Shown: positions 1 through 64,000 of the stretch, one piece after another
Layout of the letters: each line of letters begins with the position of its first letter
Numbering within the stretch: position 1 is the first letter of the stretch
Source: Acidobacteriota bacterium
GTDB lineage: Bacteria > Acidobacteriota > Terriglobia > Terriglobales > Acidobacteriaceae
Direction of reading: 5' to 3'
Assembly: GCA_021846275.1 (NCBI GenBank)
Contig: JAJZBZ010000003.1
Span: forward strand, 496,001-560,000
Length of the DNA: 64,000 nucleotides
The notes under the pieces: model-generated
What the model was told of the DNA's origin: nothing
The model's database searches: none
Seen by the model: only the letters and a program-made list of their open reading frames with translations
Program-made: the position numbers and the translations under genes

Positions 1-2
1 CC

Positions 3-746
3 GCCGATCTCGGCTCGGGACTGGTCTCACGCCTGGAGCAGGTCCGCTCGACGCTCCGCCAGCATCTCACCCCGTCGCCGGAAGGCGTCTGCCTCACCTG
101 CAGCTTCCAGGCCGAGGACGTTCTGCTCGCGCGCCTCGCTCTCGACCTCGCGCCCAGCCTGCCCATCCTCTTTCTCGACACCGGCTACCACTTCGCCGAA
201 ACCCTCGCCTACCGCGACCAGCTCGCCCGCGACTGGCGGATGAACCTCATCCACCTGCTTCCGGCCCAATCCGTCGCCGATCAGGAGCGCCAGCATGGCC
301 TGCTTCACCAGTCCGCGCCCGACCAATGCTGCAAACTCCGCAAAGTCGAGCCGCTCTTCGCCGCCCTCGCCAGCTACCGCACCTGGTTCACCGGCCTGCG
401 CCGCGAACAGGCACGCAGCCGCGCCGCACTCGAAGCGTCCGCACCCTTCGCGCTGCCCGGCGGCCAGACCATCCTCAAGCTTGCCCCGCTCGCCGACTGG
501 TCCACGCGCGATGTCTGGTACGCCTGCCAGCAGCTCGCCATCCCGCTCCTGCCGCTCTACGCACAGGGCTACACCAGCATCGGCTGCCAGCCCTGCACCA
601 CGCTCCCGCTCGACCCCAACGATCCCCGCTCCGGGCGCTGGGCCGGGCGAAAGGTCGAGTGCGGCATCCACATCGCCGCCGCACCCAGCCCCTCAGCGCC
701 CAGCCCGTCAGCACCCGCACCGCCAGAACCCAACCGCGCCGCCTGA
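3..746 (+). CDS. cysH: Phosphoadenylyl-/adenylyl-sulfate reductase (PAPS reductase family), 5' end outside window
   Basis: In-frame with ORF 240..746; CCKLRKVEPL, TWFTGLRREQ, YTSIGCQPCT and ECGIH motifs typical of CysH. Confidence 0.85.
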   Translation, partial: ADLGSGLVSRLEQVRSTLRQHLTPSPEGVCLTCSFQAEDVLLARLALDLAPSLPILFLDTGYHFAETLAYRDQLARDWRMNLIHLLPAQSVADQERQHGLLHQSAPDQCCKLRKVEPLFAALASYRTWFTGLRREQARSRAALEASAPFALPGGQTILKLAPLADWSTRDVWYACQQLAIPLLPLYAQGYTSIGCQPCTTLPLDPNDPRSGRWAGRKVECGIHIAAAPSPSAPSPSAPAPPEPNRAA

Positions 747-831
747 ACTGGCCCAGCCTGAACTGGCCCCGCCTGAACGGCAACGCCACACGAAACCCGC
801 CCGACGAAACCCACAAGACTGGACTCGCTCC

Positions 832-1773
832 ATGCCCGCCCTGCTCGGCTTCCTCATCGCGCTCTCCATCACCCTCACCGGCGTCGGCGTCGGCACGCTC
901 TCCGTGCCGCTGCTCATGCTCGTCGTCGGCGTCCCCGCCACCGAAGCCGTCGCCCTCGGACTCACCTTCTCCGCCGCCGTCAAGCTCCTGCTCGCCCCGG
1001 CTCAGATCGCGCGCGGCCACGTCTCCTGGCCCGTCCTGCGCACGCTCCTCGTCGGAGCGATTCCCGGCGTTCTCCTCGGCTCGCTCCTGCTCCATCGCCT
1101 CGCCGGCTCGCTCGCCCTGCTCAACGCCGCGCTCGGCCTCGTCCTCATCGCCACCGCCGCCAGCCAGATCCACTTCCACTTCCGCCCGACAGCAAACAAC
1201 CGCGAATCCGCCCACCCGGCCAGCCCAGACAGCTCGTCCAGCTCAGACAGCCCAGCCAGCTCGTCCAGCCCAGACAGCCCAGACAGCCCGCACCGCCGAC
1301 CCTGGCTGCTCGCCGCGCTCATGCTTCCCGTCGGAGCCGAAGTCGGCTTCTCCTCCGCCGGAGCCGGCGCGCTCGGCTCCGCCGCTCTGCTCGCCTTCAC
1401 CACGCTCGCCCCGGCACAGGTCGTCGGCACCGACATCCTCTTCGGAGCCATCCTCTCGCTCACCGGCTCGCTCCTCCACGGCCTGCCGCTCGCCCTGCGC
1501 TCGCCTCTGCTTCCGCCCATGCTCCTCGGCGGAGTCGCCGGCTCGCTCACCGGCCTGCAGCTAGCCACCCGCCTGCCGCGCCGCCCGCTGCGACTCGCCC
1601 TCTGGCTCCTGCTGCTCACCCTCGGCGGCCAGCTCGTCCACTCCAGCCTCCGCCCACACAGCCTACGCCCAGCCCACTCCGCCCAGCGCCTGGCCGCCGC
1701 CAACCTGCCAGAAGCAGCCCATCCCTCCACCTCCGCCTACCCGCGCCGCTCCCTGCAAAATCCGGATCACTAG
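832..1773 (+). CDS. Sulfite exporter TauE/SafE family membrane protein
   Basis: MPALLGFLIALSITLTGVGVGTLSVPLLMLVVGVPATEAVALG start in ORF 295..1773; multiple TM helices; follows cysH. Confidence 0.8.
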   Translation: MPALLGFLIALSITLTGVGVGTLSVPLLMLVVGVPATEAVALGLTFSAAVKLLLAPAQIARGHVSWPVLRTLLVGAIPGVLLGSLLLHRLAGSLALLNAALGLVLIATAASQIHFHFRPTANNRESAHPASPDSSSSSDSPASSSSPDSPDSPHRRPWLLAALMLPVGAEVGFSSAGAGALGSAALLAFTTLAPAQVVGTDILFGAILSLTGSLLHGLPLALRSPLLPPMLLGGVAGSLTGLQLATRLPRRPLRLALWLLLLTLGGQLVHSSLRPHSLRPAHSAQRLAAANLPEAAHPSTSAYPRRSLQNPDH

Positions 1774-1883
1774 AGCAAAATCACAGCTACTGTGCCCAGC
1801 GGAGTCGATCCCGACTCCGCCGTTCCTCCAGGAGCGGCAGCCCAGGCGATTGTCAGTCCGGGTACACCGATTGTGATTCCACC

Positions 1884-2768
1884 TTAAAGCCAGATATCCG
1901 TGCCTCGCAGCAATCCCCGCACAAAGTTGACTGCACGCTTCGGAACAGAACTGTAATTCTGGTTTGCTTTGGCGCCTATTCCCACCGGCTCGCAGTTCAC
2001 AGGAAATCGCCACAGTATGTTCAACTCCTGTTCAACTTCCCTAAGGCGCATATAAATGATGTATTCCATGATCCCCGACAGCGTCCACTTCTCCATCCGA
2101 CCATGCAATCCGCGGAAGTACGCTTCATACACACTGGTCCGAAACAGAATCACCTGCGTCGTCGCATACGCCTTTCTGCGTTCCAATATCGCCGGAATCA
2201 GCGAAAGACCACGACGAAACTCGCTCGTCGGGATTCTACATTCCGCAACCACATCCGGGCTGCCACTGATTCGATCCAGAAGCCTCGGAAGAGATGGGAA
2301 AATGAGACGTCCCGTTGCCTTAATGAAGTGTGTGCCTTCGGAAACCAACTGGCTCTTCGCAATGCCTTCATCCAGCATCCGAAGTTCGCCCCAGCCATGC
2401 TGGATACCTTCCGGAATATCCACCGGCTCCGTCGAAATAAATTCAACGCTCTTGTGAAACGGATTTTTCTCGCTGACCAGTTCGCGAAAGCTCGAAAGAT
2501 CGGCACCCGAATTCTCAAGAAAGACAATCCTGTTCAGTCGAGAATCCTTCATCTGCAGCCAGAAATCGAGAGCGGAAAGATAATCCCGGCGACGCACCTC
2601 CGGATCCTTTCTTTGCACCTTCACGCTCTGCCCGGGATTCACTGTGGCTGTCAGTACAAGAACATATTCAGGGGTGCCACCCGAAGCGCTGGACATATGC
2701 CTCCCAGGCTCAATCTTCCCAGGTGAATCAGCTTTTGGAATTGCATCGGGATCAAGAACTCGTCTCAC
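1884..2768 (-). CDS. Hypothetical protein, possibly glycosyltransferase-like (capsule/EPS type)
   Basis: 294-aa ORF; N-terminal YVLVLTATVNP and FIKATGRLIFPSLPRLL resemble KxTGR-type glycosyltransferase-like proteins; weak motif evidence. Confidence 0.4.
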   Translation of the reverse strand: MRRVLDPDAIPKADSPGKIEPGRHMSSASGGTPEYVLVLTATVNPGQSVKVQRKDPEVRRRDYLSALDFWLQMKDSRLNRIVFLENSGADLSSFRELVSEKNPFHKSVEFISTEPVDIPEGIQHGWGELRMLDEGIAKSQLVSEGTHFIKATGRLIFPSLPRLLDRISGSPDVVAECRIPTSEFRRGLSLIPAILERRKAYATTQVILFRTSVYEAYFRGLHGRMEKWTLSGIMEYIIYMRLREVEQELNILWRFPVNCEPVGIGAKANQNYSSVPKRAVNFVRGLLRGTDIWL

Positions 2769-2863
2769 GCGCGGACGTCAGAAAGTTCAGCCAGATCACT
2801 TGGGTTATCCAAACAATACCCGCTGCGCAAATCCGCGTCAATCCCGCGACCCCTGCACGCCTC

Positions 2864-4699
2864 CTACCCCAGCCTCACCCGCAGCGCCACCGCATAATCC
2901 GCCTGCGGGCGATACTCCTTCGGCAGCGTCACATGCAGCCCATCGGCCTGCTGCGTCCAACTCACAGCGCGTCCCGTACCCAGCATCTCCACCATCGCAA
3001 TCCTGCCCGGGGCCGTCTGCGCCGCCGTGCCCAGCCCGGCAATCACAAACTCGCCCTTCGGCCAGCCCAGCGCCATCGCATAGATCGTCTTTCCGTCCTT
3101 GCTCCGCGTGAAGCGAATGTCCTGGGCATTCAGCTTGCGTATGCTGTCGCCCTGGAACGATCCCGCCTTGATCATATTCGGCCCTTCGCCAAAGACCTTC
3201 CACGGCCGCGTCGCATAGATCGCCTCTCCATTGGCCTCCATCCACGCCGTAATCCCGTCCACCACCGCCTTTTCCTTCCGATCAATCGTCCCATCCGGCT
3301 TTCCCGGCACATTCAGCACAAACGTCCCATTCTTGCTCACCGTGTCAATCATCCAGTGAATCACCGCATCCGGCGGCAGATACCCTCCATACTCCCCCGC
3401 CTGGTCATACAAACTCCGCCGATAATGCCACTCCCCGATGCACGTCTCCGACTGCCACGGAAACTCCCTGATCCCATCCGTCAGCCCGCGCTCAATATCC
3501 ACCACCACCGACTTCGCGTGCTCATCCGGAACATTCTTGATCGTCAGAACCCCCTGCACGCTGCCATTCCGCTTCACGCTCTGGTTGTAGTAGTACGCGC
3601 CCACATTCATTCCCGCCCACCCCAGCGGCAGCAGCGCATTGTCAAAATACAGCAGGTCCGGCTCATGCTGGTCGATCAAGTCCCGCGTCCGGTCATAGAA
3701 ATTCTTCGCATAGCTCGCCGCCGGCAGCGCATTCTCCGGATGCTTCACCCCATACAGCCGCTGTGGGTCCAGACCCTCCCACCACTGCCCCTTGCCATCG
3801 GCCGCCGTCATTCGACCGTCATACGGCACGCCCGCATACGGCCCCGTCTTGTCCGCCCCATGCGACGGCTGGAACCACCACCAGTTCCGCGCCTGATGCA
3901 CCGTCACTCCAAACCGCAACCCCTGCGCCCGCGCCGTCTCGGCCCACGTCCCCACCACATTCCGCCTCGGCCCGTACTTCACCGCATTCCACGGCTGGTG
4001 TTTCGAGTCCCAGCAATCAAACCCGTCATGATGGTTCGCAATGCACAGGAAAAACCTCGCCCCCGCGCGCTTATACCGCTCCATCAGCTCTTCCGGCTCC
4101 CAGTTCCTCAGCGTCCACTGCGCACACAGATCCTTGTACCCGAACTTCGACGGATGCCCATAGTTCTCCAGGTGAAATTTGTACTGTCGCGACCCTTCCA
4201 CATACATATTCCGCGCATACCAGTCCCCATCCTCCGGCACACACTGCGGCGACCAGTGCGCCCACATCCCGAACTTCGCATCCCTGTACCACTCCGGCGC
4301 CTCATACTCCATCAGAGACTCCCACGTCGGCTGGAACGGACCCTCCCCGCTCAGCCCCGCCACCGGGGCAATCATCGGAACCCCATCCCACGATCCACCT
4401 TCGACCGGCAGCTTCGGGTTATCTCCCCACCCAGTCGGCTTCCAGTCCGTCTCGTCCAGCTTCTCCCGCACCAGCTCGTCGCTCACCAGCGCAAAAAACT
4501 CCCGCTCCATCGCCGGCGTCGCGCAGAAGGCCGCATAATCCACCTTCAGGCTGTTCATCGCCCGCTCCAGCGCCGCCTGCGTCTCCTCAGCCGAGGCCCG
4601 CGCCAGCCCGCCCATCGGAGCCAGCTCCAGCGCCACCGCCGCCGCCACCATCCGGCAAAAATCCCGCCTGTCCATCCCGCCCGTCGCCAGTCCGCTCAT
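2864..4699 (-). CDS. Alpha-L-fucosidase (GH29), exported (RRDF signal)
   Basis: 611 aa; APEWYRDAKFGMWAHWSPQCVPEDGDWYARNMY, CIANHHDGFDCWDS and DLLYFDNALLPLG motifs of GH29. Confidence 0.85.
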   Translation of the reverse strand: MSGLATGGMDRRDFCRMVAAAVALELAPMGGLARASAEETQAALERAMNSLKVDYAAFCATPAMEREFFALVSDELVREKLDETDWKPTGWGDNPKLPVEGGSWDGVPMIAPVAGLSGEGPFQPTWESLMEYEAPEWYRDAKFGMWAHWSPQCVPEDGDWYARNMYVEGSRQYKFHLENYGHPSKFGYKDLCAQWTLRNWEPEELMERYKRAGARFFLCIANHHDGFDCWDSKHQPWNAVKYGPRRNVVGTWAETARAQGLRFGVTVHQARNWWWFQPSHGADKTGPYAGVPYDGRMTAADGKGQWWEGLDPQRLYGVKHPENALPAASYAKNFYDRTRDLIDQHEPDLLYFDNALLPLGWAGMNVGAYYYNQSVKRNGSVQGVLTIKNVPDEHAKSVVVDIERGLTDGIREFPWQSETCIGEWHYRRSLYDQAGEYGGYLPPDAVIHWMIDTVSKNGTFVLNVPGKPDGTIDRKEKAVVDGITAWMEANGEAIYATRPWKVFGEGPNMIKAGSFQGDSIRKLNAQDIRFTRSKDGKTIYAMALGWPKGEFVIAGLGTAAQTAPGRIAMVEMLGTGRAVSWTQQADGLHVTLPKEYRPQADYAVALRVRLG

Positions 4700-4840
4700 C
4701 GCTCCCGCTCCTCATAAAAGACTCCGCGCCAGTCAGACGACACACCCCAGCGTCCGCGCCGCGTGCGCCCACTATATTGGCCCGTCACTCTCGATGTCAA
4801 CGATTCAGTAAACGGTTTTATTCCCAACCCCATTGCCGCG

Positions 4841-4875
4841 CAAAAACGAAGCCGACCCGTCTCCGGATCGGCTTC
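4841..4875 (-). terminator. Rho-independent terminator for the TonB receptor gene
   Basis: Minus strand GAAGCCGATCCG-GAGA-CGGGTCGGCTTC followed by GTTTTTG; 12-bp stem with one mismatch, directly after stop at 4898. Confidence 0.75.
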
Positions 4876-4897
4876 GCGGCTTCTCTCGTATCTGCGA

Positions 4898-7800
4898 TCA
4901 GAACAGTATCTTCATCGCAAGCTGTGTGTTGTAAGGCTCGCCTGATCCGATGCCCGGCGCGCCATAGGAGGTTCCGATGGTGGTCAGGCTCTGGCCAAAC
5001 AAGCCGCCGTAGCCCAGGTTGGCAAGCGGCTGCGCCAGGTTCACGCGATTGAAGACGTTGAACATCTCCACGCGGAACTGCGCCCGTACCCGCTCCTTGT
5101 ACACAGGCACGTTCTTGATCAGCGACAGGTCCACATCCTCAAATCCCGGCCCGTAGATTTCGTCGCGGGTCATGTTGCCATACGTGCCCAGGCCCGGCAC
5201 CGCAAAGCTGCTCGGGTTCAGGTACTGCGCATACGAGTTCTGTTGCACCGAGTGATTGCTGACAATCGGCGGTCCCGTGATGGTGGCGCGGTCCTGAAAC
5301 TCCGTCGTGCCGCTGTTGTCCGCGCCGGAGAGCACGTTGATCGGCTCGCCGCCCTGGAACTTCAGAATCCCGTTCACCTCCCAGCCATGCGTCAGATACT
5401 CCGGCCCGTGGCTGGAGCCGGGAATCACATAGTTCAGGTAAGACGCGAAGTGGTTCCGAATGTCCTGGCTCGCATTGCCCCTGTCCCCGTTCAGGTTGAA
5501 CGAGTTCTGCGGAGCCGTGTAGAACGAGCTGGCGTTGTCAATGTTGTGGCTCCACGCATAGGCAAACTGGCTCGTCAGCCCGTGCCACATGCTGCTCTGC
5601 AGTGTCACCTGCAGCGCGTTGAAGCTCGCCGAAGAGGTCGAGTTGATCTGGTTCACGATGCCGATATTGGGAAACTTGCTGAAGAACGGACGCGAGGCCT
5701 GCTGCGCGCTGAACGTATTCCCGTTCACCGTCACCGGCCCATACGTCGTGCCATTCACCGTCGTCGGGGATGTCACCTGATCCAGTTGAATTCCCGGAAT
5801 CATCGCCGACTGGTTCACGTCCTCCAGCACCAGGTTGTGGCGGCTCACCGAGCCGACATAGCCCACCGTCAGCTGCCACGCCGCTCCCAGGCTCTGCTCC
5901 ACGTTCAACCCGAACAGCTCCGCGTATGGCGTCTTGAAGTTCTGTGTAACCGAATACACCGAGACCACATTGCTGCCCGTCGGCTCGCCCTGCGCCGGCG
6001 TGAAGATCGGCGTCGACTGGTCATACTGCCACACCGGAGCCAGAGGATTCGGCAACGGCAGAACGATCGAGTAGTTCGGCTCAGTGCCAGCCGGGTTATT
6101 GTTCACGCCGTTGGCCCCGCCGTTCGACACGCCCAGGTTGCCATAGAAAGCCTGGCCCGCCGGCTGGTCAAAATAAATGCCGTAGTTGGCGCGAATCACC
6201 GTCTTGTTCGCAAGCTGATACGCCAGGCCGACGCGCGGCGAGAAGTCCAGCTTGTTGCTGTTGTACGGGTACGTCGGCGCGTTCCCGCCCGTGCCGGCCA
6301 CCAGCAGGCCGCCGTTGTTCGGGTCAAAGATCGAGCTGTTCGCGGGATTCGTATAGAACGGCTGCTGATAGTCGTAGCGCAGTCCCAGATTCACGTTCAG
6401 CTTCGACGTCGCCTGCCAGGTGTCCTGCGCGTACAGCGAGCCGGTATGCGTATAGATGAACCGCTCCTGCACACCCAGAATCATGCTCGGATGGAATGCA
6501 TAGCCGGCCATGAAATCAGCCAGTGTCTGCACGTTCGGATCCGTCACCGTCGTGTCAGCCGACCACGGACCCAGCACGCCGCCCGTGCCGAAGCCAAAGG
6601 TGCCGCGACCCCCGAAGTTGTAGTAGAGGTCGATGTACGCGCGGCGATAATCCACACCCGCGCGAATCTGGTGCTTGCCCACCGTCCACGTCAGAATATC
6701 GCTCAACTGCGCCATGATGTCGTTGCGCCCCGATGTCGGCGTCACGCCAATCGAGTCAAATCCATTGATCTGTATCAGTGGCGCGCCGGTGATCGCCGCC
6801 CCGGTGTTCAGTCCCACCAGCGGCAGCAGCTGCTGCGTATGCACCGCATCCGCAAAACCCTGCGTGAAGAAGTTCGCTCCCGCCGTCACCTCGTTCGTCA
6901 GGTTCGGACGCAGCAGATAATTCCACGTCACATTGAAGTTCTCGTTATGCGACGGCACTTCCTGGAAGTAGTTCGGCAGCAGCGATCCCGCCGGAGCATC
7001 CGCGTAACCCTGGCCCCAGTACCAGATCGCCGAAAGATGATTCTTCTCGTTGAAGTTCTGGTCCAGATGCACCACCAGGTTGTGGCTGTATCCATTCTCC
7101 GGCGCGCTGCTCGAGAAATTACCCGCGGCAGCCGGAAGACCGGCAATCAGATTCGGCTCCCACAACTGGCTCAGGATATTCTCCGAAACCTGACTCGCCC
7201 CCACGCCGTACTTCTTCAGCTCCGCCAGCGCCAGCGCCTGATACGCCGGCGAAGGCTCCGTCGTCGTGCTCGACTCGCCGATCAGAAACTTCTGCTCCTC
7301 ATACGTCAGGAAGAAAAATGTCTTGTCCTTGATGATCGGTCCGCCCAGCGATCCGCCATAGTTCTGGTTCCTCAGTGGCAACTCATGCGCCGCCGGGTTC
7401 GCAAACGGAGACACCACAGCCAGCGCCTCGTTGCGGTTATAGTAGTACCCATCGCCGTGGAACTCGTTCGTTCCCGACTTCGTCGAGATGTTCAGGTTCC
7501 CACCCGGGCTGCGGCCCGATTCGCTGTTCCCCGTCGTCTGCAGCGAATACTCGTCCAGCGCCTCCACCGGATACACCACGCCCGCAATCCCGCTGATGCT
7601 CCCCTGGTTCACCGCATTCACGTTCAGATACAGATCGTTGTTATCCGTGCCGTCAATCGTGTAGTTCAACTGGTTGTTGCGCATGCCGTTCACCGACCCG
7701 GAGTTGTTATATCCGGCAAACGCCACCGAGCTGCCCATCAACTGCGTAAAATCGCGTCCATTCAGCGGGACATCCTGCAACGTGTTCCCGGAGATCGCCG

Positions 7801-8251
7801 TCGTCTGCACCTCGCTCGTCGTATCCAGCGTCAGCGCGTTCGCCGCCACCTCCACCGTCGTCGCCGTCTGCGCCACCGCCAGCTTGATCGGCAGCGTGTA
7901 CACCTTGCCCGTCAACACGTCCACGCCGTTCACCTGCTGGATGTCGAAGCCCTGCGCCTCCGCCTTCACGTTGTACCGGCCCTGCGGCAGATCGTTGAAC
8001 GAAAACTCGCCCGCCGCCGACGACACCGTCTGCAGCACCACCTGCGTCGCCACCTCCGTAGCCGTAACCTTCGCACCCGGTATCGCCGCTCCCGACGCAT
8101 CCGTCACCGTGCCATTGATCCCGCCGCGATACACCTGCGCAAACATCGGGCACGACACGCTCAGCACCACCGCCAGCAAAGCCGCGAAGCGACTCCGCCA
8201 TCCCCGCAAAACACTCACTCCAACCATCACTCCTCCTGAACTTCTATCCAT
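4898..8251 (-). CDS. TonB-dependent receptor with N-terminal carboxypeptidase-regulatory/Cna-B-like domain
   Basis: 1117 aa; YRGGINGTVTDASGAAIPGAKVTATEVAT and plug/barrel-like sequence, as in acidobacterial Oar-like receptors. Confidence 0.85.
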   Translation of the reverse strand: MDRSSGGVMVGVSVLRGWRSRFAALLAVVLSVSCPMFAQVYRGGINGTVTDASGAAIPGAKVTATEVATQVVLQTVSSAAGEFSFNDLPQGRYNVKAEAQGFDIQQVNGVDVLTGKVYTLPIKLAVAQTATTVEVAANALTLDTTSEVQTTAISGNTLQDVPLNGRDFTQLMGSSVAFAGYNNSGSVNGMRNNQLNYTIDGTDNNDLYLNVNAVNQGSISGIAGVVYPVEALDEYSLQTTGNSESGRSPGGNLNISTKSGTNEFHGDGYYYNRNEALAVVSPFANPAAHELPLRNQNYGGSLGGPIIKDKTFFFLTYEEQKFLIGESSTTTEPSPAYQALALAELKKYGVGASQVSENILSQLWEPNLIAGLPAAAGNFSSSAPENGYSHNLVVHLDQNFNEKNHLSAIWYWGQGYADAPAGSLLPNYFQEVPSHNENFNVTWNYLLRPNLTNEVTAGANFFTQGFADAVHTQQLLPLVGLNTGAAITGAPLIQINGFDSIGVTPTSGRNDIMAQLSDILTWTVGKHQIRAGVDYRRAYIDLYYNFGGRGTFGFGTGGVLGPWSADTTVTDPNVQTLADFMAGYAFHPSMILGVQERFIYTHTGSLYAQDTWQATSKLNVNLGLRYDYQQPFYTNPANSSIFDPNNGGLLVAGTGGNAPTYPYNSNKLDFSPRVGLAYQLANKTVIRANYGIYFDQPAGQAFYGNLGVSNGGANGVNNNPAGTEPNYSIVLPLPNPLAPVWQYDQSTPIFTPAQGEPTGSNVVSVYSVTQNFKTPYAELFGLNVEQSLGAAWQLTVGYVGSVSRHNLVLEDVNQSAMIPGIQLDQVTSPTTVNGTTYGPVTVNGNTFSAQQASRPFFSKFPNIGIVNQINSTSSASFNALQVTLQSSMWHGLTSQFAYAWSHNIDNASSFYTAPQNSFNLNGDRGNASQDIRNHFASYLNYVIPGSSHGPEYLTHGWEVNGILKFQGGEPINVLSGADNSGTTEFQDRATITGPPIVSNHSVQQNSYAQYLNPSSFAVPGLGTYGNMTRDEIYGPGFEDVDLSLIKNVPVYKERVRAQFRVEMFNVFNRVNLAQPLANLGYGGLFGQSLTTIGTSYGAPGIGSGEPYNTQLAMKILF

Positions 8252-9254
8252 CCACCCGTCGTCAGCGACTACTCGGAAAACTCGGCTCTGGCCAGCCAGA
8301 CGGGGTTAGCAATACATACACATCTCCTGACAAGCGCAAACAGCGCACCGCGGCAGGAACACACTGACATCCGGAAAATACAGACTGAGAAAACTGACAC
8401 AACGCCCGCGGACAGCAGAAAAGCCACGATCCACGCAGCCAGTCACCCGCACAACAGCATCAAAGTAAGGTGAATACCCGAAAAAATATGGGTTAAGTTT
8501 CCCCAATCATAACGGAATCCCACCTCGCGTCAACCTTTTTCTTTCATCCCATTCCCACTTCCCCAATCGTTTTCGCCCTTTGTTTGCGCACCATCCAGCG
8601 CATCCCGCCCCGCATCCATCTCCGTCACTCCACACCACCTCGTTCGTCGCGCATAGCCATTCCGCCCCGGACCATGCCGGAATTCATCCTCACCCCGCGC
8701 AGACCAATCGATTCCTCCGTCACTCTCCCGGTCGGTCGCCGCGCGATTCCCCTGCGGGATAAAAACGCTGACGGATGCCCGATCCTGGCCGCGCCTGGGT
8801 GGGAAAACGGTGCCGCACTTGCTCCGGCCGTTGTTTCTCCTGCGGTCATTCCTGCCGGGAATCCGCTGTCATTCCTCGCCGTCCTCATCCGCCGACGACG
8901 ACCCGTGACCAACAGCAGCGGCGCGAACGCGCATCCGCCGCAGGCCATGCCGGCAGGCAATTATTCGTCTTTCTGCCATACTGTTCTTCACGCGCCAGTC
9001 CTGCGCTCAAAACTGTGCCGTCAGGCAAGCGCAGAACGTTATAAAGCAGTACACGTTTCGCCACATTTTCGTTGACGAGAAAATAAATACCACCCCCCTG
9101 GGGGGGGTAACCGGGTTAATAGCAAACTGGTATATACGCAACAATCGATCTAAATATAAGATGGAAATTCACTTAATCATGAATCGCGGAAAGTCTGGTC
9201 AAACAGAACTCTCAGCCCGAAACGCTCATTCCTGGCTGAAATGCACGCAAAAGC

Positions 9255-10286
9255 TCACTTCGAGGCCTCAGAAAGCCGTCGCAGCGACGACGCCCGCGCC
9301 ATCAGCTTCGGCTCCAGAATCACCCGCTTCGGCTCCGGCTTCACGCGCGACTCGATCCGCTCCAGCACAATCGCCGCCGTCCGCCTGCCAATCTCCGCGC
9401 TCTGCTGGTCCATCGACGACAACGGCACGCGCAGCAGGTTGTCAAAATGCAGATTCCCGCAGCCCATCACGGCCAGATCCTCCGGAATCCGCAGCCCGGC
9501 TTCGAGCGCCGCCTGCATCGCCCCGATCGCCAGCGGATCGTTGAACGTGAACAGTCCGTCGGGACGCTCCGGCGCGCCCAGCAGTCGCCGCATCGCCTCT
9601 GCGCCATGCCGCGTCGCATCGCTGTCCACATGCTCGCCCACCGTCAGCAGTTCCTCGTGAAACGCGATTCCATGCGACGCCAGCGCGTCCCGATAGCCGC
9701 GCAGCCGCGCCTCCGCCGTGCCCACGCGCGGCCCGCGTATATGCGCGATCCGCCTGCAACCCTGCGCAATCAGGTGCTCGGTCGCCATCCGACCCGCCGC
9801 GTAGTCGTCAATCCCCACAAAATTTCCCTGTGCGCCTTCCACTGCGCGGTCGATCAGCACATACGCTCGCCCGGCCCGTTCCAGACGCTCTATCGTCCGT
9901 GCGTCGCTCGCGCAGGTGGCAATCACCAGCGCGTCCAGGTGCCGCGCCATCATCTGCTGAATCTCCCGCGCCTCGACCTCCGGCTCCTCGTCCGATGAGG
10001 CCAGCAGCAGCGAATACCCGCGTTTGCCCACCTCAGCCGAAAGCGCCACCGCCACCTCGGCAAAAAACGAATGCAGCAGCGAAGGCACCACCAGCCCGAT
10101 CAGGTAGCTGCGCCCCGTCACCAGGCTCCGCGCCATCAGGTTTGGCTGATAATCCAGTTCCTTCACCCGCTTCATCACCCGTTCCCGCGTCTCCTCGGCA
10201 ATATCCGGGTGGTCCCGCAGCACCTTCGAGATCGTCACCACCGACAATCCCAGGTCCTTCGCAATGTCTTTCATTCGTACCGTCAT
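9255..10286 (-). CDS. LacI-family transcriptional regulator
   Basis: MTVRMKDIAKDLGLSVVTISKVLRDHPDIAEETRERVMKRVKELDYQPNLMARSL; in-frame start inside ORF 9255..10673. Confidence 0.9.
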   Translation of the reverse strand: MTVRMKDIAKDLGLSVVTISKVLRDHPDIAEETRERVMKRVKELDYQPNLMARSLVTGRSYLIGLVVPSLLHSFFAEVAVALSAEVGKRGYSLLLASSDEEPEVEAREIQQMMARHLDALVIATCASDARTIERLERAGRAYVLIDRAVEGAQGNFVGIDDYAAGRMATEHLIAQGCRRIAHIRGPRVGTAEARLRGYRDALASHGIAFHEELLTVGEHVDSDATRHGAEAMRRLLGAPERPDGLFTFNDPLAIGAMQAALEAGLRIPEDLAVMGCGNLHFDNLLRVPLSSMDQQSAEIGRRTAAIVLERIESRVKPEPKRVILEPKLMARASSLRRLSEASK

Positions 10287-10496
10287 CAACCACTCACTAT
10301 ACAGATCAGGACGATCCACCGGCTCGTCCAATCCGGCACCGGACCGCTCCTTTGCTCCCATCCACAGGGGTTCTGGTGAAAGAATGACTTTAACGATACC
10401 TGTAACATATACTGACCAGCAAACGGCATTCCCCCGCGAAACCGTTCTGTCTCCAATGTTGCCGATGCTTTCTAAACTGTTCCCGCCTGAGGTCAC

Positions 10497-11564
10497 ATGC
10501 AGGCTCTTCTGATCCGCGAACCCGGCCATGCCCAGCTCACCACCGTTCCCGATCCCGTTCCCGGACCGGGCGAAGCCCTGCTGCGCGTGCGCCGCATCGG
10601 CCTCTGCGGTTCTGACCTGAACAGTTTTCGCGGCCTCAATCCGCTGGTCAGCTACCCGCGCATTCCCGGCCATGAAATCGCCGCAACAATTCTAAGCCTG
10701 CCCGACTCCCTGCCCGATTCGATGCACACGGAACTGCCGCACCCGCTCGCCGTCGGCATGGACATGACTCTTTCGCCGTACTCGCACTGCGGCCAGTGCT
10801 CCGCCTGCCTGGCGCGGCGACCCAACGCCTGCCAGCACAATCAGACCCTCGGCGTGCAGCGCGACGGCGCTCTGGCCGAACTCGTCGCCGTGCCCGTCGA
10901 GCGCCTGTTTCCGGCCACGCTCTCCCACCCGCCGCTCACGCTCGAAGAGCTTGCCCTCGTCGAGCCGCTCACCGTCGGCTTCCATGCCGTCGCCCGCGCT
11001 CAGGTGCAGTCCACGGATACGGTTCTCGTCCTCGGCTCCGGCGGTGTCGGCCTGGGTGCCGTCGCCGCAGCGGCCACGCGCGGAGCCACGGTCATCGCCG
11101 TCGATCTCAACCAGGACCGGCTCTCCGTAGCCGCGCTCGCCGGAGCCGCGCACACGCTATGTCCGGAATCCTCCGCATCGCCCGTCTCACTGGAACAACA
11201 GATTCGCGCGCTCACCGGCGGCCACGGCCCGAGCGTCGTCATCGAGGCCATCGGCACGCCGGAGACCTTTCGCGCCGCCGTCGATCTCGTCGCCTTCGCC
11301 GGTCGCGTCGTCTACATCGGCTACGCCAAGCAGCCGGTCAGCTACGAAACGCGCCTCTTCGTCCAGAAGGAGCTGGACATTCGCGGCTCGCGCAACGCGC
11401 TGCCGGAGGATTTCCACGCCGTGATGCAGATGCTCGCGGAACGCCGATTTCCGCTTCACGCCGCCATCGGATCCATCATCCCGTTCGCCGATGCTCCCGA
11501 CACATTCACTCGCTGGAAGGAGAATCCTGGCGCATTCTCCAAGATCGTAATTACACTCGACTGA
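10497..11564 (+). CDS. Zinc-dependent medium-chain alcohol dehydrogenase (sugar/sugar-acid dehydrogenase-like)
   Basis: GLCGSDLNSFRG, GHE, CGQCSACLARRPNACQ zinc cluster, VLGSGGVGLGAV nucleotide-binding motif. Confidence 0.8.
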   Translation: MQALLIREPGHAQLTTVPDPVPGPGEALLRVRRIGLCGSDLNSFRGLNPLVSYPRIPGHEIAATILSLPDSLPDSMHTELPHPLAVGMDMTLSPYSHCGQCSACLARRPNACQHNQTLGVQRDGALAELVAVPVERLFPATLSHPPLTLEELALVEPLTVGFHAVARAQVQSTDTVLVLGSGGVGLGAVAAAATRGATVIAVDLNQDRLSVAALAGAAHTLCPESSASPVSLEQQIRALTGGHGPSVVIEAIGTPETFRAAVDLVAFAGRVVYIGYAKQPVSYETRLFVQKELDIRGSRNALPEDFHAVMQMLAERRFPLHAAIGSIIPFADAPDTFTRWKENPGAFSKIVITLD

Positions 11565-11585
11565 CGCAGCAACTGGCCATCCATC

Positions 11586-12962
11586 ATGCACTCCAGCCCA
11601 GCCCAATCCGCACGCCCACAGAGCGCAGTTCACCACGCAACACTGGACCCCGCGCTCCGGCCGACGCTCGTTCCCTCCGGCCGCAAGCTGCTCTTCGCGC
11701 TCACCACCACGCTGTTCTTTCTCTGGGGCATACCGAACAACCTCAACGACGTGCTCATCCGCCAGTTCATGAAGTCCTTCGTGCTCACCCGTCTGGAGGC
11801 CGGGCTGGTGCAGTTCGCCTTCTATCTCGGCTACTTCGTGCTGGCCATCCCCGCCGCTCTGCTCATGCGCCGCTACGGTTACAAATCCGGATTCCTCGTC
11901 GGCCTCGCGCTCTTCTCGCTTGGCTCGTTTCTCTTCTGGCCCGCCGCGCACGTCTATCGTTTCTCGCTCTTTCTCACAGCGCTCTTCATCATCGCCGCCG
12001 GGCTTTCGTTTCTGGAGACAGCGGCCAATCCCTTCGTCGCGCAGCTCGGCCCGCCAGATTCCGCCGCGCGACGCCTCAACCTGGCTCAGGCATTCAATCC
12101 CCTCGGAGCCATCACCGGCGTCCTCGGCGGAACGATCTTCATCTTCTCCGGCATCGAGCTGACGCCCGCGCAAACCGCCATTCTTCAGGCGCGGCACGCC
12201 TACTCGGCCTATCTCCACGCCGAAACGCTGCGCGTCGTCCGGCCCTATCTGCTGCTCAGCCTCGTCACGCTGGTCATGCTGCTGCTCTTTGTGCTCACGC
12301 GCTTTCCTGCTGTTGCTCTCGAATCGCGCCTCGAAATACCCCTGGCTCACGAGCTTCCGAATGCGCCCACATCCCTGCTGCGCGCGCCGCATTTCCTGCT
12401 CGCCGTCGCCGCCCAGTTCGCCTATGTCGGCGCTCAGGTCGGCACCTGGAGCTACTTCATTCCCTACCTCATCGAATACACCCATCTGCCTGAAAAATCC
12501 GCCGGCTATCTGCTCACCGCCTCACTCGTCGCCTTCGGCATCGGGCGATTCGCCTCCGCCTGGCTGATGCGTTTCGTCCAGCCCATGCGCCTGATGACGC
12601 TCTACACCGCCGCGAACCTGATCCTGGCCACGCTCAGCGTCCTTTACCCCGGGTGGGTCGGCGCGATTGCGCTGCTCGTCAGCAGCTTCTTCATGTCGCT
12701 CATGTTTCCCACCATCTTCGCGCGCGGCCTGCGTGGACTGGGCCTGCTCACCAAACTCGCCGGCTCAGCTCTCGTCATGTCCATCGTCGGCGGAGCCGTG
12801 CTCACACTCGGCATGGGCCTGATCACGCAGCACACGCCCACGCTGGCTCCAGCCTATCTCGTGCCCTGCGCCGCCTACCTCTTTCTTTTTGTCTACTGCC
12901 TGCTCGACCAGCGCATTCACGTTCCGGAGTCCGGCTCAACCCAGGTGATTTCCACTCATTGA
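11586..12962 (+). CDS. fucP: L-fucose:H+ symporter-type MFS permease
   Basis: FFLWGIPNNLNDVLIRQFMKSFVLTRLEAGLVQFAFYLGYF and LSFLETAANPFVAQLGP are FucP-family signatures. Confidence 0.8.
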   Translation: MHSSPAQSARPQSAVHHATLDPALRPTLVPSGRKLLFALTTTLFFLWGIPNNLNDVLIRQFMKSFVLTRLEAGLVQFAFYLGYFVLAIPAALLMRRYGYKSGFLVGLALFSLGSFLFWPAAHVYRFSLFLTALFIIAAGLSFLETAANPFVAQLGPPDSAARRLNLAQAFNPLGAITGVLGGTIFIFSGIELTPAQTAILQARHAYSAYLHAETLRVVRPYLLLSLVTLVMLLLFVLTRFPAVALESRLEIPLAHELPNAPTSLLRAPHFLLAVAAQFAYVGAQVGTWSYFIPYLIEYTHLPEKSAGYLLTASLVAFGIGRFASAWLMRFVQPMRLMTLYTAANLILATLSVLYPGWVGAIALLVSSFFMSLMFPTIFARGLRGLGLLTKLAGSALVMSIVGGAVLTLGMGLITQHTPTLAPAYLVPCAAYLFLFVYCLLDQRIHVPESGSTQVISTH

Positions 12963-12972
12963 GGTCGAATTC

Positions 12973-13362
12973 ATGCTTGTTCGCGGCATTCTCAACCCTC
13001 AGATCAACTCCCTGCTCGCCCGTGTCCGCCACACGAACACGCTCGTCATCGCCGACCGTGGATTTCCCTCGTGGCCCGCCATCGAAACCATCGACATCTC
13101 GCTCACCGATGACATTCCCCGCGTGCTCGACGTGCTCGCCGCCATTCGCGCCAACTTCACCATCGGCGCGGTATTCCTGGCCACCGAATTTCAGTCCGCC
13201 AACCCCGAAGCGCGCCGCCTCGCTTTCGCCGATGCACTCAGCGGCATCCCCGTCACCTTCGAGCCGCACACTCAGTTCAAGCATCGTGTCCCGGCAGCCA
13301 CTGGCATCATACGCACCGCCGACACCACGCCCTACTCGAATCTGATCCTTGAATCCGCCTGA
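12973..13362 (+). CDS. fucU: RbsD/FucU family protein (probable L-fucose mutarotase)
   Basis: MLVRGILNPQINSLLARVRHTNTLVIADRGFPSWP; located between the permease and the SDR gene. Confidence 0.7.
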   Translation: MLVRGILNPQINSLLARVRHTNTLVIADRGFPSWPAIETIDISLTDDIPRVLDVLAAIRANFTIGAVFLATEFQSANPEARRLAFADALSGIPVTFEPHTQFKHRVPAATGIIRTADTTPYSNLILESA

Positions 13363-13472
13363 TTCCTGCGTGCATCGGATTCTTTCAGCCACCTGCACCG
13401 CGCGGATTCCGAAGCAATGTTGCAGACGTAGTTCTCAGACCACGGTAGTTTCTGACCCACCGGAGCTTTTGC

Positions 13473-14252
13473 ATGGACCTCGAACTTCGCGACAAAGCCA
13501 TCCTCATCAGCGGCGGAGCCGCCGGCATCGGCGGAGCCATCTCCGCCGCCTGCGCCGCCGAGGGAGCGGTTCCCATCATCCTCGACCGCAACGAAGAGGT
13601 CGCGCGCGCCTTCGCCGCCCAGCTGCGCTCCGTCGGTCATCGCTGCGAACTCATTCTGCTCGACCTGAAAACCTCCGACGACTGCCGCCTGGCTGTCGAA
13701 GACGCACTGCGCCTCTGCGGCAGGATCGACGCGCTCGTAAACAACGCCGGGATCAACGATTCCGTCGGTCTTGAGCACGGCAACCCGGAGCGCTTCGCCG
13801 CCTCTGTTCACTCCAACCTCATGCACTACTACGCGCTGGCCCATTACGCTCTGCCCGCTCTCAAGCTGACCAGCGGTTCCATCGTCAACATCGCCTCCAA
13901 GGTCGCGCTCACCGGCCAGGGCAACACCTCCGGCTACGCCGCAGCCAAAGGCGCGCAGCTCGCGCTCACCCGCGAGTGGGCCGTCGAACTGCTCCCACTC
14001 GGCATTCGCGTCAACGCCATCGTGCCCGCCGAGGTCATGACCCCGCTCTATCGCCAGTGGATTGCAACCTTCCCTGAACCCGACGAGAAGCTCAAATCCA
14101 TCGAGCGCACCGTCCCGCTCGGCCACCGACTCACCACGCCGGAAGAGATCGCAGCCACTGCCGTCTTCCTGCTCTCGCCGCGCTCCAGCCACACCACCGG
14201 CCAGCAACTCCACGTCGATGGCGGCTACGTCCACCTCGACCGCGCGCTGTAG
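13473..14252 (+). CDS. SDR oxidoreductase, probable L-fucose dehydrogenase
   Basis: Rossmann GGAAGIGGAI, YAAAKGAQLALTREWAVELLPLGIRVNAIVPAEVMTPLYRQWIATFPEP, strongly like Burkholderia-type L-fucose dehydrogenases. Confidence 0.75.
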   Translation: MDLELRDKAILISGGAAGIGGAISAACAAEGAVPIILDRNEEVARAFAAQLRSVGHRCELILLDLKTSDDCRLAVEDALRLCGRIDALVNNAGINDSVGLEHGNPERFAASVHSNLMHYYALAHYALPALKLTSGSIVNIASKVALTGQGNTSGYAAAKGAQLALTREWAVELLPLGIRVNAIVPAEVMTPLYRQWIATFPEPDEKLKSIERTVPLGHRLTTPEEIAATAVFLLSPRSSHTTGQQLHVDGGYVHLDRAL

Positions 14253-14303
14253 CCGCCTCCATTCGCTCTTTTCGTCGGAGATGCACCGCGCAAATCAACA
14301 GTG

Positions 14304-16331
14304 CTACCCCGCGCTCTCGCGACAAAGCGCCACCAGCGCCGCACCATAGCGCTCCACCTTCATCGGCCCAATGCCGGAAATCGACAACAGCTCGTCCAGA
14401 GTTCGCGGGCACCTCGTCGCCACGCCGCGCAGAGCCGCATCGGTCAGCACGATGAACGCGGGCTTGCCCGCCGCCTCATTCTTCCGCCACACTCGCAGTC
14501 GGTTCTCCAGTTCGGTCTGCTCGGGCGTCAACGGCGGCTTCTGCTCTGCGCCGCCGGAAGCCTTGCTCGCCGTTTTCGGCGTGGATTTTTTCTTCGCCTG
14601 TGCAACGGTCGCCGAATTCTGGTCTGTCATCCGCAGCAAAACGGGCAGCGGCTCCGGCTCGCGCCAGCTTCGTCCCTCGTGCGTCAGCGAAGCTTTGCGG
14701 TAGCTCACCTCGTCCCCTTCGGGTTTTGTAAAAGTCTCCACCGTCACCATGACCAGCCCCGCTCGCGCCAGCCCGTCCAGCAGCGCGTCAAAGACTCTCC
14801 GCTCGCCGCCACACTCCGCCTGCAATTTGCCCACTGACCGCGGTCCACCCTCCTGCAGCGCGCGCAGAATCCGCCGCAGTTGCTGCGCCTGCTCGGCATT
14901 CGGCTTGGCAAACGGCACCGCCTCAGCCGTCTCCGGCGAGCAGAAATCGCAGTGCCCGCACGGCGCGCCAGGCCTGTCTCCAAAGTGCCGCACCAGCGCC
15001 GACATCCGGCACTGCGCCGTCTCTGCAAAGCCGACCATCGCCTCCAGTTGCGCGCGCCTGTGCTCACGCTGCGCCTCGTATCCGGCGCGCCATTGCCCAG
15101 CCTCTGTGGTCCGCAGCAGCCCGCGCACCTGACCCTCCACATCGAACGCAGCAGCCCCCTGCGCCGCCAGCTTGTCCACCGCGCGGCCAAAGACCTCCGG
15201 CTCCATCTTCAGCTTCGCCCAAAGTGCCTCCGGCGGCTGCCAATCCTCCGTCAACACACGCGTCACGCACGCCAGTTCGTCGGCCATCGGATAATCCCGA
15301 TCAAAAAAACTCTCGTGAATCCTGCGATCCGCAAAGCTGTGCAGCAGGATCGCTCGCGACCGTTTTCCGTCGCGCCCAGCGCGGCCAATCTCCTGGTAAT
15401 ATGCCTCGACCGAACCCGGCAGCGACGCATGGATCACCGTGCGTATATCCGCCTTGTCGATGCCCATGCCGAAGGCGATGGTCGCCACCACAACCTCCAG
15501 TTCGCCCGCCAGAAAACTCCGCTGCACGCGCTCCCGCACGGCCGTCTCCAGCCCGGCATGATAGGCCGCCGCAGGAAACCTCTCCGCCAGTTGCTCGGCC
15601 AGTTCTTCTGCCGTCCGCCGCGACGGCGCATAGACAATCGCCGGTCGCGCCTCGGCCGCGGCCAGATAGCGGCCAATGAACTCATTCCGCTGCGGCTTCG
15701 GCATCTCCACCACTTCCAGTGCCAGATTTTCGCGCCGAAAGCCATGCACAAACAGCGCCGGGTCGGCCAGCCGCAACTGCGCCACAATATCCTGCTGCAC
15801 GCGCGGCGTCGCCGTCGCCGTCAGTGCGATGATCGGTGCCGGACGCAGCATCGGCAGCCACTCGCCCAGCGTGCGATAGTCAGGGCGAAAATCATGTCCC
15901 CAACCCGAAATGCAGTGCGCCTCATCGACCGCAATCAGTGACGGTGTCCGCCGCGCCAGCATCTCCGGAAACCCAGGCACACGCAGCCGCTCCGGCGCAA
16001 TAAAGAGAAACTGCAACGTCCCATCCAGATATTCGCGACAGGCCTGCCGCGCATCCTCGCGCGAAACGCCGGAGTGTATCCGCGCCGCGCGCAACCCATG
16101 CGAGGACAGCCGCGCCGCCTGGTCATCCATCAGCGCAATCAGCGGACTGACCACCAGCGCCGGTCCGCCGCGCGCCAGCGCCGGCAACTGATAGCAGATG
16201 CTCTTGCCCGCGCCCGTCGGCATCACCAGCAGCGCATCCTGCCCATCCGCCACCGCGCGGCAGACAGCCTCCTGATTCTCTCGAAATCCCGCAAACCCAA
16301 ACGTAGCCCGTAACAGCGAAACAAGGTCCAT
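14304..16331 (-). CDS. recQ: ATP-dependent DNA helicase RecQ family
   Basis: LVMPTGAGKSICYQLPAL, VDEAHCISGWGHDFRPDY, FGMGIDKADIRTVIH, YYQEIGRAGRDG, C-terminal HRDC-like region. Confidence 0.9.
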   Translation of the reverse strand: MDLVSLLRATFGFAGFRENQEAVCRAVADGQDALLVMPTGAGKSICYQLPALARGGPALVVSPLIALMDDQAARLSSHGLRAARIHSGVSREDARQACREYLDGTLQFLFIAPERLRVPGFPEMLARRTPSLIAVDEAHCISGWGHDFRPDYRTLGEWLPMLRPAPIIALTATATPRVQQDIVAQLRLADPALFVHGFRRENLALEVVEMPKPQRNEFIGRYLAAAEARPAIVYAPSRRTAEELAEQLAERFPAAAYHAGLETAVRERVQRSFLAGELEVVVATIAFGMGIDKADIRTVIHASLPGSVEAYYQEIGRAGRDGKRSRAILLHSFADRRIHESFFDRDYPMADELACVTRVLTEDWQPPEALWAKLKMEPEVFGRAVDKLAAQGAAAFDVEGQVRGLLRTTEAGQWRAGYEAQREHRRAQLEAMVGFAETAQCRMSALVRHFGDRPGAPCGHCDFCSPETAEAVPFAKPNAEQAQQLRRILRALQEGGPRSVGKLQAECGGERRVFDALLDGLARAGLVMVTVETFTKPEGDEVSYRKASLTHEGRSWREPEPLPVLLRMTDQNSATVAQAKKKSTPKTASKASGGAEQKPPLTPEQTELENRLRVWRKNEAAGKPAFIVLTDAALRGVATRCPRTLDELLSISGIGPMKVERYGAALVALCRESAG

Positions 16332-16679
16332 GGCGTCTGTCTCATGGTGACACGTTGGGCCGAATCGAGGAAAACCGCCGATTGACCCAGGCTTGACGAG
16401 GGTGCAAGCGCCTCACGCATCAATCAAAATTTTCCATCGCAAAAACTGGAGACGCGCGTCAACCGCTCAAATCCTCGACTTCAAAACGGATTCGTTTCCG
16501 GGCATCGGGTCACGGAGAAATATATCCATCCAAAGGTTGATGACGGAACGACAACAGAGATCCTACCCTGTGTGCCATAGCATTCCGTCACAATTGCAGC
16601 ACCAGGGAGTAACCAATCGTCGCCTGCATTCTGTCGTACAGGTCAACTTCCATTTCTATAGAAAGAAAGGAATGTATCG

Positions 16680-17252
16680 ATGCCTCATATCGCCCTGCCA
16701 GAAGGGCTGCCGGGAATTCGCTCTGCCATGGCTTTTCGCCCGGAAACAGCCAAACCGCTGAACCTGCTTGTCGAAACTCTGCTCTGCGGCCCTCACACGC
16801 TCTCACCCGGTGAGCGGGAGTTGATTGCCACCTACGTCTCCTATCTCAACGACTGCTACTACTGCCAGACAATCCACGGCGCCATTGCCGCTGCGCACCT
16901 GAATGGAGATGAAGACCTGGTGAAGCGCGTGAAGGCTGATTTTGCGCACGCGCAGATCTCAGACAAGCTCAAGGCGCTGCTGGTTATCGCAGCCAAAGTC
17001 CAGAAAGGCGGAAAGCATGTCCAGGCGGAGGATGTCGCTCTGGCACGGGAAAAGGGAGCATCGGATCTGGAAATTCACGACGCGGTACTCATTGCAGCAG
17101 CCTTCTGCATGTACAACCGCTACGTGGATGGGCTGGATACGATACAGCCCCGCGATGAAGCTATGTACCGCGAACGCGGCCAGCATGTTGCACGCGAGGG
17201 CTACGTCCAAGTCAGCAAGACCTACCTGCCTGCGGAAGCAGCCACACGCTAA
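16680..17252 (+). CDS. AhpD-like / carboxymuconolactone decarboxylase family protein (copy 1)
   Basis: ELIATYVSYLNDCYYCQTIHGAIAA with CxxC...H motif of AhpD-like proteins. Confidence 0.75.
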   Translation: MPHIALPEGLPGIRSAMAFRPETAKPLNLLVETLLCGPHTLSPGERELIATYVSYLNDCYYCQTIHGAIAAAHLNGDEDLVKRVKADFAHAQISDKLKALLVIAAKVQKGGKHVQAEDVALAREKGASDLEIHDAVLIAAAFCMYNRYVDGLDTIQPRDEAMYRERGQHVAREGYVQVSKTYLPAEAATR

Positions 17253-17262
17253 GGAGCATCCT

Positions 17263-17802
17263 TTGGCCCATATCGCACTTCCTGAAGAGTTGCCGGGTAT
17301 CAGCGCCGGATTCGCATTTCGCCCGGAAACAGCCAAACCGATGCGGGAGCTGGCGCATATCCTGCTGCATGACGCGCACACACTGACCGCCGGAGAGCGT
17401 GAGCTGATTGCCACGTTCGTTTCTTCACAAAACGACTGCTACTTCTGCCAGACCAGCCACGGTGCCGCTGCGGCAGCCCACCTCGGCAGCGATGAACTGG
17501 TGAAGCAGGTGAAAACAGACTTTCAAAACGCGGCGGTCACGCCGAAGATGAAAGCATTGCTGGCAATTGCGGGCAAGGTGCAGCGCGGAGGCAAGCAGGT
17601 GACAGCGGAAGACGTGGCGCAGGCGCGCCAGAAAGGTGCCAGCGATCTGGAAATTCACGACACCGTGCTGATCGCAGCGGCCTTCTGCATGTTCAACCGC
17701 TATGTCGATGGGTTGGGCACATGGCAGCCGCGCGAACAGGCAATGTATGACGACATGGGCAAGCAGCTTGCCGCTCACGGCTACTTGCGCCCCTCGCGTT
17801 GA
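17263..17802 (+). CDS. AhpD-like / carboxymuconolactone decarboxylase family protein (copy 2), likely TTG start
   Basis: (M)AHIALPEELPGISAGFAFRPETAKPMRELAHILLHDAHTLTAGERELIATFVSSQNDCYFCQTSHG; close paralogue of the preceding gene; AAGGAG upstream of TTG. Confidence 0.75.
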   Translation: MAHIALPEELPGISAGFAFRPETAKPMRELAHILLHDAHTLTAGERELIATFVSSQNDCYFCQTSHGAAAAAHLGSDELVKQVKTDFQNAAVTPKMKALLAIAGKVQRGGKQVTAEDVAQARQKGASDLEIHDTVLIAAAFCMFNRYVDGLGTWQPREQAMYDDMGKQLAAHGYLRPSR

Positions 17803-17818
17803 GATCGAGCAGCAAAGA

Positions 17819-19139
17819 ATGAGCTTCCCCTTGACACATTCTGTCAACTCTGAAACGTATCCGGAAGAGAACCTGCGCTATAGAGGCTGGCGTGTCATCA
17901 TCGTCTGCCAGATTGGAGTCTTGTCCGGCATCGCCGCGATTTTTCCCCATCTTCACTCTTTTCATCGTTCCCTGGCAGCATGCCTTCGGATGGAATCATG
18001 CACAGATCGCGCAGGCTTTCAGCCTGGCAGCTATCTCCGTGGCAATCTGTTCTCCCTTTCTCGGCAGGCTGCTGGATCGCTTCGATCCGCGCCGACTGAT
18101 CGCGGCCATGATGCTTGCCTTTGGCCTGGGAATCGCATCGTTTGCGTGGCTGACTCCAAGCCTCCATCAGCTTTACGCAACCGCCATCTTTCTCGGCGTC
18201 GCCGGAACCGGAACCTACCAGCTTGGCTATGCGCGCGTCGTCGCCGGCTGGTTTGAACGACGTCTGGGCACCGCGCTCTCCATCGTCGTGGCAGGCTCGG
18301 GCTTCGGTTCCCTGTTTCTTCCGCCGCTTGTCCAGTTCTCCATCACAAACCTCGGATGGCGCAGCACGTTTCTGATTCTTGCGGCACTGCCATTGCTGCT
18401 CGGCGCTCCGCTCACCTATTTTTGCCTGCCGCCGCCGCCCATTCAGCATCGGCGCACGTCAGCAACCGATCCTGCCGCAGCCGAGGAGGGAGTGAACTGG
18501 AAGCAGGCGCTGGCCACGCGAAGTTTCTGGCTGATCGCCCTCGGCGTATGCTGCATGTCGCTGGCGGAAAACAGCTCGATCGTGCATCTCGCGCCCATGC
18601 TCCATGACCGAGGCATTCAGCTCGAAGACGCCGCCTTCGTTGTTTCCTTTCTCGGAGTCGCCAGCATCGCAGGACGACTGTTGTTGGGCTGGCTGCTGGA
18701 CTATCTGCGCGGATCCCTGATTGCCGCCGGCTCCTTGCTGCTGGCCGGCACAGGATTGATCCTGCTGGCTCGCGGCCACTCCTATCGCGCCGACATCCTC
18801 GCCGCGCTCATCGCGGGACTGGGCATGGGATGCGAATTTGATCTCATGCCCTACATGCTCAAACGCTACTTCGGGATGCAGTCCTTTTCAACCGCCTATG
18901 GCCTCATCTACACCGTCTATGCCGTGGCTGGAGCGATTGCTCCGCTGATCGCCGGGCACGTTTACGACATCACCGGATCCTATACTCGGGTACTTGTCTT
19001 CTTCTCCTGCCTCACGCTGCTGGCAGGAGCGGCGATGTTCGCGCTTCCGCGCTATCGCTATGCCGTCCCGGCGCGCGCCGCCGTCAGAACACCCGTCCTG
19101 AAGCCGGAAACCGTCCCTCTCGCGAACACGCGGAACTGA
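17819..19139 (+). pseudogene. MFS transporter (oxalate/formate antiporter-like), frame interrupted near 17940-17955
   Basis: ATG at 17819 encodes the N-terminus RYRGWRVIIVCQIGVLSGIAAIF in one frame; the rest (FFPIFTLFIVPWQHAFGWNHAQIAQAF...) continues in another frame after TTTTTCCCC. Confidence 0.65.
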
Positions 19140-19186
19140 TGCAAAACGCAGACCAACCGTATTTTTTGTTGATTCTATTGAGAAAT

Positions 19187-19236
19187 TTTGGAGGCGCGGG
19201 TCGGGATCGAACCGACGCATAAAGGTTTTGCAGACC
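19187..19236. repeat. attL: 50-bp direct repeat, displaced tRNA-Cys 3' fragment
   Basis: tttggaggcgcgggtcgggatcgaaccgacgcataaaggttttgcagacc, identical to 50790..50839. Confidence 0.9.
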
Positions 19237-19356
19237 CTTATCTAAAAGGTCAAACCTCAATGTTTATAAGGGTTCCGCGCACTTTTCCCTTAGCTTCGGT
19301 CCACCTTTTGTCCCTTTTTATACACCAATACGCCTACGGCAACTGAGGCGAAGTGG

Positions 19357-19383
19357 TCTCACCGGTACTTTGTACCGGTGAGA
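19357..19383. other. Perfect 12-bp inverted repeat with TTT loop
   Basis: tctcaccggtac-ttt-gtaccggtgaga. Confidence 0.7.
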
Positions 19384-19694
19384 TTGTTGGTATAGCGAAG
19401 TCCCACAGAAGCGTTGACCTGTTTGCATTTCAGAGTGCTGACAACCCGTTTCTCGTCGGAGGGGAAGTTCCCACGCTGACCCTAAAAGCAGCATGGCCAA
19501 ACCAAGCTTCCGTTTTGGTGGGCTGATTGGCTCCAGATCGCGGACGATCCAGATGGAGTCTTCGAATGCATACCGCGTCCCGATGGCGAGATCAATCAGA
19601 GTATGCCGGTGTCCTTTAGCCGGGGACTCCGGCATATTTTGTCTTGGCACCTTGATCTGTTCCATCCCAACCACCCCACACGAAAGGAAAAGGA

Positions 19695-19871
19695 ATGAAT
19701 CCATACAGCAATGAAGACGAAGACGATGACATCGAGTTCGAAGAAATCATCGAACTCGATGACGACGACAACGAATCAGAATCCTTCAACGAAGACGAGG
19801 CTGCGACGGCGGATCTGGAGATCGAATGGTATCCGGTCGATTCCGGCGGTTGCCGCCGCGCATCCCGATAG
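19695..19871 (+). CDS. Small highly acidic protein (58 aa), hypothetical
   Basis: MNPYSNEDEDDDIEFEEIIELDDDDNESESFNEDEAATADLEIEWYPVDSGGCRRASR; preceded by AGGAAAAGGA; too short for the ORF track. Confidence 0.6.
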   Translation: MNPYSNEDEDDDIEFEEIIELDDDDNESESFNEDEAATADLEIEWYPVDSGGCRRASR

Positions 19872-19917
19872 CCCCGCATTCCGTCCGACAACCCCCCACA
19901 CAATTCAGGAGCAATGC

Positions 19918-20223
19918 ATGATCTACGCCCTATCCCTCTACGAGGTGGGGGTCGAGCAGACCCCTGCCTTTCGCTCGCTCTTCCTGGCCGACGGCCTGTG
20001 GCAGAGCTTTGCCAGCCGCCTCACCGGCCACATCCACACGACCGTGATGCGCGACGTCCGCAGTCCGCACATCTTCCTCATCCTCGAATTCTGGACTGTG
20101 GAGTCGCACTACATCGCGGCACGCGAGGCTGCCGAAGTGCGCGCTTTTGAACTCTCGATCGAGGCACTGACGAACTCCCGCCGGAACCTTGGCCTGTTTG
20201 CGTTTCAGAACGCGGACAAGTAA
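19918..20223 (+). CDS. Hypothetical protein, ~100 aa (ABM-like fold possible)
   Basis: MIYALSLYEVGVEQTPAFRSLFLADGLWQSFASRLTGHIHTTVMRDVRSPHIFLILEFW in ORF 19711..20223; AGGAG upstream. Confidence 0.5.
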   Translation: MIYALSLYEVGVEQTPAFRSLFLADGLWQSFASRLTGHIHTTVMRDVRSPHIFLILEFWTVESHYIAAREAAEVRAFELSIEALTNSRRNLGLFAFQNADK

Positions 20224-20378
20224 ACACCTGCCTTCTCGCGGAGATCGCCGAGCAGCACAAACAAGCGAAGCCGATCCGCTCGGTTGCCATCTCCAAAACG
20301 TTCGCGGAGTCTCCGGCATTACGAGACTCTGCAAATCAATGACTTTTGAAAGACAACATAACCAGAAGGAGTAGCCAA

Positions 20379-20645
20379 ATGGCCGACGTACTTGAAATCT
20401 GCTTCGTTATCTTCGCAATTCTTCTCTTCAGCATTCTGCTGAATCACCTCGACAAGGGCGAATTGCGCACCATGATGAATGATTTGCACGCTGACATCAG
20501 AGGTTTGCGCAACCAGATGGATTCGCGCTTCCAGTCTTTGAGCAGTGAAGTGAGCACCCGCCATGACAGGGTTCATTCCGAGCTGCGCTCCCTGCACGGA
20601 CCCATCGGAGAACTCAAAGGTCGGATCGACACCATCACGAAATGA
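20379..20645 (+). CDS. Small membrane-anchored coiled-coil protein (hypothetical)
   Basis: MADVLEICFVIFAILLFSILLNHLDKGELRTMMNDLHADIRGLRNQMDSRFQSL; one TM helix then heptad-rich region; AGAAGGAG upstream. Confidence 0.55.
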   Translation: MADVLEICFVIFAILLFSILLNHLDKGELRTMMNDLHADIRGLRNQMDSRFQSLSSEVSTRHDRVHSELRSLHGPIGELKGRIDTITK

Positions 20646-20898
20646 GAACCGTGATACCTTCTTCGCTTCTTCCAAGGCCCACTTCGGCGGGCCTATTCCT
20701 TCTGCGGCGAAAGAATGCAGGGGATCCCGCGGCAAGCCGACAGCGATGAAAAGCAGGCCGCGCAAGGCGCATTCTTGGATGCGATGGGGCTTGCGAGTTC
20801 AATGGTTCAGTAGGAATTGTGGAATGGATTGTGGATTGTCACTATCGGTCCCATACGAAGCTAAGTCTTTTGCTTTGTATCGCGGGGACGACGGGGCC

Positions 20899-22201
20899 AG
20901 GAACTTGTTGAAATAGGCATTGATTCTGCGGCGATCCACAAGGGGTGGAGCGTCTAACGAGTATGCGTGGAGACGAGCGGATTCAGGATGGGATGTTCAG
21001 TTTTGTGTCGTTGGAGCAGCGGGTGCCGCAGGGCCATCCACTGCGCGCGGTTCGCGAATTGACGGACGTGGTGTTGCGGAGGCTGGACGCGGAGTTCGAT
21101 GCGCTGTATGCCGACTCTGGCCGTCCGTCGATAGCGCCGGAGTACATTCTTCGATCGCTGTTGTTGCAGGTGTTCTACTCGGTGCGCTCGGAGCGGCTGC
21201 TGGTCGAGCAGATCGACTACAACCTGCTGTTTCGCTGGTTCGTGGGCCTGGGCATGGACGATGCGGTGTGGAACCATGCGGTGTTTTCGAAGAACCGCGA
21301 CCGGTTGCTGACCAGCGATGCGGCTCAGCAATTCTTTGCCGAAGTGAATCGACAGGCGAAGAAGTACATGAGTGACGAGCACTTCACGGTGGACGGTACG
21401 CTGATTCAGGCGTGGGCCTCGCAGAAGAGCTTTCGCGCGAAGGATGGCTCCGATGACGACGATGGCACGGATTTCCGCGGGCAGAAGCGCTCGAACAACA
21501 CCCACCAGTCCACCACGGACGGCGATGCGCGGCTGTACAAGAAGAGTTATGGGACCGAGTCAAAGCTCGCGTTTCTGGGCCATGCGCTGGTGGAAAACCG
21601 CAACGGTCTGATCGCCGCCGCGATGGTGACAGAGGCCGATGGCTACGCCGAGCGCGACGCTGCGCTGTTGATGCTCCACGAGAAGCAGAAGAAGCGTAAG
21701 CGTCGCATCACGGTGGGCGCAGACAAGGCCTACGACACCAGGGATTTCGTCGGCACGGTGCGGGAGTTGAACGTGACGCCGCACGTTACGAAGAACGACA
21801 AGGGACGGCACAGCAACCTGGACCGCAGAACTACGCGGCATCCGGGCTATGCGATCAGCCTGAGTCGGCGCTGGCTGGTGGAGAAGAGCTTCGGATGGCT
21901 GAAGCAAACGGGGCCGCTACGGCAGGTGAAGTTGCGAGGGCTGGAAAAAGTAGACTGGCTGTTCGTCTTCAGTTGCGCGGCGCACAACCTGATCCGGCTG
22001 CCGCGACTGATGGCGCAACCGCCGACAACGCTCCGGGAGAAGTGTGCCTGAACCACGGTTGCAGGCCTCCGGAGATGCTCCCGGAGGCTCGCAAACCCCT
22101 GGAAACACCGGCCTGAACCGTAATTCAAACAGATTTTCAGCGGAAAGAAATGCAAATCCCCAACAGAACTGCAGCAATCAGGCGAATTTCAACGAGTTCC
22201 T
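20899..22201 (+). mobile_element. IS5-family insertion sequence
   Basis: Transposase plus imperfect TIRs: aggaacttgttgaaat (left) and atttcaacgagttcct (right). Confidence 0.65.
20945..22051 (+). CDS. IS5-family DDE transposase
   Basis: SDEHFTVDGTLIQAWASQKSFR, GADKAYDTRDFV, RWLVEKSFGWLKQTGPLRQVKLRG. Confidence 0.85.
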   Translation: MERLTSMRGDERIQDGMFSFVSLEQRVPQGHPLRAVRELTDVVLRRLDAEFDALYADSGRPSIAPEYILRSLLLQVFYSVRSERLLVEQIDYNLLFRWFVGLGMDDAVWNHAVFSKNRDRLLTSDAAQQFFAEVNRQAKKYMSDEHFTVDGTLIQAWASQKSFRAKDGSDDDDGTDFRGQKRSNNTHQSTTDGDARLYKKSYGTESKLAFLGHALVENRNGLIAAAMVTEADGYAERDAALLMLHEKQKKRKRRITVGADKAYDTRDFVGTVRELNVTPHVTKNDKGRHSNLDRRTTRHPGYAISLSRRWLVEKSFGWLKQTGPLRQVKLRGLEKVDWLFVFSCAAHNLIRLPRLMAQPPTTLREKCA

Positions 22202-22344
22202 AGAACCCGCGACCTCTGCCGTGACAGAAGTGCCTTTGGACGTAACTCATTGAAAACATGAGCACCACTGGCTACCAAGAGCACTGTAAGTCATTGAAAA
22301 AATCCGTAGGCAAACTGTCAGCACCCTCGCGAACACCCTCATCG

Positions 22345-22516
22345 ACCTCTGCTTTTTGGTTACAGACCTCTGCTTTCGGACGGCAGCAGTCGGCGCAAAT
22401 CGACTGCTGCCTCGGCTCAGCAGAGGTCAGGAGCACGAAGACCTCTGCCGTTGTTCGGCAGAGATTTGACTGTCAGCGACTTCGAACAAAATGACTGATT
22501 CTGCTACGGCAGAGGT
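22345..22516. repeat. Cluster of ACCTCTGC/GCAGAGGT inverted repeats forming nested hairpins
   Basis: ACCTCTGC at 22345, 22366, 22441; GCAGAGGT at 22420 and 22509; inner 11-bp stem GGCAGCAGTCG/CGACTGCTGCC at 22382-22392/22401-22411; CTCTGCCG-TTGTT-CGGCAGAG at 22443-22463. Confidence 0.75.
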
Positions 22517-23828
22517 CATGGGGACCCGAAGTGATCCTCGCCGCTATGATGGTGAAGTGAAACAACATACGAAAGATGTGTATGTTATCCCGGCTGTCAT
22601 TGGGGTGATCCTGCTTCTGGCGGGATTGCCGCTCTCCGCGTGGTACACGAAGCAGCCTGTGCGAACTATCGTTACCTGGGCTGGAATTAAAGACATTCTC
22701 TTCGCCAGTGTTTCCGCCTGGACGGACATCATCCTTCTTCTGGCCCTGGTCGCGGTCGGATATTTCCTATATCGCGTCTACAGGCGATACAGGGAGGCCC
22801 AGAGGGAAAGCGATGCCCGTCACTCTGTGAATCTAAAGCTAGTCGAGCACATGCAGCAGAAGGAAAAGGAACACAAGATTGCTCTACAGGCCATTCAAAA
22901 CGATGGCCCGACGCTTCATGTTGCCTGGAATAAGGGACAGAGCATCTGGGGCCTCGGAGCGGTGGGCACAGAGCCATGTATGCAGATCGGCGGATGGGCA
23001 CACATCAGCACCAGCAATATCTCTGAAGAGATCCTGATCACGGATGCATACATCGAAGGTACGGAATCAAGAGGGATGATGCCCATCAAGGTGCATCCGC
23101 GATTCGTCCGTTACACGCAACTGATGACGTTTGTCGCGCCGGTTGTCGCCAAGCCGGGAGAGCCCTTCAAGGGCAAATTCATCCTAGTGGATCACAAGAA
23201 CCGGAAATACGTGCTTGAAGAGCACACCTTTCGATTTATCGGGTCTCAGCAGCAGATCGCGCAGGCGCTTCAGGCTGGCAAAGAGGAGCTTCCATCTTCC
23301 ATGGGCGCTCCAAACGCGGCGACAGACGAGGAGCTAACCATCAAAGCGCCGGATGACCTCACGATGCGAATTTGTCACTACCAGTTCCAGGAGACGAGAG
23401 GTCTGACGCTCGTCGTGGATAACAATCGTCTCAACGCAATTCATCAGATTAGAGTCATCGTTGCGGATGCCCAGAGCTTCGACCTCCATCACAATGCTTA
23501 CAGGCAAGGCTCCAACTTTGCCGCAGCGGTCGTTACGAAACCTAACGCCATCCAACCCTCCTGCTCAAGCAGTCCGATTCTGCTCGTCCGTAAAGACCCA
23601 TCGAACAAGAGCCTCCTGGCTGGCGACGATTCTAGTCATGCGATGGTGTGGCCGGAGAACGATACATCGGAGGTGGAACGGTGGCGCTTCACCCTACGGG
23701 TGATTGCCACGACGCTCCCTCGCAATGCTTCAGAGAAGGCGCTTCCGCTGAAGGAACTGCTTGCGACTCTCGTGTTGTTTTGGAACAAAGCAAATAATGA
23801 GTTCGCAATTGAGCAACACGGCGATTAG
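22491..23828 (+). CDS. Hypothetical protein with two predicted N-terminal TM helices and a large soluble domain
   Basis: 445 aa; VIPAVIGVILLLAGLPLSAWY and WTDIILLLALVAVGYFLYRVY hydrophobic segments; no family recognised. Confidence 0.6.
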   Translation: MTDSATAEVMGTRSDPRRYDGEVKQHTKDVYVIPAVIGVILLLAGLPLSAWYTKQPVRTIVTWAGIKDILFASVSAWTDIILLLALVAVGYFLYRVYRRYREAQRESDARHSVNLKLVEHMQQKEKEHKIALQAIQNDGPTLHVAWNKGQSIWGLGAVGTEPCMQIGGWAHISTSNISEEILITDAYIEGTESRGMMPIKVHPRFVRYTQLMTFVAPVVAKPGEPFKGKFILVDHKNRKYVLEEHTFRFIGSQQQIAQALQAGKEELPSSMGAPNAATDEELTIKAPDDLTMRICHYQFQETRGLTLVVDNNRLNAIHQIRVIVADAQSFDLHHNAYRQGSNFAAAVVTKPNAIQPSCSSSPILLVRKDPSNKSLLAGDDSSHAMVWPENDTSEVERWRFTLRVIATTLPRNASEKALPLKELLATLVLFWNKANNEFAIEQHGD

Positions 23829-24158
23829 CGAAACTGCCGCAACATACACAAAGCTCTACCACTTCCCAACGCCTCCGGATTGCGTCCTTACCGGCGGAGC
23901 AGGCGAGGCGCGTCCGCCCGAACTACCCACTTTTCTCACAATGCTCGTGACTTGTGATCGCAATTATCTGATTGCCCGCCCAAACAAGATATCTCCAGCT
24001 TAGTAGCATGTAAATCCAGAAAAATGAATACCATGCAGGGCCTTCTACTAAATAGAATGCGCAGGCTCACCAGTCTTACTTGGCTCCAAACAAAAATTGG
24101 CTCGACAAATAAGAGCCAATTGTGCTTTAATCATTTCAAGCTCATATCGAGGAGCCGC

Positions 24159-25589
24159 ATGACGAGGAGGCCATTGATGGATGTACCGCTTTTACCGGGT
24201 CTTGAAGAGAGCGCAGCTCCGCTCGATCCGCTTAACCCCGAAGACCAGGAGAACAAGAAGATGCCACGCGGAAGACGCCCCAAAGCGACGCCGGCCCCGA
24301 AAAAGGTCGAGCGTCAAGAAGCCTTGAAAAACCGCATCGTCGGTTTGGCCGAGGAGCTTAGCGGAGCGGGCTTCTCCGACTTGCTCACGGAATTGGTTCC
24401 GATCAAGCCGGTTGCGCCGGAAGTCGTGGACCAGAAAACGAGCGCTCGCATCGGCCATGTGGAAGAGACGCTCGCCGTCTACCTGCAACGAACTTCCATC
24501 AAGGACAATCTTTCGCAGCGGCCGCCGTTCGATCACATCGCCGACCCAATTTACCGCCGGCTGATGCGGGACTTCATTGTCGGCGCACAGATGCCGGAGG
24601 TAAAGATCGCCGCACTGCGGGATCTGAGCGGGCGCATCAAGTCGCTCGACGAGAACGACATCAACTACAGCATCATCGACGGGCTTCAGCGGTCCTGGTG
24701 CTACTCGACTACGGTTCTTCTTGCCCTGCACCGCGAGAAACTCGTGAGCGACCGCTGCATCACGGTCGAAGCGTGGGACTATTTCCGTCCTTTCATCGAA
24801 AAGCTCGGTGACCCACAGGTCGCAACCCGCGTGCTCCTAAGCCGCACGATCCGCTATGAGATTTACTACAACATCGACCTCGAAGGCCTGCTTCACTACA
24901 TGGTTACGTTCAACACCGCGCAGCGCCGCATGAGCCTGCAGGTGCAGCTCGAAATCATGCGCAAGCCGCTCATCGACGAAATTGAGGCCGCAGCCAACAT
25001 CACGGTTTTCCGGGACACGCACGACATCGAAACCACCGGCAAAGCGCAGAAGCCCCGGGATCAATTCGCCGCATCCGATATCGCGGTCGCCGCCGAAGCA
25101 TTTATCACCAACAATGCCCAGGCCTCACAAAAAGAGATCGCCGAAGACCTACTCGAGAAAGACAGCGGCTACACCGCCACTGGCGTTGATGTCGGGGACA
25201 TCGCCGATGTGGTGTACATGCTGAAGCGCGTCGCGCAAGATTTGCATCCGCTTATGCTGCTCATTTACTCAGACGAGCCGGGTAAGAAGTTCTACTTCTC
25301 CGGCGGCGGTACATTCCTCACCGGCTTCGCCGCAGCCTGCGGCTATGTGCGCAATCGCAACAACATGAAGATGCTTGAGGGGGCGCTCGAAAAGCTCGTG
25401 CTGCTGCTGAAGCAGCCGTCTGAAGATCCGCTCGGCCTCGATGAATACCAAGAGCTAATCAAGGACATTAAATCGTCACGCGGCAAGATGATGCGCCGCC
25501 TTGTTTACGACACGTTCCTCAGGTTTTTCCTGGGGACCACAACCCGGCTGGAGTGGACTGATGCGTACCGCTCCCTGAGCCTCACCTGA
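24159..25589 (+). CDS. DGQHR/ParB-like (DndB-like?) domain protein, hypothetical
   Basis: MTRRPLMDVPLLPGLEES start with GAGGAG upstream; INYSIIDGLQRSWCYSTTVLLAL resembles the xIVDGQQR motif of ParB/DUF262/DGQHR proteins; FNTAQRRMSLQVQLEIM downstream. Confidence 0.5.
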   Translation: MTRRPLMDVPLLPGLEESAAPLDPLNPEDQENKKMPRGRRPKATPAPKKVERQEALKNRIVGLAEELSGAGFSDLLTELVPIKPVAPEVVDQKTSARIGHVEETLAVYLQRTSIKDNLSQRPPFDHIADPIYRRLMRDFIVGAQMPEVKIAALRDLSGRIKSLDENDINYSIIDGLQRSWCYSTTVLLALHREKLVSDRCITVEAWDYFRPFIEKLGDPQVATRVLLSRTIRYEIYYNIDLEGLLHYMVTFNTAQRRMSLQVQLEIMRKPLIDEIEAAANITVFRDTHDIETTGKAQKPRDQFAASDIAVAAEAFITNNAQASQKEIAEDLLEKDSGYTATGVDVGDIADVVYMLKRVAQDLHPLMLLIYSDEPGKKFYFSGGGTFLTGFAAACGYVRNRNNMKMLEGALEKLVLLLKQPSEDPLGLDEYQELIKDIKSSRGKMMRRLVYDTFLRFFLGTTTRLEWTDAYRSLSLT

Positions 25590-25599
25590 GGAGAGCAAC

Positions 25600-25881
25600 A
25601 TGGCCAACTTCACCGTGCGCGTCGAGCTGCACCAAGCGGCCTACGCCGATTACGAAACCCTGCATGCCGCAATGGCGCAGAAGGGCTTCTCGCGGCAGAT
25701 CACCGCCGACAACGGACAGACCTACCACATGCCCTGGGCCGAATATAACGGCTTTGGCAATTTGACCAGTGTGCAGGTGCGGGACATCGCACGCGAGGCG
25801 GCGAACAGTACGGGTAAGGCGAACGCCGTTTTTGTTACGGAAGCACAAACGCGGGCGTGGATCGGCTTACCGGCTGCGTAA
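25600..25881 (+). CDS. DUF2622/GhoS-family-like small protein
   Basis: MANFTVRVELHQAAYADYETLHAAMAQKGFSRQITADNGQTYHMPWAEYNG; resembles DUF2622 small proteins from memory. Confidence 0.5.
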   Translation: MANFTVRVELHQAAYADYETLHAAMAQKGFSRQITADNGQTYHMPWAEYNGFGNLTSVQVRDIAREAANSTGKANAVFVTEAQTRAWIGLPAA

Positions 25882-25932
25882 TTTATCAGGCTGCATAAAT
25901 CGCAAAACCTTTGTTGTAAGGAGATAGCAATT

Positions 25933-26565
25933 ATGGCAAAGAACAGGGACATTGCACCACGGGACTCAAAGGGTAAAGTGACGTTTGTGATGTTTCAGGT
26001 GGAAGGCGACGATGAAACCCTCCAACAGGGTTTTCGTGCGATGGAGCAGGCCTTCCAACGCTTAGGCACGCCCGCACGCGTGCACGTTCCTGCCGCTCCC
26101 ATCGCCAACCTGCTGCCGAAAGGCGAGAGGTTGGACACAGTGCAGGTCGAGCCTGAGAATGTCGAGCAGGACAACGAACCTGAGTACACCGCACCGGAAA
26201 ACGGTAACGGCGACAACAATAAGCCAACTAAGCCCAGGAAGTATACGCAGCCGAATTTCTTAACCGACCTCGAACTCACCGCTGGCCAGGAGTCGTTCAA
26301 GGGCTATGCGGCGACGAAAGATCCGAAGTCGGACAATCAGAAATATCTCGTCGTCGCCCGGTGGCTGCAGCAGCATAAGAGCATCGACACGGTGACCATC
26401 GATCACATCTTCACCTGCTTCCAGGCGATGAAGTGGCCGAGCCAGAAGGACATCGGCCAGCCGCTGCGCTTCATGACGAGGAACAACAGCTATTTCCAGA
26501 AGAACGGAAAGGGGTGGAAGCTTACCCATGTGGGCGGCGATGCGGCGGATGCGATCGGTGGGTGA
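25933..26565 (+). CDS. Hypothetical protein with C-terminal winged-helix-like region
   Basis: 210 aa; disordered middle, then KYLVVARWLQQHKSIDTVTIDHIFTCFQAMKWPSQKDIGQPLRFM. Confidence 0.5.
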   Translation: MAKNRDIAPRDSKGKVTFVMFQVEGDDETLQQGFRAMEQAFQRLGTPARVHVPAAPIANLLPKGERLDTVQVEPENVEQDNEPEYTAPENGNGDNNKPTKPRKYTQPNFLTDLELTAGQESFKGYAATKDPKSDNQKYLVVARWLQQHKSIDTVTIDHIFTCFQAMKWPSQKDIGQPLRFMTRNNSYFQKNGKGWKLTHVGGDAADAIGG

Positions 26566-26568
26566 TCT

Positions 26569-27327
26569 ATGACACTGGCGGAGTTGGCGAAGGACGTCCC
26601 GAACCTGGCTACGTGGAACCATGTCGAGCGGATCAAACTCTTTGCGTGGTATCTGCACACACAAAAGAAGCAGGAATACTTCCAGGCACCCGACATCCGG
26701 AAGTGCTACGAGGAGTTGCATCTCGATCCTCCGTCTTCCATCAGTCCGTTCCTGGCGTCGATGGAAAAGAAGAAGCCTAAGGAGGTCTTGAAGAAGACGG
26801 AAGGTTTTCGACTAGAGATGCGCATTCGTGAAACGCTCGACAGGAAGTTCGGAACGCGCCAGATCACGGTGCAGGTGACCGAACTACTCGCCTGCCTGCC
26901 ATCCACGGTCCCGGACCTGGCGGAGCGCATATTCCTAGACGAAACGCTCGTTTGCTTCAAGCACGGCGCTTTTCGCGCTTCTATTGTGATGGCGTGGAAT
27001 TTGGCATATCACCACCTTTGTGATCACGTCCTGCGAAAGCATCTCGCGAAGTTCAATAGCCAATGGCCTCTTGTCTATCAGGGGCACCACAAGAAAGCCA
27101 ACAAGGCGATCAGCAAAATAGAAGACTTCGGCGACGAGCTCAAGGAATCGGAAGTGCTTGAAATCTGCAATTCCGCGGGGATCATCAGCAAGGACATCCA
27201 TAAAATCCTGAAGGCTAAACTGGACCGGCGGAATTCTGCGGCACATCCGTCGTCCGTGAAGATAGACCAGCTGCAGGCCGAAGAATTCATCGACGACATC
27301 GTTAAGAATGTCGTTCTGAAGATGTAA
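26569..27327 (+). CDS. Predicted HEPN-domain protein with N-terminal wHTH-like region
   Basis: LKAKLDRRNSAAHPS contains RNxxxH, the HEPN RNase motif; preceded by helical FRASIVMAWNLAYHHLCDHVL; ORF starts 3 nt after the previous stop. Confidence 0.55.
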   Translation: MTLAELAKDVPNLATWNHVERIKLFAWYLHTQKKQEYFQAPDIRKCYEELHLDPPSSISPFLASMEKKKPKEVLKKTEGFRLEMRIRETLDRKFGTRQITVQVTELLACLPSTVPDLAERIFLDETLVCFKHGAFRASIVMAWNLAYHHLCDHVLRKHLAKFNSQWPLVYQGHHKKANKAISKIEDFGDELKESEVLEICNSAGIISKDIHKILKAKLDRRNSAAHPSSVKIDQLQAEEFIDDIVKNVVLKM

Positions 27328-27368
27328 CTACCTGCTACCTGCTTTATTGAAATTGCCCTGGAGGAGCG

Positions 27369-28202
27369 ATGAGCTCAAACAAAGCGCCTGTGAACGATGC
27401 CATCATTGTGGCGGTGGCCCAGCTGGTCAACGATGCCCAGTCGGGCACGCGTGAGCCGAGCCATTCGGATCTCGAATTCCAGATCAATCGCGGAGGACTC
27501 AGCGGTGGCGATCCGAAAACGCAGGGCCAGACGGTCGGCAAAGCAAAGCGTGTACGTGCGGTGCTTTCCTGGGGTGTCGACAATGCGCCGGACAAGGCCG
27601 AAGCATTTGTATTTGCCCTTATCGGGCTGCTAAGGGGTAAAGGCGGATTCCGTTCTGGTTCTTCCAACTATGCCGGTGACGATGCGATCTTTGAAGCGCG
27701 TGAGGCATTCCGCCTTGAAGGATATGTACTCTCCGATGAGGGGGAACTGTACGCAAGCACGCTCGACAATCTTTCCGGGGTGCGACTGACGGTCGCGCTT
27801 GAAGCCTATGTGCGACGCGCGCAGCGCGGCAGCGAAGACGGAGCGCTGCTTGTCGGCACCGGCAAAGATCTTCTCGAGGCCACCGCCTCGCACATCATCA
27901 CTGAAAAATGCGGACACTATTCACACCAAGCCAACTTTCCGACGCTGCTCAGCCAGGCATTTACTGCTCTCGGGCTCGCGACGCCGCAAACGCCGGCACA
28001 GGCTGCCGAGGCCCCACAGCGGCGCGTCGAGCGGTCGCTGTATGAGGCGGGGTGTGCCGTCAATGCACTGCGCAACAAGACCGGCACGGGTCATGGCATC
28101 CCGTTTGTGCCGTCCGTTTCCGACGACGAAGCACGTGCCGCAGTCCAATTGATCGGGATCGTATCCGGTTTGCTGTTGCGTGCATTGAAAAAGACGTCCT
28201 AG
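27369..28202 (+). CDS. Abortive infection family protein (Abi_C-like C-terminus)
   Basis: KDLLEATASHIITEKC...LPTLLSQAF-like region and VNALRNKTGTGHGIPF match the Abi_C pattern (RNxxGxGHG). Confidence 0.65.
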   Translation: MSSNKAPVNDAIIVAVAQLVNDAQSGTREPSHSDLEFQINRGGLSGGDPKTQGQTVGKAKRVRAVLSWGVDNAPDKAEAFVFALIGLLRGKGGFRSGSSNYAGDDAIFEAREAFRLEGYVLSDEGELYASTLDNLSGVRLTVALEAYVRRAQRGSEDGALLVGTGKDLLEATASHIITEKCGHYSHQANFPTLLSQAFTALGLATPQTPAQAAEAPQRRVERSLYEAGCAVNALRNKTGTGHGIPFVPSVSDDEARAAVQLIGIVSGLLLRALKKTS

Positions 28203-28228
28203 CTGTACCATTCCTGCGTCAATCCGCA

Positions 28229-29347
28229 TCACTCCTGCGCAGCCGCAATTGCCTTGGCAGTGAGCCCGTTCCGGAAGAAGTTTTCCTGTTTTCTTATTCC
28301 TCGACCGAAGAAGCCGTGGTAGTTGCGATATACGGATTCGGTGGCAGACTTTGGGCCTCCGGTAATGACGACGAATTCCGGCGGCGGGCTCATTGAGAGC
28401 TGGATCCGCTTCAGTAGGTGCTTAAATTCGTAATCTGCAGCTGGAAGCGAATAGCCGATGAAAATCCATTTCTTCGCCTGACGCAGCAGTCGCTCCGCTG
28501 ATAACCAGGACCGTTCAAACATGGGAAAATCCAGGGCTTTCAGGTAGCTAAATGTCGCAATGCGAGTAGTTAGCGGCACGTCCGTGCAGTTGGAACAGCG
28601 CCATTTCGCACAGCCGCTTACGTCATGCAAATTCAAACTATCCGCTTCGTTACCTGTTATCAGCTGCATCGAAATGGATAACCCATCCTTCATCGGAAAC
28701 CAGTAGAGCTGACGGCAATTGTCGCAGTAGAGCCAATTGACAGAGCCATGAATCTTCACGATAGGGATGGTGGCCTTTCCGTCAGGTGGCTGATGACCTG
28801 CTACGACATTGCCTTTCGAAGGAAATACAGCGGGCAACGCTCCGCAGCGGTAATCAATGCTATGTGTCTCCGCCAAGCCAGCCACTTTTCGCTCTATGAC
28901 GGTATCCCAATTAATTGAAATGAAGCCGCTATCTTTCGTGTTTAGCTTCTGGAAAAAGCGATCTAAACGCCGCCAGTCTGCATCCTTTGCAGATTCGGCT
29001 TTAGCAAATCTCTCATCAAGCATGCGTATCATTCGCGCTAGGAGCACACGCCGCGTCTTTCGCAAGTCGGACGGAGCATGTTCATGGCCGAGATGGTGAC
29101 CCGTATTCGCCGCCAAGTCGATGTTAGTGAAGACATCTTCTAAGCTGGGCCAAAACTTCGCATTTGCGTCCTTCTTGTGATCAAAGGCATCGTGCACGAA
29201 CTTTCCCAAATAGTCTGCCAATGGCCGCATTGGATGGCATTCGTTTGCTCTTGGCTCTAGGAGTGCCTTCGTGAATTCACTTTGCAGCGGCAGTCCTGCA
29301 TGCTTTGAAAAGCCGGCGCCGACGATGTAGACATGCGAACGTGCCAT
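28229..29347 (-). CDS. SIR2-like domain protein with zinc-ribbon cysteines (defence-associated type)
   Basis: VYIVGAGFSKHAGLPLQSEF, SINWDTVIE, KIHGSVNWLYCDNC, CAKWRCSNC, FIGYSLPAADYEF. Confidence 0.75.
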   Translation of the reverse strand: MARSHVYIVGAGFSKHAGLPLQSEFTKALLEPRANECHPMRPLADYLGKFVHDAFDHKKDANAKFWPSLEDVFTNIDLAANTGHHLGHEHAPSDLRKTRRVLLARMIRMLDERFAKAESAKDADWRRLDRFFQKLNTKDSGFISINWDTVIERKVAGLAETHSIDYRCGALPAVFPSKGNVVAGHQPPDGKATIPIVKIHGSVNWLYCDNCRQLYWFPMKDGLSISMQLITGNEADSLNLHDVSGCAKWRCSNCTDVPLTTRIATFSYLKALDFPMFERSWLSAERLLRQAKKWIFIGYSLPAADYEFKHLLKRIQLSMSPPPEFVVITGGPKSATESVYRNYHGFFGRGIRKQENFFRNGLTAKAIAAAQE

Positions 29348-30029
29348 AGCGATCCATCAATCTTATTACTTCACACGAAAGGTAGGATTGTCCTCCGGTC
29401 GCGTCTTGTACCAGTCAAAGAGTCGAGACGCCTACGTGCCCTGGCCACTCCTGCACTTTCGCGATCTCCGTCTCGTTTGAGAGCGCAGTGGTCGCGGCAG
29501 TCGCTCGCATCAACTGCACGCAGATCTTGATGGCTTCAGCCGCGAACTCTTGGCACACATTTTCTTGGACCGAGTTCTACATCGAACTGCTTTACCCCAT
29601 CTATTCGCGTCTCAAGACAAATGTTCATTAAACTGCGCATTGTATTAACGAATCGGTGACTTTTCAGCACCCTCGTGAGCACCCGAGATCAAAGAAAGTC
29701 CCAGAGAATTGGCTTGAAACCCCTGCCGCACGTGGGCAGAGGTCCAATACTATCGATGTCGATGAAGCCACGTTCTCAGAGATTCCCAAGCTGAACTCTG
29801 CCTCACGCGAATGTGCCCTCCAATCGGCAAACACGGTTCTGATTGACCTCTACGTGAAGGTTGAAGAACACATCAGCCGCAAGATTGCCGTCACGGAGTG
29901 GAGTGTAAAGGGCGGAGCGCCCATCTTCTCGAGCTCAGACTGGCGGGCGTTCGCGCAGATCATGAGCGCAGTATGCCATGAATACGACGCGCGCGCACAA
30001 CTAAATATCTGAGTAAGTAATCATCAAAA

Positions 30030-30371
30030 TCATATGGCCATCAGTGGCTGCCACGTGCGCACCGGATGTCTCCAATCGATGCCTTCGCACAGCATCGAAA
30101 GCTGCGCGCGAGTCAACGATACGGCTCCGCTGGTCGCCTGCGGCCACACGAACTTGCCATGGTCGAGCCGCTTGATGAGAAGGCACATCCCTTCACTGTC
30201 GTGCCACAGTATCTTGATCAAATCAGCCTGGCGTCCACGGAACAGGAACACGTTCCCTGACAGAGGACTCTTATCGAACGACGTCTGCACCAGGCCGCTC
30301 AGGCTTGCATACCCTCTGCGCATGTCGGTAACGCCGGCAACTAGCCATATCTGAGCGTTAGGCGGAATCAT
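30030..30371 (-). CDS. tnpB: IS66 family accessory protein TnpB
   Basis: MIPPNAQIWLVAGVTDMRRGYASLSGLVQ...NVFLFRGRQADLIKILWHDSEGMCLLIKRL. Confidence 0.85.
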   Translation of the reverse strand: MIPPNAQIWLVAGVTDMRRGYASLSGLVQTSFDKSPLSGNVFLFRGRQADLIKILWHDSEGMCLLIKRLDHGKFVWPQATSGAVSLTRAQLSMLCEGIDWRHPVRTWQPLMAI

Positions 30372-30781
30372 CGACGCAGGCTCTCCATGACTGCACGGAC
30401 AATGCCGGCATCGACAGCACCTTCTACGCTGACCAGTGCGCAACCAGGAATTTCGATGTTGATGGTGACGCACCGATCACTGTTGTGGCTCTCTTCCGGT
30501 GCATCGGACGGTGGCAGATCCTCCGCCACAGATACAGGAAGAAATCGAACCTCGTTCGACTGCTCGCTCGCAGCAAGCTGACCGGCGCGATAGAGCTTCC
30601 TCCAGTAAAACACCTGGTTCGCGTTCACACCGTGCTCTCGGGCGATCGATGCTACCGAAAGATCCGACGACAACGTCTGCTCAACAATCCGGCGCTTCTC
30701 CTCGACCGTCCGAAAGCGCCGCCGAGTTGAAACTACCCCAACTCCCTCCGATTCCATGCAAGCCCCCAGCGCCAACTTCAT
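30368..30781 (-). CDS. tnpA: IS66 family TnpA protein
   Basis: TRRRFRTVEEKRRIVEQTLSSDLSVASIAREHGVNANQVFYWRKLYRAG; overlaps tnpB. Confidence 0.8.
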   Translation of the reverse strand: MKLALGACMESEGVGVVSTRRRFRTVEEKRRIVEQTLSSDLSVASIAREHGVNANQVFYWRKLYRAGQLAASEQSNEVRFLPVSVAEDLPPSDAPEESHNSDRCVTINIEIPGCALVSVEGAVDAGIVRAVMESLRR

Positions 30782-30843
30782 GCGCTGTTCAAGCTTGATC
30801 CTGAAACGTTAGCCTGCCTAGGCGGCCTCAAAATGACGCTTAC

Positions 30844-31138
30844 AGACCTTCAACAGCGTTCCGAAGTCAAAGCTGCTCTCTTCGTTGAACCGAATGGGGG
30901 GCTGGGTGCCAACACCTTTCGAACCGCAGAAGACGTGGTTGCGTTCGTGGACGGTAGCAAGCGTATGATTCGCGAGTTTGTGAAACGATATCAAGCGCAA
31001 GAGCTGCTTCTCTACTATTTTGGCCCTCTGAGTGGTGCGTGCTTTCTAGGCCAGCGGCTGAACGCAATTTGTTCCACCATCGTTGTGATGGAGGACCAGC
31101 AGCCTGGTTACGCTTCAGCATTTCACTTGCAGTTCTGA
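30844..31138 (+). pseudogene. C-terminal remnant of a SAVED-domain-like protein (CBASS effector type)
   Basis: QAQELLLYYFGPLSGACFLGQRLNAICSTIVVMEDQQPGYASAFHLQF resembles the SAVED C-terminus; the reading frame abuts the IS66 end. Confidence 0.5.
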
Positions 31139-31179
31139 TCGAATGATTCAAATCGATAGGGCCAGAAAGGTGATCGATT

Positions 31180-31959
31180 TCAGCTCATTTTTTGCTTCTC
31201 CTTGAACCGCTTTTTTGCAGCGTTTAAGTCCTTGTGGAACCTCTTGCGAGCATTTCCATCCTCTTTGAAATGCCTCAGAAGGACGGCCACATCGTCCTTG
31301 GCGAAAGATGCTCCGATCCGCTCAGCGAATTCATGCGCGGCTGACTGTTGGTGAACCTCTAACCAAGTTGCTGCGGACTGATACTCAACGTCTTCCCCGA
31401 GTTTCGCGATGCAATCATCCAATGCCCTCGACCACGACCCCGGCTTCCGGCCCTTATGTTTCTTTTCCTCAGACGGCGGTGAGGAGGTCGTAGACAATAG
31501 CTCGCGTGCAATATGCGGAGGAACTCGTGTAGAGGTCAGATAATTGTCCTGCTCAATTTTCTCCAATATTCTCCGAATAGCGGCAACATCCTTTCGAAGC
31601 GCATTGTGCGTTGCTTGCCTAGCTCGTAGCCGCACGATACGATTACCTACCGATGCATGGTGCCTGCCATGCGGAAAGACTCCCAGCTCAAAATCAATTA
31701 CTCTGTGTAGCTCTGGAAAAGACTTGCCATCAGTGCTCTCAGATTCCTCCGGTACCTCGACTTTCTCATCCAGACGCGCTTCCTCAACTCGGCGCAGATT
31801 TAGATCAATCAGATCATCGACACGACGGACAAGCTCGTGCGAATTATCAGATTCGGCGAGAGTTTGCCTCTTGACCAGTGCTGACTTCACCTGCATAGAT
31901 CTGTGCTTCAGATCTTTCAATTCCGCTTCCAACAGCTCAAAGAAGCGCTCCTTCGTCAT
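31180..31959 (-). CDS. Hypothetical protein downstream of the type III res gene
   Basis: 259-aa ORF, charged/coiled-coil-like, same strand 69 nt after res. Confidence 0.5.
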   Translation of the reverse strand: MTKERFFELLEAELKDLKHRSMQVKSALVKRQTLAESDNSHELVRRVDDLIDLNLRRVEEARLDEKVEVPEESESTDGKSFPELHRVIDFELGVFPHGRHHASVGNRIVRLRARQATHNALRKDVAAIRRILEKIEQDNYLTSTRVPPHIARELLSTTSSPPSEEKKHKGRKPGSWSRALDDCIAKLGEDVEYQSAATWLEVHQQSAAHEFAERIGASFAKDDVAVLLRHFKEDGNARKRFHKDLNAAKKRFKEKQKMS

Positions 31960-32028
31960 ATCTGCTCTCCTGTGTCTGGCACGTTTCCTGCGTGCTCGCT
32001 CAGTAAGCTGTCACGACTGAGCGGGCCG

Positions 32029-35000
32029 CTATTGCACCAGTTCCATCAGCTTTCCATAGCTGTCAACGACTTCATAGCGCACCTGATCAGACGTGATCTT
32101 CGCGAAGAATTTCCGCGCACACTTGATCTTGGCCTCCTCAATCCCTCGCAGTTCAAGAGTCGATAGATCGCCTTTGGTCTCGGCGACGAAATACACGTGC
32201 TTCACGCTGCCTTCTTTGAAGGCGATCGCCCAATCCGGGCTGTAGTTGCCGACAGGGGTGGGGATGAAGAAACTCTTTGGCAGTTTCGCGTAAACCTCAA
32301 CCTCCGCGCCCTTATCCAATTGCTTCACGAACTCTCGCTCAGTGTTTGCGTCCACAAAAACGTAGTCGTAGATATGGCGCGCGACTTCAACAGCTTTTGA
32401 AGAATCTGCCTTTGGCTTTTCCTGGGAGAAGATGTCGATGTCGTAGCTCTGAGATGTGGCGTTGTACGTCAGATGCTCAATAATGACCGAAGCTTTTTGC
32501 TCATTGATCAGTCGCCCAGCCACTCGCAGGAAGTCCTCCGGATTCAATCGAAAGAGCGCGAACCTCGACGGTGCAATGCGATGCAGGATTGCGCCGACGG
32601 TGCGCCTTGTCAGTTGCGTTTCCTCGGCAAGTTTGCCAAGCAAGTCGTAGGGCACTTGGGACTGTACGGAGGTTTGAAGAGCAGACGTCTGCGTCTGAGG
32701 CGTTGCAAACCCATCGCCCCCTCGTAGCGCCTCGTATGTCGTCTTCGCGGTCTGCTCGCCTCGCTCCACCACATACTGCAACGGCGCAACCTGAAGATCG
32801 GTGTCCAGGGCCGCGACCGCCTTCTCGATCAGTTCCTCTGTGCGGAACGAAACGCTGTACACCGCCTTGCCGTGAATTCTGCTCCAAAGCTCGCGAAACT
32901 CCCTCTTCTCAAAGTTGGCGTTCAGCTTGTTGGATCGTAGATTCCGATCATCTTCGGGAGTCGGCAGGTCAGCAGGATTGAAGACAGAATCCACGAGTTT
33001 GAGCAGCTCCGCAGCATGAGGAGCCAGCGACGGCGGCAACGCAGCAAGTGTTCCGGCTGCCTTCGCTTCGTGATAGTCCGGGGTGATCACGTGCTTGTCA
33101 TCGCTGTATCCATTCACCAGCAGCCAAGCCGACAACATCTGAGCCATTTTCTCGGAGACTTCAACTTCGCCCGCTTCTGTATGGAGGATCTTGCCCGTAA
33201 AGAAAGCCGTATCGGCCCTGCGAGGCCGCGCTGAAAGAGCCTCCAACATATCCTTCTGGAGGCCGGAGACGAACTCCTTGTAGCCTTCGCTCGCAATGAC
33301 GGTCAGCACGTTGATCTGGTGTACCGTTGCCGGATCATCCATGCGGTCGCCGTTCTGATTCACCGCCAGGCGCAGGCCGCGACCAACCTCCTGGCGGCGC
33401 GAGATATTGTTCTCGCTATGCTTCAGCATTCCGATCACGAATACGTTCGGATTGTCCCAGCCCTCGCGCAGCGCGGAGTGCGAGAAAAGGAATCGCACCG
33501 GCTCGTCAAAGGAAAGCAGCCGCGCCTTGTTGCGGAGGATCAAATCGTATGCCGATTGGTCGTCGGATTCATCCGAACGCGCAGCCGTGCCAGGATTCAC
33601 CATCCGGCCTTTTTTGTCCTGCGAGAAATAGCCATCGTGCGTACGTCCGACTTCGATCTTCTTCAAATACTCGCCATACGCGCCACCATAGAGACTCTGC
33701 ACCTCGTTCAACTGACGCGTGTACTCTTCCTCAAAGAACTTTGCGTATTCTCCCGGCTGCTCACCGGCATCGTCATAGCGGCGGTACTTCGCAACTTCGT
33801 CAATAAAAAACAGCGACAACACTTTAATGCCGCGCGGAAAGAGTTCGCTTTCCTTCTCGAAGTGCGCCTGAATCGCCTCGCGAATCTGGATGCGGCGCAG
33901 CGCGGCCTCGGTCACATCGCCAGCTGCATCTCCAGCCGTAAGCACCTGACCATTGGTAAAGTGCAGCGTGTTGTCGCGCGCATCGATCTCGGAGACGACA
34001 TAGCCGTCGTACTGATCCAGGTCGTTCGACTTGTCAAAAAGGTTGTCGCCCTTGCCCAGCGTCCGCCACTCTTTGCGGATCGACTGCTTGCCGCGAATCT
34101 CCATCTCCACCTTCGCCACCGGAGACTTGCCGGGCGCAATGTCGATGCGCTCCAAGTAGAGGTAAGCATTCGTTCCGGCCAGGCCCTTCGCTTTCACGCC
34201 ACGCACGGCAATCTTTTTCACCAGCTTCTGGTTGTAGGCGTCGAGCGCGTCCAGGCGATAGACCTTGTTGTGCTCTTTGCGGTGCGTTGCGGAGTAGCGC
34301 AGCACAAACAGCGGATCGAACTCCTTCAGGCCTTCAGCCGTCTTCTCGCCTTCCATCTTCTGCGGCTCATCCATGATCAGGATGGGACGATTTCGCTTGA
34401 GCACGTCGATAGGCCGCCGCGACTGGAAGTCGTCCAGCTCTTCGTAGATGCGACGAGCATCTTTGCCGCGAGCGTTGAACGCCTGCACGTTGATGATCAT
34501 GATGTTCACGCCGGCGTCCGACGAAAAGCTCTCCAGCTCATGCAACTGGCGCGAGTTGTAGATGAAGTACCGCGCCTTCTTTCCGTATAGCTCCTGAAAA
34601 TGCTCGGTTGTATCCTTCAGCGACTGAGCCACGCCTTCGCGGATGGCCACGCTGGGAACCACGACGATGAACTTGCTCCAGCCATAGCGGCGATTCATCT
34701 CGAAGGCTGTACGGATGTAGCAGTAGGTCTTGCCTGTGCCCGTCTCCATCTCCACATCGAGATTGATGTTGCTGGCCGGGGTGCGCTCCAGTGCGGTCGA
34801 GAGCGGCAGGTTCTGCCGTCGCTGCACAGCCTGGATATTCTTCAGCAAGACTTCGCCCGGCAGCAGGATGTCCTGGTTCTTGAAGCCCTCGTCAAACTCC
34901 ATCGGGGCCTGCTGACTCTTCGCAAGCCGGCCCGGATCGAGGCGATACCTGCGGACATCGGACAGCGGCTGACCCTCAAAGCAATCGGCGACGGCTTCCA

Positions 35001-35073
35001 CGGCATCGATCTGGTACTGCTGCTGTTTGAACCTGAGCTTCATCTTTTCTCTGCAACTTCTCTTGAATTTCAA
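32029..35073 (-). CDS. Type III restriction enzyme Res-like subunit (DEAD/DEAH helicase-nuclease)
   Basis: MKLRFKQQQYQIDAVEAVADCFEGQP, DVEMETGTGKTYCYIRTAFEM, PILIMDEPQKMEG, SHSALREGWDNPNVFVIGML, QEVGRGLRLAV. Confidence 0.88.
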   Translation of the reverse strand: MKFKRSCREKMKLRFKQQQYQIDAVEAVADCFEGQPLSDVRRYRLDPGRLAKSQQAPMEFDEGFKNQDILLPGEVLLKNIQAVQRRQNLPLSTALERTPASNINLDVEMETGTGKTYCYIRTAFEMNRRYGWSKFIVVVPSVAIREGVAQSLKDTTEHFQELYGKKARYFIYNSRQLHELESFSSDAGVNIMIINVQAFNARGKDARRIYEELDDFQSRRPIDVLKRNRPILIMDEPQKMEGEKTAEGLKEFDPLFVLRYSATHRKEHNKVYRLDALDAYNQKLVKKIAVRGVKAKGLAGTNAYLYLERIDIAPGKSPVAKVEMEIRGKQSIRKEWRTLGKGDNLFDKSNDLDQYDGYVVSEIDARDNTLHFTNGQVLTAGDAAGDVTEAALRRIQIREAIQAHFEKESELFPRGIKVLSLFFIDEVAKYRRYDDAGEQPGEYAKFFEEEYTRQLNEVQSLYGGAYGEYLKKIEVGRTHDGYFSQDKKGRMVNPGTAARSDESDDQSAYDLILRNKARLLSFDEPVRFLFSHSALREGWDNPNVFVIGMLKHSENNISRRQEVGRGLRLAVNQNGDRMDDPATVHQINVLTVIASEGYKEFVSGLQKDMLEALSARPRRADTAFFTGKILHTEAGEVEVSEKMAQMLSAWLLVNGYSDDKHVITPDYHEAKAAGTLAALPPSLAPHAAELLKLVDSVFNPADLPTPEDDRNLRSNKLNANFEKREFRELWSRIHGKAVYSVSFRTEELIEKAVAALDTDLQVAPLQYVVERGEQTAKTTYEALRGGDGFATPQTQTSALQTSVQSQVPYDLLGKLAEETQLTRRTVGAILHRIAPSRFALFRLNPEDFLRVAGRLINEQKASVIIEHLTYNATSQSYDIDIFSQEKPKADSSKAVEVARHIYDYVFVDANTEREFVKQLDKGAEVEVYAKLPKSFFIPTPVGNYSPDWAIAFKEGSVKHVYFVAETKGDLSTLELRGIEEAKIKCARKFFAKITSDQVRYEVVDSYGKLMELVQ

Positions 35074-35206
35074 TTTTTCTGACGCAGAATAAATTGAAAC
35101 AAGCCCTTACTCTTGTGCAACTTGACGAATCCAGCCCACTCAAATCCGGCTGTGATTGACTATTTTTTCTGCGCAAATTTCAAGCCGAAATTGATCAACG
35201 GCTTCA

Positions 35207-37117
35207 TCAGAGGCAACGAACCTCCGTCTCCGGAGAGTAGAACTTGAAAATCTGCTCGACGTTGATCTTGGCGGCGTCGGAACTGTAGCTGGCGTCGCGG
35301 AAGACAGCGCGCAGGGGCTTGCGCTCTGCGATCTGCTTTACGAACTCGTCCGTCAGCCCGAAGTCGAGGCAAGCGGCCAGCGCGTTCCCGTCCACGAAGA
35401 ACACTTGCTTGCCGTCTATGGTCTCAGACGCGATGGGCGAGGCAAGGTCCACGCCCCAATCGAGCAGCACCTGGAAGAGCAGGTCTTCCGGTGTGCGGTC
35501 GGGTTTGATGTTGTCTACATGGTCGAGCAGGCTTGCTTGCTGCGTCTCATCGGGTGTGTAATAAACGTCCTGCATGTTGGAAGTGTCGATCTTGAGCGCA
35601 CGGAAGCCAGTGTCAATCTTAGCGAAGGCATTGGCATCTCTGAGGTCGCTGCCTGCCTTCGTAACGCGAGCCTTCGTGATCTCAGAGAGCATTGCTGGCT
35701 TTCCTAATGCTGCACAAGTCTCAAGTGCAGCTAGGTCTGAGGACTCTGATTCGCTCAACGGCTGTGGGAACTGAATGAGGATAAACCGTCGCTCGGATCC
35801 GTCTTCGGCGTTTTGCTGATAAACAGCATCTCCGAACGTGCCACTGCCAGCGAAGAAGTCCATAACAAGATCATTATTTGCTGACCCGATAGACAAAACG
35901 CGCTTCAAAAGTCTTACTGGTTTTGGGTTTGGGAAGGGGGAACGAGTACCTCCGAAAAGCTTCGCAAGCTCTTTGGTCCCTTCATCTGTATGCCCCACTT
36001 GGTCAAACGTCCAAAGCGTTTGTGGCGGAATCTTCTCGCGAACCTCACTTCTGAAGCGCTTCAAACGCGGGCGGGCATCACCTTTTTCTCCAAACCATAA
36101 ACGGTTATCCGCTTTTAGTTCCGCCATCTTTTCTTTGTTGTATCTCCAGCTACTTCCTCTTGGAGGTAGATACTCGCTACCATTCGGGCCAATAACGGGA
36201 TAGATAGCGTATGCTCTCTCTTCCGTTCGCAAGAGATTGTCAGAGGTCCAGGCACCTCTGGCATCATTGTCTGGGTTTTTATAGATGCTTTCTTGCGAAT
36301 CCGTACGGGATAGGCCGTCAATCAAAGCCATTTCTGATTTGCGAAAGCACAAAAGATATTCGTGGCTCTCTGAAAAATTTGCAGAATCGGCCTTTGTACT
36401 GTATTTCTTTTGCCAGATTACAGTCGCAACGAAATTATCCGCCCCGAACACCTCATCACAGAGCTTTCGCAGGTTGTGCTGTTCGTGATCGTCGATACTA
36501 ACAAACAAGAAGCCGTCTTCGCGAAGAAGATTCCTGGCTAGCCTCAGCCTTGAATAGAGCATGTCGAGCCAAGCGGAGTGGAATCGACCATTGGCATCCG
36601 TGTTAGTGACAAGTCGACCATTCTCATCCTGCTGATTCGAAAGTTGGAGATAGTCTGCTCTTCCCACCGCGAAATCATCCTCATACAAGAAATCATTCCC
36701 GGTGTTGTACGGAGGATCGATATAGATCAGCTTGACCTTGCCGAGGTACGTCTCCTGCAGCAGCTTGAGCGCGTCGAGGTTGTCGCCTTCAATGAAGAGG
36801 TTCTTGGTGGTGTCGAAGTCCACACTCTCTTCGCGGCAGGGGCGTAGCGTCTTGGCAATGGGAGCGTTGGCCGTGAGGATGGCTTCGCGCTTGCCCGGCC
36901 AGTCCAGACGATAGCGCTCCGCTGGCCCCTCGACGATATGGTCGGAGAGTTCCTGGCGCAACTGGTCGAAGTCAATGGCCTGCTTCACGTTCCCGTGCTC
37001 ATCGCGGGACTCGGTGACGCAGTTCGGCAGCAGCTCGGCAATCTGGCGAATCTTCTCCGCCGTCAGGTCAGGCGAGTGCATCTTGAGTTTGTCCATGGCA
37101 ACTCGTTCTCTTTCCAC
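35207..37117 (-). CDS. Type III-like site-specific DNA methyltransferase (Mod, N6-adenine type)
   Basis: LFIEGDNLDALKLLQETYLGKVKLIYIDPPYNTGNDFLYEDDF (DPPY), VMDFFAGSGTFGDAV. Confidence 0.88.
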   Translation of the reverse strand: MERERVAMDKLKMHSPDLTAEKIRQIAELLPNCVTESRDEHGNVKQAIDFDQLRQELSDHIVEGPAERYRLDWPGKREAILTANAPIAKTLRPCREESVDFDTTKNLFIEGDNLDALKLLQETYLGKVKLIYIDPPYNTGNDFLYEDDFAVGRADYLQLSNQQDENGRLVTNTDANGRFHSAWLDMLYSRLRLARNLLREDGFLFVSIDDHEQHNLRKLCDEVFGADNFVATVIWQKKYSTKADSANFSESHEYLLCFRKSEMALIDGLSRTDSQESIYKNPDNDARGAWTSDNLLRTEERAYAIYPVIGPNGSEYLPPRGSSWRYNKEKMAELKADNRLWFGEKGDARPRLKRFRSEVREKIPPQTLWTFDQVGHTDEGTKELAKLFGGTRSPFPNPKPVRLLKRVLSIGSANNDLVMDFFAGSGTFGDAVYQQNAEDGSERRFILIQFPQPLSESESSDLAALETCAALGKPAMLSEITKARVTKAGSDLRDANAFAKIDTGFRALKIDTSNMQDVYYTPDETQQASLLDHVDNIKPDRTPEDLLFQVLLDWGVDLASPIASETIDGKQVFFVDGNALAACLDFGLTDEFVKQIAERKPLRAVFRDASYSSDAAKINVEQIFKFYSPETEVRCL

Positions 37118-37120
37118 AAT

Positions 37121-37519
37121 TCAGTGAAGTCGGCGCACGCGCGGCTGGCGGGCAAAGGCTTTATCGAAGGTGAGAATCTCTCGCACGCCCTCGGCAAAGG
37201 CAACCTCGGCGATCAGGCGGTCCGCGAAGCCGGCCCCGCCGGTTCGCGATTCCTTCAAGGCGCGTTCGGCCAGCGCGTGGGATTCGATCGTCACACCATC
37301 GGTGCTGAAGATTCGCTCGAGCGTATCGGCGACCCGCTCCTTGTCCCAGACACTGCTCAACACCCAGCAAAGTTCCGCAAGCACGACGAGCGGTATGAAG
37401 ATGCCTTCCCCCTTGCAGGCCGTCTGAATGACCTGTCGGGCCAGACGGCTCTGCCTAACGTCATCGTTGAGATGGGCGCGCGCCCAGACATTGGTGTCAA
37501 CGGTCAGCACGACGGGCAC
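37121..37519 (-). CDS. vapC: PIN-domain toxin (VapC-like)
   Basis: VVLTVDTNVWARAHLNDDVRQSRLA ... GAGFADRLIAEVAFAEGVREILTFDKAFAR. Confidence 0.8.
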   Translation of the reverse strand: MPVVLTVDTNVWARAHLNDDVRQSRLARQVIQTACKGEGIFIPLVVLAELCWVLSSVWDKERVADTLERIFSTDGVTIESHALAERALKESRTGGAGFADRLIAEVAFAEGVREILTFDKAFARQPRVRRLH

Positions 37520-37784
37520 CTCGCGCCTTCGCTTCGTTCATCTGCTCGAAGCTCATGATACCTTCAGCTTTTGGCCCGGAGTCTGCCATGCGCCAGATGT
37601 CTTCAATGGTGTAGCGCACGGGTTCAATCTGCACAGGGCCGCTGGCTGGAATGCTGAATCGTATGCGGCTACCCTTTTCCAGGCCCAGCCGCTTCCGCAA
37701 TTCACTGGGAAGCGTTATCTGCCCCTTGGAGGTAACCGTGGCTTCGATCGTCTTGAGTGAATTTCTGGCGCTAGACGGCATCAT
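37497..37784 (-). CDS. vapB: AbrB/SpoVT/MazE-type antitoxin (VapB-like)
   Basis: IEATVTSKGQITLPSELRKRLGLEKGSRIRFSI; overlaps the PIN ORF. Confidence 0.85.
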   Translation of the reverse strand: MMPSSARNSLKTIEATVTSKGQITLPSELRKRLGLEKGSRIRFSIPASGPVQIEPVRYTIEDIWRMADSGPKAEGIMSFEQMNEAKARGARRADR

Positions 37785-37845
37785 CGTCTCCTCCTTACAT
37801 AATATCCTTTTGCGCCTTACTGGCGAAAGACCCTCGTTGAGCGCC

Positions 37846-38520
37846 TCAGCCTGGATCAGCTCCCAGAAGTCCCTGCAGGAGTGACTTTGCCTGGCGCAGC
37901 TCTGCGTTGATCTCCACCTTACGGTTGTACTGATCTTCCTTGCGCATACGAGCCTCCAGCCTGTCGCACACCAGCCGCTGAGAGCGGATACGGATGCCGC
38001 GCTCGGCGGTGGCTTCGAGCGGCTCTCCGGCGCGGGGTTCGAGCCCAGCGGCACGCATATGGCAGTGCAGCATCTGCTGGTAGAGACTGTCCATATCAAT
38101 AGCGACGGGCAGTGCCGAGCGCGGCGCGGACGCATCCTGCCATGGCGACCAGTAGTAGGCCGCGACAAACTGCTTACTGTGGTCGGCCTCGCTGCCGCGC
38201 TTGTACGCCGCCACAAAACGAACGCGCCCCTGGAATGTCAGCTCAAAAAACAATTGCGACGGAATGGCGCGGTCGAGAGTGCGAAGGATGTCTTCTTTCA
38301 GTTCCGGTCCGCGCTGCGCAATGGAGAATATCTGAATCTCCTTCACCTCTACGCCTGCGGGCAGGTTGATCGTGGCTGGCGCAAGCTTGTATTGCCAGGT
38401 AATTGTGTCTACCTGATCGACGAACTTCTGACGCAATGCCCGACGCGGTTGAGCATGCCCATAGACCTTGTTCTTGGGTAAAACATGCTCATAGAGCGCG
38501 CGTTCCGGATATGCAAACAT
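37846..38520 (-). CDS. DUF4391 domain-containing protein
   Basis: MFAYPERALYEHVLPKNKVYGHA ... TWQYKLAPATINLPAGVEVKEIQIFSI; adjacent to the SNF2 helicase gene. Confidence 0.7.
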   Translation of the reverse strand: MFAYPERALYEHVLPKNKVYGHAQPRRALRQKFVDQVDTITWQYKLAPATINLPAGVEVKEIQIFSIAQRGPELKEDILRTLDRAIPSQLFFELTFQGRVRFVAAYKRGSEADHSKQFVAAYYWSPWQDASAPRSALPVAIDMDSLYQQMLHCHMRAAGLEPRAGEPLEATAERGIRIRSQRLVCDRLEARMRKEDQYNRKVEINAELRQAKSLLQGLLGADPG

Positions 38521-38522
38521 GA

Positions 38523-41500
38523 CTACGCCTCTGTTGGCGGTTCGATAACGAGAAATGCCAGGAGCTCAAAGTCTCCGATGCTGCTGCTGGGGCCGGTAAG
38601 CGCTGTGGTCTCTTGCCCGCGGAAAAGACTGTCGAGGTCGTGCTCCTCCTTGACTTGAACGATCGATCGGATGGCTGCGTTCAGAAGATTGGAGTAGGCG
38701 GACATCTCGCGACCATCCTGCGTGCGCTCGTTGAAAGGCGAATAGGCAGTCGAAATCAGCTCAGCGAACGGCTTTGCCGAGACGCGGAGCAGATCAAGCA
38801 GCTTCTTGACCTCGGTGTGCGGCATGACCGGCTTTCCAGCAAGATCGACATAGACGAGGTAGTACGGATGCAGGCGATTCAGCCGATCAATGTTCACGCC
38901 GTCATTTCGATTTCGAAGAGCAAAAATCACGCCCGGTACGAGTCCGTGTTCCGGATTTGCAGGCAAGACGGCATGAAGGCCGGTCGGCTGGCGCTCAAGG
39001 CCGGGATTAGCCTTGACGTAATGGAGCAGGTCCATGCGGAAGTCATTCAGGCCAAGATCGGTGATACTGACACCCGCTTTGAGGTCTTCGAGCTCGATCA
39101 CTTCATCTTGCAGCCGTCGCAGTTGTTCCCTGCGATAGGAGAGGTCGTTGGACTTGCCGTCGAGCGGGTTGTCGTCGCCGGTGGCCGTTACGTCTGCAAT
39201 GATCATGCGGCTTTCGACACGCTCGCGCAGGCGTATATATTCATCGAGCGAGATGTCCGGCCAGTAATTTACGAGTTGAATGGAAGCGTTCTTCGAACCG
39301 ATACGGTCGATGCGCCCAAAGCGCTGAATGATGCGCACAGGGTTCCAATGGATGTCGTAGTTGATGAGGTAGTCGCAGTCCTGGAGGTTCTGACCCTCCG
39401 AGATGCAGTCTGTTGCGATGAGCAGATCGATTTCGCCGTCGACCTCCGGGTACAGAAGGGTCTTTTCCTTCGAAACTGGCGAGAAAAGAGCCAGAATCTT
39501 CTGAAAGTCAGTGATGTGCGATAGAGTAGTCTTCGGATCGGATGAGCCAACCACCAACGCTGAGTGCAAACCGTGTTCCGCAAGGAGCGCCGGAGCAAGT
39601 TGGCTATAAAGATACGCCGCTGTATCGGAGAATGCAGTAAAGACGATAACCTTCCTGTTACCTGGATTGATCGGTGATGCAATCTTGTCCAGAATGTGCT
39701 TCCGCAGATGCTGCAATTTTGCATCGTGCGGCGCGGGCACTTTCTCCATTTCACACAACAAATCCTGGATCGTTTCCAGATCGTCGCGAAGATCTTGTTC
39801 CCAGGCGGCCAGGTCCATGTCTGCGAGGCGAATGACTACCTTGCCAGCGGTTTGTTCCTCCGACGGATCGAAGAACTCGACATCCTCATCCGGCTCGTTG
39901 TCTTCCATCTCGATTGAGCGGTCGAATATCCTGCCGCCCTGTCCGGTACTCTGATAACGCTCAATGCTAGCTAATGTGTGGAGATGAATTTCCTGGAGCC
40001 TATGCAAGGTAAGGCGAAACGCGTGAACGGAGCTTTCGAGCCGTTTCAGCAGGTTGATCGTCATCAGCTTCCGCAGGCTTTGCTCGCGGTCACGCTGGCG
40101 AAGCCGACCGCCGCCGCCGCTGACTTCCGTGTCATAAGCCATTTCATACTCAGCCATTCGACTCGGGAGAATATAGCTGATTGGCGTATACACGCCGAGC
40201 TTCAGTATAGAAAGCTGTATGAATATTTCATCGAAGCCGATGACATCCCTTCGCTCAGTCAGGGGACTTCGGAACGATAACGGCTTACGACGTTCCGGAA
40301 AATGCCCAATCTCGTCCACGTCGTAAAAGGTTGTGATGTGTCGGCGCGACCGAGCAATCGTAACCGCATCCAGCAGCTTGAAGAAATCAAAGTCTAACGA
40401 AGACAAGATTGCCTCGGGCGTGCGCTCTTCGACGGGTAGTCTCGACCAGACGTTGAAGGCCGCCTGAGCGCGGCGAAAAATCTGATTCACATCGCGCGTC
40501 GTCCCAAGCTTTCCGCTGAACACCTTCGCTTCGCCTTCGTAGGCGAGTGCGAGCTGATTCTTCAGATCATTGAAGCGATTGTTGACCGGGGTTGCCGAAA
40601 GCATCAGGACTTTCGTCTTCACGCCCTCGCGAATGATTCGGTTCATCAACCTCTGGTAGCGTGTCTCACGGTGCTTGAAGGCGTCATCGTTGCGGAAATT
40701 GTGCGATTCATCAATGACAACGAGATCATAGTTGCTCCAGTTGATGCGATCCAGCCGCAGCCCGAGTGACTCACCCCCCTCACGCAGGAGGTCAGTATGG
40801 CAGAGGACATCAAAATTGAAGCGATCTTTATGGAGAGGATTGTTCCTCAGGTTACCTTTGTAATTCGTCCAGTTCTCGGCAAGCTTCTTCGGGCATAGCA
40901 CGAGCACTGATTTGTTGCGGAGCTCGTAATATTTAATGACGGCCAGAGCCGTGAACGTCTTGCCAAGTCCAACGCTGTCGGCCAGGATGCAGCCGTTATA
41001 CGTCTCAAGCTTATTGATGATTCCGGTCGCGGCGTCCTTCTGAAAGCTGTAAAGCTTGTTCCAGATCAGGCTCTCCTGATAGCCCGTGCGCTCATTGGGC
41101 AACACGTCTTCGCTGATGTCTTCCAGGAACTCTTGAAAGATGTGGAACAGGATCAGAAAATAGATGCGTTGCGAGGAATTCTCCTGATAGACAGCAGCAA
41201 TATGTGCACGAATGGCTTCAGTCACATCGGAAACCTGCGCCGGGCTATTCCATATCTGCGAGAAGAGCGCAAGATAATGCTGGGTGTGCGTCGGCTCCTT
41301 GAACTTGTGGACAAAATTTGAGACGGCGTTGCCGCGCTCGTACCCAAGGTCTACAGCAGTGAAGCCTTGCAGTGGACTGTAAACAATCTGATCCGTTCCG
41401 CTCTTTATACATGCAAATTGCTGCATGAAAGCCCCTGTGCGATTGGAGCGGAATTGTGCCTTACGTTGAATCCACTCTGCACACTCTTTCGCGATGGCAC

Positions 41501-41804
41501 GTTGGGTGAGCTTATTCTTCAGGTGAATTTCAAACTCAGTTCCGAAGATCCCCCGCTCTGCTCCCGAATCCTGGAGTTGGAACTGGCGAGGCTGGCGTTC
41601 TGCTTTATCCGCGACTTCGTTGGGCACAAATGTGGGTCGGGTGAATATGAACTGCACAGATTCAACAGCTTCAAGCTCTGACTTCAGAGCTTCATATGCA
41701 TAGATTGAAAACGCCGACGCTGCGACGGAGAGCGTCGAGTTGGGACGAAGTGAACCCATGAGATCGTCCCCAAGCAGGTTGCTGATGTTGTCAATTACGT
41801 CCAT
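38523..41804 (-). CDS. SNF2/RapA-like helicase with N-terminal PLD-like region
   Basis: ILADSVGLGKTFTALAVIKYYE, VIDESHNFRN, LMLSATPVNNR, DCISEGQNLQDCDYLINYDIHWNPVRIIQRFGRIDRIGS. Confidence 0.85.
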   Translation of the reverse strand: MDVIDNISNLLGDDLMGSLRPNSTLSVAASAFSIYAYEALKSELEAVESVQFIFTRPTFVPNEVADKAERQPRQFQLQDSGAERGIFGTEFEIHLKNKLTQRAIAKECAEWIQRKAQFRSNRTGAFMQQFACIKSGTDQIVYSPLQGFTAVDLGYERGNAVSNFVHKFKEPTHTQHYLALFSQIWNSPAQVSDVTEAIRAHIAAVYQENSSQRIYFLILFHIFQEFLEDISEDVLPNERTGYQESLIWNKLYSFQKDAATGIINKLETYNGCILADSVGLGKTFTALAVIKYYELRNKSVLVLCPKKLAENWTNYKGNLRNNPLHKDRFNFDVLCHTDLLREGGESLGLRLDRINWSNYDLVVIDESHNFRNDDAFKHRETRYQRLMNRIIREGVKTKVLMLSATPVNNRFNDLKNQLALAYEGEAKVFSGKLGTTRDVNQIFRRAQAAFNVWSRLPVEERTPEAILSSLDFDFFKLLDAVTIARSRRHITTFYDVDEIGHFPERRKPLSFRSPLTERRDVIGFDEIFIQLSILKLGVYTPISYILPSRMAEYEMAYDTEVSGGGGRLRQRDREQSLRKLMTINLLKRLESSVHAFRLTLHRLQEIHLHTLASIERYQSTGQGGRIFDRSIEMEDNEPDEDVEFFDPSEEQTAGKVVIRLADMDLAAWEQDLRDDLETIQDLLCEMEKVPAPHDAKLQHLRKHILDKIASPINPGNRKVIVFTAFSDTAAYLYSQLAPALLAEHGLHSALVVGSSDPKTTLSHITDFQKILALFSPVSKEKTLLYPEVDGEIDLLIATDCISEGQNLQDCDYLINYDIHWNPVRIIQRFGRIDRIGSKNASIQLVNYWPDISLDEYIRLRERVESRMIIADVTATGDDNPLDGKSNDLSYRREQLRRLQDEVIELEDLKAGVSITDLGLNDFRMDLLHYVKANPGLERQPTGLHAVLPANPEHGLVPGVIFALRNRNDGVNIDRLNRLHPYYLVYVDLAGKPVMPHTEVKKLLDLLRVSAKPFAELISTAYSPFNERTQDGREMSAYSNLLNAAIRSIVQVKEEHDLDSLFRGQETTALTGPSSSIGDFELLAFLVIEPPTEA

Positions 41805-42360
41805 TCGCGCTGAACCAAACCCCTCTGCCCAGTGGCTCAGTCAAAATCGCGATGCCGAACGAGCAGCGATTCGAGTAGCCATCGTCGGATGCCTAATTTT
41901 ACTTGAAGTTGCAGCGCGATTCAGAACACTTCGCTGGGATGATCTGAAACCGTGACAGAAACAAATGTGGTGCGTGACGAAGTTGGATGAGGAGTACAAC
42001 GCCCGCACGGAAGACGTTCCGGCGTTACGCGAGAAACCGCTCTCGTGCGAGGATCCGGTGGTCCGCGTCGATGAATAGCGGGTGATGCTGTGCCAAGAAA
42101 CCCGTGCTCCGCTGATTGCACGACCGCGCCGGTTGGCACGCCACGCCATTTTCTATGCTCCGGCGCTTGGATCGTCTGGTTATTGCTCCGGCGCGGAAGG
42201 AATGCGTTTATGCGGCATAGCAGCCTGTGGTGCAAGTCCAGATGCGGGGATGGGAAAAGCAGTGGAGCGGGAATTGATTTGCGGATAGTCTTCATTTATC
42301 GGTATAGGGACGCGGAAGTCGCAAGCGCAGCAAGAAGAGATATGGATCGTCAACGCGGAT

Positions 42361-42777
42361 GTGGCGCGTTCGCCGTGGCATCCGTTTTATCAGCGGCTGA
42401 ACGAGCTTTTGGACGGGGAGAAGTTCGACGAGCTTGTGGAAGGCCTTTGCCGGAAGTTCTACGCAGCGACGATGGGCCGTCCCGGTCTGGTTCCCGGGGT
42501 GTATTTTCGTTCGCTGCCGATTGGCTACTTCGAGGGCATTGACAGCGAGCGCGGCATCGCGTGGCGGTTGGCCGATTCGCTGGCGCTGCGGGAGTTCGTG
42601 GGCATCGGGATTACCGAGTTAACGCCGGACCATTCGACGATCTCGCGCACGCGGCGACTGATCGACGTGGAGACACACCGTGGAGTATTCACCTGGGTTC
42701 TGGAACGGCTGGCGGATCGCGGCCTGGTGAAGGGCAAGCGAGTGGGCGTGGATGCGACGACGATCGATCCCCTCTGA
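42361..42777 (+). pseudogene. N-terminal fragment of an IS transposase (IS5/IS1182-like)
   Basis: HPFYQRLNELLDGEKFDELVEGLCRKFYA...YFEGIDSERGIAWRLADSLALREFVGIGITELTPDHSTISRTRR; breaks off just after VGVDATT. Confidence 0.7.
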
Positions 42778-42810
42778 ATGAGTCAATTGGCGAAAATGCG
42801 TGAACCGAGA

Positions 42811-42867
42811 TTTCCCCTTGCATAACAAGGGAAAGTATGCGATCCTTCCCTTTGTATACAAGGGGGA
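42811..42867. promoter_or_regulatory. Two tandem palindromic operator-like sites upstream of padR
   Basis: TTTCCCCTTGcataaCAAGGGAAA (42811-42833) and TTCCCTTTGTATACAAGGGGGAA (42845-42867) directly before ATG 42872. Confidence 0.65.
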
Positions 42868-42871
42868 ATAA

Positions 42872-43231
42872 ATGGAAAGCTCGAAGCTTGAATTTCTCCG
42901 GGGCACTTTGGATGTTCTCATCCTCAAGTCTCTCGTGTGGGAGCCGCTTCATGGGTATGCCATCACCGGATTGATTCGCCGCCAGAGTGACGAGGCGCTC
43001 CTGCTGGAAGAAGGTACGCTCTATCCGGCGCTGTGGCGTTTGGAAAGCAAAGGCCTGCTTGCCTCCGAATGGGGGCTTTCCGAGAACAATCGCAAAGCAA
43101 AATTTTATCGATTGACAAGCAAAGGAAAGCGGCAACTGCAACTGGAGACTGCAGCCTGGGAGGCCTATTCGGCGGCTGTTTCGAAGGTGCTGTGTGCCGC
43201 GTGTCCGCCAAAGCAGCAGGAAGCATCATGA
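42872..43231 (+). CDS. PadR-family transcriptional regulator
   Basis: LRGTLDVLILKSLVWEPLHGYAITGLIRRQ...EEGTLYPALWRLESKGLLASEWG. Confidence 0.9.
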   Translation: MESSKLEFLRGTLDVLILKSLVWEPLHGYAITGLIRRQSDEALLLEEGTLYPALWRLESKGLLASEWGLSENNRKAKFYRLTSKGKRQLQLETAAWEAYSAAVSKVLCAACPPKQQEAS

Positions 43232-45894
43232 AACACAATCCCATGTGGCGCCGGTATGACCGTCTTCTTGGCCCCGATTTCAGACGGGATGTTGAAGACG
43301 AGTTGCACTTTCATCTCGAAGTGAAAATAGAGGAACTGGTCGCTCGCGGTTGGCCCAGGGAAGCTGCTCAGCAAGAAGCAGAACGGCAGTTCGGAAGTAT
43401 GAAAAAACTACAACAGCTCGGTGAACAGATCGGAGGCACGATGGAGCGGCAAAGTGCGGTGAAAGAGAATTGGGCAAAGCTGCGGCAGGATGTGGGGTTC
43501 GCTGTGCGTCAACTTGCTCGAGATCCGGGGCTGGCGTGGACCGCCACAGTGATCCTCGCACTTGGCATTGCAGCCAGCGTTGCAATCTTTGCCTTCGTCG
43601 ATGCAGCTCTTCTCGAGCCTTTGCCATATGCCCGGCCCAACCAGCTCATGGATGTGACAGAAAGCGTGCCACTGTTTCCCCGCGCAAATCTCTCCTATCC
43701 GGATTATGTGGATTGGAAGCGGATGAATTCGGCATTCACTTCCCTCGACGTCTACCGCGGGGACAGCTCCCTAATGGAGATGCCACAGGGCGCCACACCG
43801 GTGCCGGGAATGCGCGTGAGTGCCGGGTTCTTCCGCACGCTCGGAATTGCGCCTGTACTGGGGCGGGACTTCGGCCACGATGAAGATGGGGTGAGCGCTG
43901 CCCCCGTGGCACTCCTGAGCTACTCTGGCTGGCAAAAACGATTTGGAGGTAGACCCGATGTCGTCGGACAGACGGTGAAGCTCAGTGGCGTAGAAACGAC
44001 AATCATCGGCGTGTTGCCCGCGAACTTCCAATTTGCTCCGCAGGGAGACGCAGAGTTTTTTTCGGCTCTGCAGCCGACGGACACATGCTCAAAGACGAGA
44101 ATTTGCCACGATTTGTTTGGAGTCGGTCGTTTGAAAGATGGCGTCACACCTGAAGCGGCGCGAGCAGAAATGCAACAGATCGCACTCGCACTTGAGCGGC
44201 TTTACCCTGATTCGAATCGCGGCCAGGGGGCGAGCGTCATGCCGCTTGCACAAGCGATAACGGGCGATGTCCGGCCCGTTCTGCTGGTGCTCCTTGCTGG
44301 CGCCGGGCTGCTGCTGTTGATTGCCTGCGTCAGTGTCTCGAATCTCCTCTTGGTTCGTGCCGAAAAGCGGCGGCGCGAGATGTCGATTCGTGGGGCACTC
44401 GGCGCATCGCGTGCCAGACTGATTCGGCAATATGTAACTGAGAGCTGCGTTCTGGTGACCGCTGGCACAGTGTTGGGGCTGATGCTCGCCGAGGCTACGG
44501 CGCGGGTACTCCGTAGCCTGATTTCCAAGGACGTGCTCGCCGGTATGCCGTATCTGCAAACGATGGGCCTAACCGTCCCTGTGCTTTTGTTTGCGGCTGG
44601 TGTAGCAGCATTGGCGGTGATCTTCTTCTCACTGGCGCCAATTTTTCGCTTGCCTATCAATGAACTTCGAGAGGGGATGGGTGATGGCGGCCGCGGTAAC
44701 GCCGGCCGCGTATGGAAGCGGCTCGGCAAGAATCTGGTCACAATTGAAGTTGCGATCGCAGTCGTTCTCCTGTTCGGTACCGGATTGCTGACCAAAAGTT
44801 TCTGGAAGATGATGCAATTGAATTTGGGCTTTGACCCTTCAAACGTAGCCACGTTGCAGATCGACCTTCCCGACGCAGCGTTTGCGAAGGCTGCGCAGCA
44901 GGAAGAATTCGCTCGGCAGGTATTAGAGAAGATGAAAGGCCTCCCGGGGGTGCAGTCGGCGGCCGTCACTAGCCTGTTGCCCGTCACCTGTAACTGCAAC
45001 ACCGACTGGGTACGCTTTGTGGGCAAGCCCTACAATGGAATTCACAATGAAGTGAATGACCGTCAGATCAGTCCGGGTTTCTTCCGCACCATTCAGGGGC
45101 GCCTCGTGAGCGGCCGCTTGTTCAATGAAAGCGACGATGCCGCCCATCCCAAAGTTGTCCTCATCAATCAGGCATTCGCGCGCAAGTACTTTTCAGGGAA
45201 AGATCCAGTTGGGAAACTGATGGGCGACTCGGATCTCAGCCCCGGTTCGCTTCGCAGGATTGTGGGTGTGGTAGGGAACATCAAAGACGGAGCCCTAGAT
45301 TCAGAACTTTGGCCCACCGAGTATCAGTCGTTTGCGCAGGATCCGAGCAACTCTTTCTCCGTTGTCGTACGCACTTCTCAAAACGCTGCATCCATCCTCC
45401 CTGAGATGAGCGCGGCCATTCGGAAGTTAAACCCGCAAGTGGGCGTACAGAACGAGAACACACTAGAGATGCACATTCATCGCTCGTACTCCGCGTGGCT
45501 GCATCGGATGGCCGCATGGCTTATCGGCGGCTTCGCCTCGCTGGCATTTCTGTTGAGCATGATTGGGCTGTACGGGACCATTGCCTATTCGGTTGCTCAA
45601 CGCACCTGCGAAATCGGCGTCCGATTTGCGCTCGGAGCACAGCAGGGTTCTGTTCTGAGGATGATTCTGCGTGAGGCCTTGCAGCTGACCTTAATTGGCA
45701 CCATTCTGGGGCTTGCCGGTGCCATCGCATCGGCACATCTGCTCCAGAGACTGCTGTTTGAAGTGCAGGTCTGGGATCCGCAAACACTAACCGGAGTCGC
45801 AGTAGTACTTATTGGAGCGGGATTGTTGGCGAGCTATCTTCCCGCCCGTCGCGCCGCGCGCGTCAATCCTGTTGATGCCCTGCGAGCCGAATGA
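43228..45894 (+). CDS. ADOP-type (acidobacterial duplicated orphan permease) MacB-like ABC permease
   Basis: ATGA overlap with padR; RRDVEDELHFHLEVKIEELVARGWPREAAQQEAERQFG; two FtsX-like permease regions. Confidence 0.85.
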   Translation: MKHNPMWRRYDRLLGPDFRRDVEDELHFHLEVKIEELVARGWPREAAQQEAERQFGSMKKLQQLGEQIGGTMERQSAVKENWAKLRQDVGFAVRQLARDPGLAWTATVILALGIAASVAIFAFVDAALLEPLPYARPNQLMDVTESVPLFPRANLSYPDYVDWKRMNSAFTSLDVYRGDSSLMEMPQGATPVPGMRVSAGFFRTLGIAPVLGRDFGHDEDGVSAAPVALLSYSGWQKRFGGRPDVVGQTVKLSGVETTIIGVLPANFQFAPQGDAEFFSALQPTDTCSKTRICHDLFGVGRLKDGVTPEAARAEMQQIALALERLYPDSNRGQGASVMPLAQAITGDVRPVLLVLLAGAGLLLLIACVSVSNLLLVRAEKRRREMSIRGALGASRARLIRQYVTESCVLVTAGTVLGLMLAEATARVLRSLISKDVLAGMPYLQTMGLTVPVLLFAAGVAALAVIFFSLAPIFRLPINELREGMGDGGRGNAGRVWKRLGKNLVTIEVAIAVVLLFGTGLLTKSFWKMMQLNLGFDPSNVATLQIDLPDAAFAKAAQQEEFARQVLEKMKGLPGVQSAAVTSLLPVTCNCNTDWVRFVGKPYNGIHNEVNDRQISPGFFRTIQGRLVSGRLFNESDDAAHPKVVLINQAFARKYFSGKDPVGKLMGDSDLSPGSLRRIVGVVGNIKDGALDSELWPTEYQSFAQDPSNSFSVVVRTSQNAASILPEMSAAIRKLNPQVGVQNENTLEMHIHRSYSAWLHRMAAWLIGGFASLAFLLSMIGLYGTIAYSVAQRTCEIGVRFALGAQQGSVLRMILREALQLTLIGTILGLAGAIASAHLLQRLLFEVQVWDPQTLTGVAVVLIGAGLLASYLPARRAARVNPVDALRAE

Positions 45895-45902
45895 TCCTAG
45901 AA

Positions 45903-46757
45903 CCCATCTCATAAATATCTGAGTAGGATTTTGAGGCAGGCGAGGTGTACGAAGCCGAGGAAGTTCTGGATGTGGTATTCCCATCGGGTGGTGAGTCTGC
46001 GGAAGTTTTGCAGCCAGGCGAAGAGCCGTTCGACCTTCCATCTCCGGCGATAGCGCCGCAGAGCGCGTCCGTCCTGTGTTTTCCGTCTGCGGTTGGAGCG
46101 GTTGGGCGAGATCATCTGGATGCCATACTCCCGCATCTGCGCGTCCAGTGCATCCGAGTCGTAGGCCTTGTCGCCGATCAGCCTTTCCGGCAACTCGTCG
46201 AGGAAGCATCCGGCCAGAACAGCTTCCACAAGCCGACACTCGGCAGGCGAAGCGCTTTCGACAGTGACGGCGAGAGGAAGACCATCACCAGAGGAGACAG
46301 CGACGATCTTGGTGCCCTTGCCGCGCTTCGTCGGACCGACGGCGAAGCCCCCTTTTTGGCGCTTGCAAACGTAGCGTCCACGAAAGCCTCCTCCAGATTC
46401 AGTTTGCCGCGATCATGCAGATGCCGCGCCAGCCGCCGCAAGGCCTCCACCAATCTGCCGTCGCGTATCCACTGCTGGAAACGACGGTGGCAGGTCTGGT
46501 AAGGCGGGTATCGAGAGGGAAGCTCCGACCACTGCGCACCCGTGCCCAGAACCCAGAACACCCCGTTCAACACCGCCCGCGTGTCCTGCCACGGACGACC
46601 GCGATTGTCCGCCCGACGCGCCGGACGCAACACCGGCTCGACCAACTCCCACTGTTCCTCCGTCAGTTCCCATCGACTCGCCATCTCGACTTGGGAAAAC
46701 GCCTCGAGCACTCCCAGTCTCGCAGATTTCTACACCCAGATTGTTTATGAGATAGGC
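45903..46757 (-). mobile_element. IS5-family IS with frameshifted transposase
   Basis: TIRs cccatctcataaa (45903-45915) and tttatgagatagg (46745-46757), 1 mismatch; ctag flanks on both sides (45897-45900 and 46758-46761, with 2 nt offset on left). Confidence 0.75.
45909..46711 (-). CDS. IS5-family transposase, two overlapping ORFs (46178..46711 and 45909..46229) joined by -1 frameshift
   Basis: Frame 0 SAKKGAS and -1 frame [17 protein letters not shown] meet at AAAAAGGGGG (minus strand); second ORF supplies KAYDSDALD and the C-terminal region. Confidence 0.8.
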
Positions 46758-46940
46758 TAGCGAGTTCCTGTGCACAAACGCCTCGACTATTGGCCCATAA
46801 CCCGTCTCGGAAGCTTAGCTCCCCGTTTGCTCCTCGAATAGCACATTGGCCTCGCAATAACGCATTTACAGTCAATAGCTTACTAAGCAAGCATTTTCTT
46901 CCCATCGCTATTGCATCCTGAAACGAAATAATTACGGATT

Positions 46941-47882
46941 TTGTCCGACAAACTGCGTGTGCGGGGCTTCGCGCAGAAAGCGACGGCGACGGAAATGTTT
47001 GCATCCATCAATCCAGATTCAGCTCGAGAAGACGGCTCTATTTCTTTGTCCTTTATCTGGCGGCTGCTCGGCTTGATTAACTTCTTACCTGTTGAGGAAG
47101 AGTGCCGTATTGATGACGGAGCTTGGATCATCGGGGTGACTCCGCGCTATATTTGCCTCGAATGCAGCAGGTGTCATTCGCATAGTGTCAAGCTTCTCAA
47201 AGCCACGTTTCCTTGCAATATCACTCATGTTCCCGTGGGGGACAAAAGAACGAGGCTACGGGTCCTTGTGCCGCGCATTTACTGCCGAGACTGTAAGTCA
47301 TCAGCATCTGCCGGGATTCCTGATACCATGCCTGGTCATCGCGTGACTGTCGATCTGGTCAACTTCCTGGTCGATAGGTATCAGTCGCGGCAGACCTACG
47401 CACAGATTGCCTTCGATTGTGGCCTATCGGAAAGAGTGGTTGCAACTCTCGTCAAGCAAGTGATCCGGAAGATCGACGCCAACCGCACAGAGAGGCTCGT
47501 TCTGCCACCGACACTGGGGATCGATGACATCCGGATTTGGAGGGGGGAAGATGGGATTCTCACGCACCTTGTCGACTCCGATTCTGGCCAGACCATAGAT
47601 CTCGTCAGAGGGACCAGGGCTGAGGATGTCCAGTTCTGGCTAGGTGGGGCGACCGATGTGAGCGCTGTAACTCACTACAGCTCTGATGGAGCTGCTCAAT
47701 ATATTGCGGTCGGCCGCCGTAATTTTCCTGGCACCACTCGAACGCTCAATCTCTATCACGTTGTCAGCTATTTACTTCATGGCCTTGACAACGTGCGCCG
47801 CGGGGTCTTTGGAGTTGAAAACACTGATCCGCCGTATCCGGATGAGCAAGGTGATGGCGATGAACAAGAGCCTGAGGAGTAA
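46941..47882 (+). CDS. ISL3-like transposase, N-terminal part (zinc finger and first catalytic Asp residues)
   Basis: CLECSRCHSHSV...CRDCKSSA zinc-finger-like, LGIDDIRIWRG and YSSDGAAQY. Confidence 0.65.
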   Translation: MSDKLRVRGFAQKATATEMFASINPDSAREDGSISLSFIWRLLGLINFLPVEEECRIDDGAWIIGVTPRYICLECSRCHSHSVKLLKATFPCNITHVPVGDKRTRLRVLVPRIYCRDCKSSASAGIPDTMPGHRVTVDLVNFLVDRYQSRQTYAQIAFDCGLSERVVATLVKQVIRKIDANRTERLVLPPTLGIDDIRIWRGEDGILTHLVDSDSGQTIDLVRGTRAEDVQFWLGGATDVSAVTHYSSDGAAQYIAVGRRNFPGTTRTLNLYHVVSYLLHGLDNVRRGVFGVENTDPPYPDEQGDGDEQEPEE

Positions 47883-47884
47883 CC

Positions 47885-48517
47885 ATGAGTGGTAGAAGTC
47901 GACAGTCCGGTGATCCAACAATTACTTGTCGGATGATGTTCCATGCGCGAATGTACAAGTTGATGATGCATGCGCCCAACGCACTCGAAGAACTCAGACG
48001 GATGTTATCGACATCTCATGAACTTGAAGCTGCATACCGGTTTGTACAGCGGATATATTCGGTGCATGACAAGTGTCACCTCACGCCTGCGCGTGCGAGA
48101 AAGAGAGTACTCAAGGCATGGTCTGAATTGCCTCCCGGGGTACAGGCACACTTCCCGAAGTTCCGGACTGCGGTCACCGTGCGCAGTGAGGAATATTTTG
48201 CCAATTGGGAAAAGGGCGCTACCAACAATGCGGTCACCGAAGCATTGAATCGCAGCCTCCGTGGTATTTACCGCGCAGGCCGTGGACTGACGTTCGATGA
48301 GCTGCGCCTGCGGGCTATATACAGCGCAAGCCCTACAGAGCGCGCGATCCGGCGGAAGAACGGAGAGCTTGATCCAATCGCTCAGGCAAAAGCGATGATT
48401 GCAGGGGAAAAGCTTCCGAGGCAGAGGCGTAGGGTTACCCGACATGGATTTCGAAAGCCTGGTGAACGCTACTGGAAGGAGCAGGAGAAGCAGATGGACC
48501 TTTTCGACTACAGATAG
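47885..48517 (+). CDS. ISL3-like transposase, C-terminal part (catalytic Glu region)
   Basis: WEKGATNNAVTEALNRSLRGIYRAGRGLTFDELRLRAIY resembles the ISL3 NgxtEglN...K/R block; ATG 3 nt after the previous stop. Confidence 0.6.
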   Translation: MSGRSRQSGDPTITCRMMFHARMYKLMMHAPNALEELRRMLSTSHELEAAYRFVQRIYSVHDKCHLTPARARKRVLKAWSELPPGVQAHFPKFRTAVTVRSEEYFANWEKGATNNAVTEALNRSLRGIYRAGRGLTFDELRLRAIYSASPTERAIRRKNGELDPIAQAKAMIAGEKLPRQRRRVTRHGFRKPGERYWKEQEKQMDLFDYR

Positions 48518-49116
48518 TGTTGACAAGTCCTAAGTGGATGTAGTTGGCGCAGTGCGCATGCTCCGACAAAAGCATAAAGCATCTGTCAGCGGCATCACGA
48601 TCGGACAACAGTCGAAAAAGTTCTGAATGCGGCCACTGATCGGATTGAGGAGAACAAGGCAAGCTGGATAGCCTCTTGACTCAACATCCATCAGTACAGC
48701 CCGGAACACCTCGATTCGGCATTCATGTCCATGCTTCTGACAAAAATATCGGCTGGGCTGATTGGCAAGTATCAGGATCTACGGGAAAGGAAGATGTAGC
48801 AAGACACGTTGACATCAGATGAAGTTCAAACAGGCGGAAGTCCCGGTCGACTAAGCAAAGACGAAGAACGGAAAACGGAAAAGATGTTCCGCTCAATAAG
48901 CCTGCAATGGAATCTGCAAATGAAAGGAACACATTCGCGGCAGAGCTTTCGTTTGGTGAAGCGGAGGATGGAGCTACAGAGTAACTGTTTTAGCGATGAG
49001 CAGGCGCAGGGGGTGCGTATTGTCACGCAAGGCTACTGCGTTCTTATTCGTCTGTATCTGTTTTGTATGCAACAAGACGACGTCGTGCTTGTTGCGAGTT
49101 TTGAGGTAGAGGATTC

Positions 49117-49479
49117 GTGTCTGCAATGAAGTACGCACGTGAAAATCTCATGACCCCCGATGAACTCGCAGCCGAGTATGGCATAAGCGTGCCGCGCCTG
49201 GCAGATCTTCGTTCGCAGGGAATAGGCCCACCGTACTTCAAATTCGGTGGGATCTGGTACCCAAAAAACGACTTCGACGGCTGGGTAGAGCAACGAATGA
49301 AAGGAGAGAAAGATGTCGCTGAGAAAAAGGGGCGGCCATTGGCATTACCGGTTCAAGTACAAGAGACAGGAGTACACCGGCAACACCAATTTGGCCGCCA
49401 CGCCACAAAACAAGAACGCAGCACTCGCAATCAAAATCGAGGCGCTTGGGGCGCTCAAGAAAGGAAAGCTTCCGGCTGA
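49117..49479 (+). CDS. Small HTH/excisionase-like protein upstream of the integrase
   Basis: LMTPDELAAEYGISVPRLADLRSQGIGPPYFKFGGIWYPKNDFDGWVEQRMKG; overlaps the integrase start. Confidence 0.55.
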   Translation: MSAMKYARENLMTPDELAAEYGISVPRLADLRSQGIGPPYFKFGGIWYPKNDFDGWVEQRMKGEKDVAEKKGRPLALPVQVQETGVHRQHQFGRHATKQERSTRNQNRGAWGAQERKASG

Positions 49480-50389
49480 GAAGATTGAGACAATTCGCTT
49501 CTGCGATGCCGTCATGAAGTTCCTGCCTTGGGCCAAGATTCAATATCGCGCCCATCCGAATAGCTACATGCGGATCAAAACCAGCCTATCCAGCGCACTC
49601 AATTTTATGAGCAAGCTTCCCGTGTGCGCGATTGATCCGGCCAAGGTTGACGATTACAAGACTTGGCGCGGCAAAGAGCACCAAGTGAGAGACATAACCA
49701 TACGTCACGATCTCCACGCCTTGAGTGTTTTCTTCAAGTACGCGATTCGGCATCATTGGGCCTCGGTCAATCCTATAAAGGAGGTTGAGATTCCGTCTGA
49801 TAGCGACGCAGAACGGATTCACCCGCTCAGCATTCAAGAAGAGGCTGAATACTTTCGGCGCGCATGCAAATACCCAGACCTACACGATGTCTGTCGGCTG
49901 ATGATCAACCAGGGGGTGAGGCCGGAAGAAGCGACGACATTGGCAAAGAGCGATGTGGATTTTGAGAAAGGTACGATTCACATCACTCGCGGAAAGAGCA
50001 AGGCCGCGAGACGCTATCTCGATATGACAACCGAATCACGCGAGATCCTCAAGCGTCGAATGAACGGACCATCGCAATGGATATTCCCGTCGAAGCGAAA
50101 GCCTAATTCGCACATTGGCCGGATCAACTCCGCTCACGACAGCCTCGTTGCGAAGGCTGCCAGGGAGGGAGTGGTCATCAATTGGGTGCCTTACGATTGC
50201 CGCCACACGTTTGCGACAAGAATTGCCGAGACGGGAACTGATCTCGTGACGCTTGCATCACTCCTCGGACATGGCTCAACCCGCTGCGTTTACAAGTACG
50301 TTCACCCTACAACGGAGCACAAGAAAAGGGCAATGAAGAAGTACGATCGCACGATTACAATGGCGAAACGAAAGTCAAGCAGCAAGTAG
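49313..50389 (+). CDS. int: Tyrosine recombinase/integrase
   Basis: INQGVRPEEATTL, PYDCRHTFATRIAETGTDLVTLASLLGHGSTRCVYKYVHPT (R-HxxR-H-Y). Confidence 0.9.
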   Translation: MSLRKRGGHWHYRFKYKRQEYTGNTNLAATPQNKNAALAIKIEALGALKKGKLPAEKIETIRFCDAVMKFLPWAKIQYRAHPNSYMRIKTSLSSALNFMSKLPVCAIDPAKVDDYKTWRGKEHQVRDITIRHDLHALSVFFKYAIRHHWASVNPIKEVEIPSDSDAERIHPLSIQEEAEYFRRACKYPDLHDVCRLMINQGVRPEEATTLAKSDVDFEKGTIHITRGKSKAARRYLDMTTESREILKRRMNGPSQWIFPSKRKPNSHIGRINSAHDSLVAKAAREGVVINWVPYDCRHTFATRIAETGTDLVTLASLLGHGSTRCVYKYVHPTTEHKKRAMKKYDRTITMAKRKSSSK

Positions 50390-50503
50390 AATCAACTGCG
50401 CACCCGCGGTCAAACGTTCGCCTTCCTGCTCCGTCCGTTCTGGCTCATATCCCTCCGAGTTCCACACTCCCTTGGTCCCAAAACTCACCTGTCCGCGCCC
50501 CTC

Positions 50504-50560
50504 AACCTTACACATGGGCGCCTGGATGAAATGCATCCAGGCGCCCATGTGTAAGGTTGT
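50504..50560. repeat. Perfect 26-bp inverted repeat, 5-nt spacer
   Basis: caaccttacacatgggcgcctggatg-aaatg-catccaggcgcccatgtgtaaggttg. Confidence 0.9.
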
Positions 50561-50789
50561 CTGCGTGGGCATCTGGAATGAAGTCGTATATGAGAGCGGC
50601 AGCAGCTAGGAACCGATCCAAATGGGGGGCTGAAACCGGCCTGAATTTGGTCCCCTTTTGGTCCCACCCCCCACACGAAATCGGACGAAAATTGCAGAAA
50701 AGACACGAAAAATCGCCAAAAAGACACGCCTGCCGCAAATTTCCGAGAACTCGTGCAATTTGTTGATATTATTCATTTTATTGAGGAAA

Positions 50790-50839
50790 TTTGGAGGCGC
50801 GGGTCGGGATCGAACCGACGCATAAAGGTTTTGCAGACC
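50790..50839. repeat. attR: 50-bp direct repeat within tRNA-Cys
   Basis: Identical to 19187..19236. Confidence 0.9.
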
Positions 50840-50866
50840 TCTCCCTTACCACTTGGGTACCGCGCC
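50792..50866 (-). tRNA. tRNA-Cys(GCA), intact, CCA-encoded
   Basis: Minus strand ggcgcggtacccaagtggtaagggagaggtctGCAaaacctttatgcgtcggttcgatcccgacccgcgcctcca; anticodon GCA. Confidence 0.92.
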
Positions 50867-50940
50867 TTGGCAGGGCTGACTGACTCTGGGTGTTCGATCC
50901 ATTTCGCCGTAGCCAATCCGGCTGGCACCGGAGGGCAAAA

Positions 50941-51015
50941 TGGAGCGGGAGACGAGATTTGAACTCGCGACCCTCGCCTTGGCAAGGCGATGCTCTACCA
51001 CTGAGCTACTCCCGC
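50941..51015 (-). tRNA. tRNA-Gly(GCC), CCA-encoded
   Basis: Minus strand gcgggagtagctcagtggtagagcatcgccttGCCaaggcgagggtcgcgagttcaaatctcgtctcccgctcca. Confidence 0.93.
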
Positions 51016-51320
51016 AGTCGCAGCCTCCAGTATACGAACCGCCGCGGAATGGGTCAAGAAATCCACGAACGCCCACATCGCCGCAATCGCCTTGGTCGAC
51101 CGCGCGGAATCGCAAGCTGCTCGGCGCATATCCTTGACCGTGGAAGCTGGAAATTCCGGAGCCGTGAAGGCGCTCCGCCATGCGCATCTCGATGCGCTTG
51201 GCAGTGGCCCCGGCCCGCGTGTTACCAACTCGCACACTGCCCATTCCATCTGCTGAAACTGCTTTTTTCGCCGATGCATCCGATACCACGCTCTGCGCGT
51301 CCCTGTCATAGAGGTGCTGC

Positions 51321-52730
51321 ATGTCTTCGGTCCTGCCATTTCTCACGCCGTCCAACTCCGGCATACCCCGCCGCGAGATTCTCTCAGCTCTTTCCTATGC
51401 GCTGGACCTGACCGAAGGCGCTGTCTCCGGGCACGCGCAGCGCGTTTGTCTTTACTCGATGCGTATCGCCGACGAGCTTCAGCTATCGCTCACCGAACAA
51501 TCCGATCTTTACTACGCCGCGCTGCTCAAGGATGTCGGATGCAGCAGCAACTCCAGCCGCATGTGCGTGCTCATCGGCGGTGACGACCGACTGATGAAGC
51601 GCGACGTGAAGTTTCTGGATTGGACGCGGCCATCCGTCGCCGCCGTCACTGCGCTCTGGCGGCGCGCGCTGCCCGGCTCTTCCGCCGTCGAGCGCGTTGC
51701 CCGCATCCTGCGCCTGGCGATCGACCAGCACACGAATAACCGCGTGATGATTGAGTTGCGCTGTGATCGCGGCGCGTCCATCGCCCGCCGCATCGGCCTC
51801 ACCCAGGCAACCGCCGATGCGATCCATCGCCTGGATGAGCACTGGGACGGCAGTGGCTACCCGGGCCGCCAGCGCGGGCGCGCAATTCCGCTCGCCGCGC
51901 GCATTCTGGCTCTGGCACAGCACATTGACGTTTTCGCTTCGGAAATCGGCCCCGGCATGGGTATGGACGAGGCCATACGCGAGATGAACGCGCGCAGCCA
52001 CCGCTGGTTTGATCCCGAACTGGTTCGCATCACCAACGAACTTCATCGTACTGGCGATCTGGCCCGCGTCGCCGCCATCGATTCGCTTCATCAAGCTGTT
52101 CAGGACCGCGAGCCGCAGTCTGAAAACGCGCTCATCGACTCCGATGTGGACTCAATCTGCCAGGCCTTTGCTGATGTGGTGGACGCCAAATCCCCATTCA
52201 CCTTCAGCCACTCCATCGGTGTCACGGATGCCGCGGTTTCCATCGCGCGAGCGCTCGGCCTTGCGCCATTGCGCATCCAGCGCATCTATCGCGCAGCCCT
52301 GCTTCACGACCTCGGCAAGCTGAGCGTACCGAACACAATTCTTGACAAACCCGGTCGGCTGACTGCTGAAGAGTTTGCTATCATTCAGACTCACTCGCGC
52401 ATCTCTGAGCAGATTCTGCTGCGAATTCAGCGCTTCGAGAGCATCGCCCGCATCGCCGGCCAGCATCACGAAAAACTCGATGGCAGCGGTTATCCTGACC
52501 GCCTCACGGCGGCACAACTTTCGCTGGACTCGCGCATCCTTACCGTCGCGGACATCTACGGCGCGCTCTCAGAAAAGCGCCCCTACCGCGAAGCTCTTCC
52601 CACGGAGCGGGTGCTCGAAATCATGCGTCAGGACGTGCCCCACAAGATCGACGCCGAGTGCTTTGAAGCCCTCTGCCGCGTGGTCGGCAGCCAGCCTTCC
52701 GCGCCGCCCGATCTGGCTCTGGCACAATAG
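51321..52730 (+). CDS. HD-GYP-type domain protein (two tandem HD-GYP-like units)
   Basis: ALLHDLGKLSVPNTILDKPGRLTAEEFAIIQTHSRISEQIL ... GQHHEKLDGSGYPDRL; a first unit with DEHWDGSGYPGRQRGRAIPLAARILALA. Confidence 0.8.
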   Translation: MSSVLPFLTPSNSGIPRREILSALSYALDLTEGAVSGHAQRVCLYSMRIADELQLSLTEQSDLYYAALLKDVGCSSNSSRMCVLIGGDDRLMKRDVKFLDWTRPSVAAVTALWRRALPGSSAVERVARILRLAIDQHTNNRVMIELRCDRGASIARRIGLTQATADAIHRLDEHWDGSGYPGRQRGRAIPLAARILALAQHIDVFASEIGPGMGMDEAIREMNARSHRWFDPELVRITNELHRTGDLARVAAIDSLHQAVQDREPQSENALIDSDVDSICQAFADVVDAKSPFTFSHSIGVTDAAVSIARALGLAPLRIQRIYRAALLHDLGKLSVPNTILDKPGRLTAEEFAIIQTHSRISEQILLRIQRFESIARIAGQHHEKLDGSGYPDRLTAAQLSLDSRILTVADIYGALSEKRPYREALPTERVLEIMRQDVPHKIDAECFEALCRVVGSQPSAPPDLALAQ

Positions 52731-52737
52731 AATTCGC

Positions 52738-53496
52738 ATGCTGCACCAGCTTCCCACCCTCACGCCCGCCGCCGTGCGCGCCCTCGGCGCGCTCATGGAA
52801 AAAGAATCAACCACGCCGGAGTACTATCCGCTCTCGCTCAACGCGCTGGTCAACGCCTGCAACCAGCGCAGCAACCGCGACCCCGTCATGGACCTCGACG
52901 AGGACGCCTTGCGCACCGCGCTTCACGAACTGGCCACGGCGCGTCTGGCGCGCGAGGCACGCAGCTCCGGCCGCGCGGCTAAATACGAACACATGCTGCA
53001 GGAAGCGCTCAACCTGACTCGCGCCGAATCCGCTATTCTCTGCACGCTTCTGCTGCGCGGCGCTCAGACTCCGGGTGAACTGCGCAGTCGCTCCGAGCGC
53101 AGCTTCGCCTTTGCGGAAGTGGCCGACGTTCTGGCCGTGCTCCAGCGCATGATGATGCACGAGCCAACGCTGGTGCGCGTACTGCCGCGCCAGCCCGGCG
53201 CGCGCGAGGTTCGCTACGCGCACCTGTTTGCCGTCGGCGAAGCTGAGACGCTGCCGCTCGCGCCCAACGATGCAAGCTGGTTCGCCCCGCCGCCGGTGCT
53301 GGCTGCGCGCGAGGAGTCGCTTGATCTGGAGCATCCCCCCGTTGCCGACGCAGCTTCGTCGATCGAAACCGCCGCCGAGCCAGCCGACCTGGCCGAGCGC
53401 GTCGTGCAACTGGAGGCCGAGGTCGCCGTGCTCACACGCGAGCTGCTCGATCTGCGCCGCACGGTCGAGTCCCTGCGCAAACCATCCGCTCGATAG
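52738..53496 (+). CDS. YceH family (DUF480) protein
   Basis: VRALGALMEKESTTPEYYPLSLNALVNACNQRSNRDPVMDLDE. Confidence 0.85.
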   Translation: MLHQLPTLTPAAVRALGALMEKESTTPEYYPLSLNALVNACNQRSNRDPVMDLDEDALRTALHELATARLAREARSSGRAAKYEHMLQEALNLTRAESAILCTLLLRGAQTPGELRSRSERSFAFAEVADVLAVLQRMMMHEPTLVRVLPRQPGAREVRYAHLFAVGEAETLPLAPNDASWFAPPPVLAAREESLDLEHPPVADAASSIETAAEPADLAERVVQLEAEVAVLTRELLDLRRTVESLRKPSAR

Positions 53497-53653
53497 CTCG
53501 CTCCGCACGGCATCGACGCACCTGATCCCGTCGCAGCGCCGGACGCAAGCAAGCGCTTGCTCTCCGCCTCCGATTCTTTTATCGTTCTCTTTCTGCCGCG
53601 CGCGGCTTTTCTGTGCGCTGATTTCGCCGCGCGGGCAGCCGAAGGAGTCACCG

Positions 53654-55039
53654 ATGCCGCCATTTGAACCACCCGTTTCCTCAATCCTTGATCGTCGCGG
53701 TTTTCTTCGCGCCGCCGGTCTGATCTCCGCCGCCAGCGTCGCTGCGCCGCGCCTGCACGCGCTCGCCGCGCAGTCAGCGCCAGCGGCTCCCGTCTCCGCC
53801 AACGACCGCATCCGCCTTGCGCTCATCGGCGCTGGCGGTCAGGGCCAGTACGACACCAGTGTCGCGCTTCAGGTGCCGGGGGTCGAACTGGTCGCCGTGG
53901 CGGACTGCTACGATGGGCGGCTCGACCATTGTCGCGAGCGCTGGGGCGCATCGCTCTTCACCACGCGTGATTATCGCGAAATCCTCGCCCGCTCGGATGT
54001 GGACGCCGTGCTCATTGCTACGCCCGACCACTGGCACAAGCAGGCCGCCGTCGACGCCATGCACGCGGGCAAGGATGTCTACTGCGAGAAGCCGATGATC
54101 CATCTCTACTCCGACGGACCGGAGATGATCCAGGCGGCGCGGAGCACAGGACGCATCCTGCAAATCGGCTCCCAGCGCGTCAGCTCGATGCTCTACGCCA
54201 AGGCGCGCGACCTGCTCGCTTCCGGAGCCATCGGCCAGCTCAACATGGTCACCGCTCACTGGGATCGCAACTCCGCCATCGGAGCGTGGGATTACACGAT
54301 CCCGCTCGACGCCTCCACCGCCACCTGCGACTGGCCGCGCTTCCTCGGCACCGCGCCACAGATTCCCTTCAGCGCCGAGCAGTTCTTCCAGTGGCGCAAG
54401 TGGCAGGCTTACGGCTCCGGCGTCGCCGGCGACCTCTTTGTCCATCTCTTCAGCGGCACGCACTTCATCACCGGAGTCAAAGGCCCCACGCGCGCCATGG
54501 CCACCGGCGGACTGCGCTTCTGGAAGGATGGCCGCAACGTTCCGGACGTCATGCTCGCGCTCTTCGATTACCCGGAGGGCTTCAACCTCAATCTGCGCGT
54601 CAACTTCGTCGACGGCGGCCAGGAAAACGAGGGCCTGCTCTTCACCGGCTCTGAAGGCACCATCGCCATCTCCGGCAACTCCGTCACCGTCAGCCGCGTG
54701 CCCCGCGAATCCGCGCCGGGACTGACCGTAGGCACCTTCACCGAGGCCATGCAGCGCCAGATGCGCAGCCAGTACGCCGCGCGCTACCCCGTCGTCCATC
54801 CCGCCGGACCACCCCCGTCCGCTGTTGATCGTTACGCCGCACCCGACGGCTACAACGACAGCTACGACCACTTCGCCAACTTCTTCCACGCCGTGCGCAC
54901 ACGCCAGCCCGTCGTCGAGGATGCCGTCTTCGGCTTCCGCGCCGCCGGCGCCGCGCTGCTCAGCAACCTCAGCTACGAACAGGATTCCATCATCCACTGG
55001 GATCCCGTGGCCATGAAACTAGTGAATCGGAGCGTGTGA
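53654..55039 (+). CDS. Gfo/Idh/MocA family oxidoreductase, Tat-exported
   Basis: RRGFLRAAGLISAASVAAP signal; IRLALIGAGGQGQYD, DAVLIATPDHWHKQAAVDAMHAGKDVYCEKPM. Confidence 0.88.
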   Translation: MPPFEPPVSSILDRRGFLRAAGLISAASVAAPRLHALAAQSAPAAPVSANDRIRLALIGAGGQGQYDTSVALQVPGVELVAVADCYDGRLDHCRERWGASLFTTRDYREILARSDVDAVLIATPDHWHKQAAVDAMHAGKDVYCEKPMIHLYSDGPEMIQAARSTGRILQIGSQRVSSMLYAKARDLLASGAIGQLNMVTAHWDRNSAIGAWDYTIPLDASTATCDWPRFLGTAPQIPFSAEQFFQWRKWQAYGSGVAGDLFVHLFSGTHFITGVKGPTRAMATGGLRFWKDGRNVPDVMLALFDYPEGFNLNLRVNFVDGGQENEGLLFTGSEGTIAISGNSVTVSRVPRESAPGLTVGTFTEAMQRQMRSQYAARYPVVHPAGPPPSAVDRYAAPDGYNDSYDHFANFFHAVRTRQPVVEDAVFGFRAAGAALLSNLSYEQDSIIHWDPVAMKLVNRSV

Positions 55040-55209
55040 CCCGAAGCATGTGAATGAATGAAGCCGATGAATTCCCGTGCGCACCCTGCGGCCCAGCGGC
55101 TACCATGATTGCGTGATGACCGGCACCGCCGATTGCGCGCCGAAAAAACGCAACTGCGAAATTGCCGGGCTGTTTTGTTGTATCCTTGCCATTCACCGGA
55201 GCCGTCCCG

Positions 55210-58200
55210 ATGGAATTCCACATTGCACGCTCGCTGCGCAATCAGCTCCAGGTCGATGGCCTGCTCTTTCAGTACACCGGCAACGCAATCTTCGCCGACG
55301 TCACGGCGAGTCGACGCCTGGCCACGCGGCTCACCCAGATCCGCCGCGCGCAAAGTGACCCGGATCGGATCGTCCACGGCGGCGCGCTCTTCGCCATGGG
55401 CATGATCGACGAGCTGAACCACGCGCTCCTCGCTCACTACCGCCAGACCGTCGATCCCGCGCTGAACGCCGAAGCGCTCCAGTGGTTCGCCGCGCAAATC
55501 GGCGAAGACAATCTCGACCGACTGCTGCTCGCCTTCGTCGAACATTTCCCAAACGTCGCTGTCTATCAGGGCGTGGTCACCGCAGCCGAGTGGCTGGCCG
55601 GAGCCTCCGACGGGCTGTCTCACCGCGAGGCCGTGCTGGAGGAGCTGACGCTGCTCTGGCTCGCCAATCGCAATCCCGCCTTTGCGCGCTTCCGCGAACT
55701 CTTCGACGACACGGCGCTGCGCCTGGAAACCGACTACGCCGCCGTCACCGCCGCGCTGCCGGAGTTTCTCGACTCGCGTCCGCCGCTCGACACCGGCTCG
55801 CTCTTTCAGGCGCTGGCAGCGCCGATGCTCGCCGCGCCCGAATCGCTCACCGCGCAGCTTGAGTTCATCCGCGAGCGCTGGACGCCCTGGCTCGGTGAAG
55901 GCCTGCGCCGCGCGCTCGTCGCCATCGGCACCGTCCGCGAAGAAGAGATCGCCATCTGGATGCAGTTTCACCCGCCCGGACCCGACCAGCATCGCCACGC
56001 CGAGCCGGGCCGCAGCGACGTCGGATTTCGCGGCGACGAATACATCGGCTTTGACGAGGAATGGCAGCGCGAGTTCGTCCTCGGCCCCGACGGTCGCCGC
56101 ACCCGCCGCTACTCGGCTGACTATCAGGCTCCGCTGCATGAATACGAAGCCTTCAGCTCCGACGTAGCCTGGATGCCCAATGTCGTCATGGTGGCCAAAA
56201 GCACCTACGTCTGGCTGGAGCAGCTCTCCCAGAAGCACCTGCGCCACATCCATCGCCTCGACCAGATTCCCGACGAAGAACTGGCCCTGCTCGCCGAGCG
56301 CGGCATCAATGCACTCTGGCTCATCGGCCTCTGGGAGCGCAGCATCGCCTCGCGCAACATCAAGCGGCTGCGCGGCCAGTCCGACGCCGTTGCCAGCGCC
56401 TACTCCCTGCGCGACTACTCCATAGCCGAAGACCTCGGCGGCGGCAGCGCCTACGCCAGCCTGCGCGACCGCGCCGCGCGCTTCGGCATTCGCCTCGCCA
56501 GCGACATGGTGCCCAACCACATGGGCATCGACTCGCCATGGGTCATCGAGCACCCGGAGTGGTTTCTCTCGCTGCCGCACAGCCCGTTTCCCGGCTACTC
56601 GTTCAACGGACCAGACATCTCGCCCGACAGCCGCGTCGAAATCAAGATCGAGGATCACTACTACGATCAGTCCGACGCCGCCGTCGTCTTTCGCCTGCGC
56701 CACCACAACGAAAACACCACGCGCTTCGTCTTCCACGGCAACGACGGAACCTCGTTCGCCTGGAACGATACTGCGCAGCTTGACTACTCGCGGCACTGGG
56801 TGCGCGAACACGTCATCCAGACCATCCTCCACGTCGCGCACATGTTTCCCATCATCCGCTTCGACGCTGCCATGGTTCTGGCCAAGCGCCACGTCCAGCG
56901 GCTCTGGTTTCCGCTGCCCGGCACCACCGGCTCCATCCCCTCGCGCGCCGAGCACGCCATCTCTCAGGACGAGTTCGATGCGCTCATGCCTCACGAATTC
57001 TGGCGCGAGGTCGTGGATCGCGTCGCAGCCGAAGTCCCCGGAACGCTGCTGCTGGCCGAGGCCTTCTGGCTGCTCGAGGGCTACTTCGTGCGCACCCTCG
57101 GCATGCACCGCGTCTACAACAGCGCCTTCATGCACATGCTGCGCGACGAGGAGAACGCAAAATACCGCTCCTATCTGAAAAAGACCATTGAGTTCGACCC
57201 CGACATCCTCAAGCGCTACGTCAACTTCATGAGCAACCCCGACGAGAAGACCGCCATCGACCAGTTCAGCGACGGCGACAAATGCTTCGGCGTGGCCACT
57301 CTGCTTTCCACGCTGCCGGGACTGCCCATGTTTGCCCACGGCCAGATCGAGGGCTACACCGAGCGCTACGGCATGGAGTTCAAACGCGCACGCATGAACG
57401 AGCAGCCTCGCGCCGAACTCATCGCCCGCCACCAGCGCGAGATCGCCCCGCTGCTCCATCGCCGCTGGCTCTTCAGCGAGAGCACGCACTTCGCCCTCTT
57501 CGATTTCATCACCGACCACGGCACCGTGGACGAGAACGTCTACGCCTACTCCAACCGCGCCGGCGACCAGCGCGCGCTGGTCCTTTACAACAACCGTTAC
57601 GGCTCTACGCGCGGCCACATTCTCATCTCTGCAGCCTTCATGGACAAAGGCTCCGGACACATGCGCCAGACCGTGATGGCGCAGGCGCTGGACCTGCCCC
57701 ACGAAGCCGATCTCATCGTCGCCTGGCGCGACCATGCATCCGGCCTGCATCACCTGCGTCGCTCGACCGACTTCCACACCTACGGCCTGGAAATTTCTCT
57801 GCGCGGCTACCAGCGCGCTGTCCTGCTCGACTGGCAACTGCTCCGACCCTCCGACGACGCTCGCTGGGACACACTCTGCGACGCACTCGCCGGTCGCGGC
57901 GTCGGCAACCTCGAAGAGGCTCTGGCGCGTATGCGCCTGCGACCGTTACATGAGGCGCTGGCCGCCACGCTCACCCACGAAACGCTCTCCACGCTGACCC
58001 AGTCCTCGCCATCGCCCTCGGAGACTCGCTGGAAGCCACTCGCGCGCGCCGTCGATGCCTTTGCAGCGCAGCTTGCCTCCGAGTTGGCAACCTCACAAAC
58101 CGCTGCGAAAACCACCATCACCCACAACGAAGCAACCGGCACTGCGCAAAGCGAAGCAGACCCCAAACCGACCGAGACTGCCGCAACGACCGACGCGAAC

Positions 58201-59010
58201 CAAGCGACTATCGACGAAGCAACCGCGATACCTTCACCCAGCGCCAGGCTGCTGCCGATGCTGGACGCCGCCGCGCGACTACCCGAGCTTGCGCGGCAGT
58301 TTGCTGACGTCTGGCCGCCGGATACTGGCCAACTGTTGTCCGGCACGGACGGGAAAACAACCAGCCACTGGGCACCGCTCGGCGCATGGCTCGTGCTGCG
58401 CAGCGCGATGCCGCAAAGCTCTTCGCCTCGCAAAATCAGTCAGCAGGAAGCTGCGGAACATTTCGACGCTCTTTACCTGCGCCCGGCACTCGCCGAGCAC
58501 CTGCGCTCGCTCGGCGCAGACAACGGCCACGACAGCGAGGAAAGCTGGCGCGCAGCCGCTCGCGTTCGCCTGCTGCTGCGCTGGCCCGGACTGGCATCCG
58601 TCACCCAACCCGAATTCTGGCTGGACGGCGACGCTCGCTGGCTCACCGGACTCCACACGCACGACGGCATCGAATACTTCCGCAAGGAAGACCTCGAATC
58701 GCTGCTCTGCTGGCTTGCCCTGCCCACTCTGCTCGCCATCGCAGCCAATCCCGACAACGCCGCGCGATGCGAAGCTCTGAAACAACTCGAAGCCGAGATT
58801 GCAGCCTCGTGCGCCGCTGCGGAAACCTGCGGCTACCAACTCGACCGCTGGTTCGCCGCTGAAGCAAGCCACGAGCCAGCAGCAAAGAAAACCACGACCG
58901 ACGCTGCAACAGAGGCCAGCGGCACAGCAGCCAATCCCGAAACGCAACCGGAAGCGAAACCCGAAGCCGCGTCGGACACCCTGCCAGAGGCTAACGAACG
59001 CGGAGCGTAA
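55210..59010 (+). CDS. Large alpha-amylase family (GH13-like) glycosidase
   Basis: LASDMVPNHMGIDSPWV, IIRFDAAMVLAKRHVQRLWFP, TLLLAEAFWLLEGYF; ~1266 aa with low-complexity C-terminal insertions. Confidence 0.8.
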   Translation: MEFHIARSLRNQLQVDGLLFQYTGNAIFADVTASRRLATRLTQIRRAQSDPDRIVHGGALFAMGMIDELNHALLAHYRQTVDPALNAEALQWFAAQIGEDNLDRLLLAFVEHFPNVAVYQGVVTAAEWLAGASDGLSHREAVLEELTLLWLANRNPAFARFRELFDDTALRLETDYAAVTAALPEFLDSRPPLDTGSLFQALAAPMLAAPESLTAQLEFIRERWTPWLGEGLRRALVAIGTVREEEIAIWMQFHPPGPDQHRHAEPGRSDVGFRGDEYIGFDEEWQREFVLGPDGRRTRRYSADYQAPLHEYEAFSSDVAWMPNVVMVAKSTYVWLEQLSQKHLRHIHRLDQIPDEELALLAERGINALWLIGLWERSIASRNIKRLRGQSDAVASAYSLRDYSIAEDLGGGSAYASLRDRAARFGIRLASDMVPNHMGIDSPWVIEHPEWFLSLPHSPFPGYSFNGPDISPDSRVEIKIEDHYYDQSDAAVVFRLRHHNENTTRFVFHGNDGTSFAWNDTAQLDYSRHWVREHVIQTILHVAHMFPIIRFDAAMVLAKRHVQRLWFPLPGTTGSIPSRAEHAISQDEFDALMPHEFWREVVDRVAAEVPGTLLLAEAFWLLEGYFVRTLGMHRVYNSAFMHMLRDEENAKYRSYLKKTIEFDPDILKRYVNFMSNPDEKTAIDQFSDGDKCFGVATLLSTLPGLPMFAHGQIEGYTERYGMEFKRARMNEQPRAELIARHQREIAPLLHRRWLFSESTHFALFDFITDHGTVDENVYAYSNRAGDQRALVLYNNRYGSTRGHILISAAFMDKGSGHMRQTVMAQALDLPHEADLIVAWRDHASGLHHLRRSTDFHTYGLEISLRGYQRAVLLDWQLLRPSDDARWDTLCDALAGRGVGNLEEALARMRLRPLHEALAATLTHETLSTLTQSSPSPSETRWKPLARAVDAFAAQLASELATSQTAAKTTITHNEATGTAQSEADPKPTETAATTDANQATIDEATAIPSPSARLLPMLDAAARLPELARQFADVWPPDTGQLLSGTDGKTTSHWAPLGAWLVLRSAMPQSSSPRKISQQEAAEHFDALYLRPALAEHLRSLGADNGHDSEESWRAAARVRLLLRWPGLASVTQPEFWLDGDARWLTGLHTHDGIEYFRKEDLESLLCWLALPTLLAIAANPDNAARCEALKQLEAEIAASCAAAETCGYQLDRWFAAEASHEPAAKKTTTDAATEASGTAANPETQPEAKPEAASDTLPEANERGA

Positions 59011-59030
59011 ACCTCACTCGCGATTCCAAA

Positions 59031-59065
59031 CAAAAAGCGGAAGCCCGGCAATCTGCCGGGCTTCC
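59031..59065 (-). terminator. Rho-independent terminator downstream of rpoC (possibly bidirectional)
   Basis: GGAAGCCCGGCA-ATC-TGCCGGGCTTCC perfect 12-bp stem; minus strand followed by GCTTTTTG. Confidence 0.8.
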
Positions 59066-59087
59066 GTGTCCGTGATTCAACAGCCGA

Positions 59088-63281
<4,194 letters not shown>

Positions 63282-63438
63282 TTCTTTCCTCCTTGACGCC
63301 TGCCTCTGGCCTGCGTCGCGGCTGCCCCAGGGAATTCTTTCGGGAGTTCTGCCCCACCCTGGTTGGTGGATCTCTCCACCGGGGCAGTTCCCATGCCGCG
63401 AGCGCGCCGCCAGCCACACGGCCAGCGGCTCATCCCGC

Positions 63439-64000
<562 letters not shown>

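Follow-up and report, generated by a model that had tools for sequence, protein, structure and literature searches.

A DzbA-family gene with a conserved upstream element at the head of an apparently modular defence-island locus

Five collinear genes, O1 to O5, lie in the window (the whole 64,000-nucleotide stretch analysed here), and their distribution among other genomes is modular. Ahead of O1 we find a conserved element of three half-sites, GGCTn-N12-GGCTC-N9-GAGCC, which is linked to O1 and is a new observation. Judged from sequence, the five genes appear to form three separable units, namely O1-O2, O3-O4 and O5. We give even odds to the reading that this part of a defence island stacks three units, each moving separately, behind a gene that regulates itself, O1. 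By analogy with DndB, O1 would most likely be an autorepressor acting on its own palindrome that, in a clade of Acidobacteriota, controls the effector behind it.

Gene content and family assignments

The locus comprises the following features:

Candidate O1 operator, 24080..24119, + strand: TTGGCTC (24080-24086), then the perfect inverted repeat TTGGCTC-GACAAATAA-GAGCCAA (24097-24119)
O1, 24159..25589, + strand: 476 aa; DzbA-family protein with a DUF262/DndB-like fold; putative DNA-binding autorepressor
O2, 25600..25881, + strand: 93 aa; YmfI/GhoS (DUF2622)-like small protein
O3, 25933..26565, + strand: 210 aa; possible C-terminal winged-helix domain; leads the O3-O4 pair
O4, 26569..27327, + strand: 252 aa; HEPN-domain protein, putative RNase effector; RNSAAHP at residues 221-227
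O5, 27369..28202, + strand: 277 aa; Abi_C-family abortive infection protein; LRNKTGTGHG

All five reading frames listed in an earlier note on this DNA were recovered on the plus strand, separated by gaps of 10, 51, 3 and 41 nt from O1 to O5, within an island of 52-58% GC whose flanks are 60-67% GC. An integrase (49313-50389) adjoins tRNA-Gly/tRNA-Cys in the same window. Scans for promoters and terminators between the genes gave only chance-level matches, and a scan of the cassette for known RNA families gave nothing beyond chance; co-transcription of O1-O5 is plausible. The motifs picked out by the earlier note are all present, within SIIDGLQRSW in O1, DRRNSAAHP in O4 and ALRNKTGTGHG in O5, and, because they are conserved among homologues, they are more than chance.

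For O1 we prefer the ATG at 24159 over the upstream ATG at 24024, because DNA homology starts only at 24093 and the conserved element would be swallowed by the longer frame. O1 matches the PADLOC model of DzbA, a component of the Dazbog system, in a profile search (E 5e-29, model positions 7-373 of 393) and a strong DzbA by blastp (E 4e-17). The IDGLQR motif is invariant across six O1 homologues, and dN/dS values of 0.05-0.07 show that the gene is under purifying selection. Foldseek comparison of an O1 model of modest quality (mean pLDDT 61) with BFVD returned a list dominated by DUF262/GmrSD_N proteins (top E 5e-5; best named E 6e-4; probability 0.97-1.0), with DNA-sulfur-modification (DGQHR/DndB) proteins also among the neighbours, and the DGQHR-like character first guessed for O1 is borne out by these fold neighbours. 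In the PDB the same model found only ParB-like matches, none of them significant. At E up to 1, O1 matched neither DUF262/GmrSD_N (PF03235) in Pfam nor DGQHR/DndB (TIGR03187) in NCBIfam; a strong DzbA matches PF03235 below threshold (E 0.003). Alignment of O1 with DUF262 or DGQHR by hhalign paired the correct IDG-QR motif with a score no better than shuffled controls, and adding a strong DzbA brought only a slight gain.

O2 matches phrog_8894 (E 3e-24), YmfI over its full length (NCBIfam NF051477, E 4e-12, 46.3 against a cut-off of 140 bits) and GhoS over about two thirds (Pfam PF11080, E 0.005, 17.1 against 21 bits). The proposed DUF2622 likeness is thus retained, though below both curated cut-offs, and, unlike GhoS, O2 has no GhoT partner in view.

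O4 carries the conserved Rx4-6H motif of HEPN proteins: in four homologues, the most distant at 24% identity, R221, H226 and P227 never vary. Its Foldseek matches are mostly HEPN proteins, all at E above 0.5, and its score against Pfam HEPN_RiboL-PSP is sub-threshold (16.6 against 28.4 bits). Homologues of O4 match the N-terminal, HEPN part of PADLOC PD-T7-3 (E 4e-6 and 7e-12). The conserved RNxxxHP, the HEPN-dominated structural list and the PD-T7-3 matches together make O4 HEPN-like; a structural match to Dandelion-HEPN (E 0.15) was set aside as evidence. Unlike PD-T7-3 and HEPN_RiboL-PSP proteins, O4, 252 aa long, has an N-terminal domain of its own and O3 as its dedicated partner. A RiboL-PSP-HEPN in an operon with ParB has been noted before (PMC3710099). 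The C-terminus of O3 aligns with the N-terminus of O4 by hhalign at E 0.007, better than 20 shuffles; the winged-helix assignment of O3 rests on this weak similarity and is not established.

O5 exceeds the Pfam cut-off for Abi_C (PF14355; E 3e-12, 46.7 against 24 bits), as had been guessed, and four homologues (39-54% identity) retain LRNK.GTGHG. O4 and O5 are both putative RNases.

Distribution of the genes in other genomes

Orthologues of O1 occur in seven other distinct loci, and no O1 relatives were found on plasmids, phages or viral contigs. O2 follows O1 in L007, L008 and L010, the last a duplicate of L007, at 78-85% identity. In L007 and L008 the O1-O2 pair is followed by a CBASS cyclase (E 3e-121 and 2e-125) and Cap15 (E 3e-15 and 7e-15); the cyclase starts about 260-325 nt past O2, and a promoter of its own is possible. 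O1 in L006/L009 has a type I restriction-modification operon (HsdR-M-S) on one side and four ThsB/TIR genes on the other, all on one strand, and the first ThsB probably starts about 30 nt past O1. Together with the locus described here, O1 is directly upstream, on the same strand, of three effector types: CBASS cyclase with Cap15, a row of ThsB TIR genes, and HEPN with Abi_C. These three are the only effector contexts, and all come from Acidobacteriota, from an O1 clade at 87-89% identity. DNA homology between the window and L007/L008 is limited to 24093-25866, that is O1 and O2 plus about 66 nt upstream, and that with L009 is limited to O1. No effector gene stands behind the diverged O1 homologues (50-55% identity; L011, L012, G1071 and a frameshifted L013). 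Therefore, O1 cannot be solely a controller of downstream effectors, and these standalone genes argue for an additional or independent function.

The remaining genes are found elsewhere without O1-O2. O3 and O4 are adjacent, without other cassette genes, on the Ochrobactrum plasmid pLM19O1 and on a viral contig (L028), and homologues of O5 are solitary in several phyla, whereas O5 here is last in a row behind O1-O4. The earlier note had proposed a single undescribed five-gene system and suggested looking for recurrent co-occurrence; no second locus carries all five genes, O1-O2 precedes other effectors, O1 also stands alone, and O3-O4 and O5 occur without the rest, so that the note's own ground for refutation largely holds. 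The fixed five-gene reading is thus corrected.

It is an evenly poised question whether O3-O4 is an independent toxin-antitoxin-like pair, with O3 a DNA-binding antitoxin and O4 a HEPN RNase toxin, inserted behind O1-O2. The pair is adjacent or overlapping on the plasmid and the viral contig, and gene pairs of similar size are seen in G266 and G355; against this, O3-O4 here lies on the same strand as O1-O2 with similarly close spacing. Such a pair would be compatible with the stack of separately moving units.

The element upstream of O1

The element is present ahead of O1 at 7/8 distinct O1 loci from two phyla; one of the seven, G1071, was retrieved afterwards as a test. The GGCTC-N9-GAGCC core occurs once in the window and once in every element-bearing O1 locus, and the pattern was recovered in 0-1 of 200 shuffles. 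Synonymous sites are saturated between O1 homologues (dS above 1); therefore, the conservation of the element reflects selection. No gene other than O1 is shared by all loci bearing the element, among them loci where O1 is solitary (L011, L012 and G1071). Three exact matches to the operator pattern in viral contigs lie without O1 amid phage-type genes and were taken as chance.

The DGQHR protein DndB acts through TACG-N10-CGTA palindromes to repress the operon it belongs to (PMC4507180). O1 resembles DndB/DptB in its IDGLQR motif (against DGQHR), in its DNA-sulfur-modification fold neighbours, in a palindromic element ahead of its own gene (N9 against N10 spacing) and in being the first gene of a defence-type operon. 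It differs in having no TIGR03187 sequence match, no dnd genes and an unrelated half-site, and its repressor activity is a prediction. These likenesses suggest that O1 may bind DNA at the candidate operator and act there as a repressor.

Proposed regulation by O1 and the alternatives

We propose that O1 would bind, within its own promoter region, both the GGCTC-N9-GAGCC palindrome and the additional half-site lying 17 nt upstream, and would repress its own operon as DndB does dnd. The same O1(-O2) head would precede differing growth-arresting effectors in the Acidobacteriota clade, here O3-O4 with its HEPN protein and the Abi_C-family O5. Upon infection, some signal would cause O1 to let go of the operator, and raised levels of the O4 RNase and of O5 would arrest the cell ahead of phage release. 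O2, given its GhoS/YmfI likeness, may trim mRNA from the operon or help O1. Control of the downstream genes by O1 and an anti-phage function of the locus are both putative. The sensing and abortive RNase module suggested earlier survives as a conjecture, in which O1 is likelier to be a controller than a sensor dedicated to a fixed set of five genes.

More tentatively, DzbA-type proteins of DUF262/DndB fold may make up a new class of repressor, portable between immune operons and equipped with a three-half-site operator of its own, that can stand ahead of CBASS, Thoeris-like TIR and HEPN/Abi_C effectors. Only a handful of controllers that keep cell-killing immune operons silent have been described, the classes being WYL, HTH-protease, STAS-kinase, RptR and DndB. 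If the reading is true, a controller of the DzbA family whose sharply defined operator is common to CBASS, TIR and HEPN loci would be a new controller class and would connect both Dazbog and DndB with immune regulation; it would also suggest that the A component of Dazbog acts by binding DNA at specific sequences.

A somewhat doubtful alternative makes O1, either alone or together with O2, a full Dazbog-like defence gene sensing phage DNA, perhaps in modified form; its neighbours would then be mere co-residents of the island, and its palindrome would serve autoregulation without control of those neighbours. O1 is a DzbA homologue across nearly the whole model, Dazbog defence requires its DUF262 gene, proposed to recognise methylated DNA (PMC10952713), the solitary O1 genes retain the element and defence genes cluster anyway. 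However, three different same-strand immune effectors lie directly behind O1 within one clade, the first ThsB probably starting about 30 nt away, and DzbB, the partner in Dazbog, was not matched in O1-O5, the own genome or nine further O1-bearing genome entries (ten genomes in all), by a search of unproven sensitivity in which no positive control matched the model. O1 also differs from DzbA in about 90 extra N-terminal residues, its conserved candidate operator and its other neighbours. The earlier note knew no named system that matched the combination; O1 is nevertheless homologous to a component of one, Dazbog. We rejected filing the locus there because DzbB was not found.

It is unlikely that the element is an RNA hairpin (an attenuator or processing site) or a host-regulator site instead of an O1 operator. 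Its transcript is predicted to fold strongly (z -4.3), and its operator role is itself a prediction. Nevertheless, the outer arm changes without compensation in L007, L011 and L012 (left TT to AA or TA, right AA kept), the third half-site GGCTn is fixed at exactly -17 in 6/6 loci, the element tracks O1 across phyla, and the genome that holds this locus has only one perfect copy. Least probable of all is one co-adapted abortive-infection system of sensor O1, modulator O2 and two RNase effectors, for which the shared strand, the short gaps and the lack of a convincing internal promoter or terminator speak, and against which stand the want of a second five-gene locus, the lone travel of O3-O4, the solitary O5 of several phyla and the end of DNA homology at O2.

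Under the preferred reading of O1 as an autorepressor, it is comparable with CapW/BrxR, CapH-CapP, CapK-CapS and RptR, in that it likewise heads CBASS, Thoeris-like or RNase operons with a palindromic element. O1 differs in having no WYL, HTH-protease, STAS or kinase domains and another fold, and its regulation is conjectural. As with CapW and CapK-S, a single head gene precedes several immune operons, yet O1 is solitary in four diverged loci. Of 443 capKS loci, 88 lie just downstream of restriction-modification genes (PMC13373217), and O1 in L006/L009 is similarly placed between a restriction-modification and an effector operon.

Separable units within the cassette

The earlier note had put forward five collinear ORFs as a candidate defence cassette. 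The ORFs, their gaps and their motifs were all borne out on the window sequence:

24159-25589 (+), O1, DzbA family
25600-25881 (+), O2, YmfI/GhoS-like
25933-26565 (+), O3, small protein
26569-27327 (+), O4, HEPN-like
27369-28202 (+), O5, Abi_C

For O1 the start at 24159 is the best, because an alternative in-frame start at 24024, giving a longer gene, would engulf a conserved control element and because the DNA homology of relatives to the window begins only at 24093. However, the single system did not hold, as O1-O2, O3-O4 and O5 are each found without the remaining genes. Homology searches divide the cassette into three units.

An O1 alignment was used to scan 85,462 species genomes, and seven loci were returned. 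L007, L008 and L010 (L007 and L010 being 99.99% identical) carry O1 (88-89%) and O2 (78-85%), followed by genes for a CBASS cyclase and the effector Cap15. L006 and L009, the same contig stretch, carry O1 (87%) without O2, preceded on the same strand by HsdR-HsdM-HsdS and succeeded by four ThsB-type/TIR genes. DNA homology of the window to L007/L008 spans 24093-25866, ending at the end of O2, and to L009 it covers O1 only. In L011 (Candidatus Binatus), L012/L003 (one contig stretch), the frameshifted L013 and G1071, a locus fetched afterwards, O1 is at 50-55% identity with no effectors behind it. As a side observation, the four successive ThsB/TIR genes of L006 face a TIR gene and a SLOG (LD_cluster2/STALD) gene (5902-10352), possibly an unusual multi-ThsB Thoeris-like locus.

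The Ochrobactrum plasmid pLM19O1 and an IMG/VR contig each carry O3 (27-29%) next to O4 (43-45%) and lack O1, O2 and O5. Gene pairs of similar size with distant O4 relatives occur in genomes G266 and G355; in G266, two consecutive small-protein and HEPN-like pairs precede a TIR gene (L019 4720-8292). Elsewhere, O5 homologues stand alone as 'abortive infection family' genes (Metabacillus, Exiguobacterium and others); a homologue in G380 follows a LexA-like gene at a distance of ~30 nt. An Abi_C gene with 54% identity to O5 immediately follows a LexA-like repressor gene (L021 7202-8704, -), hinting at damage-controlled expression.

O5 is clearly the Abi_C protein that had been suggested, with a conserved LRNK.GTGHG motif. 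The HEPN assignment of O4 is favoured by its RNSAAHP motif, with R, H and P invariant among homologues, and by a Foldseek list for its C-terminal half dominated by HEPN proteins, but no match was individually significant. Homologues of O4 matched PD-T7-3 in its N-terminal part, where a HEPN domain is reported (PMC10952713). No family was assigned to O3; between its C-terminus and the N-terminus of O4 there is weak similarity. O2 is a phrog_8894 member; it resembles YmfI and, as proposed (DUF2622/GhoS-like), GhoS, but both scores are below cut-offs.

O1 and its upstream element

O1 matched PADLOC DzbA, of the Dazbog system (E 5e-29), and no Pfam or NCBIfam family. A strong DzbA in G881 (PADLOC E 4e-91) shares direct homology with O1 (25% identity, E 4e-17) and shows weak DUF262/GmrSD_N likeness (E 0.003). 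At the end of another contig (L050 101-2652), a strong DzbA gene overlaps one that is DNA methylase-like. The AlphaFold model of O1, from a shallow alignment like the other models used, is of modest quality, with a mean pLDDT of 61 and residues about 43-240 modelled best. Compared with viral protein structures, it fell mostly among DUF262/GmrSD_N and DNA-sulfur-modification (DndB/DGQHR) proteins, and the top two matches had E < 0.001; a PDB search gave only insignificant ParB-like matches (Noc, PadC).

Upstream of O1 the window contains TTGGCTC-N10-TTGGCTC-N9-GAGCCAA (24080-24119). The core, GGCTC-N9-GAGCC, precedes O1 in single copy in the window, L007, L008, L009, L011 and L012, and arises in 0-1/200 dinucleotide-preserving shuffles (simple swap-based). 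A third half-site, which reads GGCCC in L012 and GGCTn in the others, sits at exactly -17 nt relative to the core in 6/6 loci, and an offset scan gave no other peak. G1071 contains TTGGCTC-N10-TTGGCTC-N9-GAGCC ~150 nt upstream of O1. Among O1 loci the element is absent only in L013, where a frameshift splits an O1 homologue (8031-9295) that is probably decaying. The window's own genome has no other perfect copy. O1 synonymous sites are saturated between loci (dS > 1, dN/dS 0.05-0.07), which implies selection on the element. An RNA hairpin could be envisaged, as the transcript would fold (z -4.3); however, outer arm positions change without compensation, which points to DNA half-sites instead. 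O1 is likeliest to be the binder, being the sole gene common to all element-bearing loci.

A proposed controller role

The DGQHR protein DndB binds as a dimer to TACG-N10-CGTA palindromes and represses the operon to which it belongs (PMC4507180). O1 resembles it in motif type and in the neighbours of its predicted fold, and also has a palindrome upstream. Controllers are known to head diverse immune operons (CapW/BrxR, CapH-CapP, CapK-CapS and RptR; PMC9122601, PMC9122588, PMC13373217, PMC12255303), and CapK-CapS lies between R-M and effector operons, the arrangement also seen for O1 in L006/L009. Given these parallels, the best-supported model is that O1 would repress its own operon and, in the Acidobacteriota clade, may hold the effectors behind it in check until infection, an association seen in three contexts within one phylum. 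Here these would be the putative HEPN RNase O4 with its partner O3, and the Abi_C protein O5. As to a possible trigger, methylated-DNA recognition has been suggested for the DUF262 component of Dazbog (PMC10952713). A separate function of O1 itself is a serious rival, because diverged O1 genes stand alone. The gene families involved were already known. Novel here are the modular interpretation of the cassette, the candidate O1 operator and our suggestion that proteins of the DzbA type serve as portable controllers of immunity.

Surroundings in the island

The cassette lies inside an island of 52-58% GC, one edge of which is marked by an integrase (49313-50389) and tRNA-Cys/tRNA-Gly genes. A type III R-M system and further defence-like genes share the island. 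Features noted around the cassette:

22491-23828 (+), upstream of O1, 445-aa predicted membrane protein without a confident family, not conserved at other O1 loci
46941-50389, ISL3 transposase fragments and tyrosine integrase beside tRNA-Cys/tRNA-Gly, likely the integration point of the island
28229-29347 (-), SIR2/AbiH-like protein (PADLOC SIR2 E 1e-6; Pfam SIR2_2 and AbiH sub-threshold), convergent with O5 and probably a separate defence gene
32029-37117 (-), type III restriction enzyme (PADLOC E 0) and type III methyltransferase (E 9e-230)
37846-41804 (-), DUF4391 gene adjoining a SNF2-type helicase that matches PADLOC C3a139 (HKD+Snf2; E 5e-118); the two may form another defence pair
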